NCBI RefSeq assembly: GCF_003171515.1 | Contig: NC_089399.1 | Span: 4,241,994-4,305,993 of the forward strand | Reading direction: 5' to 3' | DNA: 64,000 nt | From: Pyrenophora tritici-repentis | Taxonomy: Eukaryota; Ascomycota; Dothideomycetes; Pleosporales; Pleosporaceae | Shown: piece after piece, positions 1-64,000 of the stretch | How positions within the stretch are numbered: position 1 is the first letter of the stretch | Layout of the letters: each line of letters opens with the position of its first letter | Made by a program: the position numbers and the translations under genes | The notes under the pieces: model-generated | Database searches by the model: none | What the model saw: only the letters and a program-made list of their open reading frames with translations | What the model was told of the DNA's origin: nothing

Positions 1-563
1 CTGAAGAATGTGCCTACTCCTGGTGTGTTTAGGAGCTCTAGATCTTGTTCTTCAATCCAGTCAATAAATGGCTGTGCTCCTTGGCTCGTCGTTGGGCATA
101 GCGGGTCCCACAATGGATGGTGCTCGTTGCTATCTAGTACTAAAATAGAACTTGGCGGAAGCTTAGTGTTAAGTATAGCTCTGGGCAGTGTTTTTTCCCC
201 TTCGGCGTTTGTTTGGTTGTATACGTTAAATAGGTTAAATTGGAAATTAGAACCTTTTATTGTAATAGCCATTGCGTCTGGGTCTATTTTGAAGTCGTTT
301 TGGGTGAATGTCTCTGCTTCTAGTGTTCTAGATATATAAAATAGAACCCTAGGGCGGACGGGTAGGTTTGTTACTGGTAAGATCTGGATAAACGCAGTGT
401 GATTTATGGATCTTGCTGTTGCGTAGTTGTCGTTGGTAGTTAGCCATGGCTCTTGAATTGCAATTATATCAGCTTTAAGTTCAACTGCAAGTTGCAGTGT
501 AGACTCAGTCGCTGTAATGCTCTTGTTGAGATTGACTTGGAGGATCCTAATGTTGTTCAACAT
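1..563 (-). CDS. LINE ORF2 N-terminus (endonuclease), partial, copy A
   Basis: Starts at the ATG that overlaps the ORF1 stop (TAATG) and runs off the window. The visible ~187 residues are the start of an exonuclease-endonuclease-phosphatase domain with the IQEPW motif that supplies a catalytic glutamate. The same segment in copy B continues into reverse transcriptase and RNase H. The protein nicks target DNA and copies the element RNA. Confidence 0.85.
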   Translation of the reverse strand, partial: MLNNIRILQVNLNKSITATESTLQLAVELKADIIAIQEPWLTTNDNYATARSINHTAFIQILPVTNLPVRPRVLFYISRTLEAETFTQNDFKIDPDAMAITIKGSNFQFNLFNVYNQTNAEGEKTLPRAILNTKLPPSSILVLDSNEHHPLWDPLCPTTSQGAQPFIDWIEEQDLELLNTPGVGTFF

Positions 564-2014
564 TAAAATCCTGCGGGGATGCTCTTTGTTACTGCTTGGT
601 AGAGTTCGCACTCTTTGCTGTTTGCAAAGTGGGGCTCTTTGCAGTTACTACAGTGGGGGAGTGTATGGTTGCAGGGTTTTCCTTTTGTATTACACACTGA
701 GCATTTGTGTGTTGTAGTTGCATGTTCTTCTCCGCACAAATTGCATGCTGGTTGGTTTCGGCATCTAGTGGCTGGGTGGCCAAATTGTTGGCAGTTTAGG
801 CATTGGGTAGATGCTGCTATAGGCTTAAACTTTTCGGTGAAGAGAGTTTGTCCAAGGATTGTAATTCTACCACCAAGTCTGGCTGCGTCTTCGGCTGTTT
901 TGAATGCTATTACAATAGAGCTGTTCTTCTTGTTTTGCCATTCTCTTGATATCCAGTATGGGTTGCCAGTAATTTGTAGTCCGTTGTTGTATGCTGGGAT
1001 TTCTGTGTGGAGTATCTCTAGTGTCTCTGCTCCCTCCCATTCTGTTGGCACATTATGTACTACTACTTTCGTCCATGATTCTAGTAGTTGTACATTCTTT
1101 AGCTCAAACTTTTGATGCCATATATGCTTGTGTTGGACTAGGTATTCTCCTGAGTAGGTTGGAGTGGTTGTTAGAATAATATTGTTCTTTCTACTTGTTG
1201 TTACTTCCTTCACTACTGGGTCTTTGATGCCGCCCTTTGTGAACTCTTCGTTGATTAGGTCTCTAATCTGGAGTGGTGTGTGAGACGTAGGCTGGGTAAG
1301 CGTAAGGACTGCTTGGTAGTAGCTTGCTGGCTTTTTGTTTGTCTTCTTTTTTGTAGACACTGTAGTCCATGTGTTTCCGTTGTTCTGGGCGGCTACGCTA
1401 GCGTATGATGTCTTGTTTTGTTGGGTGTTTTGGGTGTTTTGGGTGTTTTGGATGTTCTGGGTGTTCTGGTTGTTTGGTTTTTCTTGGTTGTTTGGGTTTT
1501 GTGGTCCAGTTGCGGCATTAACAGCTTTCTTTAGTGTCTTTGTAGCTTGTTGGGAGGCGCTTGTAAGCGTTGCAGTCTGGTACGCAAGCTGTGCTGTAAA
1601 CTTCTCAGTCATTTGCTGCGTAACCCTGCCTAGTTCCGTAAAGTCTCTAAAGACGTCCAGTAGTTGTAGTAGTTTGTTTTGGGATAGATGGGATTCGGCC
1701 ATAGTAGATGCTTGTAGAATTAGGTCCCTTGCCCAGAAGATTGCTTGGGTTGAGTCCTTTGCTCTTGGTTTCTTTTCTTGGCTGTTCTGGAATGGGTTTC
1801 TCTCTCTTGTAGTTATCTCTGGGGAGAATGCCGCTGGTCTTTTATTTAGTGGTGGCTGAATAATTAACCTTGGTGTTTCTTGGGTGGTCTGCTCGATGGG
1901 TGTTGTTGGGTTGTCTTGGTGCCTTTCGTCGGTCTCCATTTCGTCGTCCAGTGTGCTTGAGGTCCGGAGGTCTTCTGGTAGCTGGACTACGATAGTGTCG
2001 CTATCTGGGGCCAT
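563..2014 (-). CDS. LINE ORF1 (gag-like RNA-binding protein), copy A
   Basis: About 483 aa from an ATG at 2014 in a good AAAATGG context; the frame stays open upstream but without an ATG. The product is expected to coat element RNA. It has an acidic, glutamine/asparagine-rich N-terminal half with an NTQN-type repeat near residues 190-205. The C-terminus carries zinc knuckles: a CLNCQQFGHPATRC box, then CNLCGEEHATTTHKC and further Cys pairs. Its stop codon overlaps the ORF2 start as TAATG. The protein is identical to that of copy B. Confidence 0.9.
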   Translation of the reverse strand: MAPDSDTIVVQLPEDLRTSSTLDDEMETDERHQDNPTTPIEQTTQETPRLIIQPPLNKRPAAFSPEITTRERNPFQNSQEKKPRAKDSTQAIFWARDLILQASTMAESHLSQNKLLQLLDVFRDFTELGRVTQQMTEKFTAQLAYQTATLTSASQQATKTLKKAVNAATGPQNPNNQEKPNNQNTQNIQNTQNTQNTQQNKTSYASVAAQNNGNTWTTVSTKKKTNKKPASYYQAVLTLTQPTSHTPLQIRDLINEEFTKGGIKDPVVKEVTTSRKNNIILTTTPTYSGEYLVQHKHIWHQKFELKNVQLLESWTKVVVHNVPTEWEGAETLEILHTEIPAYNNGLQITGNPYWISREWQNKKNSSIVIAFKTAEDAARLGGRITILGQTLFTEKFKPIAASTQCLNCQQFGHPATRCRNQPACNLCGEEHATTTHKCSVCNTKGKPCNHTLPHCSNCKEPHFANSKECELYQAVTKSIPAGF

Positions 2015-2232
2015 TTTAGCCTCTCTGTTGTCTTGTTGTTGTTGTTTCTTGGCTTGGTCTGTGCGTTTGCTTCTGAAAGTTCGGACGCGTCGCGTTTGGG
2101 GTACTAGACTCCTTGTATCTCCACAACCACGCGGCTGCACGGCTTGGGAGTAGTCGGAATCTATTTCTTTCGATGGATATAGTTGGTTTTTGATGGAGTT
2201 TCACGTGTTCGGAAAAACTCGAAGTTGTGTGG

Positions 2233-2606
2233 TCTGTGTTAAGGTGTCGGTTGTGTATATAATCGCTCTATGTAGCTCTCTCAATACAACAACTATCTTC
2301 CTCTCTTCTGCCCTGTCCTAAATCCGACAAAAACGATGATAATTGGGGTGCAACGTGTGTATTGTTGTGTGTGTTGCAGTCTTGCGAGGGATGAGGCGGT
2401 AGTCTGGCTTGTCCTAGTCCTTCTTGGGACTAGGGGGTCTATGGAACGTGCTATCTTCAACTCCGCTCCCTTCTACCAAATACTACCTCATATCTGACAC
2501 CAAGCCTTACTGTGATCCGATTGGCTCTCACAGATGCCGGGTCGCGCTAGTCTAACCTAGCGTCTGTACGCTCTCATCTTCAACAGTGCTATTATCTAAC
2601 AACATC
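2233..2606. other. Unassigned spacer between LINE copy A and Copia-1
   Basis: No supportable gene. It is GT-rich near 2340-2380. A CTGACA-type ending near 2490 resembles the LTR ends in this window but could not be paired with a second copy. Confidence 0.4.
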
Positions 2607-2795
2607 TGTCAGATTTTTATGGATGGGATCAAGTGTGTATTCTCTGTGTCTGTCTACGGCTCTGTCTGTGGGAGGTGGCCTCGCCTCGGGCTTGGCAGTG
2701 CTAAGTCCCGGCGCTAGCCCTGGTTTGGGGGTCTCATGTCCTTCCCCAACCACCATCGGCTCGATCATGGAGCAAAACCTCGCCTCAATCTGACA
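2607..2795 (-). repeat. Copia-1 3' LTR
   Basis: 189 bp, begins TGTCAG and ends CTGACA. It matches 11180-11368 without visible differences, indicating recent insertion. Confidence 0.92.
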
Positions 2796-2861
2796 CACCC
2801 CCTCAGCTCGGCGCTCCTCGGCAGCCTGAGGTGGAGTGGTCTTTGCGACATTCATACCGGA

Positions 2862-5217
2862 CTATATAACAAGACTTTCCATCTTCTCCAGAATTTCCTC
2901 TGGATCTGCTTCCTCTACGTCTCGTTCCTTCACTTCAACCAGTCCGACCTGCGTCAAGAACTGGGGCCAGTTGTTGGCAGGCAGGGTCTTCGTGAAACCA
3001 TCGGCGAGCATTTCGCCAGACGGTACATACACGACTCTGATAGACTTTCGCTTTGCCTCTTGCCTCAGCCAGTGATTGTGGATGTCCACGTGACGGAGTT
3101 TCGTCGTCAGCTGAGAGATCTCCTCGTTGATCAGCCGGATCGTCTGCGTATTATCGCACTGTATCGTAATTGTCTTCTCCGTCAACTCTACCCGAAGCTC
3201 CTCTAGCAGCATCCGCACAAACATGGACTCCTTAGCCACTTGCGATAGCGCGAGGAGTTCTGCTTCGGTCGTAGATGTCGTGATGGTATCTTGTTTGTTC
3301 GCCCTCCATGCGATCAGTCCTCCAAATAGCTTGATAACGTACCCTTGGGAGCTCTTGCGATCCGCGGTGTTGTCCGCAAAGGATGCATCGCTAGCTACTA
3401 CCAATTGGTCGTCTCCTCCGAATGATAAGGATAGAAGCTTGGTTGACTCCAGGTACAACAGCACTCGGTCAGCGGCTTCTTGATGTAGTGGACCAGGGTT
3501 TGTGAGGAACCGGGCGAGTCGTGATACTGGGAATGCGACATCGGGTCGGGTGTTGACGGCGGCGAAGAGTAACGATCCAATCTTGCGTTGATACAAGTTA
3601 ATCTCTCCAGGAGTCGCCAAACCCTCACGTGCAACTAGTTCGACTCTAGCCATTGGTGTGTTGTGTCGTTGGTCCTTGTTCGTTGCCAGCCGTGCAATCT
3701 TCTCAACATAAGCTTTCTGTGACAGCCAGATCTTTCGCTTCTCTCGGTCCCGTATAACTTCTACTCCTAAAAACCACTGCAAATCCTTTCCTCCGGTCAG
3801 GTTGTATCGCTGTTTCAGTTCCTCTTCCACTTTCCGAGCTACTTCCGCGTGCCGTTTCGAAGAGGCAAGGATAATGTCATCAACATAAAAGAAGATGAAC
3901 ACTCCGTCTCGGATCATGCAGCAAGGTTCGTGGGGAACTGGCGAGAACCCGATTTCTAGAAGGAAGGCAGTGAAGTGTCTTTGCCAGAGCAATGGCGAGA
4001 TCCGTAGGCCGTACAGCGCTTTGTTTAGTTGCAGTATTGTTCCCTGCTTCCTGTATCCTGGGGGCATCCGCATGTACACTGTTCGATCAATATCTGCGTT
4101 GACGAAGGCGTTCGATACGTCGTATTGCTTCAGCTCTAGGTCAAACCGGGCCGCAATCGACACTAGCATCCGAAACGATCTTCCGGCCAGTGTAGCAGCG
4201 TAGGTTTCTTGTGCGGTGACATTTCGTTGCTGGTCTCCACGCACTACCAATCGCGCCTTACACTTCTGGAATCGATGGTGCTTGTCAAATTTGTAGGTGT
4301 ATACCCACATTGAGTCCAGTACCTGCTGGTCGGTCTTCCGAGCCGTCTTCGCCGGGACCTCTGACCAGGATCTGGTTTCCTTGTGGCTATGGAGATGTGT
4401 AATCTCAGCCTCTTTGAAAAAATAGAACAACTCGTGATCCTCTCGCAGGCCGTTCGCTTGGGGAGGCGGTGGCAGCTGGCTGCGATGAGGCTTCTTGCCG
4501 TTTCGCATCATACGCTCAAGCTTTGCCTTGTCCAGTCGCTCTCCTGCCAAGTTTTGAACGTTTCCTGCCTTGGTGCCTGCCATAAAGGCGGCTGCCCATG
4601 GCTCCTTCAACATCCTGTGTTCCGGATGGAGGATACCACTCGCGAGACCTTGTTTGCCGTAGCTAGTGTCAAGACCTTGTTTCCCGTAGGCAGTCTCTTC
4701 GGATTGTAGGCCGTAGCCTCCGGCATCGCATTGTTCGCGTGGAACGCCTGCGGATAGACCATGTTCGCGCTGTGCGCCAGTCTGTACACCATGTTCGCCG
4801 TAGCTAGTGTCAAGACCTTGTTTCCCGTAGGCAGTCTCTTCGGATTGTAGGCCGTAGCCTCCGGTATCATCGTCCCTGAAGGGGTGTTCCACATTAGTTA
4901 GCATTTGAGCAAGCAGTGCTGCCGGTGGGGGCGTATGTGGTGGCGTCGGATAAGGTACTACCTTCCTTCCCGCCTCATCATACTCGAGCCGCCCATTTTC
5001 CGGCGCTCTAGCAATGGTCTCATCTTCGTAGAAAGTTCCAAGTTCTTCCCGTGTGGGATTTGGTCCAGGGGGCAGTTCAATAGTTCGAATCCATGCTGCT
5101 ATCTCCTCTGTAGTGCTATGCATAAGATTGTCCATAACCTCTTTATGCTCTCCACTATATACGACTTCCTCGTCGAATACAACGTCGCGAGTGCTAATGA
5201 CCTTGCCTATAGATGGT
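2862..5217 (-). pseudogene. Copia-1 pol, C-terminal half (end of integrase region, RT, RNase H)
   Basis: Downstream half of a pol gene split by hAT-1. The reading frame resumes exactly at the hAT target duplication (IWV then PSIGKVISTRD). Reverse transcriptase motifs include the DVSNAFVNA aspartate and FFYVDDIILA. RNase H shows ASDASFADNTADRKSSQG, TTSTTEAELLAL and IQCDN, with LRHVDIHNHWLRQE near the C-terminus. The linker before RT (4640-4870) carries a duplicated module around GGYGLQSEETAYGKQG. No internal stop is seen, so the only break in this half is the hAT insertion. Confidence 0.92.
4640..4870 (-). repeat. Coding tandem duplication in the Copia-1 pol linker
   Basis: A ~65-bp segment encoding GLQSEETAYGKQGLDTSYG occurs at about 4660-4730 and again at about 4799-4865, separated by a related Gly/Gln/His-rich spacer. 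The corresponding linker in Copia-2 pol lacks it, so it is a local expansion in a disordered linker. Confidence 0.8.
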
Positions 5218-5225
5218 ACCCAAAT

Positions 5226-5401
5226 CAGAGTTGCTATCAGTCAGTTCAGTCAGTCCGGAGCTCTCTGGACTGACTGAACTGACGTCCTGAGGTCACTGAA
5301 CTGGACTGGACTGACTGCCAAGACTTTTCAATTAAACTAAAACTGACTGACTGAACTGACGTCGCCGCGGCCTGCGGACTGACTGGACTGACTGAACTGA
5401 G
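5226..5401. repeat. hAT-1 left TIR and subterminal repeats
   Basis: Dense CAGTCAGTTCAGTCAG and CTGACTGAACTGAC words in both orientations over ~175 bp. hAT elements generally carry clustered subterminal motifs bound by their transposase; that role is inferred here. Confidence 0.8.
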
Positions 5402-7903
5402 TTACCTGACGTCGAACTGAGATAAATGCTCCTGTACTTTTGAGATTTCTTCCTCTGATAGTGTGCGCGCTAGCCCAGAAGCTGAGGTAGTTGTTGGCTG
5501 TATACCAAGCCTCTTCCAGCTCTTCAAGCTCTGCAAAGCTGAAATAAGCTCTGGCTTCATATGGAGTCTCCGGGTGCCTAACATGTCGCCAAGCTCGCTG
5601 AAAGTCCGCTCACAGTCTGCCGCTGCTGCTGGTATTGTTAGGACGTCAATAGCGAACTTTGAGAGTATAGGGAACTGCCCAGCAACTGACTCCCAGTATA
5701 GAAGCGGATTAAGAGACAGCCAATCCTCCTCAGCTAACGCTGGTTGCCGCTTCCATATCTCATACTCATCCTCAGCAAGGCTTGCCTCTAACTGCCGTGT
5801 GCTTTGCTCAATTGACGACTGTAGAAAAGCTGATCGCGACGTTGAAATCCCTAGCCGGGGCTTCTTACGCGGCGGCGTTACAGTGTGAGCTGAAGTGGCT
5901 GCAGAGTCCTTCCGCCCCTGCCACATACGCAGGAATGCCCGGTGGTTATTGTCAAGCCAGCCGTCGCGATAGTGGACACCGTCACGGGCAGTGACATGGG
6001 TGTCAGGCACCTTCCAGAGCGCTGAGAGGTGGTGTTTGTAGTGCGGGTGTAGTATTGTAGCAGTGTAGTAGACAGGCGCGTTATCGAATTTTGCGTAGTA
6101 CTCAGCAAGCTTACAATGCGCAAGGTTAACGTTTGTAATAAGATGATCTTCAGGCGCATCTAGATCTTCGTAATTTACATCCTTAAGGCGGTCTTTGAGA
6201 GCCTCAAGCTGGTCAAGAAGCCACTCAAACGTTACTAGAACTTCCCATATAGCGCCGTGTCGGCCGTGTCGGCCGCGACCTTCAAGTAGCCGTGTAGCTT
6301 CGGCAAATGGCTCAAGGAGTCGAATGTATTCTGTTATTGTCGCCCAGTCCTTGCCGTTTAGACCCCCTTCGCGTATATATAACCGTGGCTGGGCAGCAGG
6401 GAGCTGCTCACGATTCTTCCGGCGTCGTGAGGTTGCTGTTGCAGCACTATGCTCCTCAAGTTTACACTCAATATAGCCATCGATAGGGCCGTGTAGCTCA
6501 GCTGCACGGACAAACGTGTTGAAATAGCTATTCCAGCGTGTCTTAACAGGCTTCACAAGCTGCCGGATGTGGGGTGTAACACCTAGAGACTCTGCCTCCT
6601 CGCACTGTAGGCGCTCTAGTAGTTGTCGAGTTTGAGGCGTACAGATAGACGCAATCACGTCAAAGAGGACGCCAACAGGACCGTATTTGCGCCACTCATC
6701 CATGTACTTCTCCTCTTCCTCAAGGTGTGCGGCTTCATTCTCGTACGCGCTACGGTCTTTGCCCCAAATTACTAATTGTGCGCTTAGGTTGAGTATATGG
6801 CAGCAGCACCGCAGCCGCCGCTCGCTTGCGATAAAGCCAAACTCCTCTGCTAAGGACTCAACTGCAGTATCATTGTTACTTGCGTTGTCAAGCACAAAGT
6901 ACCCAACCCTCGCGTTGTCAACGCCAAATAGCCGAAGTATTGTTGTTGCTGCAGCGGCAATATTATTGCCAGTGTGCGCCCCGTGTAGCTCAGGCAACCC
7001 AAGCAGGTGGTCAACTAGCTTGCCCTCGCTGTTAAGGTAATGTACGCAGAGGCCAGTAAAAGCATACTGCCCACCAGTTGAAGTCCAGTTGTCGAATGAC
7101 ACGTGTATAAGCGACCGGGCTTCGCGAAGGTAGTTGGCAACAGCTGGTATGTATGTATTGTACTCAGTAATAATATGATCGTGGAGCGTTTGGTGGCTAC
7201 GCCAAAGGAGAGCTTCGGCTAGCGGGCTCACGGCCGCAATCATGGCTCGAAACTGCGGCGTTTCTATTACGCGAAGGCTCTGGTTGTCCGCGACTACCCA
7301 GTCCTTCAGCGCGTCCTGAAATCGAGAGGTTGAAAAGCTTGCTGCCATCTCGTTTGCTACCTCTTGCGATACTTCTATCCCTTTAGACCTCATAATATGT
7401 ACTTGGGACTTTGCGAGCGCGCCCATAATATTGCCCTCCCGGCTAGCAATTGGTACAGGTCCGTTAGGTCCGTGTGAGTGTCCAGGCTTGTTGCTTGAGA
7501 GGTGTCGGCCGGCGTTTGTAGTGCTGTCAGCCTCGTAGCAAGCCTCCTGCTTCCGTCGTTGATGGCAGTACCGGCAAAGCCAGTAGTTTTTCTTGTACTT
7601 GCGGTGCCAGACGGCCCAGCCGTGGCGGTAGATCCAGCTTTTTGGCCCACCGCGACTATTACGCTCAACCTGGCGCCGCTCAAGATACGGCACACGCTTA
7701 AAATCAAGCCCGTCGTAATTGTCGTCGTCGTCGTCGTCGTCGCCGTCGTTGGGGAAGTCCGCCTGTACTGCCAAGGGCTCATCAGCCTGGGCCTCGCTCG
7801 CAGTATCGCCAACAGTAGGCGCGTTTGATAGCGATGGTAGAGGAGAATTGCGCTTGTCGCATTCTACAAGGCGGCGAAGGCCTGAATTAGAGGGAGTAGA
7901 CAT
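5402..7903 (-). CDS. hAT-family transposase (BED finger, RNase H-like core, dimerisation domain)
   Basis: 833 aa from the ATG at 7903 (MSTPSNSGL). An acidic stretch of consecutive Asp lies near residue 55. A BED-type zinc finger follows at roughly residues 95-145, with CRYCHQRRK and a downstream His pair (HLSSNKPGH). The hAT core includes HVSFDNWTSTGGQYAFTG and GYFVLDNASNNDTAV, carrying the expected catalytic Asp residues. The C-terminus has the hAT dimerisation motif (YWESVAGQFPILSKFAIDVL, then AAAADCERTFSELGDML). No stop or frameshift is visible. It cuts out and reinserts its own element and possibly related non-autonomous copies. Confidence 0.95.
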   Translation of the reverse strand: MSTPSNSGLRRLVECDKRNSPLPSLSNAPTVGDTASEAQADEPLAVQADFPNDGDDDDDDDNYDGLDFKRVPYLERRQVERNSRGGPKSWIYRHGWAVWHRKYKKNYWLCRYCHQRRKQEACYEADSTTNAGRHLSSNKPGHSHGPNGPVPIASREGNIMGALAKSQVHIMRSKGIEVSQEVANEMAASFSTSRFQDALKDWVVADNQSLRVIETPQFRAMIAAVSPLAEALLWRSHQTLHDHIITEYNTYIPAVANYLREARSLIHVSFDNWTSTGGQYAFTGLCVHYLNSEGKLVDHLLGLPELHGAHTGNNIAAAATTILRLFGVDNARVGYFVLDNASNNDTAVESLAEEFGFIASERRLRCCCHILNLSAQLVIWGKDRSAYENEAAHLEEEEKYMDEWRKYGPVGVLFDVIASICTPQTRQLLERLQCEEAESLGVTPHIRQLVKPVKTRWNSYFNTFVRAAELHGPIDGYIECKLEEHSAATATSRRRKNREQLPAAQPRLYIREGGLNGKDWATITEYIRLLEPFAEATRLLEGRGRHGRHGAIWEVLVTFEWLLDQLEALKDRLKDVNYEDLDAPEDHLITNVNLAHCKLAEYYAKFDNAPVYYTATILHPHYKHHLSALWKVPDTHVTARDGVHYRDGWLDNNHRAFLRMWQGRKDSAATSAHTVTPPRKKPRLGISTSRSAFLQSSIEQSTRQLEASLAEDEYEIWKRQPALAEEDWLSLNPLLYWESVAGQFPILSKFAIDVLTIPAAAADCERTFSELGDMLGTRRLHMKPELISALQSLKSWKRLGIQPTTTSASGLARTLSEEEISKVQEHLSQFDVR

Positions 7904-8119
7904 GAAGTACACCAAGAAGTATTATGGCAACAGTAGTCTAGCGTCGTGTGTATAGCAGACGCGACGCGAAAGGCTTACTAGGTGCGCACCGGGTAGCGCA
8001 TTTCCGCAAACTCTAATTAGCTTAAAGCTAGATGCTTTAACTTATATAGGATTAGTGTCTTTATATCTAGGACTAGCGCGGCTTCGAAGCCGCACTAAAT
8101 GTGGCTTTCACAACTCTAA

Positions 8120-8294
8120 AATACTGCTTTAAAAACAGCTAACGTCAGTCTAACGTCAGTCAGTTCAGTCAGTCTGGAGGCTTCTGAACTGACTGGACTG
8201 ACGTCCAGCTGCCTCAAGAACTGACTGACTGAACTGAGTCTTGGCAGTCAGTTCAGTCAGTTCGAACTGAGTTACCTGACTGATAGCAAGTCTG
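8120..8294. repeat. hAT-1 right TIR and subterminal repeats
   Basis: Clustered GTCAGTCAGTTCAGTCAG and inverted forms ending at the TIR CTGATAGCAAGTCTG. Composition mirrors the left subterminal region. Confidence 0.8.
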
Positions 8295-8302
8295 ACCCAA
8301 AT

Positions 8303-9616
8303 TCGGAATATGTTCGTCGAACGGTAACCAACTAAGTACCCTATCCAGGCTTTCGGGTCAAATCTCTGTAGACGTCCTTTTCCTCGCTTCGTGTCATCCG
8401 TCATCGCAAATGCCTTACAGCCGTACGCTCGTAAATGCGACAGGTTGGGCTTGCGTGGTGATGTAACAACTCCATTCTGGAAAGCGATTGCCGTGAAGAA
8501 CATCTCGTATGGAGATCTCCAGCGGTTCTGATATTTCGGCGTCCTGTTGTGTAGGTAGACGGCGGTCCGGGCGATTTCCGGCCATTGGTCCCACGGCAGA
8601 TGTGCATCGAGTCGCATTGCTCGACCCTTTTCTTTTACCACACCCCCTGAGCGTTCGGCTCCTCCGTTTTGCGCTTGCGTATCGGGGGCGGAAGGCTCGA
8701 GTACTATACCTCTTGTTCTGCACCATCTGGCGACCTCTGGCTTCACGGAAAATATCTCGTTGTCCGTCTCAATAACCTTTACCGTTATACCAAATTGATT
8801 CATCATAAAGGTGACGAACATCTTAAGGCTTTTAAGGATGACTCTTGCCGTTCGGTTGTCACTAAGATAGAAATCCCATATGTATCCCGTAACGCGGCAG
8901 TTAATAAGCATCTGACTCTTCTCCTTGGTCGTACTTTCTGCTTCGTAGTCGTGAAAGTCGATCGCAACTCGCTCTCCCGGACCTTCTAAAATAGTCCGGG
9001 GCGTCCGTCGTATCATTCGCTTCGACTTTGATATCCCACAGGCATCGCATTTCACTGTGGGGACCCCGACGATCTTCACCCCCTCAGATTGGTTCACTAG
9101 GTGTTCTAGGGCGTCGGATCCAGGGTGGCCAAGTCTCTTGTGCCAGACTATAGCCTCAGCTCGTTTTCGTACGGCTGTCCTGCGCGTTGGCTGCTGCGTT
9201 GAAAACGCTGCTCGCGCCTCAGCGTCATTGAGTTCCAGTATCCATTGTCCGTACTTCTCGTGTAGTACTGCCAGTTCGCTATCGTCGGACCGTCGGAGGA
9301 TTGTTGGGTCGGATTTGGTGTCCCACCAAAGACCTTGCCGGCGGAGTATCCGGAAGGAGACAAGACTGCAGTGTAGGTCAGGGCAGTAGGCGACGTTCTC
9401 GAGGTAGAGGAGACGGTGACCGTCTGCGCTATCTACTCTCAGAGTAACTGAACCGTATGCCTTAATCCACACCCTTGTATTGCCTGCCCAGAGGAAGTCT
9501 CCTGTCATAGGCGGTCGAATATTCGTGAATCGTCCGAGGTCGTTGCCGACGTGTATAGTGGTTCCGGAGTCCATTATGTAAGAGCGTTGAAGTGGGTACT
9601 TAGATTCCTTTGCCAT
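8303..9616 (-). pseudogene. Copia-1 pol, N-terminal half (protease, integrase)
   Basis: Begins with an aspartic protease (MDSGTTIH), then the pre-integrase zinc module (WHKRLGH and CDACGISK). The integrase core follows with VIETDNE and QNGGAERSGGVVKEKGRAMR, ending in the WIGYLVGYRSTNIFRIW segment. hAT-1 interrupts it immediately after IW. Upstream of the ATG at 9616 the frame is open back to the gag stop codon (UGA at 9671-9673), 19 codons away and in the same frame, which suggests translation by read-through rather than from this ATG. Confidence 0.92.
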
Positions 9617-9664
9617 AAATGATGAGGCACAGATTATAAGGTTGATCTGGCCTATGTTCCGGCC

Positions 9665-9673
9665 TTCTGGTCA
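9665..9673 (-). promoter_or_regulatory. Candidate gag-pol stop-codon read-through site (UGA CCA)
   Basis: gag ends ...EDTVE, then TGA CCA GAA in the pol frame, with no other stop before the protease. C immediately after UGA is a leaky context. The same arrangement occurs in Copia-2 with UGA CUA. Confidence 0.6.
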
Positions 9674-10870
9674 CTCGACAGTATCCTCTACCGGAGTGCT
9701 CTGTGACTTCTTAATCTGGGGTGTCCCTAATTTAGCTCTCTTGGCTCCCCTTATCTCTTGTTCGAGATCAGTGTCGCTATCAATTCGGTGCTGAGCCATC
9801 GTCTTCAGTGTTTCACGTGGCTTCCACCAAACAGGGGCGTTGTGCGGAAACGCGTACCAACAATCCTTTAGTTCGTGCTGTTGGTCGCATACCTTGCATT
9901 GTTTCCTATCCTTGCCCGGTCCGGGAGTCTTTCGGCTTTTGCCGCGACCTCGCTTTCCTGGGGCCTTCTCGGCGGCGTCATCTGCGTCTTCGCCGTTCAG
10001 TTGAGGTCCACTTGCTACAAAGGCGGCCTTCGGGACCTTGTGTTTGATCGGATGCAACAGTGAGGCGTACTCTCGGAACTGTTTAATCATCATCCGTACA
10101 GTGACACGTGGGTCTTTGTTTCCACCGGCCATGAACGCGGTAGTCCATTCTGGTGATGGTTTGAGAACTGCTTTGACGAAATCCTCCTTGATAAACTCTT
10201 CGTCTTGGCATTCAGGTATGCCAAGGGCCTTGCCTTCCGTGATTGCATGGTCCATCTCAGTTAGCCAGGTCTCCCACTGTGCTAACAACCTCATCGGTTT
10301 TTGGGCCGCGAGGTAACGTTCTCTCGCACGTTTGAGTTCCTCCTTCGTGTCAATCCCAACATTTGCGGCTAAGTTTTCAATCCACTGCCGATGGGAAAGA
10401 CCTGCCTTGCAGCAGTTGTAGAAGAGGTGTTGTGACACAGTCTTCCTTATGTGCTCGGTGAGCTTTCCAAGTCCGGTCCGCTCTTGTTGATATCTCTGGT
10501 TAAGTATTTTAAACTCTTCTAGTTGTATTCGGTAATAATCGATATCTTCTTTATAGGACGTCTTCGCGTTCGTCGCGAGGTCCGAGGGTCGTACCGGTAC
10601 GTAGGCTGGCGCTTCGGCGCTATCGTCGCCGATCGCTTGGCGATATTGGGTAACGTGCAGATTCGTCGCTGCAGTTGATGGCTGATAGCTTCCGATAAGT
10701 GGAGCTAGTGGTGGTTGTGGTTCTATTAGAGGGATCCCACGTTGCTTTGGATCTACCTTTTCCCACACTTGGTATGCGGCGCATTCCGCTTGTAGTTGTT
10801 GGTACCATTTAGCCCAATTGGTATAATCCGTTAGGATCACTGTTGGATCTCTGTTTGATAGTACAGACAT
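9671..10870 (-). CDS. Copia-1 gag
   Basis: 399 aa from ATG at 10870 (MSVLSNRDPTVILTDYTNW). The N-terminal part resembles copia gag (YTNWAKWYQQLQAECAAYQV) and the C-terminus has CKVCDQQHELKDCWY, a zinc-knuckle-like C-x2-C-x4-H-x3-C box. It forms the virus-like particle and packages element RNA. It is in frame with pol, separated by one UGA. The MITE at 10944-11105 sits in the leader between the 5' LTR and this start. Confidence 0.9.
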   Translation of the reverse strand: MSVLSNRDPTVILTDYTNWAKWYQQLQAECAAYQVWEKVDPKQRGIPLIEPQPPLAPLIGSYQPSTAATNLHVTQYRQAIGDDSAEAPAYVPVRPSDLATNAKTSYKEDIDYYRIQLEEFKILNQRYQQERTGLGKLTEHIRKTVSQHLFYNCCKAGLSHRQWIENLAANVGIDTKEELKRARERYLAAQKPMRLLAQWETWLTEMDHAITEGKALGIPECQDEEFIKEDFVKAVLKPSPEWTTAFMAGGNKDPRVTVRMMIKQFREYASLLHPIKHKVPKAAFVASGPQLNGEDADDAAEKAPGKRGRGKSRKTPGPGKDRKQCKVCDQQHELKDCWYAFPHNAPVWWKPRETLKTMAQHRIDSDTDLEQEIRGAKRAKLGTPQIKKSQSTPVEDTVE

Positions 10871-10943
10871 CTTGTCGATGAGTTTTGATGACTCTTCGGT
10901 TCGGCGCTTACGTGTTGTAGCGTGGGGATCGTCGTATTGACGG

Positions 10944-11105
10944 CACAGTCCGCAACAATCAATTAAGTGGGTCCTAGAAGGTTCAGATTGGATTGATTGA
11001 TTACCGCTTTAAGCCTAGTAGTTACCTATAGGAGTTTAAGCCCTACCTAGATAGGTAAGTGGGTCTAGGAGAGTGACCGGATTGAATTGATTGTTGCGGA
11101 GTCTA
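10944..11105 (-). mobile_element. MITE-A (162 bp, hAT type) in the Copia-1 leader
   Basis: Flanked by the 8-bp duplication ATTGACGG (10936-10943 and 11106-11113). Ends are CACAGTCCGCAACAATC and the complement of TAGACTCCGCAACAATC. No coding capacity. Matches the copies at 18373, 21280, 31921 and 33942. Confidence 0.93.
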
Positions 11106-11163
11106 ATTGACGGTATTTGTAGTATAAAGTAACTTTGATTGACTCTTCTGTACTCGGTACAGG

Positions 11164-11179
11164 CAGTGAGACTCTTAAT
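11164..11179 (-). other. Copia-1 primer binding site, putative half-tRNA-Lys(CUU)
   Basis: The 16 bases next to the 5' LTR read CAGTGAGACTCTTAAT on the plus strand. GACTCTTAAT is the anticodon-arm sequence of tRNA-Lys(CUU), which suggests priming by a tRNA cleaved in its anticodon loop, as for Drosophila copia. The same 16 bases adjoin the Copia-2 LTR. Confidence 0.5.
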
Positions 11180-11368
11180 TGTCAGATTTTTATGGATGGG
11201 ATCAAGTGTGTATTCTCTGTGTCTGTCTACGGCTCTGTCTGTGGGAGGTGGCCTCGCCTCGGGCTTGGCAGTGCTAAGTCCCGGCGCTAGCCCTGGTTTG
11301 GGGGTCTCATGTCCTTCCCCAACCACCATCGGCTCGATCATGGAGCAAAACCTCGCCTCAATCTGACA
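11180..11368 (-). repeat. Copia-1 5' LTR
   Basis: 189-bp partner of 2607-2795, followed by the target duplication ACATC. Confidence 0.92.
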
Positions 11369-11373
11369 ACATC

Positions 11374-12045
11374 ATTCACAGTGTACTTAGTGCACAAGGT
11401 GCCAGATCTAACAAAACCCTTACCCCAACTACGAACACAAAACCCTTACACTATTAACCCTATTTGTGGGCGAACAACAGAAAGGAGAGAACTGGTTGAT
11501 CATTCTACTGAGTAGAGATGTGTGCTTATATACATAAGATATACATGAGTACATGACGTAGATAGTAGAGTGGTGAAGGTTGTAGAAGATGCTAGAAGAT
11601 CTGATAAGAGTATCGGGCTGACGCACAGACGCCCAACTGTGTTGGCTGACATACTAATTGGAGTATAGAAGCTCTTAGCACCCCTCTCCTGTAGATCTAG
11701 TACGCAGAGACACTCAGACACAAGACATAATTAATTATCAACATCCATTAGTTTATCACAATATCTTATCATATCTGACAGCATCACATACTAGGTCCGT
11801 ATCCCACAACCTAATATTTCTACTCCTACTCCTACTCCTACTATTCCGCGAGGGACTCCATCTCAACTTTCATCACGAAGCGAGCAGATAGTACGAGAAA
11901 GATTGAGGAAGGTAAATTCTTATTGCTTATCATCAGAAGGGTGGATGATGCCATGTTACCTATCTTCGCGCAGTGCTTTTTATAGAAAGCTTCGATGACT
12001 AAGCTGTATATTCAGTGCCGGAGCACTTACCACGGCACAATACTC
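11374..12045. other. Intergenic region with a solo-LTR-like segment and a microsatellite
   Basis: 11480-11651 (minus) resembles the Copia-3 LTR, sharing TTCTACAACCTTCAC and ATCTTATGTATATAA, so it is probably a solo or degraded LTR beginning TGTCAGCC. A CTACTC microsatellite occupies 11820-11843. No gene is seen in the remainder. Confidence 0.45.
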
Positions 12046-12816
12046 CTACTCCAACTCGTGAACGACCAACTTCGAGTCCTCTCCCGGCGCGACCTCTTCC
12101 TCCACACCATTTGAACCAATATACTTCAATATCTTTGCAGTAGCATATCCTTCAATCAATGCCGATGATCCTCGAACGACGCAATACCGGATTATGTCGC
12201 CTGGCTTTATTACATGTTTCGTCGAAACTTGGTTGGAATTGACGTCATGCTGAATGCTCTGGTCATTCAGGTAGATGTCCGCCTGATAGACTTGCGTCTT
12301 TTGCCCAGTAGTACCCCAATACGTGGCGAAAAATTCAGCAAGAACTGACCGTGCGCCTTTGTTTAGGTACGAAATTCTGTTGGAGCAATAATTTGCGTAG
12401 TTTTGACCTGTCGTCTGCCGGGTACCAATTGCCCATTTTACCAGGTTCTGGCTAGGGACACAGTCCACGTCGTAAGTTCTTAGGCCTTTCCAGTTAACAA
12501 CTTCTTCGCGCTGTTCGCAAAGCGTTCCAATAGGGCAATAACTCTGTACTGTAGTTTTATGCGAGACATCCTCCTGTTCACATATGACAGAAAAGCTTCT
12601 ATCCAGAGCCCAGTCACATACAGCCGAGGTAGGCCTCCAAGTTCCTTGGCTTTCATGGATCTTTCCTAAGCACCAGTCTTTATCGGTAGTAACTTCCCGT
12701 TTGAAGAGGTTGGCGGCGACGGGCGCTGGTGTAAAGTTGTTGATGTTGCCAGGAGGTATAGCAGCGGCTAGGGCGAAGAACATCGCCACGTAGATAAAAA
12801 CGGCGTTGGTTATCAT
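12046..12816 (-). CDS. Secreted cysteine-containing protein of unknown function
   Basis: 256 aa, intronless, from MITNAVFIYVAMFFALAAA. Residues 1 to about 19 form a clear signal peptide. A dibasic Lys-Arg near residue 40 (NLFKREV) could be a Kex2 site that removes a short propeptide. The mature part has eight cysteines (DWC, AVC, VIC, SYC, LC, DC, YC, YC), compatible with four disulfides, plus two WxxG-like stretches and a polar C-terminus. I recognise no family. It is the one intact, apparently single-copy, non-transposon gene here. Secretion plus subtelomeric location would fit an effector-like protein, but that is inference from context only. Confidence 0.75.
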   Translation of the reverse strand: MITNAVFIYVAMFFALAAAIPPGNINNFTPAPVAANLFKREVTTDKDWCLGKIHESQGTWRPTSAVCDWALDRSFSVICEQEDVSHKTTVQSYCPIGTLCEQREEVVNWKGLRTYDVDCVPSQNLVKWAIGTRQTTGQNYANYCSNRISYLNKGARSVLAEFFATYWGTTGQKTQVYQADIYLNDQSIQHDVNSNQVSTKHVIKPGDIIRYCVVRGSSALIEGYATAKILKYIGSNGVEEEVAPGEDSKLVVHELE

Positions 12817-13071
12817 TATTGCTAGAATAACGATAGAAATAGATGTAGTTGTGAATTCTTTTTAAGAGCCTTCGAAGAAAGCTATAAATAAAGTTAGAAA
12901 CATGTATAGTAGTGTAGTGTTAGTAGAAAGTTTAGAAATACTTACAACTAGTAGAAACAATGTTAAGGGACTGTTGTTTAAAGTCGTTTACGAACAAAAA
13001 GCGCGGTATGTAGATAGGTCTCTGTGGTGCGGTATTAGCTAGTAGCTAGAGTATATATATACTCGTTTCTA
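12817..13071. promoter_or_regulatory. AT-rich upstream region of the secreted-protein gene
   Basis: AT-rich spacer with a TATA-like TTTATTTATAGC (minus strand) around 12885-12897, about 70-80 bp upstream of the start codon. No other gene is seen. Confidence 0.35.
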
Positions 13072-13309
13072 TTAATTAAGTAAGTGTGTTACGATCCCTG
13101 GAGATTGACGCCGGTAAGCATGTGGGGGGTGCTTACGTCCAAGCGCCTTCTCGTATCCTTCCATCGCTCGACAATGCATCGCTTCGGCCTCCTCGTACTT
13201 TCCCTGGCTTTCCCACACTAACCCAAGCTCGCTGACGCTTGTGAGCGTATCTAGGTGCTCTCGCCCAAGCACCTCCTCGTATCCTTCCAGCGCTCGACAG
13301 TGCATCGCT

Positions 13310-13511
13310 CAGAGATGGCAACAAGCCGGCCAAGCTGCTATCAAGCCAAATGTGGCCCCTGCTTACTAGCCTTGTCGATCAACCACAGGTCTACAAGAGA
13401 ACCGTGCCACCCCTCTATCTAGGTATAGCTATACCTATATATTCTAGGCCGCTAGTGAGCAGGGGCCACATTTGGCTTGATAGCAGCTTGGCCGGCTTGT
13501 TGCCATCTCTG
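13310..13511. mobile_element. Foldback MITE-C copy 1 (202 bp)
   Basis: Begins CAGAGATGGCAACAAGCCGG and ends with its complement. The inverted arms are ~60 bp with one mismatch. The left flank is GCATCGCT but the right flank is TGGGCGAG, so this copy has no target duplication of its own. Its left 8-mer instead matches the right flank of copy 2 at 14960. Confidence 0.85.
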
Positions 13512-14019
13512 TGGGCGAGAGCACCCAGATACGCCCACAAGCGTCAGCGAGCTTGGGTTAGTGTTGGAAAGCCAGGGAAAGTACGAGGAGGCCGAAGCGA
13601 TGCACTGTCGAGCGCTGGAAGAATACGAGGAGGTGCTTGGGCGAGAGCACCCAGATACGCCCACAAGCGTCAGCGAGCTTGGGTTAGTGTGGGAAAGCCA
13701 GGGAAAGTACGAGGAGGCCGAAGCGATGCATTGTCGAGCGCTGGAAGGATACGAGGAGGTGCTTGGGCAAGGTCACCCAGACACGCTCACCAGCGTCAGC
13801 GAGCTTGGGTTAGTGTGGGAAAGCCAGGGAAAGTACGAGGAGGCCGAAGCGATGCATTGTCGAGCGCTGGAAGGATACGAGCAGACTCCGCAACAATCAA
13901 TCGGATCGGCATGATTGATTCCTATCTAGGTTAAAGGCTGCCTAATAAAGTAACTCTTTAACCTATATAGGAATCAATCATGTCGATCGATTGATTGTTG
14001 CGGAGTCTGGATACGAGGA
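13512..14019 (+). pseudogene. TPR-unit block, plus orientation, part of the inverted insertion
   Basis: About three 126-bp TPR units (REHPDTPTSVSELGLV type) in the orientation opposite to the parent gene, interrupted at 13882 by a MITE-B. It has no start codon context of its own and is a rearranged gene fragment. Confidence 0.7.
13882..14009. mobile_element. MITE-B (128 bp, hAT type)
   Basis: Inserted within a TPR unit, with 8-bp duplication GATACGAG (13874-13881 and 14010-14017). The termini CAGACTCCGCAAC and GTTGCGGAGTCTG are perfect inverted repeats. Shares terminal sequence with MITE-A. Confidence 0.92.
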
Positions 14020-14757
14020 GGTGCTTGGGCAAGGTCACCCAGACACGCTCACCAGCGTCAGCGAGCTTGGGTTAGTGTGGGAAAGCCAGGGAAAGTACGA
14101 GGAGGCCGAAGCGATGCACTGTCGAGCGCTGGAAGGATACGAGGAGGTGCTTGGGCGAGAGCACCCAGATACGCCCACAAGCGTCAGCGAGCTTGGGTTA
14201 GTGTTGGAAAGCCAGGGAAAGTACGAGGAGGCCGAAGCGATGCACTGTCGAGCGCTGGAAGAATACGAGGAGGTGCTTGGGCGAGAGCACCCAGATACGC
14301 CCACAAGCGTCAGCGAGCTTGGGTTAGTGTGGGAAAGCCAGGGAAAGTACGAGGAGGCCGAAGCGATGCACTGTCGAGCGCTGGAAGGATACGAGGAGGT
14401 GCTTGGGCGAGAGCACCCAGATACGCCCACAAGCGTCAGCGAGCTTGGGTTAGTGTGGGAAAGCCAGGGAAAGTACGAGGAGGCCGAAGCGATGCATTGT
14501 CGAGCGCTGGAAGGATACGAGGAGGTGCTTGGGCAAGGTCACCCAGACACGCTCACCAGCGTCAGCAGACTCCGCAACAATCAATCGATTGACATGATTG
14601 ATTCCTATATAGGTTAAAGAATTACTTCATTAGGCAGCCTTTAACCTAGATAGGAATCAATCATGCCGATCCGATTGATTGTTGCGGAGTCTGAGCGTCA
14701 GCGAGCTTGGGTTAGTGTGGGAAAGCCAGGGAAAGTACGAGGAGGCCGAAGCGATGC
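14020..14757 (+). repeat. Palindrome left arm (738 bp)
   Basis: Reverse complement of 14960-15697, including a MITE-B at the mirrored position and the same minor TPR variants (for example GLVLESQGK and ALEEYEEV). No differences were seen on reading. The arms flank the 202-bp foldback element. Confidence 0.9.
14566..14693. mobile_element. MITE-B in the palindrome left arm
   Basis: 128 bp, target duplication AGCGTCAG (14558-14565 and 14694-14701). It is the exact reverse complement of the copy at 15024-15151, showing that the MITE was present before the arm was duplicated. Confidence 0.92.
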
Positions 14758-14959
14758 CAGAGATGGCAACAAGCCGGCCAAGCTGCTATCAAGCCAAATG
14801 TGGCCCCTGCTTACTAGCCTTGTCGATCAACCACAGGTCTACAAGAGAACCGTGCCACCCCTCTATCTAGGTATAGCTATACCTATATATTCTAGGCCGC
14901 TAGTGAGCAGGGGCCACATTTGGCTTGATAGCAGCTTGGCCGGCTTGTTGCCATCTCTG
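14758..14959. mobile_element. Foldback MITE-C copy 2 at the palindrome centre (202 bp)
   Basis: Same element as 13310-13511. Its flanks (AGCGATGC left, GCATCGCT right) are inverted rather than direct repeats, because the sequence on each side is the mirror image of the other. Confidence 0.9.
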
Positions 14960-15697
14960 GCATCGCTTCGGCCTCCTCGTACTTTCCCTGGCTTTCCCAC
15001 ACTAACCCAAGCTCGCTGACGCTCAGACTCCGCAACAATCAATCGGATCGGCATGATTGATTCCTATCTAGGTTAAAGGCTGCCTAATGAAGTAATTCTT
15101 TAACCTATATAGGAATCAATCATGTCAATCGATTGATTGTTGCGGAGTCTGCTGACGCTGGTGAGCGTGTCTGGGTGACCTTGCCCAAGCACCTCCTCGT
15201 ATCCTTCCAGCGCTCGACAATGCATCGCTTCGGCCTCCTCGTACTTTCCCTGGCTTTCCCACACTAACCCAAGCTCGCTGACGCTTGTGGGCGTATCTGG
15301 GTGCTCTCGCCCAAGCACCTCCTCGTATCCTTCCAGCGCTCGACAGTGCATCGCTTCGGCCTCCTCGTACTTTCCCTGGCTTTCCCACACTAACCCAAGC
15401 TCGCTGACGCTTGTGGGCGTATCTGGGTGCTCTCGCCCAAGCACCTCCTCGTATTCTTCCAGCGCTCGACAGTGCATCGCTTCGGCCTCCTCGTACTTTC
15501 CCTGGCTTTCCAACACTAACCCAAGCTCGCTGACGCTTGTGGGCGTATCTGGGTGCTCTCGCCCAAGCACCTCCTCGTATCCTTCCAGCGCTCGACAGTG
15601 CATCGCTTCGGCCTCCTCGTACTTTCCCTGGCTTTCCCACACTAACCCAAGCTCGCTGACGCTGGTGAGCGTGTCTGGGTGACCTTGCCCAAGCACC
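14960..15697 (-). repeat. Palindrome right arm (738 bp) within the original TPR gene
   Basis: Carries the native minus-strand TPR units, contiguous at its outer end with the NB-ARC linker (GFC stop SSLDIRERVLGQGHPDTLTS). This arm is therefore the original and the left arm the copy. Similarity to the left arm stops at 15697. Confidence 0.85.
15024..15151. mobile_element. MITE-B in the palindrome right arm
   Basis: 128 bp with duplication CTGACGCT (15016-15023 and 15152-15159). Confidence 0.92.
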
Positions 15698-16181
15698 CTC
15701 TCCCGGATGTCTAGGGATGATTAACAAAACCCCTCCGCTGCCGTATACTCACCCCTGAGGAGCAGACACCATCCTGCACGAAGAACACTCTCGGCCTGCT
15801 TCATTAGGTCCTCCTTCTTCCCTGTTCTATGGCCAGCGACCTCTTTTAGGTGCGGCAGCAGCACTGTGCACTGCTCCCACATCTGGTAATTCCCGCCTGG
15901 AAACGCCGCGCCCAGCGCTTGTATCGATTCCGTCACCCACTTGACCAGCTCGCTCTCCGCCTCATCGACAGCTGCACGAGCCGGTGCATCGCCAATGTCT
16001 GCTCCCCGACCTCCGCCCTCACAAACGAGAAGCTGAGCAGCAGCGCTAGAGAGTCCTCAAAGTCCAGCTGGCGAGTGGCGCCTTACAGCAGCCAGCGCGG
16101 AATCTCTTGCTTGTTAAACATGCTCGCCAGCGTAAGCAGATCGGCCGTATGTGTCACCACGTGACTAGAGTCACATGACAT

Positions 16182-16449
16182 TAGACTCCGCAACAATCAA
16201 TTCAATCCGGTCACTCTCCTAGACCCACTTACCTATCTAGGTAGGGCTTAAACTCCTATAGGTAACTACTAGGCTTAAAGCGGTAATCAATCAATCCAAT
16301 CTGAACCTTCTAGGACCCACTTAATTGATTGTTGCGGACTGTGTAGGTAGGGCTTAAACTCCTATAGGTAACTACTAGGCTTAAAGCGGTAATCAATCAA
16401 TCCAATCTGAACCTTCTAGGACCCACTTAATTGATTGTTGCGGACTGTG
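16182..16449 (+). mobile_element. MITE-A variant with internal tandem duplication (268 bp)
   Basis: A full 162-bp MITE-A (16182-16343) is followed directly by a second copy of its last 106 bp (16344-16449). One 8-bp duplication CATGACAT (16174-16181 and 16450-16457) encloses both, so they behave as a single insertion. Confidence 0.92.
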
Positions 16450-16540
16450 CATGACATCCTATTGTAGCAGGCACTGCCCGGTGGGCAAGTGCACTTACCT
16501 CTGAGCCGAGAGCTCTTGTACACATACATCACAACACGAC

Positions 16541-16600
16541 AATATTATTATTATTATTCCATTAGAGTCCTTTTTCAGTCAGAGACTATGTAGGACTTTG
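16541..16600 (-). mobile_element. LINE 3' tail remnant
   Basis: (TTA)n followed by TTCCATTAGAGTCC, the complement of the 3' end and TAA tail of the LINE at 45318-51108. Extreme 5' truncation leaves ~60 bp. Confidence 0.7.
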
Positions 16601-16792
16601 TATCGCAGTAGACAAGACGTCAACAACTGCATATGAGAACTGCGTTGATTGTCCTACGGAGTAGATACACAAGGTTATATACATAAGATATGCGTAAGCA
16701 CATAACGGCAAAGGAGTGAAAGTGAAGGTTGTAGAACATTCGGCCAAGAAGCATCGGGCCGATTCCAAGAAGGGTAGTCCTGAATGGCAACA
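16601..16792 (-). repeat. Copia-3 3' LTR (approximate)
   Basis: On the minus strand TGTTGCCATTCAGG starts next to a polypurine tract (GGGGGGTG, 16793-16800) downstream of pol. The distal edge is uncertain. Confidence 0.55.
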
Positions 16793-16827
16793 CACCCCCC
16801 AGCTTGAATGAACAGTGAAAGCTGAAA

Positions 16828-18364
16828 TTAATCATGTATCTCTAAGAGAGACTCGTTGTTGATGTCCTTTATGGTGGTGATTAAGCGATCTGAGACGTCT
16901 TCAAGACCAAGCTGCTTGATGAACTGGGCGTGCTTCTGTCGAGGTAGTACCTTTGTCAGTCCATCGGCGGGCATGTAGGCAGTCGGCTTCCAGTCTACAT
17001 GGATTCTTCCAGCCTCTACCTCTTGTCGTAGCCACAGCTGATGAATGTCCACGTGTTTTAGCTTTGTTTGAAGCTTCTCTTCAGCCTTTGTGACTATGCC
17101 AACAGTCTGTTGATTGTCGCACCAGATCTTCGAGACTATATCTGGATTAAATCGAATTTCGCGGAACAGCCTGTTCCACCATTTCATTTCTCCGCCAGCT
17201 CGGGACAGAGCTAGAAGTTCTGCTTCTGTTGTGGACTTTGTAACAGTCTTCTGGATAGCAGCCTTCCAGTCAACAGACAGGCCGTATAGCTTGAACAAGT
17301 ATCCTTCAGAGCTTCTTCTCGTGTCAGGTTCGTCCGCATAGGCAGCATCAGATGCGCCATAAAATATTGGTTCAACCGTGTCTGTATACTTGTCCGCGTT
17401 CTCTACGGGGATTACGAACAGGTCTTTCTCATTTTGAGTTCCTGAGGCCTTGAGCGCCAGATTTCTCTTGCCAATAAGATAACGCCAGCAATGGATTGCT
17501 GCGTATAAATGCTTTTGGCCAGGGTTTGCAAGATGTCGGGCCAGTACTGAGTGCGCTCGTGCGACATCAGGTCGTGTAAACGTGGCAATGTAAGCTAGTG
17601 ATCCAACTAGTTGTTGATAGATTTTCGTGCGCTTAGAGTTTGGTTCTTCCGTTGACGGTGGTAGTACGTTCTCCTTTATCGGAAAATCGGGGTATCCCTT
17701 GTCGCTTGTTAGGTTGAACTTGCTTGCAACCTTGTTAATAAAGGAGTCTTGAATTAACCAAATGCTCTTCGAAGGTCGATCGCGTATCACACGAATCCCA
17801 AGGAACCAACTTAATTCGCCAAGTATTCGGAGATCGTAGATCTGTAGCAAGCGCTTTTCGAATTCCTCCTTGTAACTTGTCTTTGAAGGATGTACCAAGA
17901 CGACGATATCATCAACGTAGAAGAAAACGATTAGATTGTTGTTGGCAAACAAGCAAGGAACTCCAGGAACTGCTTTTAACCCCAGCTTCTTTAGGGTCTT
18001 CTGAAGTTCTGCATACCAAAGCAATGGAGCTTCCTTAAGACCGTACAATGCTCGACGAATTAGGAGTAGTTCTCCATACTGTTTTGCAAAGCCTTCAGGT
18101 GTATAACAGAAAAGCTTTCTGTTTACTCGTGCGTTTAGAAACGCGTTTAGTGCATCGTACTGAAACATTAAGAGGTCGAACGCAGCAGCTAGCGCGATTA
18201 ATCCTCGAAAGACTCGGGCAGCCAGCGTGGCCGCGTAGGTGTCTCCCCATTCTGCTTGAAGATCTCCGCGTACGACAAGTCGAGCCTTGAACTTATACAA
18301 GTATCCATCTTGATCGAACTTGTATGTGTACACCCACATTAGGGGTAAAACCTCAGCATCAGCA
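16828..18364 (-). pseudogene. Copia-3 pol: reverse transcriptase and RNase H
   Basis: Frame open from the MITE junction to the stop. Motifs include MWVYTYKFD, KARLVVRGD, YDALNAFLNA, LYGLKEAPLLWY, FFYVDDIVVLV, then RNase H SDAAYADEPDTRRSSEGY, KSTTEAELLALS and IWCDNQQT, with LKHVDIHQLWLRQE near the end. Catalytic YVDD is intact. It cannot be translated as a whole because its 5' part is missing. Confidence 0.88.
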
Positions 18365-18372
18365 GTTGATGA

Positions 18373-18534
18373 TAGACTCCGCAACAATCAATTCAATCCG
18401 GTCACTCTCCTAGACCCACTTACCTATCTAGGTAGGGCTTAAACTCCTATAGGTAACTACTAGGCTTAAAGCGGTAATCAATCAATCCAATCTGAACCTT
18501 CTAGGACCCACTTAATTGATTGTTGCGGACTGTG
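18373..18534 (+). mobile_element. MITE-A in Copia-3 pol
   Basis: 162 bp, duplication GTTGATGA (18365-18372 and 18535-18542). Introduces stops into pol. Confidence 0.94.
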
Positions 18535-19510
18535 GTTGATGAGGTTGCAGGTGTTTGAGCAAAGCAACCTTTCTTCCAACAGTTGTCAAATTCGACATTC
18601 ATTGCCTTCTGAAACTCATTGGCAAATGGGTGCGTAGCAACGTCTCGATAGCGTTTTGGAGGTGGTGGCAGCTGATCTCTATAGAGTCGAACTTTCGGTA
18701 ATTCTCCGAACAGTTTCGTCGTTTCTGGTTGACTGATTGCGGCCAAAAATGTACTATAGTAGGTCATATTCGTACTCAGGTGATTATGATCAGAGTAGTT
18801 GGCTCGGTGTCGTCTTCGGTGTCCTTCAATCACATTCTCTTGACTGCCAACCTCTGGATTCAAACGTCTTGGAGCGTTGTTCTGGTATCGGTCTGGCACG
18901 TAGTCTTGGTATTGATCTCCCCAACCGCCTGGTACGTTTTGTCGACGGGAAACCATTGATTCTGGTGTTGTAGGGCTATCATCGGGATGTCTGACCCTAA
19001 TCGTAGATTCTGGTGTTGCAGAATTATCGAATTCCTTGTCTAGATTCCCTAGTTCGAACTGAATATCTTTCTCGGTTGCTGTTTCAGCATCGTTTCGGTC
19101 ATTCTGGGTTAAAGAGTTGTTTTCCTCATAAGTCTGTTTCTGTAATGGAGACAGAAGGTCCTCAATGTCTATGAGCGCTCGAGGTGTGGGTATATCCAAG
19201 ATCTCAATTAATCGCTCAGCTTCTTCTGAGAGCTTCTCAGGCTCATCGTCGTTCTTCATGAGGTGCTGTCGTGCAAAGACCACATCGCGTGTTCGTATAA
19301 CACGTCCCTTAGATGGTATCCAGATACGGAAGATGTTTGTCGAATCGTAACCAACCAAATATCCAATCATCGTTCGGGATTCAAGCTTGTCTCCACGCTT
19401 GACCTTTCTGTCGAGCACGTGAGCACGACATCCAATTGGAGCCATATGCGCTACTGATGGTTTTCTACCAAACACTCTTTGGTAAGGCGTCTCCCAATCG
19501 AGGCTCTCTG
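18535..19510 (-). pseudogene. Copia-3 pol: integrase C-terminus and linker
   Basis: Reads LDWETPYQRVFGRKPSVAHM, then IGYLVGYDSTNIFRIWIPSK and a long polar linker (TPESTIRVRHPDDS) to PKRYRDVATHPFANEFQKAM, the conserved start of the copia RT region. Truncated upstream by hAT-2. Confidence 0.85.
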
Positions 19511-19681
19511 CAGTGATCGGAATGGTCTGGTCTGGTCTGGTCTGAGGGTACAGACCAGACCAGACCAGGTGCTTACATAAGGACCGGTCCGACCAGACCG
19601 GTCCGACCAACAAGACCGCCAAGAATGAGGCTGAAGCAAAGAAGGAAGCCGAAGAAATGTGTTTTACTACTGACTGTCAAT

Positions 19682-22149
19682 CTAGTCGTCTTCGTTCTCA
19701 CTATCCTCGATATCGCTGTTCCCCTCAGCTTGGGGCTTTCCATACCAGGCCCGGAGACACTCGCACGCTTCTATAATATCTGCCTTCAGCCTACCACGGC
19801 GATCGACGATAGTAAGCTTCGCGCTACTAAAAAGACGTTCGCATTCATCCGACATAGGCGAGATCGCAAACATGTCTAGAGCGAAGCGAGCGAGATCTCG
19901 TTGGGAGTCGTAGCGAGATAGCCAGTACGCAATAGCCTCATTGCAACCTGCCTCTTCGTTATGAAGCCGGTCAGTAGAGATGTATTGTTCATACAAATCA
20001 GTTGTAGAAACTGGAGCGTCTATTCGAATGCGCTTATGTTCCCGCTGGCGATCAAATGCTGGGTCAGGATCTCTCTCCTTCCTGGCTGGTGGTGGCAGCA
20101 TCTCGACAGGGTACCTTCCCTTATACTCTGTCTCCCAGAGATGCTTCACCGCTAATTGTGCGTTTTCAAACCACCTCTTCTTCTCTTCGTCGCCATGAAG
20201 AACCCACTCTTGCCTGAACCATCCCCACTTGCGATATGGATCAAGGATTTGAGCCGCATAATATGCCGGTGGAAGGTCAGTATCTTCAGGGAATCGATTT
20301 TGCCAATTCAGCTGCTGATTGTTATAGTACTCAACGCACTTTAACCAAGCAGCATCAGCGCAGCCTTGAAGGTACTTCCATGTAAAGTTGTTATCGTCCT
20401 CAGTGTGGATGTCGTGGTAGTGATCCTTCGTCTCGCTTATCTCCCGGAGAAGGCAGTCCAAAGTTGAAAACCAGTCCGCAAGTGACGTCTTCTTACCTTC
20501 AGAAAGCAAAGTTGCAGCATAGAAGTCTTTGAGAGCGAGTTCAATCTTTTCAAGCTCAAACCAGTGCTGTCCATCAAGCTTAAAGTTCGCGATCCCTACG
20601 GAGCCCTTTCCAGGTACATGACGAGCCGAGAAGAGCTCTAAACGTTCTCGAACATTTAATGCACGTGTAATCGAATAAAACCATGAGTTCCAGCGGGTCG
20701 AGTTGTTCTGGATAAGCTCAAGCCCGTCGAATTGCGAAAGATCTCCGCCGATAATAATTGTAGCAAACTCCTCACGCCGTTGTGGAGTAAGCCTGATGTA
20801 TCGCACCAGGTTGTGAAGACGACCCAAACATCCGAACTTCTTCCAGAGCTCTTCCACCTTCGTATAGTCGCCACGTTGATGATGCTTCTCCAGCTTCGCA
20901 AGATACTTCTCACAGTTTCGCCCCATAAGGAACGCCTGGCAACAGAGGTTGATGACATGGCCCAAGCAACGCAGCCGGCGATGACGACGTTGTTTTGACT
21001 TCATCCATGGGCAGAGATCCTTGAGTATAAACTCAACAGCGGTATCATTTGCCGAGGCATTATCCAGCATAAAGTATCCAATCTGATCTCCGCTAATGTC
21101 GTATTCTTCCAGCAATTCAAGGACCACCGATCCAAGATTCTCTCCAGTGTGTTCGCCGTATATACGTCGCATACCTAAAGCGGTAACACGTCGCATGCCG
21201 GTAGTATCAATCCACATAGCGACGACGCCTAGGATAGCGTAAGGGTTTGGTGAAGTCCAGAGATCAAAGGAGATAGAGATAGACTCCGCAACAATCAATT
21301 CAATCCGGTCACTCTCCTAGACCCACTTACCTATCTAGGTAGGGCTTAAACTCCTATAGGTAACTACTAGGCTTAAAGCGGTAATCAATCAATCCAATCT
21401 GAACCTTCTAGGACCCACTTAATTGATTGTTGCGGACTGTGGATAGAGATCCTACTCCGTGAATGGTGTAGGTCCTCCCTAAGCTGTTGCTTCTTCGATA
21501 TGAATGCATTCATTACCCAGCTTCGGATAGTCTTCGCAGCCTTCGGGAGGTGGTTGAGTAGTGCCGGATTTAAAAAGAGGAGTAGTTCACGAAAGTACTG
21601 GTTCTCTAATTGAAAGAAGGCTATATGGCAGTACACAATCCAACGAATTAGAAGCTCTTTAAACTTCTCTACTGACTCCTTCCAGAAAAAGATGCTGGAA
21701 GCAGCCCCATCCTTTTGCTGGTCGATTATAGACTTCCGTACAGAACCCTTTCGCTTGATGCCACTCTGGGGATCAATCTGGTGCTTCTGTTCCAGGTGAT
21801 TCCGGATCCTAGAAGTGCCATTGATGACAAACAACTCTTGCTTGCTCTTCCCAACCCTGCACTCATGGCAGTAATACACCTCTTTCTTATCGCTATCTCG
21901 AATGTATTGGAGTCCGTACTTCCAGATGTGTGATGTACCTTGACGGAAATCCTTCCTTGCAATTATTGCACGTTTCACGTACGTGATACCGCCCTGCACG
22001 AACTCATCTGGAGATTCGTGATATTGAATAGGAGTGGGTGATAGTATAGGGGTGGGTGATGACGTGGGGATAGGAGATGGAGTAAGAGACGTTAAATCTA
22101 GTCTTATAATATTCGATGGGGACGGTGAGGTTGGTGTTGAAGGCTCCAT
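19682..22149 (-). pseudogene. hAT-2 transposase, interrupted by MITE-A
   Basis: The N-terminal 21442-22149 segment begins MEPSTPTSPSPSN and holds a BED finger (YYCHECRVGKSKQELFVI, HLEQKHQ). The C-terminal 19682-21279 segment resumes at SFDLWTSPNPYAILGVVAMW, then GYFMLDNASANDTAVEFIL, and ends with the dimerisation region (AIAYWLSRYDSQRDLARFAL, ISPMSDECERLFSSAKLTI). Without the 162-bp MITE and one 8-bp duplication the frame would be continuous at ~790 aa. Otherwise no stop is seen. Confidence 0.9.
21280..21441 (+). mobile_element. MITE-A in hAT-2 transposase
   Basis: 162 bp, duplication GATAGAGA (21272-21279 and 21442-21449). Confidence 0.94.
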
Positions 22150-22411
22150 AACAATAGTATATAAGTAGGTTGTTAAGGACTTGATTGTTCTATGTAAGTA
22201 GAAGACTTACCTTGATCTTAATGACTCATATTGTGCTAAATTTTCTGGCTAGATTAGTCTAAGATCTAGTCACGTGGACCTATTTATAGCCGGACCGGTC
22301 CGATCATCTAGACCGGTCCGACCACGGTCTCAAAAAATCGCCAGACCAGACCAAGTCTTGGCGGTCTAGACCAGACCAAGACCAAGTCAGACCAGACCAT
22401 TCCGATCACTG

Positions 22412-23041
22412 CTGTGCAGTAATGCCCAGAAGAGAATAGCGGTTAGGCGAAGACCAGAGATCGGAGGAGATGTGAATAGAGCTCACAGCGGTTTGTAGGC
22501 TCTCTTTAATCTGTTCCTAATAGTAGGCTTTATTTGTGATGATTATGCGTAGGAGCGATCGTCGGGTTTTTAGAAGTTGGTCCTCAATATACGGATTGGC
22601 AGCAAGAGAGAGCTCTTGGAACTCTTTCCACTTAATAGCAGAAAACGGGAGCCGACGCTGTGTGAAGAGGGCTACGATAGCATTATGATACCGCGGGAGA
22701 CTGAAGACGTTCCTTATAGAATCGGGCGACGGAGAAGAAGAGAAAAAGGACGTAATCTTGCGAGGGTTATGTGTAAGGGAGTTTCCAGTCACTGACTCAG
22801 GAGCTAGGCTTGATAACGCGAGAGGAGGAGTAAGAGCTAGTAATGGGTGATTATTCCGAACGTGTCGGACCGCATTTATGCGATGATTTCCGGAGAACGG
22901 TCGAAGAACGCAAACTTTGCAGGTGTAGATAGTAACGCCCTTACTACTCCTTTTTATAGATAGAGGCTCCTTAGAGATCTCTATAAAGGAGTAGAAGTTG
23001 GCAGGTAAAGATGAAGACGAGGTTTCAGCAAGAAGTGACAT
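22412..23041 (-). pseudogene. hAT-3 transposase N-terminal fragment
   Basis: 174 codons from MSLLAETSSSSLPANFY with a BED-like CKVCVLRPFSG plus His pair (HVRNNH), then an in-frame TAG at 22517. Beyond the stop the same frame continues EQIKESLQTAVSSIHISSDLW, followed by SSPNRYSLLGI, which aligns with the core start of the hAT-2 transposase. It is cut at 22411. A CAG to TAG change would explain the stop and would be a RIP-type C to T. Confidence 0.75.
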
Positions 23042-23184
23042 AACGTAGAATAGTAACGAGGAAAGAAGTAAGCTTGCAGGATTATATTAAAGACAAGAAG
23101 CTTATAGATATTCAACTAGTTAACCAGTTTAACCAATTTAATTATATTAATCAAACCGGTCGACCAAGACCGGCCGAAAATGCC

Positions 23185-23312
23185 CAGACTCCGCAACAAT
23201 CAATCGATCGACATGATTGATTCCTATATAGGTTAAAGAGTTACTTTATTAGGCAGCCTTTAACCTAGATAGGAATCAATCATGCCGATCCGATTGATTG
23301 TTGCGGAGTCTG
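23185..23312. mobile_element. MITE-B in the hAT-3 upstream region
   Basis: 128 bp with a perfect duplication AAAATGCC (23177-23184 and 23313-23320). Confidence 0.94.
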
Positions 23313-23370
23313 AAAATGCCGACCAACCGGTTAACCGGAATAACCGACCGGAATAACCGACCATTTTGCC

Positions 23371-23495
23371 CATGTATAGACGCAAGCGGCGAGCCTGCTT
23401 TGTTTGGGTTGGCGCACGGCCCTCACGTTGCCGGGGAAGCGACTAGGCTAGCAGCCTAGTCATGTGACTCGAGGCTCAGCCCGTTACACCTAGCT
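23371..23495. other. Short unassigned spacer
   Basis: GC-richer than its neighbours; no gene or repeat recognised. Confidence 0.3.
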
Positions 23496-24016
23496 TTTAT
23501 TACGAGTACTAGAATTAGAACAAGAAAATGGCACCTAGGGCAACCACCAGAAATACACACAGTCACTGTATAACACTACCTTAGAGAGAGCTACTCTATA
23601 AAACTAACAAAACTGTATTTCTTACTATAAGAGCCCGCTGCTACATCTCTTTCTATCTACCACACTGCTCTTTACAGAGATGTCAACAAGCAAGTCAAGC
23701 TGGCTTGATTCTTATCGATTGCAGATCACAGACCATTCTCTGGGACGTGCCACTGTGCACGAGCCTCTATATTGTCTGTGATCTGCAATCGATAAGAATC
23801 AAGCCAGCTTGACTTGCTTGTTGACATCTCTGGCTCTTTAGCACTAGCGCCTACTCCAGATCTACTCTAGAATAGGAGCACGCAAAACATCCTCCAAACT
23901 GTACTACCCCAAAGAAACTACTCATAGAAAACACCTATATAGAACGGCCTAGGCCAAAGTCTTGCATAATCTCTGACTAAAAAGGACTCTAAATGGAATA
24001 ATAATAATAATAATCC
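23496..24016 (+). mobile_element. LINE 3' fragment, 5'-truncated, carrying a foldback insertion
   Basis: Matches the ORF2 C-terminus and 3' UTR of the LINE at 45318-51108 (ACGAGTACTAGAATT, AGAAAATGGCACC, GCCCGCTGCTACATCTCTTT) and ends in AATAATAATAATAATAA. Divergence is well above that of copies A and B, so it is an older insertion. Confidence 0.85.
23675..23832. mobile_element. Foldback MITE-D (158 bp) in the LINE fragment
   Basis: Inverted arms of ~59 bp beginning CAGAGATGTCAACAAGCAAG, 8-bp duplication GCTCTTTA (23667-23674 and 23833-23840). The first bases resemble MITE-C, suggesting one family. Confidence 0.93.
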
Positions 24017-24380
24017 GTTAACGGGAAACTGACGGATTGTTGACATGTCTAGCCAGCCACTCCACAGCAGGTAAAGGGACTGGGTTAAAGTCTAGAATCG
24101 TAGCTTTGGACAAGATCTCCGAATAAGCACTGCGAAACGAAGAGATAGTTACTCGTGATCTGACAGCTTTAATATTTCACCTAGATGAGTACTAATGGCC
24201 TCCATAGGCGGAGGACGAAATGCACCATCTTTTACCTTGATCAAGGTGGAGAGGCAGGATCGTAAGTCCTCTACCTAGTCTAGCAGGGTATCCCCTAGTT
24301 ATATTAATGTTGTTACGATGGGCAATCGCTTGTCCGACTTCCAGTATTCCCCGGAACGCGATGCGGGCACCGCGGCAATG
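24017..24380. other. Unassigned spacer before Copia-2
   Basis: No gene, repeat or RNA recognised in ~360 bp. Confidence 0.35.
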
Positions 24381-24544
24381 TGTCAGATTAGATGAGATAT
24401 TGCACAAAAGTGATGGATGTTCATGATTGATTGTATTGTTCTCTGTTCTAAGGTGCGCGCTGAGAGTTTTGTTCTGCTAAGACGCTAACCCATTATTAGC
24501 TAGCGGTGTCGGCACTTTCGGCTCGACACGCCTGCTATCTGACA
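24381..24544 (-). repeat. Copia-2 3' LTR
   Basis: 164 bp, TGTCAG to CTGACA, followed by the tract ACACCCTCAGC (a polypurine tract on the minus strand). Confidence 0.9.
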
Positions 24545-24598
24545 CACACCCTCAGCTTGGAAGGCATATTGCAAGCTGCATAAACTGGTTGATCGATC

Positions 24599-27500
24599 CT
24601 ACATAATGAGGCCTTCCAGTTGCTCTTGCACCTCCTTAAGCTCAATCTCTCTGAGCGGGGCTTCTTCGCGCTCGACGAGTCCCAGTTGATCAAGGAACCT
24701 GGCCCATTTATTGGCTGGCAGTGGCTTTGTGAACCCGTCTGCGATCATGTTGTCAGACGGCACATACTCTACCTTGATCACCTTTCGGGTAACCTCTTGT
24801 CGTAGCCAGTGATTGTGTATATCAACGTGCCGAAGTTTTGTTTGAAGTTTGGCTACGTCCTCTGTGACTAGTCGGATGGTCTGTTGGTTGTCGCATTTGA
24901 TTGTGATTGTTGGATCGCTCAGAGTTACCCGAAGCTCCCTCAGCAGTCGCGACGTGAATATGGCCTCCTTGGCCACCTGGGAAAGAGCAAGTAATTCTGC
25001 TTCCGTGGTTGAAGTAGTAACGGTATCCTGCTTGCTTGCTCTCCAGGAGATGAGGCCGCCAAACAGCTTAATGGCGTAGCCTTGTGAGCTCTTCCTGTCC
25101 AGGGTGTTGTCTGCAAATGATGCGTCACTTGCTACTTGAAGACCTTCACCTGTGCCTAGCTCCAGAGCTAGGTTCATTGTCTTTCTTAGGTAGAGTAGTA
25201 CGCGGTCCGCTGCCTCTTGATGTTCTATGCTTGGATTGACTAGGAACCGAGCGAGGCGCGATGTTGCGAAGGCGATGTCGGGTCTTGTGGTGACTGCTGC
25301 GAACAGCAGAGATCCAATCTTGCGTTGGTACTTGCTGACTTCAGCTGGTGCTGCGAGTCCTTTTCGTGGTCGGAGTTCGATGCCTGACATTGGCGTATCA
25401 TGCCTTACATTTTGGTGGTTGATGAGTTGACTGATTTTGTCGACGTATGCAGCTTGAGATAGCTGTATGGTCTTCTGCTTGCGATTGCGCATGACCTCTA
25501 CGCCGAGAAACCACTGTAAGTCGTCTCCTCCCGTACAAGCGTATTTTTCTTGGATCCGGTTTATGGCCTTCATTGCCTCTGATTCTTGCTTTGAATGGTA
25601 CGCAACGATGATATCGTCCACATAGAAGAAGATGATAACTCCGTCCTTGATCATGCAGCATGGCTCCTGTGGTATTTGTTGAAACCCTATCGAAGCAAGA
25701 GTTGCGGTGAATTCTTTCTGCCACAGTGATGGTGAGATCCGGAGCCCGTAGAGTGCCTTTTGCACTTTGAGTAGAGTGCCAGGCTTCTGATATCCTTTTG
25801 GCATCCTCATGTATATTTCTCTGTCGATTGCAGCATGCACAAAAGCATTAGTGACGTCGTATTGCTTCAGCTCAAGATCGTATTTGGCGGCGATTGCCAT
25901 GAGCATTCTGAATGAGCGTCCTGCCAATGTTGCTGCATATGTGTCTTGGGAGGTTATGTTGCGTTGTTGATCTCCCCTTACCACCAATCTTGCCTTGCAT
26001 TTGATGAGGCGGTGATGCTTGTCGAGTTTGTAGGTGTATACCCACATACAGTCTAGAATCTGGTGCCCTGCTCGTTTGACTGGTGATGCTTGGACCTCAG
26101 TCCATGACTTCATTTGTTGGTGACTCTGAAGGTGTGTCTTTTCTGCTTCCTTGAACATTTCGTATAGTGGATGGTCTTCTAGCTTTGAGTATGCTGTTGG
26201 GAGTGGCGGTAGCTGGTTGCGATGGGGCTTGATTCCCTTGGATAGCAGTCTCTTCACCTGAGCCTTATCGATTGGCTTTCCTTCGTGTTGACCAATGTGT
26301 CCTGATTCGGTGCCGGCCATGAATGCGGCTGCCCATGGACTGGTCATTGATGTTGATTGGTTGGACATGTTCGTCATATCCTCGTTGTTCACCTCTCCTT
26401 GAACTAGCAAGGCCACAGGTGGAGGAGTTGGTGGCGGGGTTAGATATGCCTCTACCACCTTCCTTCCTTGGTGGTATCTGGTTTTCTGAGTGCGCGGGCT
26501 CTCTTCCTGCGTCGTATCGTCCTCGTAGAACGTCTCGGTTTCTGGTTGTTGGCTCTGAGTACCTGGGAGTTCGACTGTTCTCACCCAAGTTGCGATTTCC
26601 TCTAGGGTGTTGTGCATGAGATTGTCCATCAGGTCCTCAGTCTTGCCGTTGAAGATTGTGTCTTCGTCAAACACTACGTCGCGAGTGCTGATTACCTTTG
26701 CCATGGATGGGATCCATATGCGGTAAATGTTCGTTGACTGGTATCCCACTAGGTATCCAATCCAGGCCTTCGGATCTAGTCTCTGTAGCCTGGACTTTCC
26801 TCTGTGGGTGTCGTCTGTCATTGCGAAAGCCTTACACCCATATGCTTTTAGGTGAGCTTGATTTGGTTTTCGAGGTCCGGTGACTATGCCGTTGATGGCA
26901 GCTGCGCGTGTAAAGAATATTTCGTATGGTGTCTTCCAATTGTTTGGGTAATTTGGCGTTCGATTGTATAGGTATACCGCCGCTCTGGTAGTTTCTGGCC
27001 AGAGTTCCCATGGAAGGTTTGCATCCAGTCGAATTGCGCGTGCCTTTTCTTTTATAACACCCCCTGAGCGCTCGGCTCCTCCGTTTTGAGCTTGAGTATC
27101 TGGAGCGGAGGGCTCGAGTTTGATTGATAGGGACGTGCACCATTTTTCGACCTCTTGTTTGACGGTAACGATCTCGTTGTCAGTCTCGATGACTTTGACT
27201 GTGATGTTGAATTGTTTCTTCATGAACTGGACGAAGAGGCCTAGGAGGCGAATGATTGAGCGAGCCGGTCTGTTGTCCTTGAAGTAGAAGTCCCATGTGT
27301 ATCGGGACCGTCGGCAAGTGATCAGCATTTGGCTCTTCTCCTTGGTGAAACTGCCGTCCTCATACTCATGGAAGTCGATGGCTACCCTTTCACCTGGCCC
27401 TTCGTCGTTCAGTCTAGGCGTCCTGCGTATTTGTCGTTTCGATTTTGACCTGCCGCAGGCGTCACACTCCACGGTGGTGATGCCCTTGATCCTCACCCCC

Positions 27501-28045
27501 TCAGATTGCTGCACGAGGTGCTCGATCGCGGATGGCCCGGGATGTCCGAGTCGTTTGTGCCATAGTATGGCAGTAGCCTTTTGTGGTGATCGTTTGGCTC
27601 GATTCATACGCACATGAAAGGCTGAAGTTGATGTAGTAGGTGGCTCGATAACCCATTGCCCATAGTGTTCCGATAAGGTGGCAATGGTTGAACCATCCCA
27701 TCGTCGTAGGCTTGTCGGGTCTCCTCGATTGTCCCACCATATACCTTGTCTTCGGAGCAGCCTGAATGATACGAGGCTGCAGAGGAAGTCTGGGCACCAG
27801 GCAACATTGCTTAGGTGTAGAATTTGTTTGCCCTGAGCCCCCTCTGCCGTCACCTTGACTGCTCCGTATCCTTGTATCCAAACCCTTGAGTTGCCAGCCC
27901 AAATGTAATCTCCCATCGCAGGCGGGCGTACGTCTTCGAGCCTTGAGAGGTTGTTGCAGATGTGCGTCGTCGAGCCAGAATCCAGGATGAATGCATCCTT
28001 TAATGGGTATCCTTGATTACTCGCATTGAATGCCGCTTTCATCAT
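24599..28045 (-). CDS. Copia-2 pol polyprotein (protease, integrase, RT, RNase H)
   Basis: 1148 aa from the first ATG, with the frame open 13 codons further back to the gag UGA. In order: protease FILDSGSTTH; pre-integrase zinc module WHKRLGH and CDACGRSK; integrase VIETDNEIV and QNGGAERSGGVIKEKARAI; the IGYLVGYQSTNIYRIW segment; RT with QYDVTNAFVHAAI and FFYVDDIIVAY; RNase H with ASDASFADNTLDRKSSQG, TTSTTEAELLALS, IKCDNQQT and a C-terminal MIADGFTKPL. All catalytic motifs look intact. It processes the particle, copies the RNA and integrates the cDNA. Confidence 0.95.
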   Translation of the reverse strand: MMKAAFNASNQGYPLKDAFILDSGSTTHICNNLSRLEDVRPPAMGDYIWAGNSRVWIQGYGAVKVTAEGAQGKQILHLSNVAWCPDFLCSLVSFRLLRRQGIWWDNRGDPTSLRRWDGSTIATLSEHYGQWVIEPPTTSTSAFHVRMNRAKRSPQKATAILWHKRLGHPGPSAIEHLVQQSEGVRIKGITTVECDACGRSKSKRQIRRTPRLNDEGPGERVAIDFHEYEDGSFTKEKSQMLITCRRSRYTWDFYFKDNRPARSIIRLLGLFVQFMKKQFNITVKVIETDNEIVTVKQEVEKWCTSLSIKLEPSAPDTQAQNGGAERSGGVIKEKARAIRLDANLPWELWPETTRAAVYLYNRTPNYPNNWKTPYEIFFTRAAAINGIVTGPRKPNQAHLKAYGCKAFAMTDDTHRGKSRLQRLDPKAWIGYLVGYQSTNIYRIWIPSMAKVISTRDVVFDEDTIFNGKTEDLMDNLMHNTLEEIATWVRTVELPGTQSQQPETETFYEDDTTQEESPRTQKTRYHQGRKVVEAYLTPPPTPPPVALLVQGEVNNEDMTNMSNQSTSMTSPWAAAFMAGTESGHIGQHEGKPIDKAQVKRLLSKGIKPHRNQLPPLPTAYSKLEDHPLYEMFKEAEKTHLQSHQQMKSWTEVQASPVKRAGHQILDCMWVYTYKLDKHHRLIKCKARLVVRGDQQRNITSQDTYAATLAGRSFRMLMAIAAKYDLELKQYDVTNAFVHAAIDREIYMRMPKGYQKPGTLLKVQKALYGLRISPSLWQKEFTATLASIGFQQIPQEPCCMIKDGVIIFFYVDDIIVAYHSKQESEAMKAINRIQEKYACTGGDDLQWFLGVEVMRNRKQKTIQLSQAAYVDKISQLINHQNVRHDTPMSGIELRPRKGLAAPAEVSKYQRKIGSLLFAAVTTRPDIAFATSRLARFLVNPSIEHQEAADRVLLYLRKTMNLALELGTGEGLQVASDASFADNTLDRKSSQGYAIKLFGGLISWRASKQDTVTTSTTEAELLALSQVAKEAIFTSRLLRELRVTLSDPTITIKCDNQQTIRLVTEDVAKLQTKLRHVDIHNHWLRQEVTRKVIKVEYVPSDNMIADGFTKPLPANKWARFLDQLGLVEREEAPLREIELKEVQEQLEGLIM

Positions 28046-28075
28046 GCCCTCGTCCAGCCTCGAGATCTCGCGTCC

Positions 28076-28084
28076 ATCTAGTCA
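28076..28084 (-). promoter_or_regulatory. Candidate gag-pol stop-codon read-through site (UGA CUA G)
   Basis: gag ends SVTD, then TGA CTA GAT GGA in the same frame as pol. UGA followed by CUA is the best-known leaky stop context, described for fungal peroxisomal isoforms and animal genes. No alternative stop lies between the UGA and the protease. Confidence 0.7.
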
Positions 28085-29434
28085 ATCAGTGACTGAGTCC
28101 GGTGTTTGTGATGTCTTGATGTAGGGTGTAATCGATCGTGATGCCGTAGTTAGGCGTGGTCGCTTCGTTTCCAGGTTTGTTTCCTGTATTATTCTTTGTA
28201 AGTCTGCATCATGCTGAAGTTTGTACTGTACCAGCTTTGTGATGTGTTTGTTCGGTTTGAACCAATCTGGGGTCTCCAAAGTTGGGTTGACATAGTAGCA
28301 GCTACTGATGTCATGGCGTTGTTCACAAGCAGGACATATATCGCCAGCTTCTGCTGTATTCCTTTTCTGGAATTGCTTGGACTTGTTGCCAGGTGCATTC
28401 ATTTTGCGTTTGTTTGTTTGCCTTTGGTTTCCCTGGCTAGGGTTGGTAGATGGCGCTCTAATTTGCACACTTGAGGCGTCCCCCTGTGTGTTCGAGTCGG
28501 ATTCACCGCTCGCCGCGTAGGCTGCTTCACCCGTCATAAAGGCACTTCTTGATTTGCCTCGTGTTGGGTGAGCTAGGCTCATATGTTCGCGGAAGAGTTT
28601 CATCATCTGCCTTCTTTCTATATTGTTCCGGTCGCTTCCCGCTCCAGTGAATGTTGCCATCCATGCTGGGGCAATCTTAGAGACTGCTTTTAGGAAGTCG
28701 TCCACAACCAGCTTGCTTTGTATCACGTCCCCTATCTTTAGGGCTTCGGCGCGAGTTGCAGCTTGGTCGTATTCGCTGAGCCATGATTCCCAATTTTGCG
28801 GGCTTCTCATAGGTCTCAAGGAATCGTGGTACCTCTCTCGTACCCTTCTGATCTCATCGTCGAGGTCTACTCCAACTGCTACCTGGAGGTTTGTGATCCA
28901 GGTGCGGAGAGTTCCATGTTCCTCAAAGCAGCTCACTTGGAGGTGTGGGCTAACTGTTGCATTCAGGTGTCTGATCATTGCCGCAATGTTTGTGCGTTCG
29001 TCTCGATAGTTTCGTTCGCGTATTTTGTATGATTCAAAAACCATCTTGAATTCCCTTGAGTCCCCATCGTATGCCTCCTTCCCCTCCGCTGAGAGTTCTG
29101 AGTATCGAGCTGGTATGGCTGGAGTTTGAACAGCAGGGTTGACTATGTCAACTGTATCTTGTGTAGGCGCTCGGGCATTGGCTCTCGCGGTTCGTGTAGA
29201 GGAGGATGGAGCTGATGATGTATTTCTCAGAGCAGCGGCTGGTTCATAGTCGGATACGAGTGGAGGGAGAGGTTCGGTCGGCTTTGTACGAGGCTGTGTG
29301 TTGCCCGCTGGATCTACAATGTCCCAGATCTCTAGGGCTTCGCATTGCATCTTGATTTGGCGGTACCAGGGGATCCATTTGCTCGAGTCGGTTAGGATAA
29401 CTGTCGCGTCCCTCTGGTTCTGGTTTATCGTCAT
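28082..29434 (-). CDS. Copia-2 gag
   Basis: About 450 aa from MTINQNQRDATVILTDSSKW at 29434; the frame extends upstream into the LTR with another ATG at 29506 that precedes the primer site and is unlikely to be used. The region SSKWIPWYRQIKMQCEALEI matches Copia-1 gag. A zinc-knuckle-like CPACEQRHDISSCYY lies near the C-terminus. It forms the particle shell. Confidence 0.9.
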   Translation of the reverse strand: MTINQNQRDATVILTDSSKWIPWYRQIKMQCEALEIWDIVDPAGNTQPRTKPTEPLPPLVSDYEPAAALRNTSSAPSSSTRTARANARAPTQDTVDIVNPAVQTPAIPARYSELSAEGKEAYDGDSREFKMVFESYKIRERNYRDERTNIAAMIRHLNATVSPHLQVSCFEEHGTLRTWITNLQVAVGVDLDDEIRRVRERYHDSLRPMRSPQNWESWLSEYDQAATRAEALKIGDVIQSKLVVDDFLKAVSKIAPAWMATFTGAGSDRNNIERRQMMKLFREHMSLAHPTRGKSRSAFMTGEAAYAASGESDSNTQGDASSVQIRAPSTNPSQGNQRQTNKRKMNAPGNKSKQFQKRNTAEAGDICPACEQRHDISSCYYVNPTLETPDWFKPNKHITKLVQYKLQHDADLQRIIQETNLETKRPRLTTASRSITPYIKTSQTPDSVTD

Positions 29435-29463
29435 TATTGCGTGTTCGTTGCTCTTTATAGAGG

Positions 29464-29479
29464 CAGTGAGACTCTTAAT
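29464..29479 (-). other. Copia-2 primer binding site (putative half-tRNA-Lys)
   Basis: CAGTGAGACTCTTAAT, identical to the Copia-1 site at 11164-11179 and directly adjacent to the LTR, although the surrounding leader sequences differ. Confidence 0.5.
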
Positions 29480-29644
29480 TGTCAGATTAGATAAGATATT
29501 GCACAAAAGTGATGGATGTTTATGATTTATTTGTTCTTGTCTCTGTTCTAAGGTGCGCGCTGAGAGTTTTGTTCTGCTAAGACGCTAACCCGTTATTAGC
29601 TAGCGGTGTCGGCACTTTCGGCTCGACACGCCTGCTATCTGACA
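29480..29644 (-). repeat. Copia-2 5' LTR
   Basis: 165-bp partner of 24381-24544 with a few differences, mostly in an AT-rich stretch near its first third. Confidence 0.9.
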
Positions 29645-29699
29645 CCTCTACGAAACCGACAGAGCAACGGCTCTTCCTTAGGTATATATCTCTATTGCT

Positions 29700-30884
29700 G
29701 CAAAGTAATAGGCCTATATATCTAGATGCTACCTATACCCGAACGCCCTAAACCAACTCGATATACCGACCCCATATACCGAACCGCTCCAGCACCTGCT
29801 GTCACCAGCACACTCACGAGCAAAACACCGACCAGGCACTAGATGTATAGATCTATTATCTCTCTTGTAGATCCCTATATACAGACGCCTACACCAAAAG
29901 CCCTCTCCACCGAACGACCTAAACCGACTCGATATACCGACCCCATATACCGAACCGCTCTAGCACCTGCTTTCACTAGCACACGCACGAGCAAAACACC
30001 GACCAGGCACTAGATGTATAGATCTATTCTCTCTCTTGTAGATCCCTATATACAGACGCCTACACCAAAAGCCCTCTCCACCGAACGACCTAAACCGACT
30101 CGATATACCGACCCCATATACCGAACCGCTCTAGCACCTGCTTTCACTAGCACACGCACGAGCAAAACACCGACCAGGCACTAGATGTATAGATCTATTC
30201 TCTCTCTTGTAGATCCCTATATACAGACGCCTACACCAAATACCCTCTCCACCGAACGCCCTAAACCGACTCGATATATATCTAGATGCTACCTATACCC
30301 GAACGCCCTAAACCAACTCGATATACCGACCCCATATACCGAACCGCTCCAGCACCTGCTGTCACCAGCACACTCACGAGCAAAACACCGACCAGGCACT
30401 AGATGTATAGATCTATTATCTCTCTTGTAGATCCCTATATACAGACGCCTACACCAAAAGCCCTCTCCACCGAACGACCTAAACCGACTCGATATACCGA
30501 CCCCATATACCGAACCGCTCTAGCACCTGCTTTCACTAGCACACGCACGAGCAAAACATCGACTAGGCAATAGCTGTATAGGTCTATTATTGTTAGGTTA
30601 TAATAGATTCCTGTATACAGACGCCTACACCAAAACGCCCAAAACATCGACTAGGTAATAGCTGTATAGATCTATTCTGTCTTGTAGATCCCTATATACA
30701 GACGCCTACACCAAATACCCTCTCTACCGAACGCCCTAAACCGACTCGATATACCGACCCCATATACCGAACCGCTCCAGCACCTGCTTTCACTAGCACA
30801 CGCACGAGCAAAACATCGACCAGGCAATAGCTGTATAGATCTATTCTCTCTCTTGTAGATCCCTATATACAGACGCCTACACAA
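29700..30884. repeat. Satellite array, ~171-bp period
   Basis: GATATACCGACCCCATATAC recurs at 29760, 29931, 30102, 30320, 30491 and 30748, with a variant at 30273; the 29760-30102 and 30320-30491 spacings are 171 bp. The segment from about 29715 recurs at about 30275 (offset 560), a second-order duplication. Each unit includes TCTTGTAGATCCCTATATAC. No coding function is apparent. Confidence 0.9.
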
Positions 30885-31133
30885 AACAACAGACAGACAC
30901 TGTATAAAACTACAAACAATATTTCTTTTCGCAAAGAGCTCGCTGTTACATCTCTTTCTGTTCACCACACTGCTCTTTAGCACCCGCGCCAACGGAAGAC
31001 TAGCTCGGAAATTGGACTACGCAACTATCCTCCAAATTGTACAAGACCTATAGAAACTCCATATTGAACAACATACATAGAACGGCTTAGCCAAAGTCCT
31101 ACATAGTCACCGACTGATACAGGACTCTAACCC
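30885..31133 (+). mobile_element. LINE 3' UTR fragment without TAA tail
   Basis: From AACAGACAGACACTGTATAA to ATACAGGACTCTAA, closely matching 50830-51083. The tail is missing and the sequence changes to CCCAGGGCGCTC, so it was either clipped or the array edge cut it. Confidence 0.85.
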
Positions 31134-31524
31134 AGGGCGCTCAATGGTACGTTATAATATACCATTTTTTTGTTAGTGCTGAGAAGTACGCGTATGGCGG
31201 GTATATACTAGAACCAGGGGTTTATCCCATTAAACTTCAGGAGTACATCCCATTTTTAGTCTATAGTCGAAATTACTCCAAATTTAGACATATAACTCAG
31301 CATACGTAGACGCACAATCTGACGAATTTACAGCGCAGCAGACTATGTGGTTCAGGAGCTTAGGGTTTGGTGTTCTTGGTTAGGGTTACGCGTCTGGGGG
31401 GTCAGGAGGTCGCGAGGCTCGGCACCCCGCCGCGCGCGCGCCGCCGGAGTAAGCACCGAGAGAGCGATCAACAGCGCGTGTATATAAGAAGCCGAGTAGA
31501 ACAGGTAGGCGTCGATATTTCAAC
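31134..31524 (+). promoter_or_regulatory. TLH gene upstream region with TATA box and telomere-like motifs
   Basis: TATATAA at 31481-31487, 37-44 bp before the ATG at 31525. Telomere-like CTTAGGGTTTGG and GGTTAGGGTTACG occur at about 31350-31390, followed by a GC-rich stretch (31425-31450). Confidence 0.5.
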
Positions 31525-31920
31525 ATGTCTAAACCTAGCATCGAGTGCCAGTATTTCGAGCATGTGCCTGAGCACAGCGTAGCGGCATGCAGAGAGTGCA
31601 GATATGCAGTATGGCCAGATCAGATTGAGGGCCATCTACAGAAGCAGCATAAGGTTAGTTACAAGGAGGCTGAGGCAGTTGGACAGCAGGTTCGCAGCTG
31701 GGCTGGGTTAGTCCAGTACCCTAGTGAGCTCGAGGTGCCGACTGGTGCTCCAAAGCCTGTGCGGCAATTGCCAGTGTATACAGACGGGATGTTATGCCAA
31801 TTTGACTCCAGCTGCTGCTATTATGTAGCAAGAAGTAAGGAGGCTATACGAAAGCATTGGCGTAAGGACCATCAAGGATGGTCAGCAGGGAAGAAGCGAG
31901 GGCGGCCAAGTCGAACCAGG
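31525..31920 (+). pseudogene. Telomere-linked helicase gene, segment 1: OrsD-type C2H2 N-terminus
   Basis: About 132 aa from MSKPSIECQYFEHVPEH. Two C2H2-like modules: CRECRYAVWPDQIEGHLQKQH, and CQFDSSCCYYVARSKEAIRK followed by HWRKDH. This is the pattern of the N-terminal region found in fungal OrsD/DUF3505 proteins and subtelomeric RecQ-like proteins. It ends in a basic KKRGRPSRTR tail, where a MITE-A interrupts it without a target duplication. The next segment does not obviously continue the same domain, so part of the gene may be deleted here. Confidence 0.75.
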
Positions 31921-32082
31921 TAGACTCCGCAACAATCAATTCAATCCGGTCACTCTCCTAGACCCACTTACCTATCTAGGTAGGGCTTAAACTCCTATAG
32001 GTAACTACTAGGCTTAAAGCGGTAATCAATCAATCCAATCTGAACCTTCTAGGACCCACTTAATTGATTGTTGCGGACTGTG
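31921..32082 (+). mobile_element. MITE-A in the TLH gene, first copy, no target duplication
   Basis: 162 bp, same sequence as other MITE-A copies, but flanks are GAACCAGG and CAGCCCGC. All other MITE-A copies here have perfect 8-bp duplications. Confidence 0.93.
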
Positions 32083-33941
32083 CAGCCCGCTGGTGTGCGC
32101 GTTGGCGGTGCTGGGCGTCAAGGAGGACGGATGGAAGGGGCCGGAGCAGTACCCGCCGATATTATCGGCGGTGATCAAGATCGCTCGGTTTATGGTCGTG
32201 CAGAAGGGACTAGAAATGTCAGGGCCCGAGGAGGATAGCGGCGATGAGACAGACGACGACTTAGATGACAGCGCGTACGAGAGCGGGCCAAGCCAGCGAC
32301 GGCGTCCCAAGGGGTGTTTGCAGTTAGTGCAGAAGATGATGGACCGGTTCATGGTGCGCGGCAGCCATAGCCCCATGCAGTGGATGTTGGATTTGCGGAC
32401 GTATGGATTGAAGATCCATTACAACACTACAACCCGCGGGCATGTAGAGTGGACGAACGGCGACGAGCTGCTGTACAAAGAGCTGCATTTTAGCATGGCG
32501 CAGTTCCGCGGCATGGTACATGGGCTGGCTAGCGAGAGCCGGCGATTATTAACAGAGGAGTTAATGTTTAGCAGCAAGGCAGCGCCGGTGCCGGCAGTGC
32601 CATGGGAGAGCATACGTGACAACCCAACCGACGAGCGGCCAGGATGGAACTTTTTGAAGGATCATCGCACAAACATGCCCGTCAACGGCGAGAGGTGGTT
32701 ATTTGAGCGGGTAGGCGAGAGCGCCAGCATCCGGAGTCGGTTCATGAAGCCCGGGACGCAGTCAGGGGTAGACCGACAGGCAATAGAGCGATACATGGAC
32801 CGGGTGGTAGAATTTCGCGAGAAGCTGGCGGTGTTAATGCATATAACGGGTGGGCAGCCAGCGCGAGGGCCAGAGCTACTGAGCGTACGGCATAGCAACA
32901 CAGTGCAAGGGGGGCATCGCAATATATTCATCGAGGACGGCATGGTGGTGTTTGTGACACGGTACCACAAGGGATACAAAGTCAGCGGCGACGTCAAGAT
33001 TATCCATCGATATTTGCCGCGCGAGGTGGGCGAGCTGGTAGTGTGGTATATGTGGCTGGTGTTGCCGTTCCAGCAGCGGCTCGAGGCGTTGGTGTGGGAG
33101 AAGGAGGCAGTTTCGTCGCATATGTGGCCAGCAGACCCCAGCGGCCGCAAGTGGACGACCGATCGGCTGCGGGAGGCGTTGAAGCGCGAGAGCCGGATCG
33201 CGATGGGCCAGGAGTGGACGTTTGCCGGGTACCGGGAGATGGCGATTGGCATCAGCCGGCGGTTTTTGCGTGGATCGACAGCGTTCCAGGCAGATGAGGG
33301 CGAGGAGAATAAGGAGTGGGCTGAGGAGCAGGCAGGAGATTCGATTGCCGACGAGCAGGCGGGCCATACGTCGCACGTGGCGGGACTGGTATACGCGCGA
33401 GGGATCATGGAGCAGTCAGGGGCCGTGGCGGATAGGCGGCAGCAGTTCCGGGCATCGAGCACGGATTGGCATAGATTTTTGGGCTTCCAGGCAGGCTTGG
33501 ACGACCAGAGAAGAAGCAGCAAGCGGAAGAGAGCGCCGTTTGAGAGCGAGGCAGACGAGGCAAGGGTGGATCGGTGGCAGCGGCTGAGGAAGATGGACGC
33601 GAGAGCGCAGCTGAAGCGCATGATGGGCGAGGAGGCCAAGTTCCGGGGGGTGCAGGAGGCAGCGATCAAAGCCATCACAGCAGGCGAGAGTCCCGTAGTA
33701 GCGGTGATGCCGACGGGGGCAGGCAAGAGCTTGTTGTTCATGTTGCCGGCGTGGGCAGAGCAGGGCGGCACGACGGTGGTGGTAGTGCCGTTGATCGCGT
33801 TGCGTGGCGACATGGCACAGCGGTGCAAGAAGCTAGGGATATCGTGCGTAGAGTGGCAGAGTCGGCGTCCGCCAGACGCAGCAGCGGTGGTGTTAGTGAC
33901 GCCCGAGTCGGCAGTTGGAGAGGAATTTGCAACGTTTTTAA
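32083..33941 (+). pseudogene. TLH gene, segment 2: tyrosine-recombinase-like domain and RecQ helicase lobe 1
   Basis: Frame open from SPLVCALAVLGVKEDGW. Nucleotides 32840-33410 have the spacing of a tyrosine recombinase: Arg at 32864 (GGQPARGPELLSVR), Lys at 32969 (RYHKGYK), Arg at 33233 (AGYREMAIG), His at 33365 and Tyr at 33392 (AGHTSHVAGLVYAR). The usual box-II His is replaced. A helicase lobe follows: AVMPTGAGKSLLFMLPAW (Walker A), VVVPLIALRGDM, VLVTPESAV. RecQ-type proteins unwind DNA 3' to 5'; TLH genes of this type sit beside telomeres in several fungi. The segment ends at a MITE-A in lobe 1. Confidence 0.85.
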
Positions 33942-34103
33942 TAGACTCCGCAACAATCAATTCAATCCGGTCACTCTCCTAGACCCACTTACCTATCTAG
34001 GTAGGGCTTAAACTCCTATAGGTAACTACTAGGCTTAAAGCGGTAATCAATCAATCCAATCTGAACCTTCTAGGACCCACTTAATTGATTGTTGCGGACT
34101 GTG
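33942..34103 (+). mobile_element. MITE-A in the TLH gene, second copy
   Basis: 162 bp, duplication GTTTTTAA (33934-33941 and 34104-34111), placed between helicase motifs Ia and II. It brings an in-frame stop ~45 bp after entry. Confidence 0.94.
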
Positions 34104-35718
34104 GTTTTTAAACCGGCTACGAGCGACGCGGCAGCTAGATCGGATTATTATCGACGAGTGCCATATCGTGTTAAACCGGCAGTACACGTTCCGCAAGCAG
34201 ATGCAGCAGCTAGGTAAGCTAGTGGCTGTAGAGACGCAGATGGTCATGTTAACAGCAACGTTGCCACCCAGCGAGGAGGACGAGTTATTCCGGCGAATGC
34301 ATTTTGAGCGTGGGCAGGTAAGAATGTTTAGGGCACCAACAGCACGGAGCAACATAGCGTACCGGGTGGTAAGGGTAGAGAAGGAGAGGAAGAGACAGGA
34401 GGTAGAGGCAACGGTGTTGGCGATGGTACAGCAGAAGGTCCGAAAGTATAAGAGCGGCAAGATTGTAGTGTACGGCAACTCAGTGCCAAAGGTCAAGGGG
34501 TTAGCCGAGAAGCTCAAGTGCCATGCGTATCATCACCACGCGGTTGGCAAGGCAAGCATGTTGGAGGAGTTCATGGGCGGCAAGCAGCGGGTGATTGTGG
34601 CAACCAGCGCGTTGGGCATGGGAGTGGACGTGCCCGATATCCGGTGCATTGTCCACATGGATTGGCCGTTTAGCGTGTTGGATTACGCGCAGGAGAGCGG
34701 GCGAGCCGGGCGAGACGGGGAGCGGAGCGAGGCCATCATGATGGTGCAGGACGGCGAGCAGCGAGCGGCGGATGACAAGCAGGGGGAGGCGGAGCAGCGG
34801 TTGGTGCGAGCATACGTCGAAGGCATAGACGAGGCGGCGACATGTAGACGGGTAATGTTGGACGGGTATTTAGACAGGCGCGAGGCCGAGCGAGCTCGGT
34901 GCGAGGAGGGAGAGGAGAGGTGTGACGTATGCATGAGAGCCGACGGGGAGGAGATGGAGGAGGAGGAGATGGAGGAGGAGGAGATGGAGGAGGAGATGGA
35001 GGAGGAGATGGAGGAGGAGATGGAAGAGATGGAGGAGGTGGAGGAGGTGGAGGAGGTGGAGGAGATGGAGGTGGTGGAGGTGGCCGAGGGCGGCAGCAGC
35101 AACGAAGAAGAGGCGGAGACATTGGAGAGGGAGCAAGAAGAGGCGCGGCAGGCGTTTAATCAGCAGCAACGAGAGCAAGGCGGCCCGCGACAGAGATTGA
35201 TACAGCAGCGGCAGCAGGAGTTCGCCGACGTCGAGTGGCTGCGTAGGCAGCTGGCGCAATGGATAAACCGGTGTGGGTTATGCGAGGCGGTAGGGCAAGG
35301 ATCGAGCGCACACGACGTACGGCAATGTTGGCGACAGGAGAGCCAGCGGATCAAGGAGTCGATTAAGAGGATGGAAGAGACAATTAAGTTTGAGCGTTAT
35401 TCGGGCTGTTTTTGGTGTGGAGTGCCGCAGGAGATATGCAATCGGTGGGAAAGGAATAGTTTTGGGCGATATCAGAGAGTCCAAGACGGGGATTGCCAGT
35501 ATAGAGGGGTATTAATAGGCGGGTTATTAAGTATAGCATTAGGGCGGAGCGAGGTAGGAAACCGATGGACGGCGCGGTTAGAGGAGTTCGGGGTTAGTAA
35601 TTCAGGAGCAGGGCCGACGTTGTTTGAGTTTTTAGGAAAAAAGCGATTGTTAGAGACGGTTGAGAGCAATAACTTAGCAGGAGAGTTTTGTTGGATTACA
35701 AGATTAATAGGCGAGTAG
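34104..35718 (+). pseudogene. TLH gene, segment 3: RecQ helicase lobe 2 and C-terminal Cys-rich region
   Basis: Continues with DECH (34153-34164), VMLTATLPPSEED, KIVVYGNSVPKVKGLAEKL, VIVATSALGMGVDVPDIR and the arginine-finger motif QESGRAGRDG, so all RecQ superfamily-2 motifs are present. Then a CRRVMLDGYLD and CDVCMRA zinc-type region, a Glu/Met-rich low-complexity run (34945-35090) and C-terminal CGLCEAVG and CFWCGVP pairs, with stop at 35718. No stop or frameshift is seen in this segment. The gene is broken only by the two MITEs and a possible deletion at the first. Confidence 0.88.
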
Positions 35719-38700
35719 AGGAAATATAGAGAGTTGTAACGTTGACGAGGGTAGCTCCAACAGCTCGAGTAGGTCGGATAGTGTAAGCAGCGATAAAGGC
35801 AAGAGCAGCAAGATCAGCGAGAGCGTAGGCAGGGTTAGCAGCAAGAGAGATAGCAGCAACAGTGACGATAGTAGCAGCAGTAAGAGTAGCGACGAAGGCG
35901 AGGGCAGCGAGAGCAGTGATCAAGGCGAGAGCAGCGAGAGTAGTGACGAAGGCGAGGGTAGTAAAGATATTAGAGGTAGCGAAAGCAGCGGCAACAGCGA
36001 GAGCAATGAGAGCAACGACAAAGACGAGGGCAGAGAAGGTAACGAGAGCGGCGAGAGCAGTAAGAGCGCAGGCAGCGTTGGTAGCGAGAGCAATAGCTGC
36101 AACAGTGGCGATAGTGGCGATAGCGAGGGCAGCGACGACGGCGAGGATGGCGAGGATGGCGAGGATGGCGAGGACAGCGAGGGCAACTTGATGGCAGGTA
36201 GCGAAAGCAGTAATAGCAGCTTGAGCAGGGAGGAAAAGCGAGGGTCGTGACGACGGCGAGAGTAGCTCCGATAGCGAGAGCAGCAAGAGCGAGAGCAGCA
36301 AGAGCGGCAAGAGCAACGAGAGCGAGGCAGGCGAGGCAGGCGAGAGCAACGAGATGGCAAGTAGCGAGAGCGAGGCAGGCGAGGCAGGCGAGAGCAACGA
36401 GATGGCAAGTAGCGAGAGCGTAGGGAGCGAGAGAGGCGAGAGAAATAAGAGCAGCGACATGATAGGTACCGTTGGCAGCGAGAGCATCGAGAGCCGCGCA
36501 TATAGCGAGAGTAACGAGAACAGAGCGAGTAGCGAGAGCAGCGACGACGGTAAGGACAGCGAGAGCAGGAGCCGCAGCGGCGAAAGGAGTTGTAGAAGCC
36601 GTAGCAGCGGTAGGAAGTGAGAAGCAGCGAGAGTAGCGCGAGCAGTGGGGGACAGCAGGGACAGCGAGAGCAGTAGGGAAAGCAAGAGCAGGGGCAGAAG
36701 TAGTTATAGCGGCCGCAGGCGTAGTAGGAGCGGTGGGGAGTGAGGAGCAGAAGCGAGGATATCGATAGCAGCGAGAGCAGCGAGGACGGCGGGGATAGTA
36801 GGGATAGCGGGATCAGCTGTGAGAGAAGCGAGGATAGCGAGAGTAGGAAAGCAGGAGCCGCAGGCGCGATAGAAGTAAGAGTAGCAAGAGCAGTAAGAGC
36901 AGGATGTGTAGCCGCGAGGATAGAGGCAATTAAGGTAATTAAGGTGATTGCGATGATTGCGAGGACAGTAAGAGCAACAAGGGCAGCGCAAGAAAGGGGC
37001 GAACGGCAAGGGAATTAACTATTAAGTTAATTGTAGCGATTGCAAGGACAGCGGGAACAGCGAGGATAGTAAGGGCAGTAAGGGTAGATTGTAAGGACAG
37101 CGGAAGCAGCGAGGACAACGAGGACAGCGAGGATTGTAAGGACAGCGGAAGCAGCGAGGACAACGAGGACAGCGAGGATTGTAAGGACAGCGGAAGCAGC
37201 GAGGATAATGAGGACAGCGAGGATAGTAAGAACAGCGAGGATAGTAAGGACAGTAAGAGTAGCGAGGATAGCGAAAGTAGGAGAGTAGCAGTAGCAATAG
37301 CAGTAGCCGGAGGTGTATATAAGCTGTAAGAGGTAAGAGGTAGAAGTAAGGATATTATAAGCAGCAAGGATAGCAGGGGCAGAAGCGGCAACAGGTGCAG
37401 GGGTAGTAGGAGTAGTAATAAGAATATTAAGAGCAGTGCAAGTTACAAGGACAAGGGACAAAGTAAGGACAGTAGAGATAGTAAGAGTATCAGGAGCAGC
37501 GAGAACAGAAGCCGTAGGATTGATAGCGAAGATATTAAGAGCAGCAAGGAAAGCGAAAGTAGCGAGGGTAGTAAGAGCAGCGACAAGAGGAGCGGTAGCG
37601 GCCGCCGAAACCGCAGTTACCGCAGGTGGAGGAGGCGTAGGAGGTAAGGGGCAGAAGAGAGCAGTAGAGACAGCGGGAACAGCGGGGAAAGCGAGAGCAG
37701 CAAGAAGGACGGGGATAGTAGAGATAGAGGAAGTGGCGAGAGCAGAAGCAGTAATAGGGAGGATTGCGGAATGCGGAGGAGTAAGAGCGGTAGGAGTAAG
37801 AGTAGCAAGAGCAGGACGTAGAAGTAAGAGCCGTAGGAGCAGGAGCAGTAAGAATAGCAGGAGTAGCAAGGGTAGGAGCTTTAAAGGCGGCAGCAACGAG
37901 GGTGTTACAAGCAGCGAAAATAATAGGAGCAGGGAGAGTGGTCGCAGTAAGGATAGCGATAGAAGCGAGGTTGGCGACAGCAGGGACAGTAGTAGTAGCA
38001 AGAATAGCGAGAGTAGCGAGAGCAATAGCAGTGAGAGCTAGAGCATTAAGAGTAGCAGCAATAAGAGCAGTAACCGTAGGAGTAGGCGCATTAAGAGTAA
38101 AAGCTGCAGGAGTAAGAGCAGTAAGGGCGGAAATAGTAGGAGCGTAATTAGCGAGAGCAGGAGCAGCGAGGACAGCAGGAGCAGCTGGAATGGCGAGAGC
38201 AGCAAGGACGGAGTGGATAGCAAGAATAGGAAGCGTAGGGGCCGCAGTGGCGATATTTGTAGAAGCGGCAGTAAACACAGGTGTAGTAGTAGCCGTAGGA
38301 GTAATAACGAGCATGTTAAAAGCAGCAAGGACGGCAGGAACAGCGGGAGTTGCAATAGTAGAACCCGTAACCGTAATTGAATAGACAGTAAGAGTGATAG
38401 TCGCGATAGAAGGAAAAGTTACAAGAATAGCAGCCGTAGCCGTGGTAGAAGCAAGAGTAATTATAATAGAGGCAAAGATAGTAACAGTAGTAAGAGTAAT
38501 AAGCACAGTAAGGGTATAGTAAGAGCAAAAGTTTAAAGAAGAGTTATTTATGTTAAAAATAAGTATGCAGGTATAAAGCAAAGAAAAGAAAGATTCGAAA
38601 AGAGAGAGTATAAAGTTGGTGAGATTCATAATCGATAGATGAGGTAGGTAAAACAGGTATAGTTTGTAGTATATATTAGATAGTGTTTAAGAAAGAAATC

Positions 38701-38769
38701 AAGCATAGAATTAAGTAGGATTTAAGGATTAGGATTGTAGTAGAAGACAGAGCAAGTTATTAGGAATAC
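35719..38769. repeat. Purine-rich low-complexity subtelomeric tract
   Basis: About 3 kb in which the plus strand is dominated by AGCGAGAGCAGCAAGAG-like words. Pyrimidines appear mainly as isolated C or T after AG. Long open frames occur on both strands only because of the biased composition. It directly follows the TLH stop codon. Confidence 0.85.
37088..37222. repeat. 45-bp tandem repeat, three units
   Basis: ATTGTAAGGACAGCGGAAGC recurs at 37088, 37133 and 37178 within the purine-rich tract. Confidence 0.88.
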
Positions 38770-39012
38770 TGTTGAGAATACAGTCCGTAAGTGACTTGGT
38801 GGTATCAAGCGGAGGAGTAGTCACATGATTGGTGACACGTGCAGGTGGGTCCTAGCGGGGAGCTTGGACGCAGCTGCACGCAACACGGATCTACGAACGT
38901 GTGAATAGCTCCTTAGTCAATACAATACGAGTCGTACCACCACTACCGTTGTGCCTTAGAGAGCGCTCTATTAGGTAGTCATACTACTACTAATAGTGCC
39001 AGCTTTTCAATA
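38770..39012 (+). repeat. Copia-4 5' LTR
   Basis: 243 bp beginning TGTTGAGAATAC and ending TTTTCAATA; unusually ends in TA rather than CA, as judged from the target duplication. Confidence 0.9.
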
Positions 39013-39034
39013 GGTTATGAGCCCGGTTGCTCGG
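39013..39034 (+). other. Copia-4 primer binding site, half initiator tRNA-Met type
   Basis: GGTTATGAGCCCGG directly follows the LTR. Its complement CCGGGCTCATAACC is the anticodon arm of initiator tRNA-Met (CAT anticodon). Drosophila copia is primed the same way by a cleaved initiator tRNA. Confidence 0.7.
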
Positions 39035-39084
39035 TGCTCTACGGTTCGGCGACCCACCAGATCAAGGTGATCTGAAGCCACGAA

Positions 39085-39325
39085 AGTCGAGACGAGCTTC
39101 TCGCACACGGAAGACGAGACGAGCTTCTCGCACACGGAAGACGAGACGAGCTTCTCGCATACGAAAGACGAGACGGGCTTCTCGCACACGGAAGACGAGA
39201 CGAGCTTCTCGCATACGAAAGACGAGACGGGCTTCTCGCACACGGAAGACGAGACGAGCTTCTCGCATACGAAAGACGAGACGGGCTTCTCGCACACGGA
39301 AGACGAGACGAGCTTCTCACACACC
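39085..39325 (+). repeat. 27-bp tandem repeats in the Copia-4 leader
   Basis: About nine units of CACACGGAAGACGAGACGAG + CTTCTCG, alternating with a CATACGAAAGACGAGACGGG variant, between primer site and gag. No ATG-initiated frame covers them; the frame lacking stops would encode an Arg-rich peptide but has no start. Confidence 0.88.
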
Positions 39326-39474
39326 GAAAACGAGCATACGGTTCCAGCTAGAGAAAGCTGAAGGGCGCAGACGCCAAAACGTTTACAAACCCACTAAACA
39401 CCCCCTACACCTCGAAACCACACACAACTACGGCATTTGACGCGTCACAGACAGTCAAAAGCACAACCGCGAAG

Positions 39475-41331
39475 ATGGGCAGCGACGACAGATACGATAA
39501 GGAGCCTAAGATCCCAAAGCTGACGAAGGAGAATCACGAGAAATGGTTCCGCAATAACAAACTGAAGCTGAAGGGAAAGGGAATCTTCTACACTATCGAA
39601 GTCACGAAGCACGCGTACGCCTGGATTGCACGACATGGAGCTGGCACCTCCACATCAACTGCCAACACCTCTCAAGACCCGGCCGGCACTGTCAACCCTA
39701 CAGAACAAGCAAGCGTCCTAGGCCTGACAAGCGACTTCGAACGACTGGGAGGTACATGGAACGCTGAAAAGGCAAAGGAATACGACAAGGATGAGGCTAA
39801 GGCACTGTTCTACATCACAAACAGTCTCCTTGATGATGACGACGCTCTCGCAGACGAGTACGAGACTGCATCTGCCCTCTGGACCGCACTGAAGGTCAAG
39901 TACTCAAAGACTGATCAGTTGACAGCCAACAACATCATGACCAAGCTTCAGAACTTCACCTGGAAAGACGAGAAGGATGTCGACTACACGTGGGCAAAGC
40001 TAAAAGAATACCGCCGCAAGATTATTGCAGCTAAGCCTGCTGCCAAGGGACTCTACAATGATGAGGCACTTCTCCAGATCATGCTACGCGCTCTTCCAGA
40101 AAGCTACGGATCAGTAATCGACTATCTCGATGTCCAGACCTCTCTCACGGTTGACGAAAAGATTGCTGCACTCCGCACGAAGGAGCTGCGACTGAACGAC
40201 ACGGCTGAGCATGCAAATGTAGCATTCCCGAAGTACCGTCACCCGAATGACCATAGAAGCTCGGACTCCTCGATGCGCGACCGCCCCCGTTCTACATCGC
40301 CTGAATTAGGCCCATCCACAGGATGCCTCCATTGTAAGGGAGAACACTGGGCCCGAGACTGCAAATACAAGGGTGAAATTCAGGAATTCGGAAGAAAACT
40401 TCGAGAGAAAGACGAAAGAGCTGAGAGACGCGCAGCCAAGTCGAAGAGACCTTCTAGAAATGAGAACAAGAAGCGATCTGACAAACCTGTCAAGCCTACA
40501 GTCAAGACAACCTCGAGGCGCAAGCATGGGTACGCAGCCAAGAATCAGGATTCTGACTCTGGAACGGACAATGGCTCCTCAGGCACGGACAGCGAGACCA
40601 GCCACGAGTCTACATCCGTGGAAACAGAATGTACGCAACACTGCCATATCTCTGCGGAACAAGCTAGTAAAAGCACACCGGCGAACTGGATTGCTGATAC
40701 TGGTGCTTCATCACACATGACTGACAAGAGAAACCTGTTTAGAGGACCGCTAAAGCGCACGCCGCTCACCACTATCCAGGTTGGGGGAGGATTTCTTCAT
40801 TCTACCCAACGTGGTACTGTTATGATGAAGGCACTGGATGGGACAACAGGATTACTCCGAAAGGTTCTCTACGTACCTAAGCTCGGCGTGAATCTAATCG
40901 CAGCAAGACGGTTGTGTAGGGAGGGACTTCAAGGCATTTTTGATGACAAGAACATGTATTTTAAGGACAAATCAAGAATCGCAGTACAAGCAGCACAGAA
41001 GGACGGTCTGTACATCGTAAGCCACATTGCAAGCAAGTACTCAGGAAAGGCGTTTATTGCAGGCAAGACTCGGACCGACAGCAACGATCAAAGCACTGCG
41101 GAGGAAAGTCAGGAGACACAACCCGAGACACAATCCGACCAGGACCCAGACGAATCCGAAGAAGACAAGTCCACGAAGAAAGATCGCCGGAACTACAGGC
41201 TAATGCACAGACGGTTTGCTCACTACGGCCCAGCAATGCTACGAAACCTGTATAAGGTAACGACAATTGAAAAGATTAAAGTACCCCAGCCCACAGGCGC
41301 TTCTGTGACCCATGCCTTAAAGGCAAGATGA
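39475..41331 (+). CDS. Copia-4 gag, protease and pre-integrase module
   Basis: 618 aa from ATG at 39475 (MGSDDRYDKEPKIPKLTKEN). UBN2-type gag over roughly residues 15-240 (NHEKWFRNNKLKLKGKG, TWAKLKEYRRKI). The zinc knuckle is CLHCKGEHWARDC, with three rather than four residues before His. A basic/Ser-rich linker follows, then protease NWIADTGASSHMTDK. The first half of the integrase zinc module (HRRFAH) is near the end. The frame then loses CDPC, which is encoded one frame over, and stops at 41331. Stop and the next frame's ATG overlap as ATGA. Confidence 0.9.
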   Translation: MGSDDRYDKEPKIPKLTKENHEKWFRNNKLKLKGKGIFYTIEVTKHAYAWIARHGAGTSTSTANTSQDPAGTVNPTEQASVLGLTSDFERLGGTWNAEKAKEYDKDEAKALFYITNSLLDDDDALADEYETASALWTALKVKYSKTDQLTANNIMTKLQNFTWKDEKDVDYTWAKLKEYRRKIIAAKPAAKGLYNDEALLQIMLRALPESYGSVIDYLDVQTSLTVDEKIAALRTKELRLNDTAEHANVAFPKYRHPNDHRSSDSSMRDRPRSTSPELGPSTGCLHCKGEHWARDCKYKGEIQEFGRKLREKDERAERRAAKSKRPSRNENKKRSDKPVKPTVKTTSRRKHGYAAKNQDSDSGTDNGSSGTDSETSHESTSVETECTQHCHISAEQASKSTPANWIADTGASSHMTDKRNLFRGPLKRTPLTTIQVGGGFLHSTQRGTVMMKALDGTTGLLRKVLYVPKLGVNLIAARRLCREGLQGIFDDKNMYFKDKSRIAVQAAQKDGLYIVSHIASKYSGKAFIAGKTRTDSNDQSTAEESQETQPETQSDQDPDESEEDKSTKKDRRNYRLMHRRFAHYGPAMLRNLYKVTTIEKIKVPQPTGASVTHALKAR

Positions 41332-44300
41332 GGAATAAGATGAACAAAATCCTAGCAGAACACAAAAAGGAGGTACTAGCACTAGTATCTCTTGACTTAG
41401 CTGGACCGTTCCCTACATCACTCCGCGGAAATAACTACCTTATGCAAATAATCTGCAACCACTCCCGAAAGAACTGGTCGATACCACTGAAAACCAAGGA
41501 CCAGGCTATCCTAGAGCTACGCAGATGGAAGGCAAAGGTAGAGCTCCAGACTGGGAAGAAGGTGAAGGCCTGCAGATCAGACAATGCGCCAGAACTAAAG
41601 CTTGTGATAAACCAGTGGGAAACTGAAGACGGGGTTCAGGCCGACTACACCGTAATTGCGAGCTCGAATCAAAATGGACCAGTGGAGCGAAGCATCCAGA
41701 CTGCCGAACACGCAATGAGGGCAATGCTCGATGATGCACAACTTCCTATTGAGTTCTGGGACGAGGCCGCTGAGGCTGACGCCTACATCCGCAATAGACT
41801 GCCAACAGGACCGCTGGTCGAGGGAAAACCCACGTCTCCAGAGCAGGTATTCTCAGGGAAACGCCCAGGCGTAGACCACGTACGAGTCTGGGGGAGCAAG
41901 TGTTACACCTATCTCAATCCAAAGACGCTGCCAGCGAAAGGGAGATTAGACAAGTTAGTGCACCGTGGTCGAGCAGGCGTCTTTATGGGATATTCTGAAA
42001 CTACAGACAAGCAGTTCAAAGTCTACTCTCCTGACCTTGGATATACGCATAGAGTTAGCGTCATCCAAACTAATGAGAAGGTGCCAGGGGGAAAGATAGA
42101 CCTGAACTTGAGAGTCAAATCAGGTCCAATGGGCACATCTAATGAGCTCATCCCACGGAAAGCCAGAGGAAGACCAAAGAAGAACCTAAATCAACTAACT
42201 AAACCCGACGCCCTGGATGTTGATATTGAACTGCCGCCATCATCGCCGCCATTGCCGCCGCCATCATCGCCGCCACCATCGCCGCCATCACCGCCGCCAC
42301 CATCGCCGCCTACGCCAGCACCTGCGCACCCATCACCTACCATCACTCCACCCGCGCCAACAGTAGAGGATGAGAGCGAAGAAATGGAGGTAGACGAAGT
42401 TACCAACCCAGTAGCAGCCGAACCATCAGCTAGGTATCACTTCAGGACTCGGACCCAAAAGAGAAAGCGAGATACATTTGACGACATGGAGGATGAACAT
42501 CGCCAAGCCAAAATTGTCAAAGCTATGCTAGCTGTCCTACGAGAGAGCCGAGCCGACGAAGACCCCACAACTGAAATACCGACATCTACGCACCACCATG
42601 AAGAGTCTGCACACGAGACGATTGTTAAAGCCTTCTATACGGTGATTGTAAGTGGAAACCTCGATGTCACGGGACGAGCAGAACTTAGCGGCAAAGCTTT
42701 CGCAGCAACAGAAGTTAAAGGCATTAGAATCCCTCAGACCTATAAACAAGCTATAAGCGACCCAGAGAACGCACTGAAGTGGAAAGAGGCAATTGAGGAA
42801 GAGATCAGGACTCTTGTGGGGAACGGAACTTGGGAAGAGCTTATTCCACCCCAGGGTGCAAACCTCGTCACCACAAAATGGGTGTTTACTGTCAAGCTTA
42901 AAGTTGATGGTACGATTGAGAGGTTCAAGGCCAGACTTGTTGCTCGAGGGTTCAGTCAACAACACGGGATTGACTACACCGAGACTTTCGCCCCGACAGT
43001 ACGAATGGACACCTTAAGGTTATTCCTTGCTACTGTTGCCAAACAGGGCATGGAATGCTGGCAGTGGGACATCAAGAACGCATTCACTGAGTCATACTTA
43101 AAAGAAGACATCTACCTCACAACACCAGCTGGGGTAAAAGTTAAGAAAGGCAACGTTCTGAAGGTTTTGAGGAGTCTTTACGGACTTAAGCAAGCTGGAC
43201 GAGATTGGAACCTGCTACTTAAGGGGTTCTTAACTGAGATCGGTTTTACACAGAGCCTTGCAGACCCCTGCCTATTCACGCATAAAGGCAGAGGTATTTC
43301 ACTACTGGTTTATGTTGACGACATTGCTGCTGCCGCGAAACTCACTTCAGACCTAGCCTGGTTCGACGAAATGCTCCTTACGAGATTCAACTCCAAGAAC
43401 CTGGGGGAGATTCGAAAGATCCTTGGAGTTAGAGTCACCCGCGATAGAGCTAACAAAGCTATTTACCTCGATCAACAGCAGTACCTAGAGACAGTCCTAG
43501 ATAAGTATGGTATCACCTCAGCAAAGTACAAGTCAAAGAAGATCCCTGCTGCAGACTACGAACACCTAAAGCCTGCTACTCCTGAAGACGCCAGAATCGA
43601 CTCCACACAATATTCACAGATTATTGGAAGCTTAATGTACGCAATGGTATTCACGAGACCAGACATTGCCTTTGTACTTGGACGACTAGCCCAGTACATG
43701 AGAGACCCTGTAGAGATGCACGGGACTGCGTTAAAGAATCTAATGAGATATCTACGGTCAACAGTAAAGCAGAAGATTCGCTTCGGTCCAGGAGGAGATC
43801 ACCAAAACGAGTTTGGGATCTACACCGACGCTGACTGGGCAAGCGATAAGACAGACCGGAAGAGCATGTCTGGGGGAGTCGGAATGTTCTATGGAGGACC
43901 ATTCTCTTGGGCAGCAAAGAAGCAGAAGTCAGTGGCAACCTCAAGTGCTGAGTCTGAGTACATCTCACAAGCCATGTACGCCAAGCAGGGACAGTGGGCA
44001 GCTCAAGTACTCAGAGATCTCGGCCTGCACCAATACGTCAATGAGAACGGTATCACAGTCCAGATGTACGGTGACAATCAGGGAGCGATTGCACTGGTGA
44101 AGAATCCGCATCTGCACGAACGTTCTAAGCACATTGACATCTGCTACCACTTCATTAGAGACCTAGCTGAGCAGAAGAAGCTCCAGATTTCTTATATTCC
44201 GACTGACGAGATGGTTGCCGACGGAATGACTAAGCCACTGCAGAGAGTTGCTTTCGAAAGGTTTAAGAAGATGCTGGGAGTTATTGATGAAGGGCACTAG
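41328..44300 (+). CDS. Copia-4 integrase, reverse transcriptase and RNase H
   Basis: 990 aa from the ATG overlapping the upstream stop. In this frame the codons before the ATG read CDPCLKGK, the second half of the HHCC zinc site, so the two frames belong to one polyprotein. Integrase: SLDLAGPFPTSL, CRSDNAPEL, NQNGPVERSIQTAEHAMRAM. Pro/Ser-rich linker near residues 300-345. RT: WVFTVKLKVDGTIERFKARL, WDIKNAFTESY, LYGLKQAGRDW, LLVYVDDIAAAAK. RNase H: YTDADWASDKTDRKSMSGG, TSSAESEYIS, MYGDNQGAIALV. Ends DEMVADGMTKPLQR. Catalytic residues look intact. Confidence 0.92.
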   Translation: MRNKMNKILAEHKKEVLALVSLDLAGPFPTSLRGNNYLMQIICNHSRKNWSIPLKTKDQAILELRRWKAKVELQTGKKVKACRSDNAPELKLVINQWETEDGVQADYTVIASSNQNGPVERSIQTAEHAMRAMLDDAQLPIEFWDEAAEADAYIRNRLPTGPLVEGKPTSPEQVFSGKRPGVDHVRVWGSKCYTYLNPKTLPAKGRLDKLVHRGRAGVFMGYSETTDKQFKVYSPDLGYTHRVSVIQTNEKVPGGKIDLNLRVKSGPMGTSNELIPRKARGRPKKNLNQLTKPDALDVDIELPPSSPPLPPPSSPPPSPPSPPPPSPPTPAPAHPSPTITPPAPTVEDESEEMEVDEVTNPVAAEPSARYHFRTRTQKRKRDTFDDMEDEHRQAKIVKAMLAVLRESRADEDPTTEIPTSTHHHEESAHETIVKAFYTVIVSGNLDVTGRAELSGKAFAATEVKGIRIPQTYKQAISDPENALKWKEAIEEEIRTLVGNGTWEELIPPQGANLVTTKWVFTVKLKVDGTIERFKARLVARGFSQQHGIDYTETFAPTVRMDTLRLFLATVAKQGMECWQWDIKNAFTESYLKEDIYLTTPAGVKVKKGNVLKVLRSLYGLKQAGRDWNLLLKGFLTEIGFTQSLADPCLFTHKGRGISLLVYVDDIAAAAKLTSDLAWFDEMLLTRFNSKNLGEIRKILGVRVTRDRANKAIYLDQQQYLETVLDKYGITSAKYKSKKIPAADYEHLKPATPEDARIDSTQYSQIIGSLMYAMVFTRPDIAFVLGRLAQYMRDPVEMHGTALKNLMRYLRSTVKQKIRFGPGGDHQNEFGIYTDADWASDKTDRKSMSGGVGMFYGGPFSWAAKKQKSVATSSAESEYISQAMYAKQGQWAAQVLRDLGLHQYVNENGITVQMYGDNQGAIALVKNPHLHERSKHIDICYHFIRDLAEQKKLQISYIPTDEMVADGMTKPLQRVAFERFKKMLGVIDEGH

Positions 44301-44328
44301 AACAAGTCACGTAAGGCCTGTGGGGGAG

Positions 44329-44571
44329 TGTTGAGAATACAGTCCGTAAGTGACTTGGTGGTATCAAGCGGAGGAGTAGTCACATGATTGGTGACACGTG
44401 CAGGTGGGTCCTAGCGGGGAGCTTGGACGCAGCTGCACGCAACACGGATCTACGAACGTGTGAATAGCTCCTTAGTCAATACAATACGAGTCGTACCACC
44501 ACTACCGTTGTGCCTTAGAGAGCGCTCTATTAGGTAGTCATACTACTACTAATAGTGCCAGCTTTTCAATA
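44329..44571 (+). repeat. Copia-4 3' LTR
   Basis: 243 bp, no visible difference from 38770-39012. Confidence 0.92.
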
Positions 44572-45317
44572 AATACATTAATAAGAAGATAGAAGAAAAG
44601 ATTAAGTTTATATAAAAGTAGAGTCATAAGAAGAAGATATAAATAAAAAAGATATAAGAGATTATGTTTCAATAATATTAAAAAGAGATGTTAGAAAAGA
44701 AAGAAGAATAAAAGAAACCCGATATAATTTAAGAGGAGTATAGTAAAGGGAATAGAAGATAGGTAGAAGAAGAAAGAGAGAGAAAGATAAGGAAGTTTAT
44801 AGAGAAGGACATAAGAAGCAAAAGATAAAGAGAAAGAAGGAGAAGTAAAGAAAATAGAAAGAGAAGTAAAGAAAAATATAGAGCAAGTAAAGAGAGAGTA
44901 GCAAGAACAGCAGTAGTAATAAGGATAAGGATAGAGTTAAGGTACAGTACAATAATGCATAGTGGGTATTTAAGCAACAGTAGTAAGACGAGGCAGGCCG
45001 TGTTGGACGTGCATACAGTAGGTAGAGTTTAAGTTTACCGACGCAGAATAGTGATAGAGGTATATAGGGTAGTAGATAATGCGATGCGGTATATAGACGG
45101 CGGTAGGCGAAGGACAGAGCCGACACAATATACAACAGTATTAGAGAACTAAGAGGTAGTAGGCAAAGGAGATAGTTGAAGAAGTATTTAGGTTGTGTTT
45201 AGTATAGCGAATGGTATAACGTGTGTATACAAGCAATAAGAAGATAATAGATACGGAGGAGATTAGACAGCAGATATAAAAGATTGTTAGTTTCGAGGGT
45301 ATTTATAGCAAGGTTGT
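44572..45317. repeat. Purine-rich subtelomeric tract with probable decayed TLH sequence
   Basis: 44577-44930 is A/G-rich without recognisable content. From about 45030 the plus strand can be laid against TLH 32770-33020: TTTACCGACGCAGAATAG against AGACCGACAGGCAATAG, and AAAAGATTGTTAGTTTCGAG against TCAAGATTATCCATCGATAT, with C largely replaced. This would be the recombinase-like part of a RIP-decayed TLH copy. The LINE is inserted at its end. Confidence 0.5.
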
Positions 45318-45539
45318 CCCACACACAACTTCGAGTTTTTTCCGAACACGTGAAACTCCATCAGAAACCAACTATATCCATCGAAAGAAATAGATTCCGA
45401 CTACTCCCAAGCCGTGCAGCCGCGTGGTTGTGGAGATACAAGGAGTCTAGTACCCCAAACGCGACGCGTCCGAACTTTCAGAAGCAAACGCACAGACCAA
45501 GCCAAGAAACAACAACAACAAGACAACAGAGAGGCTAAA

Positions 45540-46991
45540 ATGGCCCCAGATAGCGACACTATCGTAGTCCAGCTACCAGAAGACCTCCGGACCTCAAGCA
45601 CACTGGACGACGAAATGGAGACCGACGAAAGGCACCAAGACAACCCAACAACACCCATCGAGCAGACCACCCAAGAAACACCAAGGTTAATTATTCAGCC
45701 ACCACTAAATAAAAGACCAGCGGCATTCTCCCCAGAGATAACTACAAGAGAGAGAAACCCATTCCAGAACAGCCAAGAAAAGAAACCAAGAGCAAAGGAC
45801 TCAACCCAAGCAATCTTCTGGGCAAGGGACCTAATTCTACAAGCATCTACTATGGCCGAATCCCATCTATCCCAAAACAAACTACTACAACTACTGGACG
45901 TCTTTAGAGACTTTACGGAACTAGGCAGGGTTACGCAGCAAATGACTGAGAAGTTTACAGCACAGCTTGCGTACCAGACTGCAACGCTTACAAGCGCCTC
46001 CCAACAAGCTACAAAGACACTAAAGAAAGCTGTTAATGCCGCAACTGGACCACAAAACCCAAACAACCAAGAAAAACCAAACAACCAGAACACCCAGAAC
46101 ATCCAAAACACCCAAAACACCCAAAACACCCAACAAAACAAGACATCATACGCTAGCGTAGCCGCCCAGAACAACGGAAACACATGGACTACAGTGTCTA
46201 CAAAAAAGAAGACAAACAAAAAGCCAGCAAGCTACTACCAAGCAGTCCTTACGCTTACCCAGCCTACGTCTCACACACCACTCCAGATTAGAGACCTAAT
46301 CAACGAAGAGTTCACAAAGGGCGGCATCAAAGACCCAGTAGTGAAGGAAGTAACAACAAGTAGAAAGAACAATATTATTCTAACAACCACTCCAACCTAC
46401 TCAGGAGAATACCTAGTCCAACACAAGCATATATGGCATCAAAAGTTTGAGCTAAAGAATGTACAACTACTAGAATCATGGACGAAAGTAGTAGTACATA
46501 ATGTGCCAACAGAATGGGAGGGAGCAGAGACACTAGAGATACTCCACACAGAAATCCCAGCATACAACAACGGACTACAAATTACTGGCAACCCATACTG
46601 GATATCAAGAGAATGGCAAAACAAGAAGAACAGCTCTATTGTAATAGCATTCAAAACAGCCGAAGACGCAGCCAGACTTGGTGGTAGAATTACAATCCTT
46701 GGACAAACTCTCTTCACCGAAAAGTTTAAGCCTATAGCAGCATCTACCCAATGCCTAAACTGCCAACAATTTGGCCACCCAGCCACTAGATGCCGAAACC
46801 AACCAGCATGCAATTTGTGCGGAGAAGAACATGCAACTACAACACACAAATGCTCAGTGTGTAATACAAAAGGAAAACCCTGCAACCATACACTCCCCCA
46901 CTGTAGTAACTGCAAAGAGCCCCACTTTGCAAACAGCAAAGAGTGCGAACTCTACCAAGCAGTAACAAAGAGCATCCCCGCAGGATTTTAA
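45540..46991 (+). CDS. LINE ORF1 (gag-like), copy B
   Basis: 483 aa from MAPDSDTIVVQLPEDLRTSS at 45540 (AAAATGG context). Same protein as copy A: Gln/Asn-rich middle (residues ~185-210), then CLNCQQFGHPATRC and two further Cys-rich boxes (CNLCGEEHATTTHKC, CSNCKEPHFANSKEC). RNA-binding particle protein of the Tad/I-type LINE group. Stop TAA overlaps the ORF2 ATG. Confidence 0.92.
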   Translation: MAPDSDTIVVQLPEDLRTSSTLDDEMETDERHQDNPTTPIEQTTQETPRLIIQPPLNKRPAAFSPEITTRERNPFQNSQEKKPRAKDSTQAIFWARDLILQASTMAESHLSQNKLLQLLDVFRDFTELGRVTQQMTEKFTAQLAYQTATLTSASQQATKTLKKAVNAATGPQNPNNQEKPNNQNTQNIQNTQNTQNTQQNKTSYASVAAQNNGNTWTTVSTKKKTNKKPASYYQAVLTLTQPTSHTPLQIRDLINEEFTKGGIKDPVVKEVTTSRKNNIILTTTPTYSGEYLVQHKHIWHQKFELKNVQLLESWTKVVVHNVPTEWEGAETLEILHTEIPAYNNGLQITGNPYWISREWQNKKNSSIVIAFKTAEDAARLGGRITILGQTLFTEKFKPIAASTQCLNCQQFGHPATRCRNQPACNLCGEEHATTTHKCSVCNTKGKPCNHTLPHCSNCKEPHFANSKECELYQAVTKSIPAGF

Positions 46992-48736
46992 TGTTGAACA
47001 ACATTAGGATCCTCCAAGTCAATCTCAACAAGAGCATTACAGCGACTGAGTCTACACTGCAACTTGCAGTTGAACTTAAAGCTGATATAATTGCAATTCA
47101 AGAGCCATGGCTAACTACCAACGACAACTACGCAACAGCAAGATCCATAAATCACACTGCGTTTATCCAGATCTTACCAGTAACAAACCTACCCGTCCGC
47201 CCTAGGGTTCTATTTTATATATCTAGAACACTAGAAGCAGAGACATTCACCCAAAACGACTTCAAAATAGACCCAGACGCAATGGCTATTACAATAAAAG
47301 GTTCTAATTTCCAATTTAACCTATTTAACGTATACAACCAAACAAACGCCGAAGGGGAAAAAACACTGCCCAGAGCTATACTTAACACTAAGCTTCCGCC
47401 AAGTTCTATTTTAGTACTAGATAGCAACGAGCACCATCCATTGTGGGACCCGCTATGCCCAACGACGAGCCAAGGAGCACAGCCATTTATTGACTGGATT
47501 GAAGAACAAGATCTAGAGCTCCTAAACACACCAGGAGTAGGCACATTCTTCAGACCACACCTATCTAGAGAAACAGTCCTAGACCTCTCACTTGTCACTC
47601 CAGACTTGGCTAGCAAAGCTACGGACTGGCAGACTATACCTGAAACTGGATCAGATCACTACGGCCTCCTATTCTCCATCCAAACAAACGCAGACCTTGT
47701 AGAAAACCCGACAAACCAACCCAGATTTAATACTGCAAAGGCTAACTGGGACACCTTCAACAAAGAACTAGAAACGGCAATCCAAAACAGTCAAACCTTG
47801 CAAGATATGGACCAGATCAGTGATCCAAGAAAGGCAGACTTAATGGACCTCCTCCTCGGCAACAATACAGAGCTAGAGCAACAGCTAGAAGAGATTGGTA
47901 AAGCAATAACTCAAGCAATCCAAACTGCAGCAAACAAAGCTATCCCTATCACTAGACTTGGTCCAAAACCAAAAGCTTGGTGGAACAAAGAGCTGACAAA
48001 GCTACGACAAGACACTTCCCACTATAGAAGGATTTTTAAAGAAAAGCTCGAAACTACTGCGATACACGACGCCTACCTAGAGAAAAGAGACTTCCTACGT
48101 GCACGAAACACCTACAACAAGGCAATCAAAGACGCTAAAAGGAAACACTGGAATGAATTCCTAGAGAAGGAAGACCCGCAGTCAATCTACAAAGCCATGG
48201 CATATACAAAGGATAACAAAGTCGAAAGAATTCCACCTATACAAGGAGAAACATCATTCGACAAGAAATGCCAAGCGTTCCGCAACACGCTATTCCCACC
48301 ACCGCCCATAACCGAAGCGCCCACATTCACCAACTACCAGGAAAAGAGATGGGATTGGCCAGCACTATCCACGACTGAACTAGAACGAGCATGCTCAAGT
48401 CAAGTCAAAAGTAGCACCCCAGGACCAGATGCAATAACACAAGACATAATCACAGCTGCGTACAAAGCTCAACCGCAAACAATGTTTAAAGCTTTCTCAC
48501 TCCTATTCGACTACGGATACCACCCAAAATGCTGGAAACAAGCTACAGGAGCTGTTCTTAAAAAGGCATCAAAACCAGACTATTCAATCCCAAAAGCCTA
48601 CAGAGTTATCACTCTATTAAGCTGTTTAGGAAAGATTAACGAGAGGATCACCGCAAGTAGGCTGAGCAATCTAGCAGAAATCACAGAGCTACTACACCCA
48701 ACCCAAATTGGGGTAGACTCAAGAAATCTGCAATAG
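46991..48736 (+). CDS. LINE ORF2 part 1: endonuclease and RT N-terminus, copy B
   Basis: 581 codons from the TAATG restart. Apurinic-type endonuclease: ILQVNLNKS, AIQEPWL, LVLDSNEHHPLWDP, TGSDHYGLLFS. Then the RT entry region SSTPGPDAITQDIITAAY and AYRVITLLSCLGKINERITA. The frame ends prematurely at 48736 after a shift at the G-run 48710-48713; one more G would give IGGRLKKSAIDAAMLL and join the next frame. Confidence 0.9.
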   Translation: MLNNIRILQVNLNKSITATESTLQLAVELKADIIAIQEPWLTTNDNYATARSINHTAFIQILPVTNLPVRPRVLFYISRTLEAETFTQNDFKIDPDAMAITIKGSNFQFNLFNVYNQTNAEGEKTLPRAILNTKLPPSSILVLDSNEHHPLWDPLCPTTSQGAQPFIDWIEEQDLELLNTPGVGTFFRPHLSRETVLDLSLVTPDLASKATDWQTIPETGSDHYGLLFSIQTNADLVENPTNQPRFNTAKANWDTFNKELETAIQNSQTLQDMDQISDPRKADLMDLLLGNNTELEQQLEEIGKAITQAIQTAANKAIPITRLGPKPKAWWNKELTKLRQDTSHYRRIFKEKLETTAIHDAYLEKRDFLRARNTYNKAIKDAKRKHWNEFLEKEDPQSIYKAMAYTKDNKVERIPPIQGETSFDKKCQAFRNTLFPPPPITEAPTFTNYQEKRWDWPALSTTELERACSSQVKSSTPGPDAITQDIITAAYKAQPQTMFKAFSLLFDYGYHPKCWKQATGAVLKKASKPDYSIPKAYRVITLLSCLGKINERITASRLSNLAEITELLHPTQIGVDSRNLQ

Positions 48737-50856
48737 ATGCAGCTATGCTACTCATCGACCAAATTCAGCACCAGAAACAGAAAGGCCAAATAACATCAAC
48801 TATCTTCCTAGACGTAAAGGGAGCATTTGACCACGTCTCACACAATCAATTCCTGCGAACGCTTAAGAAGCTAGGCCTTCCAATTAGTCTTATCGCTTGG
48901 ACAAAATCCTTCTTCTCAAACAGATCGCTAAGACTCTCCTTCGACAATAAGACACAAGAATTCTCCGAGATAATAGCTGGGATACCTCAAGGCAGCCCAG
49001 TGTCTCCAATCTTCTTTCTTATCTACACCAGAGACCTCTTCCCAGGACTACAAAGCTTCAACCTATCCTATATTGACGACCTATCTCTATCGACATCCTC
49101 AACATCGCTAAAGAAAAATGTCAAAATACTAGAACAGCAAGTCCGCCTACTATCTCACCGAGGGAAAAACTTAGCGATTATGTTCGATATAGCTAAGACA
49201 GAGCTCATCCACTTTACCGCCAAGAAAGAGAGAAAAGAGAGAAGCCTACAGCTTCCAGACAACACCATTGTAGAACCGAAAGACACAATCAAATGGCTAG
49301 GTATCCACATAGACAATAGACTGTCCTTCAAGGAACATATTGCTACACGCGTAAGCCAAGCAAGGAAAGCATTCTATAGACTAGGGAGACTAGCCAACAT
49401 CGAAAGAGGACTCTCCCCAAAAGCAGTACGACAACTATACCTAGCATGCGTCACAAGCGTTGCAGACTACGGATCACAAATATACTGGAAGAACCAAAGC
49501 TACGCCACTAGCCTCCTACAATCACTGCACAACCTGGCGTGTAGAAAGATAATTGGAGTGTTTAGAACGTCACCATCCCTACCAACAAGCATTGAATCCG
49601 GACTTACGTCACCTGCAATTAGACTCAACACCAACAACCGAAAGTATGCGTCTAGAGCACACCAGCTATCCAGCAACCACCCAATCCAGAAAGCAATTAC
49701 AAGGATCACAAATACAGACAAAGCTAGCTACAAAAAGCCAAACCAGCATAGACAACTATACACTATTGTTAAGTCAATCCCAGAGAGAGACAACAATAGC
49801 GTAGAAAAGATAATCCCATATAGGTTCAGACCATGGGAAAGTCTTAACTACAAGGTTACTGTATCAAAAAAGAGCAAAGAGGAAGAGGCAATTGCACACA
49901 CGGATTATATCCTATCAAGGAGCGGAGATAACTTCACCGCAATCTACTCAGATGCCTCACAACACGACAAGGGAATAGGGATCGGCGTAGGTGTAGTAGC
50001 GTACAGCTCCACCCACGAAGAAACCTTTTCTCAAAAGACAAACATTGGATGCTCCCAACTAGTCTACAACGGTGAACTAGAGGGGATAGCACAGGCATTT
50101 GAACACGCGGCTACAGTGGCACAAGAAGGCCAAGAGATCTACGTATACGCAGACAACCAAGCAGCAATCCATAGGCTTAACAACCTATCGGACAACCCGG
50201 GACAACAGTGGCTACTAAGATGCATCAGAGCTGCAAAGAGAATAACGACAAAGAAAGCATCGATCCACCTGCAGTGGGCCCCAGGACATAACGACGTCAA
50301 GGGCAACGAAAAAGCCGACACGCTAGCAAAGGAAGCAGCTAAAGAGAGACCAACAACATCGACCACAGCGAGCCTAGCCTACTTAGGCACAGAAATCAAC
50401 AAAATACAAAAAACAGAACAACTGATGGAGTACAAGAGGTATACCGACAGGCCCACCAAAAACAGAAGCTCCTACTCAAGGATCTTCAAGCTCAACACAC
50501 ATACAACAATCAAAGTCCCGAAGGGAACACCAAGAGAAATCTCGAGCGCGTTCTACTCACTCAAGCTAGGACATGGATACTTCAACTCCTACCTTAAGAG
50601 ATTCAACAAGAGAGACTGCAATCTATGTATATGCTACAAACCACAAACACCACAGCATCTACTTCTAGATTGCAAACAGTACAAAACACATCGAAATACA
50701 CTCAAAGAAGCAATACCACACAGACCCATCACCCTCCCACTCCTCCTCCAAACAAAGACAGGCATCAAAGCTACTCTAGCCTTTATTGCAAGTACTAGGA
50801 TTGGCACGAGAAAATGGCACCTTGGGCAAACCACCGAACAGACAGACACTGTATAA
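48715..50856 (+). CDS. LINE ORF2 part 2: reverse transcriptase, RNase H and CCHC, copy B
   Basis: Continues in the frame that starts GRLKKSAIDAAMLLIDQIQ. RT: FLDVKGAFDHVSHNQFL, GIPQGSPVSPIFFLIY, SYIDDLSL. RNase H: YSDASQHDKGIGIGVGVVAY, NGELEGIAQAFEHA, YADNQAAIH, WAPGHNDVKGNEKADTLA. C-terminal zinc-like CNLCICYKPQTPQHLLLDC. RT active-site YIDD and the RNase H acidic residues are all present. Only the single-base shift separates it from part 1. Confidence 0.9.
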   Translation, partial: RLKKSAIDAAMLLIDQIQHQKQKGQITSTIFLDVKGAFDHVSHNQFLRTLKKLGLPISLIAWTKSFFSNRSLRLSFDNKTQEFSEIIAGIPQGSPVSPIFFLIYTRDLFPGLQSFNLSYIDDLSLSTSSTSLKKNVKILEQQVRLLSHRGKNLAIMFDIAKTELIHFTAKKERKERSLQLPDNTIVEPKDTIKWLGIHIDNRLSFKEHIATRVSQARKAFYRLGRLANIERGLSPKAVRQLYLACVTSVADYGSQIYWKNQSYATSLLQSLHNLACRKIIGVFRTSPSLPTSIESGLTSPAIRLNTNNRKYASRAHQLSSNHPIQKAITRITNTDKASYKKPNQHRQLYTIVKSIPERDNNSVEKIIPYRFRPWESLNYKVTVSKKSKEEEAIAHTDYILSRSGDNFTAIYSDASQHDKGIGIGVGVVAYSSTHEETFSQKTNIGCSQLVYNGELEGIAQAFEHAATVAQEGQEIYVYADNQAAIHRLNNLSDNPGQQWLLRCIRAAKRITTKKASIHLQWAPGHNDVKGNEKADTLAKEAAKERPTTSTTASLAYLGTEINKIQKTEQLMEYKRYTDRPTKNRSSYSRIFKLNTHTTIKVPKGTPREISSAFYSLKLGHGYFNSYLKRFNKRDCNLCICYKPQTPQHLLLDCKQYKTHRNTLKEAIPHRPITLPLLLQTKTGIKATLAFIASTRIGTRKWHLGQTTEQTDTV

Positions 50857-51084
50857 AACTACAAAAACAATATTTCCTTATCTAAAAGAGCCCGCTGCTA
50901 CATCTCTTTCTATTCACCACACTGCTCTTTAGCACCCGCGCCAATGGAAGACTAGCTCTGAAATTGGAGTACGCAAAACACCACCCAAATTGTACAAGAC
51001 CCATAGAAACTCCACAACGACCATCATACATAGAACGGCTTAGCCAAAGTCCTACATAGTCACCGACTGATACAGGACTCTAAT

Positions 51085-51110
51085 GGAAATATAATAATAA
51101 TAATAATAAT
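51085..51110 (+). repeat. LINE (TAA)n tail
   Basis: AAATATAATAATAATAATAA-type tail ending at the target duplication. Confidence 0.85.
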
Positions 51111-51121
51111 AGCAAGGTTGT

Positions 51122-52040
51122 TAGGATTAGTATAGGGAAGCAAGAATAGAGTAGCATAGGGATAGATAGGAGGTTAGTAGAACAGAGAGTTAAAGTAAAT
51201 TTAATAGAGGGATTCGTAAGACAGTTTTAGAGCAAGTAGGGGTTAGGGTGTACAGAAACGAATAGGTTAATAAGAGAGTTTTATTAGAGTCAGCCGTTTA
51301 TAATAGAGGAGAACAATAAACAACAGAGGTTATTGCAGAGAAGGGTATAGGCCGAGGTAAAGGGAAGAAGAGAGAAGATGTAGTGGCAATAGGAAAAGTT
51401 TCCGAGTTAGGGTATTTAGTAGATGTTATATAGATTAAGTGATAAAAGCGAGTAAATTAGATTAAAAATAAGGAGAGATAGAAATAGATGAAGAGGAAAG
51501 GAAAGAAGAGAGAGGAACAGAAGAGAGAGAGGGAAGGATGGATGTGGTGGAGAGGAGAGATGAGGAGGGGCAGGGAGGGTTGGAGCAGCAGGAGCAGGAG
51601 CAGGAGCGACAAGGCGGGTGGCGGAGGTGAATACAGCAGCGGCAACAGGAGTTTAGGGAGGTAGAGTAGTGAGGTAGGGAATTAGGATGGTAGGGGAATG
51701 GATAGGGAATATGCAAAGGGGCGGATAATGGGCGAAGCGAGGAAAATATAGGGAGATGTTGGTGAGGGGAGGGGGGAAGTGTAAAAGAAGCGATTACGAT
51801 TGTTTTAGAGCCGATTCAGTTTAAGGGTTATTAGGGGCGTTTTTGGTGGGAGGTAGAGTAGGAAAGGAATTGTTAGGGGCGGTATTAGAAGGTAAGAGAT
51901 GCAAATTAACAGTATAAAGGAGTATTCACGGGGGGTTTATTAGGGCAGCGTTTAGGTAGAGGGAGGTAGGAAAGCGTTAGGGGCGGGGTTAAAGGGGAGA
52001 AGAGGATTTATAGTAGATAAGACAGGGTTAGGGGTATAGA
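51122..52040 (+). pseudogene. Decayed TLH copy 1, C-terminal part
   Basis: 51625-51990 aligns with TLH 35200-35610: CAGCAGCGGCAACAGGAGTT against CAGCAGCGGCAGCAGGAGTT, TAAGGGTTATTAGGGGCGTT against GAGCGTTATTCGGGCTGTTT, TATAAAGGAGTATTCACGGG against TATAGAGGGGTATTAATAGG. Nearly all plus-strand C is lost and TpA is enriched, as RIP would do to a purine-biased gene. No open frame survives. The 5' side may continue before the LINE at 45030-45317. Confidence 0.7.
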
Positions 52041-52129
52041 AGGAAGAAAGGGTTAGGGTTACAGAATAAAGAGAGGGATAGGTAAGAAATGAATAGAAGA
52101 ATAAAAATATTCATAAGGAGATAAAGGAG

Positions 52130-52800
52130 GATTAGATTACAGGCAAAATAAGGTAGAAGAGCAATTCGTTAGGTAGTATGTAGAGGGGAAAGAGTGGGTA
52201 ATAAGATATAGAAGGCGAGTATTAGAAAAGTATTTGGAGGGGCAAGGAGGCGAAGAGAGATATAAAGAAGAGGAGGAGAGACGTTTAGTGTGTAGACAAG
52301 CGGACAAGGAGATAGACAGCAGCAAAGAGCAGTAATAAAGAGGAGAAATAGTAGAGAGGAGGGTAGAGCAGTAGGAGCAGGAGCGACAAAGCGGGTAGTA
52401 GAGTTTAATACGGCAGTGATAACAGGAGTTTAGGCAGGTAGAGTAGTAAGACAGGCAATTAGGATAGTAGGGGAATAGATAGGGAATATGCGAAGGGCGG
52501 GTGATAAGCAAAGCGAGGACAAAATAGGGAGATGTTAGTGACGGGGAGGAGAAATACAAAAGAAGCAGTTAAGATTGTGTTAGAGTAGATTTGTATAAGG
52601 GTTATTCGTTATGTATTTAGTAGGGAGTTAGGCAGGAGAAATGTAAGGGGTAGGAGAGGAATTGTTCGGGGCAGTATTGGATAGTACGAGACGCAAATTG
52701 ATAGTGTAACAGAGTATTAATAGGGGGGTTAATAGAGGAAGAGGTAGGGTAGAGGGAGGTAAGAGAGTAGTGGAGGGCGCGGTTAAAGGGGTTAGGGGTA
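52130..52800 (+). pseudogene. Decayed TLH copy 2, C-terminal part
   Basis: Matches TLH from about 34790 to 35610: GAGCAATTCGTTAGGTAGTA against GAGCAGCGGTTGGTGCGAGC, TATTTGGAGGGGCAAGGAGG against TATTTAGACAGGCGCGAGGC, GAGTATTAATAGGGGGGTTA against GGGTATTAATAGGCGGGTTA. In tandem with, and same orientation as, copy 1. No coding capacity. Confidence 0.7.
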
Positions 52801-53187
52801 GAGAGAGGAAGGGTCAGGGAGAGGAAGGGTCAGGGAGGGTAGAGAGGATCAGGGAGGGTAGAGAGGATCAGGGAGGGTAGAGAGGATCAGGGAGGGTAGA
52901 GAGGATCAGGGAGGGTAAAGAGGGTTAGGTATTATAGTATAAGAAGATAACTAGAGAAAGTAAGTAAAAAGAGTTAAGAATAATAAAGTGGATAGTAAAT
53001 AATATATAGGGGGGTTTTAGAGAGGAGGAAATATAAGAGAGTTTACTAGAAAATAAGAAAGAGGGGTTTCAGAGTAGGCAGAAGCGTAAAGCAAGAGCAT
53101 AGGGCAGAGGAAAAGAGGAAAAGAGGTAGAGTTTAAAGAAGGCCGCCGGTTGCGGTAAGGAAGATGCAAAGGCGAGAGTAGTAGAAG
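52800..53187. repeat. Purine-rich tract with ~22-bp tandem repeats; start of the 1.86-kb unit
   Basis: GAGGATCAGGGAGGGTAGA repeats ~5 times at 52845-52925. 53010-53187 recurs, diverged, at 61905-62064. Confidence 0.8.
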
Positions 53188-53363
53188 TGTTAGGGTCTCA
53201 CAGGATCAGATATTTAAAACTGTGTTGAATTACAAAGTTTTTGCAGTACCGAGTTTCTAAGAAACTTCGGTAGAATTAAATACATGTGTGGGGCAGCGGG
53301 GCCTCGGCACCCGAGGCGCCGGCGTGGTCCGTGCTCAGAACACCAAGGTTCCAAACCATGACA
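53188..53363 (-). repeat. Chromovirus 3' LTR
   Basis: 176 bp, identical by eye to 60026-60201. Confidence 0.93.
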
Positions 53364-53382
53364 CGTCCCCCCTCCAAAATGC

Positions 53383-53703
53383 TCAAAGTCCCGACTGAGC
53401 GTTCAAACTTCCATTGAAAACACAAAGCAGGGCAACGGCAAGCTGCCCGTTGTCGTCATAATCATGAAAGGTGGCGTGAGGCCCAGGGCGCCCAGGGTTG
53501 CGGTCGTGAAAGTCCTGGACTGACTCCTTGCTGCCGCGCAGGTTGAAGTAGGGTTGCCAGCCTTCAGACTGGTCGTTGCCGACCCATTCAACTTTGTACT
53601 GGAGGCAACCACGGCGGCCAGTATAGGGGTCGTTCATTGTATTTCGTATGCGGGAGTCTAAGACTTGAGCGATAACATACTCTGTGTCGCCCTCATCGTT
53701 CAA
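53383..53703 (-). pseudogene. Chromovirus pol fragment: chromodomain
   Basis: YVIAQVLDSRIRN, then LQYKVEWVGNDQSEGWQPYF and VQDFHDRNPGRPGP, a chromodomain at the pol C-terminus expected to steer integration to particular chromatin. It is joined to the integrase by a one-base shift in a G5 run (53713-53717). Confidence 0.88.
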
Positions 53704-54758
53704 ATGGACTTCGGGGGAGCGTTGTCGTTAGCTCTGGGCTGTCCAGGTAGAGCGTCATCCTCATATGGTTGGAGCAGCCACGGATGAAAAGCGGGAAAAA
53801 TGTTCTTAAGGCTATCTGGCAGGTCTAGCTCATAGGCCATGTTGTCAATAACACGGGTAATCTGGTAGGGACCCATATTCTTGTGGTCTAGCGACTTGAC
53901 TGGCCTTTCGGTCTTAATATGGTTAGCGTTGAGGAGCACCCAGTCGCCAACAGCGAAGCGGGGGGCTGGATGGCGGTGGACATCAGCGAAGTCTTTCATG
54001 CGTTCCTGGGTCCAGGCGATCTCATCGCGGAGGTACCGACGGGTTGCGTCAATGCGGTTTGTGAGGGAGTCAGCAGCGCGCCGCTGTGCTGCAGCTGGGG
54101 TGGCGTTAGTGATGGCGTGGGCTGGTTCTAGGCCGGAGCGAGGTTGGTAGCCCTTTGTTGCTTGAAATGGGGAAACTCCAGTAGCGGAGCTTATAGCGGA
54201 GTTGGCTTCGAATTCAGCTAAAGGTAGGAGCTGGGCCCAGTCATCCTGCAGGTAGTTCACGTACGAGCGCAGGTACTGCTTCAAGTCCGCGTTGGCGTTT
54301 TCTGTTTGGCCATCTGTCTCAGGATGATAGGCAGTTGAGAGCTTTGGTGCTGTGCCGACGCGGTCGCAAAGGCGGCGCCAAAAGTGGGATGTGAATTGGC
54401 GGCCTCGGTCTGAAACTAGGGTCTTTGGGTAGCCCTCTTCTCTCCAGATGTATTCGAGAAACTTGTCGACGATAGTTAGTACCTCCATGTTCTCAATGGC
54501 GATAAACTTCTTCTTCTTCGACAGCCTATCCACGACCACCATGATGTGTCGGTATGAGTGGCCGCACCACTTTGAGGGTGGCAGCGGCGTAATGAAATCG
54601 ATAGAGATGTCCGTCCAGTATTTCTCTGGCACAGGCAATGGGTGCAGGAGGCCATGCTTAGCGTGGCGGTTGACTTTGGAGCGCCGGCAGGTGGTGCAGT
54701 TGTTAGTGAACCTTGCGATAGTGTCGGTCATGCCTTGCCAATAGTACCATTGGCTCAC
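53700..54758 (-). pseudogene. Chromovirus pol fragment: integrase
   Basis: Starts in the HHCC region (QWYYWQGMTDTIARF, CTTCRRSK). Core: ISIDFITPLP, VSDRGRQFTSHFW, YHPETDGQTENANADLKQYL with the DDE triad. C-terminal GPYQITRVIDNMAYELDLP. Frame is lost at both ends by single-base shifts. Confidence 0.9.
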
Positions 54759-55720
54759 CTGCTGGTATGTTGTGGTGCGACCCCGTGCCCTCCTGGCAGG
54801 GAGTCATGGATATCTTTTATAATGCGGGTCCTCAGTTTCTCGCTGAATGGGACAAGAAGGCGGTTATAGCGCATAAAAAGCTTTCTCTCAGCGTTGGTTT
54901 CAAGATCGCCCAGTTCCAACCGCACACCTTCAGCAATAAGGTGGTGAGGGATACGTCGATGGCCGTTGTTGAGTGCGTCGCGGATAGCGGTAAGGCGGGC
55001 GTCTGTAGGGTAGAGGGCATCGACAATTTCTTGGGTAGTCATTTCATCGGCTGCTACAAGGTCGTCGTAAGGGTCATGTTGTCCTTGGAGAGTGAGGCGG
55101 GCTAGCCTAACCATGGCGGTGCCCACGCGTGACATGCCTTCTCCGGATTCATGCATGAGGGATAAGATAGAGGGCAGGTCGCACTCGGCTTCTCCTAAGC
55201 AGAGGCCAGCAAGGCGGATAGCTTCATGGCTGCCTCCATCCCACCGGTGGTCGCCAAGGATGGTCTGACACTGGTGCTGGACGCGGTCGTCGGTGACACT
55301 CTCAGGCAGGTCACCTGTCCTTCTGGTGAGGCTGTCTGGCTTCGTGCCTTGTTTTCCAGGCCGATACTTGACTTTAAAGTCGAATTCCTCTAAGAACTCG
55401 GCCCAGCGGGCTTGTCGGCGGTTAAGGTGGCGTTTAGAGCGGAAGTATTCGAGGCCTCGATGGTCAGTAAGTACTTCTACTGTGTCGGCGGCGCCTGCGA
55501 GCTCCGGGCGCCATTCCTCGAAGGCGCGGACTATTGCCAGCAGTTCCTTGTCGTAGATCTCATAGTTGCACTCCGTAGGAGTCATCTTTTTGGAGAGGTA
55601 CGCGACAGGGCGTATAGTGTCGTCGCTTTGAATTTGGGAGAGCACTGCAGCGTAGACGTAGTCAGAGGCGTCGGTTTCCAGGATGCATTTGAGGTCTGGG
55701 TTAAAATGGGCGAGGACCAC
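54755..55720 (-). pseudogene. Chromovirus pol fragment: RNase H
   Basis: Begins VLAHFNPDLKCILETDASDY, then VAYLSKKMTPTECNYEIYDK, LLAIVRAFEEWRPEL and LTDHRGLEYF, RQARWAEFLEEFDF, YRPGKQGTKPDSLTRR. Shifted out of frame near 54780 (GGGCACGGGGTCGC), before the integrase. Confidence 0.9.
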
Positions 55721-56469
55721 CTCGCTACAGAATGCCTGCTTGAGCAGGTCAAAGGCTCGCGAAGCTTCGGGGTCATTTGAAACAGCTTTGGATCTCCGCG
55801 GGTGAGATGGGTGAGAGGTTTGGCGATATCAGAGAAGCCATATATAAAACGGCGATAGAAATTGGCAAAGCCAAGGAAGGCTTGGACATCCTTGAGGGAC
55901 TTGGGTAGAAGCCAGTCCTGTATAGCACTGACCTTTTCTGGGTCCATCTTTATACCGTTCGGTGTGATAATAAGCCCAAGAAACTTGACTTCTTCTTGGA
56001 AGAATTCAGATTTCAGGATGTCCATGGGGAGCCCAGCGTTGGACAGGCGTGTGACCACTCGGAGTAGATGGTCATCATGCTCTTCCCTTGTTTCGCTGAA
56101 TATGATGACGTCGTCTAGGTAGGCCATGCAAAATTCGTCCAGGTACTCATGGAGGACGTCGTTGATGTAGGCTTGAAATGTTCCAGGGCTGTTGCACATT
56201 CCAAAGGGCATTACGGTGTACTGGTACAGGCCGTATGGCGTAATGAACGCTGAGAGGTGTTTATGCTCTTCTTTAATCCGGATTTTATTGAAGGCGGCGA
56301 TAACGTCTACCTTAGAGAAGAATTTGGCCTTGGATAGCTTGGTGAGCATGTCGCGTATCAACGGAGGGGTGTTACGGTTCTTGATGGTATGGGCATTAAG
56401 TCCTCGATAGTCCACGCAAATTCGGATACCTCCTCCAGGTTTCTTGACTACTAGGAGGGGGCAGCCCAT
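55582..56469 (-). pseudogene. Chromovirus pol fragment: reverse transcriptase
   Basis: LLVVKKPGGGIRICVDYRGL, FFSKVDVIAAFNKIRI, LYQYTVMPFGMCNSPGTFQ, MAYLDDVIIFS with YLDD intact, then FLGFANFYRRFI. Enters from the protease frame by a shift at the G5 run 56457-56461, and leaves by another near 55775-55790. Confidence 0.9.
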
Positions 56470-57680
56470 TCAGAGGTGCTACGTTCAATGTGGCCTTTCC
56501 GGATCATATCGTCAATGTAGAGCTTCACAGCTCGGGCTTCGTCGCGGGATAGCGGCCTTAGCCGCTGTGATGAAGGGCGAGGCGGTTTTCCGGTTTCGGG
56601 GTCTAACTGGATTTCAATAGCGTGGTCCAGCTTGTCTCGCTGCGGAGGGATCTCATCGGCCTCTCGTGGGTCGAAGCCATGGTAGAGGGGATGGAGGACC
56701 TCTGGCAGCTTAGCCAGGATTTCCTCTTTACTCATGTGGGGGCGCTCCATTCGATCGCGAAACTTTTCAAAGTCTTCAGGGAGGACTTTGGCTCCTGCCG
56801 CACGCAGCAGTTGGGTATCCGTCCATTCTTGGTCGGTCATATTGCAAAGTCTTTCAACCTCTTCCATAGAGGTTAGGCAGACCTGTTCTCCTCTTGTCAC
56901 TGAAATGGCGGCCACCCGGCTTGAGATAAAAGCGATGTCGATAGGCGGGGGATGTTGAGGAGCCTTAGGATGGCGAGCTTTTTTAAGCTCATAGGCTGGG
57001 GGCGCTGGGTGTTTGCGGTGTCGGCTACTAGCAGCCATGCATGGCTTGTGGTTTTCTAGGCAGTTGCGAATGCAATGGTCTGAGTTGAATACTATTGACA
57101 TAGTGTCCCAGTTTACCTGGGGGTTGTGGATTTGAAACCAGGGAGTGCCAAGGATCATTTGCACTCCGCTAACTTTGGTCACATAGGCAAGGACTTGTTC
57201 ATGGTGGGTGTCGAAAGTTACGTGTACCCGTGTCATATGGGTAACGTTGGCAACTTGGGTGCCGTCTGCGAGCTCCAGGACAGCTGGGTCTTGGAGCGGA
57301 ATTAATTCGTATTTGTGTGCGCGAGCATGAGATTCATCAATGAAGAGAGAAGCACAACCAGAGTCACCCATGAGTTCTACGTGTGAGGATGGTTGTTGAG
57401 AGGGAGATATCATCCCTTTGAATACTAATTGCTGACCTACCATAGGGAGATAAGTATTGCCACGAATAGCGGCGGCTGCGATGGCGGAGACGCGAACCCG
57501 TGGGGCAGCAGGGCGTTCCAGGTTCTTGATCCGGTCCAGGATTGCTTGCAGTGTGGGGTCAGGTTCAGTGTCGTTGTCGTCGCAGTCTTCGGCAGTAGGA
57601 GAAGGGGGCGTTGTAGGTTCAGGTGTATTCAAGGGTTCTTTATTGAGTTTCTCAGGCTCTTGGGGTCCCTGGGGCGACTT
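56451..57680 (-). pseudogene. Chromovirus pol fragment: protease and RT N-terminus
   Basis: Frame open from about 57690, with no ATG near its start. Retropepsin-like MGDSGCASLFIDESHARAH, then the linker to RT (LDHAIEIQLDPETGKPPRPS, SRDEARAVKLYIDDMIRKGH, IERSTSEWAAP). It lies in another frame relative to gag, so expression would need frameshifting or the junction is damaged. Confidence 0.85.
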
Positions 57681-57690
57681 TCGCCAGGGA

Positions 57691-59847
57691 CTACTCGTTT
57701 TCCGAGCGGGCGTCAGAGGCGGCCGCTGGAGGAGTAGGGGCTCGGACGGCGTTAATGCGTACGGCGGCCTTAGGGATAGGGACGCCGGCGGCCTTGCGGG
57801 CTTCGTTCAAGGCGGTGAGGACTTCGGGGTAGCGGCCCATTGAAGTGAGCTTGTCCATGTCCTTGCAGGGCGCGTCGTCGGAGTTAGACTTGTGGCCTGC
57901 ACGGGTGCACTTGAAGCAGCGTTCCAATTCAGCTAGGACCTGGGTCTCCATGACAGTGCGCTCCCTGTAGGGTTTGTTGATAATAAATTGGTTGGCTCCG
58001 CTGCCTTTGGGCTGCGCGTTGTCGGCGTTGCGATTGCGGTTGCGGTTATTGCCGCCGCCGCCACGACCGCTACCTCCACTATTACCCTTGCTAGGGTTGT
58101 GAGAGGGCTGGAGGGCGGAGTGAAGTTGTTCGAGGTGTCGGAGCTTGTGGCTGAACTTGGCAAAGTCCTTGGTGAAGGTGTCGTCGCTCATGAGGTGCTC
58201 CGCTCGGCTGCGCCACTGGTCTGGCAACTTCTTGTAGGCTTGCAGAGTCTTTTCCTCGTCGTCCCATTTCAAGGGAGCGACGCCGGCTTTGAAGCGGGCC
58301 AGGTAGGAGGTGATAGTCTCACCAGGCTTCATGAAGCCTTCCTTTTCGTAGAAGTTGTGGGCATCTAGGCGGGTATTCAAACGGCCGTAGCAGGCGTCGA
58401 GGATATCCCACGCTTCTTGTGCAGTATGGAACTCGTCTCCTTCGACAAACCATCCGCTCGAGATATTATCCCAGGCTACGCCGGTGGTTTTCATGCGGAT
58501 GTAGTCTAGTTGCTCCTCCTCGTTGTTGGCGAAAGGGTACGGATGGGCACGGAACCAGCTCTGCATGTCGAGTTTCCATTTCTGGTAGGTAGAGGCCTTT
58601 GTGCCTGTAGGGCCCTCAAAGACCGCGGGTTCAGGTTGTTTAGATCGTCGCTGCGTTGTGGCGGGCAGCGGAGCGTCAGGGCTAAGTTTGGTAGCTGAGC
58701 GGTGGCGGCGTACGCTAACGGGTCCATCTGATTCGTCAGAGATGGAGTCATGCGGTTTGCCGCGTAGAGATGGGCGCGCGGTGCTAGCATAGGCTTTAAG
58801 CTTTTCTTTGGTTTCGCCGTGCGCGGTAGACTCTTGGTTAAGGGCGGTCTTGTACTCCTCCTTGCGCTGGAGGTAGCGTTCGGCTCGTCGCTCAGCGGTG
58901 TCGAGTTTCGACTGGAGGTCTTGGTTGGCTACGTGGAGGCTGCCTCTCACCTCTTGAAGCTGGTTTGTAAGGAACTTTACCTGCTTTTCGGAGTTGAGTT
59001 TGGCGACGCGCTCGTCGATGAGGTCTTCCTGAGCGTCCGTCAGGCGCTCTTGAAGATTGGCGAGGTCGTTATGTAGGGTGTGGACGGTGTCAAAGCAGAA
59101 CTGGTAGAGTTTCTCTCCAGCTTCCGTGGTTGAGCCTTTAACAAAAGCTTCGTCAAGTTCTCCTACTAGCCTGGGCTCGCCGTTGGCGTCGTACTCATAG
59201 GCGGCTAGAGTTGGCTGACTGCCTTGAGGCAAGTCAGTTTTGGGGATTACGTAGCCAATGACTTTGCGGACGGGCTTTGAGGTAGTCCCCTCTGTGCGTG
59301 GCGTAGGCGAGGGTAGCGGGTCCCATGTAGGCGGAGAGAGGGCGTAGCTAGTATGGTTGCCGTCTTCTGTTTGGTACGTAAAGGGGTTATCAGTGCGCTG
59401 GGCGTCCGACCGCTGTCGGAGAGCGGGGTACTGAAAGCCTGCGCGGCCGCGGGTTGTAGTGACGTTAGGCGGGGACGGTTGAAAGGAGTCGCTAGAGTCT
59501 TGAGCGTCTACGACAGGTGATAACGGGCGCGATGGTACTAGATGGTGGATTTGGGTAATGTCGGCCTCGTCGTTATCTGAGTCGGCGTCATAGCCCTGCT
59601 GCTCTAGCTGCTCGTTTCCGAAGGCGCCAGGTACAGCTGGGTTGCTGATTTGGCGTAAGTTGGCGGACCCGGTAGCGCGTGGCAAGGCGCTGCTGCGGGC
59701 GGTGGAAGCCACGGTAGGTCTAGCGAAAGACCTCGCGCTCTTACCGGGGCTGATCGTTGCACCGGCGGTAGGGTTGGCGTCGCTGCCCGAGGCGTCTCCC
59801 ACATGGGGCGCGTCGGCGGCATTGCCGTCTGGGAACTGGGTGGACAT
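57691..59847 (-). CDS. Chromovirus gag
   Basis: 718 aa from MSTQFPDGNAADAPHVGDAS. Disordered N-terminal ~220 residues, coiled coil over roughly residues 255-345 (NLQERLTDAQEDLIDERVAK). The capsid region follows (KWKLDMQSWFRAHPYPFAN, WDILDACYGRLNTRLDAHNF, ITSYLARFKAGVAPLKWDDE), then a Gly/Asn/Arg-rich stretch and zinc knuckle CFKCTRAGHKSNSDDAPC. Intact. Builds the particle and binds RNA. Confidence 0.92.
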   Translation of the reverse strand: MSTQFPDGNAADAPHVGDASGSDANPTAGATISPGKSARSFARPTVASTARSSALPRATGSANLRQISNPAVPGAFGNEQLEQQGYDADSDNDEADITQIHHLVPSRPLSPVVDAQDSSDSFQPSPPNVTTTRGRAGFQYPALRQRSDAQRTDNPFTYQTEDGNHTSYALSPPTWDPLPSPTPRTEGTTSKPVRKVIGYVIPKTDLPQGSQPTLAAYEYDANGEPRLVGELDEAFVKGSTTEAGEKLYQFCFDTVHTLHNDLANLQERLTDAQEDLIDERVAKLNSEKQVKFLTNQLQEVRGSLHVANQDLQSKLDTAERRAERYLQRKEEYKTALNQESTAHGETKEKLKAYASTARPSLRGKPHDSISDESDGPVSVRRHRSATKLSPDAPLPATTQRRSKQPEPAVFEGPTGTKASTYQKWKLDMQSWFRAHPYPFANNEEEQLDYIRMKTTGVAWDNISSGWFVEGDEFHTAQEAWDILDACYGRLNTRLDAHNFYEKEGFMKPGETITSYLARFKAGVAPLKWDDEEKTLQAYKKLPDQWRSRAEHLMSDDTFTKDFAKFSHKLRHLEQLHSALQPSHNPSKGNSGGSGRGGGGNNRNRNRNADNAQPKGSGANQFIINKPYRERTVMETQVLAELERCFKCTRAGHKSNSDDAPCKDMDKLTSMGRYPEVLTALNEARKAAGVPIPKAAVRINAVRAPTPPAAASDARSENE

Positions 59848-59879
59848 GGCGTTGGTCTACCGTGTCGCGGGAACTGTGG

Positions 59880-60013
59880 GGATCTGCAACTAGCCGCACG
59901 CGCTGGGTTGCTATTAGAGCGCTGTTAGAGCGCTGTCAGAGCGCAGTTAAGGCGCTGTCAGGTTAGGAGCAACTGGCCAAGGACGCCAGGTTGCTGTCAG
60001 AGGCGTTTAATGG
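59880..60013 (-). other. Chromovirus leader with short repeats
   Basis: GAGCGCTGTTAGAGCGCTGTCAGAGCGC-type short repeats lie between primer site and gag start; no gene. Confidence 0.6.
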
Positions 60014-60024
60014 ACTGCAAAAAC
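60014..60024 (-). other. Chromovirus self-priming site (11 nt)
   Basis: Minus strand GTTTTTGCAGT lies one base from the 5' LTR and is complementary to ACTGCAAAAAC inside the same LTR (plus 60075-60085). No 3'-tRNA-type TGG site is present. Tf1/sushi-type elements prime by folding the mRNA 5' end back onto such an 11-nt site. Confidence 0.75.
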
Positions 60025-60025
60025 G

Positions 60026-60201
60026 TGTTAGGGTCTCACAGGATCAGATATTTAAAACTGTGTTGAATTACAAAGTTTTTGCAGTACCGAGTTTCTAAGA
60101 AACTTCGGTAGAATTAAATACATGTGTGGGGCAGCGGGGCCTCGGCACCCGAGGCGCCGGCGTGGTCCGTGCTCAGAACACCAAGGTTCCAAACCATGAC
60201 A
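60026..60201 (-). repeat. Chromovirus 5' LTR
   Basis: 176 bp, identical by eye to 53188-53363. Contains the 11-nt self-primer complement at 60075-60085. Confidence 0.93.
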
Positions 60202-63200
60202 GAAGAGAATATAAGAGAGGATTATATGTTAGGGGTAAATAGGTAAGAGGGGGCGGGGATTTAGGGGCGCAAAAGGAGGGTAGAGAAAGAAAATACAAGA
60301 GAGGTAGAGGTAAAGGGTTAGAAAGAGAGTTAGAATAGAATTTTTATAAGATAAGGTAGGTTTAGAGGACGCAGAGTTGTAGAGCGAAGTAGAGGGTAGG
60401 GTGTAAGAGTAGAGAGTAAGGAGTTAAAAGAAGTTAGATAGGGCGTATAAGTAGTAACACCCCGTTTTTAGGGTTAAGAAGTATTTAGGAGGAGAAAGGG
60501 AGAAGTAGGAAAAGAAGAGGGAGAGTAAGAGTAAGCCGTAAGGTGTCACAAAGAGGGTAGAGTAAGAGTAGAGGAGAGAGTAGAGGGGTGGTGGGTGGAC
60601 CCGTAAGGTGTTACAAAAAGGTGGAGTAAGAGTAGTTATTGTAGGATTAATTAGGTTATAGGAACGCAGGCGGTGGAGTGAGTTCCGGGGGCGCAGTACA
60701 GCAAGTCAGACGGGGCAGATAGGACAGACAAGGAGGCGAAACAAGTAGTAAGGGGGAAGAGGAGGTTTCACAAGTAGGTAGGGCGAAGAGAGGGTTTCAT
60801 AGGTAAGTAGGATATAAAGAGAAAGGGGAGTGTTAGGAAGAGATAAGTAAGGTATTATAAAGAAGAGGAGTATGTGTTATAAGGGTAGATAGTAGCGTGT
60901 AAAGAGTAGAGTAAAGAGTAGAGTAAAGAGTAGATAGTAGAGAGTGTAGGAAGTTAAGAAGGAGTAGAAGTGGTAAAGGAAGAGAGGGAGTAGGTAATAA
61001 AAACGGTAAGAGAGAGTAAAACGCAGAAGGAAAAGTAAAGAAAGTAGGTAAGTAAAGAGAAGTAGTAGGTAGTAGAAGAAGAGAAGTAGAGAAATAAAGA
61101 AAGGTTACAGGGTTAGGGAGAGTAAGAAGGGTAAGGGAGTAGGGATAATAGAAGAGGATAGAAGAGATAGTAAAAGAGAAAAAAAGAGAAGAGATATAAG
61201 AAGAGAGAAAGAGTGAAGAAGAGAGAGATGATAGTTAATATAATATAGAAAAGTAAGAAAATAGATATAAGAGAATAGAATAGTAATAAAGAGTAAGAGT
61301 AAGAGCAGAAGTAAAGGAAAGGAAGAGAGAGAAAAAGGAAAATGAGAAGTAGAAGTGAAGAAGAAAGAGAGCAAGAAAGAGAGCAAGAGTAAAGAAAAGG
61401 GTAAGAGTAGAAGTAGAAGTAGTGAAAGCGGTAAGAGAGAGTAAAGTAGGTAGTAGTAGAAGAAAGAAGTATAGAAAGGAAGTAAAGAGGAGTAGTAGGT
61501 AGTAGAAAAAGAGAAGTAGAGTGAGTAAAGAAAGTCGGAGAAGAAAGAGAAAAAGGGTGAGAAGAGGTAATGAGTAAGGAGTAGGAAGAGAAAGGTTAGA
61601 GAGTAGAGTTAAAAGTAAAAATTCGAAAGGGTTAGTAGAAGGAGAGAAAAAGGAAGGAGTAGGGAGTGAGGTAAGTAGGAGAGAAAGAGGTAGAAAGAAG
61701 AGGAAATAGGGAAAGTAAAGTAGATCAAGAGAGAGGAAAGGGAAGTTAGAGGAGTAAAAGAAGTTGAGAGAGGAAAAGAGGGGAGGTGTAGTAGTAGAGG
61801 GAGAGGGTAAGGAGAGATTGAGGGTAAGGGAGAGATTGAGGGTAAGGGAGAGATTGAGGGTAAGGGAGAGATTGAGGGTAAGGAGAGAGTGAGGGTAAGG
61901 GATTTTAGGGAGGAGGAAATACAAGAGAGTTTAATAGAAAGCAAGAAAGAGGGGATTGAGAGTAGGCGGAAGGGCGAAGGGAGAGGGTAGGGCAGAGGAA
62001 AAGAGGTTAAGTTTCAAGAAGCCGGCCGTTGCGGTAATAATAATACAAAAGCGAGAGTAGTAGAAAAGAATATAAGAGAATATTATATTTTAGAGGTAGA
62101 TAGATAAGAGAGGGCGCGGAGTTGTAGACGCAAAATAATAGTAGAGAAAGAAAATACAAGAGAGATAGAGGTAAAGGCAAAGAAAGAGAGTAAGAAGAGG
62201 AGTTTTATCAAGGTAAGATAGATTAAGGGGCGCAGAGGGTAAATTGTAAGAGTAGAGAGTAGAGAAAGAAGAGAGAGAGAGTAAGAGTAAGCTGTAAGGT
62301 ATCACAAAAAGGGTAGAGGAGAGGGTAGAGTAGAGAGAAGAAGTTTAACAAGTATAAGATAAAAGAAAGAAGAAATATAAAAGTAGAGAGAAGTAAAGAA
62401 GAAGAAGAGAATCGAAGAAGTATAGGAGGATAGAAAGAAAAGAAGGAGGTAAACGAAAAGAGAAAATAAATAAGAAGAGTATAAAAGAAGATAGTTAGAA
62501 ATTAAGACGAAGTAGATAAGGAAAGAGGTATATTAGAAGAAGAAAGGATAAAGAGAAAAGAGAGGAAAGAAAAGTAGATTATTAAAAGAGAAAGAAGAAG
62601 GTAAGAGTAGAAGTAAGCGTAAAAGTAAGAGGAAAGAGAAAGAGAGTAAGAGTACGAGTAGGAGTAAAGGTAGTAATAATAGTATTAGTGAGTGTAAGAG
62701 TAAAGGGAATAATAAGAATAAGAGTAACGGTGATAAGGAGGGAGAAATAGAAGAGAAAAATAAAAAAAGTATTATAAAGCGGTAAGAAAAGAAGAAGAAA
62801 ATAAAGACAAAGGGAGAAATGTAAAAAGTAGAAAGAAGAGAAAAGAGAGTTAGAAAGTAGAAAGTAAGAATAGAAAAGTAGTGATTAGAGAGTAAGGAGA
62901 AGGAGTAGAAGTGCAGTATGTATAAAGAATAAATTAAGGAGAAGAGAGTAGAGAAAAAGATTAGAGGAAAGAAAGGTAAAAGAGAAAAAGGTAGAAAGAG
63001 GAAAGTAGAGTAAAGAAGATAAAGAAGAGTAAGAAAGGGACAGTAGAGAAAAGAATAGGAAGAGGTAATAGGTAGAAAGTAGAAAGAAGATAATAGTAGA
63101 AAAGAAAAGAGAGAAATAGGTAGAAGAGTAGAGAGAAGAAGTTTAATAAGTAGAAGATAAAAGGGAGAAGAAATATAAGAGTAGGGGAGAGTAAAAAAGA

Positions 63201-63913
63201 ACAGAGTTAAGGAAGAGGAAATAAGAAGAGTATAAAAGAAGATGGTATGAAGTATAGATAAAGTAGAGAAGAGGAGAAGAAAATTAGGAGAAGAAAAGAT
63301 AGAGGGGTAAGAGAGGGAGAAGAAGATAAGAAGAATAGAGAGAGAGATAAGATTGTAAGTAAGAAAAAGAATAGAGGTAATAGTGAGAGTAGAGGTATTA
63401 AGAATAGTATTAGTTAGTATAATAGAAAGGGTAATAGAGATGGAGAAATAGAAGTAGAAGAGAAGAAAGAAAAAAGGAAATTAGAGGAGAAAGAGGTAAA
63501 AAAAGGATAAGGAAAGAGAAAAAAAGGAGATGAGAGATAAGAGAAGTAGAGAGAGTAGAAGAGAAGAAAAGAGAAAAAGAGGAAGTGAAAGAGAGGAGGA
63601 GAGAAAGTGAAAGAGAAGAGGGGAGAAAAGAGAAGAGAAGAAATAAAGAGAATAAAGGAAAGTAGAGAGTGAAAGGGTAGAAGAGTAGAAAAGAAGAGTT
63701 TATAGAGTAAAAGAGAAGAAGTAAAGAAAGTAAAGAGTGAAGGGATAGAAGAAGAAGAGTAGGGAATTAAAATGAAAAGGTAGGAGAGAAGAAGTAGAAA
63801 GTAAAGAAAATAAGAATAGGAGGTATAGAGAGTAGAATTGGAGAGTAGAAGAAAGAGGGAAGTTAGAGGAGAGTTAGAAGTTAGGAGAGTTGAGGAGGGG
63901 AGGGGTGGTGGTA
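60202..63913. repeat. Purine-rich telomere-proximal tract with ~1.86-kb tandem unit
   Basis: No gene. 60202-60340 recurs at 62068-62210 (GAATATAAGAGA, GAGAAAGAAAATACAAGAGA), and GTAAGGTGTCACAAA (60539) recurs as GTAAGGTATCACAAA (62293). A ~20-bp repeat GGGAGAGATTGAGGGTAA occurs ~5 times at 61800-61895. TAGAGAGAAGAAGTTTAA occurs at 62331 and 63129, a further duplication with ~0.8-kb offset. Composition is A/G-rich, C-poor. Confidence 0.85.
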
Positions 63914-63955
63914 TAGGGTTAGGGGTTAGGGTTAGGGTTAGGGTTAGGGTTAGGG

Positions 63956-63996
<41 letters not shown>

Positions 63997-64000
63997 GGTT
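63914..64000 (+). repeat. Telomere repeats (TTAGGG)n
   Basis: About 14 units running to the last base, G-rich strand pointing outward. Near the inner edge are variant units (TTAGGGG, TTTAGGG). This is the chromosome end. Confidence 0.98.

Follow-up and report, generated by a model that had tools for sequence, protein, structure and literature searches.

We report that the telomere-linked helicase (TLH) gene of Pyrenophora tritici-repentis appears to be a fusion of a zinc finger, a predicted tyrosine recombinase and a RecQ motor. We consider it moderately probable that this gene belongs to a terminal mobile element with a single inserting end, its other end being the telomere. The case for the element is built on a left end fixed to the base, on the many different flanks that this end joins, and on the short target found at the junctions.

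Architecture of the TLH gene and of the terminal block

The window, i.e. the whole stretch of 64 kb that was analysed, is the end of contig C10 in a genome of 40.9 Mb and 41 contigs. Its features relevant to the terminal block are as follows.

31128..64000, + strand: terminal block (element), with the left end C|TAACCCAGGGCGCTCAATGG at 31127/31128, extending to the TTAGGG telomere
31143..31166, unstranded: imperfect 24-bp palindrome AATGGTAcgTTATAAtaTACCATT, 16 bp inside the left end
31525..35718, + strand: TLH gene, broken at two points in the window copy
31552..31875, + strand: OrsD (PF12013) zinc-finger domain (Pfam E 1e-24)
31918..32082, + strand: 165-bp repeat with inverted ends, within TLH
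32438..33502, + strand: predicted tyrosine-recombinase-fold domain, from conserved residues and predicted fold
32864, 32969, 33233, 33365 and 33392: putative catalytic residues R, K, R, H and Y, respectively
33650..33844, + strand: RecQ motor, part 1 (Walker A region, DEAD; Pfam DEAD E 7.7e-12)
33939..34103, + strand: second 165-bp repeat with inverted ends, interrupting the helicase frame
34126..34719, + strand: RecQ motor, part 2 (rest of DEAD, Helicase_C; Pfam Helicase_C E 4.7e-16)
63926..63998, + strand: TTAGGG telomere repeats, the distal terminus of the block

The preliminary description had placed the gene at 32083..35718. The helicase and the recombinase-like domain are indeed there, but the gene does not start there: comparison of the window with other chromosome ends put the start ATG upstream, at 31525. 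About 0.9 kb of the coding sequence present in an intact copy is missing from the window TLH at the first 165-bp repeat. The idea that the breaks mark a spliced intron was rejected, because the inserted sequence is a repeat (seven core copies in the window) with inverted ends and an uninterrupted copy exists. This intact copy, on C7, runs from ATG to stop over 1587 residues, and a P. tritici-repentis database protein is identical to it across residues 640-980. Zinc finger, predicted recombinase fold and RecQ motor share the single frame of the C7 copy, which agrees with the earlier suggestion of a DNA-binding region, a strand-transfer domain and a helicase joined in one protein, the middle part being assigned by structure prediction. 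In the window, the five putative catalytic residues fall inside the open frame 32018-33982.

Part 1 of the RecQ motor matched RecQ5 and RecQ1 chains in the PDB, while the DEAD remainder in part 2 scored slightly below its Pfam cut-off (E 1.1e-5). The stretch between OrsD and the RecQ motor had no Pfam model above cut-off. The middle piece of the gene has at least 86 matches in the genome. The RecQ-type motor, the multicopy state and the subtelomeric location were each tested here and found.

The block is common to the ends of C7, C5 and C8, with the window copy carrying insertions of other sequence and repeats. It starts about 400 bp upstream of the TLH start codon, and in the three copies followed to the end (window, C7 and C5) its other end is the telomere. 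In a by-eye listing of the C7 block ORFs longer than 150 aa, TLH was the only long ORF that looked neither low-complexity nor antisense.

Several other features were observed in the window. The 165-bp repeat with inverted ends is present at 16179-16343, 18370-18534, 21277-21441, 31918-32082 and 33939-34103 on the + strand and at about 10944-11108 on the - strand. These are six copies with both ends, against seven core matches. A partial copy adjoins the first in tandem, short direct repeats border some of the copies, and two lie within the TLH gene. Immediately 3' of TLH, at 35711-38041, there are long, highly repetitive open frames rich in Ser, Asp and Glu, also found in the C7 block, which may be a repeat and not a gene. 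From 60201 to 64000, up to the telomere, the strand is strongly purine-rich (GC skew 0.76-0.91), a property common to the C7 and C5 ends. Arrays of a 126-bp unit occupy 13512-14566 and 15151-15697, with consensus units that resemble mutual reverse complements; the unit corresponds to 42-residue repeats, and the arrays perhaps encode a repeat protein.

The predicted recombinase domain

The Arg, Lys, Arg, His and Tyr that had been read as a tyrosine recombinase series are in frame at the positions first noted, as residues 261, 296, 384, 428 and 437 of window:32084-33650. Two homologue searches at E 0.001, with the best 120 of 541 and the best 120 of 248 proteins taken, gave 174 distinct proteins. 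The window and 109 of these, with 41-87% identity to the window, make up an alignment of 110 rows. All five residues occur together in 107 of the 110 sequences. Two exceptions (P0063 and P0159) have gaps where one or two of the residues should be, and the third (P0161) is degenerate, with RNRNC and also without helicase motifs. Across 36 aligned sequences, window included, the five are invariant. The His-Tyr distance of nine, pointed out in the preliminary description, was 9 in 108 of the 108 rows bearing letters at all five sites. The gap from R to H varies from 39 to 59 across the alignment, with an intervening stretch that is variable and often acidic. Conservation of at least 98% was found in 31 of the 306 columns of the region, all five catalytic positions among them. 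The conserved Arg, Lys, Arg, His and Tyr expected of a tyrosine recombinase are present in the homologues.

The box-II His had been described as replaced, and so it is in nearly all homologues, where the position holds A in 57 rows, Q in 34, P in 8, S in 6, H in 2, L in 2 and a gap in one (n = 110). The domain thus departs from tyrosine recombinases at the His (or Lys) of box-II HxxR. The box-II residue varies among known tyrosine recombinases too.

A third search (the best 120 of 762 proteins at E 0.01) added further, shorter homologues. For the 63 that covered at least 90% of the domain, we found RKRHY in 50, RKRYY in 6, and other changes or gaps in 7. Between the C7 and C12 copies, dN was 0.016 and dS 0.113 over 354 codons, a stretch that spans the first Arg and the Lys and excludes the second Arg, the His and the Tyr; these values point to purifying selection on the stretch compared. 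Among the TLH relatives, P0048 is filed under the plant Tanacetum cinerariifolium and P0131 under the actinobacterium Salinispora arenicola, perhaps as a result of fungal contamination of those records.

When predicted structures were compared, the domain matched tyrosine recombinases ahead of all else, with the catalytic-domain fold of that superfamily. The best Foldseek E-value against the PDB was 4.3e-3, with none below 0.001, and the His/Tyr stretch was the low-confidence part of both structure models. For 17 domain sequences there was no integrase match in Pfam, NCBIfam or PHROGs, and none to PF00589 or DUF3435 at E 10. A PDB profile search with the domain gave a single unrelated match (E 0.049), and the best 60 rows of the full-length profile search were all helicases or related ATPases. 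An hhalign comparison with a profile of 72 Xer/phage-integrase-like sequences was weak (P 0.05) and aligned at box I only. PF00589 had no match in the P. tritici-repentis genome; DUF3435, the family of Starship captains, had 18 matches elsewhere in it (on C2, C5, C6, C7 and C10), several of which contain stops. Neither of the two outcomes that the preliminary description named as refuting its reading, an unrelated fold or unconserved residues, was observed. Residues and modelled fold together support a tyrosine-recombinase-like domain, for which DNA cutting and rejoining via the Tyr is predicted.

Left ends, flanks and target site

The left end was at the same base in the first 14 copies and then wherever the genome has TAACCCAGGGCGCTCAATGG without mismatch (29 of 29). 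The reversed control pattern had 0 genome matches. Two further candidate matches to the left end, with 3 mismatches, lie at C10:2505211 (internal) and C36:13036. The 29 exact left ends yield 22 distinct flanks, all joined at one base, with the remaining 7 repeating a flank already counted. On the ten large contigs, the left ends faced outward in 19 of 19 cases, 7.6-40.3 kb from the contig end, and were present at 17 of the 20 contig ends; the other 10 left ends are on short contigs. Several flanks are different positions within the same repeat families, so the flanks should be seen as distinct insertion points and not as wholly independent samples.

A diverged TLH subfamily (C12:38442-40468 and C1:9896018-9896827) shows about 81% DNA identity near the left end, and 94-99% in protein. 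Its two copies have the identical left-end base with flanks of their own. As for the palindrome inside the left end, shuffles did equally well in 7 of 500 cases for C7, 10 for the diverged L140 copy and 4 for the window, and in the L140 copy the arms have changed with the palindrome retained. As a real feature the palindrome is only suggestive, because it was first spotted by eye.

The base before TAACCC was C in 21 of the 22 distinct flanks and T in one (C3R, T at -1). Among the sequences examined, an element-free version was found for 17 of the 22 flanks, the other 5 being without one, and in its commonest form it continued with T in 17 of 17, which defines the target as C|T. For the C4R3134k flank, the count uses the majority variant; one of four element-free copies, a minority variant, departs from C|T. 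When the two diverged copies were added (24 flanks), there was C at -1 in 23, a pyrimidine at -2 in 19 and C at -3 in 16 (p 3e-6), and the lowest p at positions -4 to -16 was 0.039, all p-values treating the flanks as independent. From these flanks the target is read as CYC|T, similar to CCCT of the telomere C-strand, and CTAACCC is the sequence at the junction.

The distal half of the target was absent beyond the junction at all four junctions tested (C7R, C8R, C9R and C27, representing two target sites) with up to 2 mismatches allowed. For these four junctions, an insertion that preserves both target halves was therefore rejected. The right half of the target occurs once in the window, at 51082, after an uninterrupted copy of the flank. 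Some targets are themselves repeats seen in the window. The 165-bp repeat was the target of a left end once (C13 and C8L). A repeat present at 1632-2049 and 45505-45922, in opposite orientations, was the target on C13, C6R and C20, with the C3L left end immediately adjacent to it.

The preliminary description had raised the possibility of a subtelomeric system that moves or amplifies. Read from genomic sequence, the precise left end, the many flanks and the C|T target strongly support this possibility.

Origin of the left ends and comparison with known elements

Since 22 distinct flanks meet the block at one base, homologous copying was rejected as the origin of the left ends. Exact ends and a fixed target also argue against plain end joining. 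Making such ends requires DNA to be cut and joined at specific sequences. Given the predicted fold and catalytic residues of TLH, we propose the recombinase as the joining enzyme and infer that the element's own recombinase makes the left-end junctions; the one tie between recombinase and left end is that TLH, read by eye, is the only convincing ORF of the C7 block.

In the mechanism we propose, the recombinase domain would cut the left end of the element at CT|AACCC, itself telomere C-strand-like, with CT|AACCCAGGG as the candidate substrate for cleavage and joining, and would also cut a genomic CYC|T site. A covalent tyrosine intermediate would form and the left end would be joined to the CYC|T site. 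The RecQ motor might unwind the element DNA or help to copy it. The old distal arm would be lost, with the element's own telomere capping the chromosome. Insertion by a recombinase usually preserves both target halves, whereas in the terminal block one of them is lost. More tentatively, we suggest a new class of mobile DNA, terminal recombinase-helicase elements, in which a recombinase would recognise the telomere-like CCCT|AACCC and join the single free end of the element to CYC|T in a chromosome arm, each insertion severing the old end of the arm and putting a new one in its place, with gene and telomere.

Three other explanations bear on the same observations. The recombinase fold may be an inactive relic, or may do no more than bind DNA, with R/K/R/H/Y conserved for folding. 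This we regard as quite improbable. Strongly conserved columns are not rare in the region, the box-II His is missing, and the dN/dS comparison excludes the His and the Tyr, all of which would suit a relic. Still, the His, and the Tyr exactly nine residues on, rank with the most conserved residues despite lying in a low-confidence stretch of the model, where folding alone hardly explains their conservation, and the sole RNRNC protein lacks the helicase motifs as well. It is also improbable, if a little less so, that end joining repaired chromosome breaks by attaching a linear molecule bounded by a telomere, with CTAACCC as its fixed left end. Such repair would account for the missing distal halves at the four tested junctions, the kind of loss that a break causes; CTAACCC corresponds to the unit of the telomere C-strand; and the C and T of the junction would be microhomology, with at least the T common to junction and target in 17 of 17 cases. 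End joining yields varied trimming and varied repeat numbers. Against it, the start base is the same in 29 of 29 left ends, T is at +1 in 17 of 17 targets, and the exact left end recurs in the diverged subfamily.

Lastly, TLH may serve the host in telomere maintenance, its recombinase fold working on recombination intermediates at telomeres or just binding DNA. On this view another enzyme made the precise left end, and break-induced replication and unequal exchange carried the copies from one chromosome end to another. We think this unlikely, though it has several points in its favour: a telomere-maintenance role has been proposed for TLH genes (in passages of PMC10532341 and PMC7473861), domesticated recombinases are known (in a passage of PMC3212892), and the 7 left ends with a repeated flank are what exchange or copying predicts. 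Homology copying, on the other hand, cannot explain how 22 distinct flanks come to meet the block at a single base, and the animal DUF3504 genes derived from Cryptons have lost the catalytic site (PMC3212892, same passage), whereas 107 of 110 sequences here keep all five residues.

The terminal element that we favour shares properties with several known systems. Helitrons combine a helicase and a strand-transfer domain in one protein, with an HUH nuclease, a Pif1 helicase and an A|T target. The TLH element differs in having a predicted recombinase fold and not an HUH nuclease, RecQ and not Pif1, and C|T and not A|T. Starships are eukaryotic DNA transposons with a tyrosine recombinase. A tyrosine recombinase is also present in Cryptons, likewise DNA elements of eukaryotes (PMC3212892, in part). 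In contrast to both, the P. tritici-repentis domain has no match to DUF3435 or another integrase model, and it is fused to RecQ and OrsD in a terminal block with the distal target lost at the tested junctions. The match to DUF3435 that a Starship captain would give was not found in this domain, and the two target halves retained by Cryptons and Starships were not both found at any of 4 junctions tested.

We know of no recombinase in yeast Y' elements. Those elements and the TLH block are both telomere-localised repeats with a helicase gene (for Y', from part of PMC4522978). The telomeric retrotransposons MoTeR and FoTeR likewise occupy chromosome ends. FoTeR is often found beside TLH; it encodes a reverse transcriptase and is bounded by telomere repeats (PMC12857005, in part). 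For the block described here, TLH looked by eye like the only convincing ORF (C7 copy), the flanks are non-telomeric and the target is C|T.

The closest relatives are the TLH genes of other fungi (UTASa of Ustilago, and TLH of Magnaporthe, Fusarium and fission yeast), which likewise have a RecQ motor, many copies and a location next to telomeres. Knowledge of them goes back to 1998 or earlier (reference list of PMC7473861), and a role in telomere maintenance is proposed or doubted in passages of PMC7473861 and PMC10532341, the latter also noting OrsD in related Ustilago repeats. We found no recombinase domain or precise left end in the accessible parts of the TLH papers cited here, and no recombinase domain in a telomere-linked helicase in titles and abstract openings of the open-access literature. 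An open-access full-text search joining both terms had no match. TLH genes are already known in many fungi; the recombinase-fold fusion is best called a new variant on known kinds.

If the proposed mechanism is true, the element would stand as a separate class. On the more tentative reading, the TLH families of fungi would act as chromosome-end transposons, and a single reaction would underlie both the loss of arm ends and the spread of TLH. With a putative recombinase active site, left ends precise to the base and a defined C|T target, the telomere location of TLH becomes a biochemical question. Should the domain cut and join at CT|AACCC, fungi would possess mobile DNA able to build chromosome ends, and this may be why their subtelomeres turn over fast.
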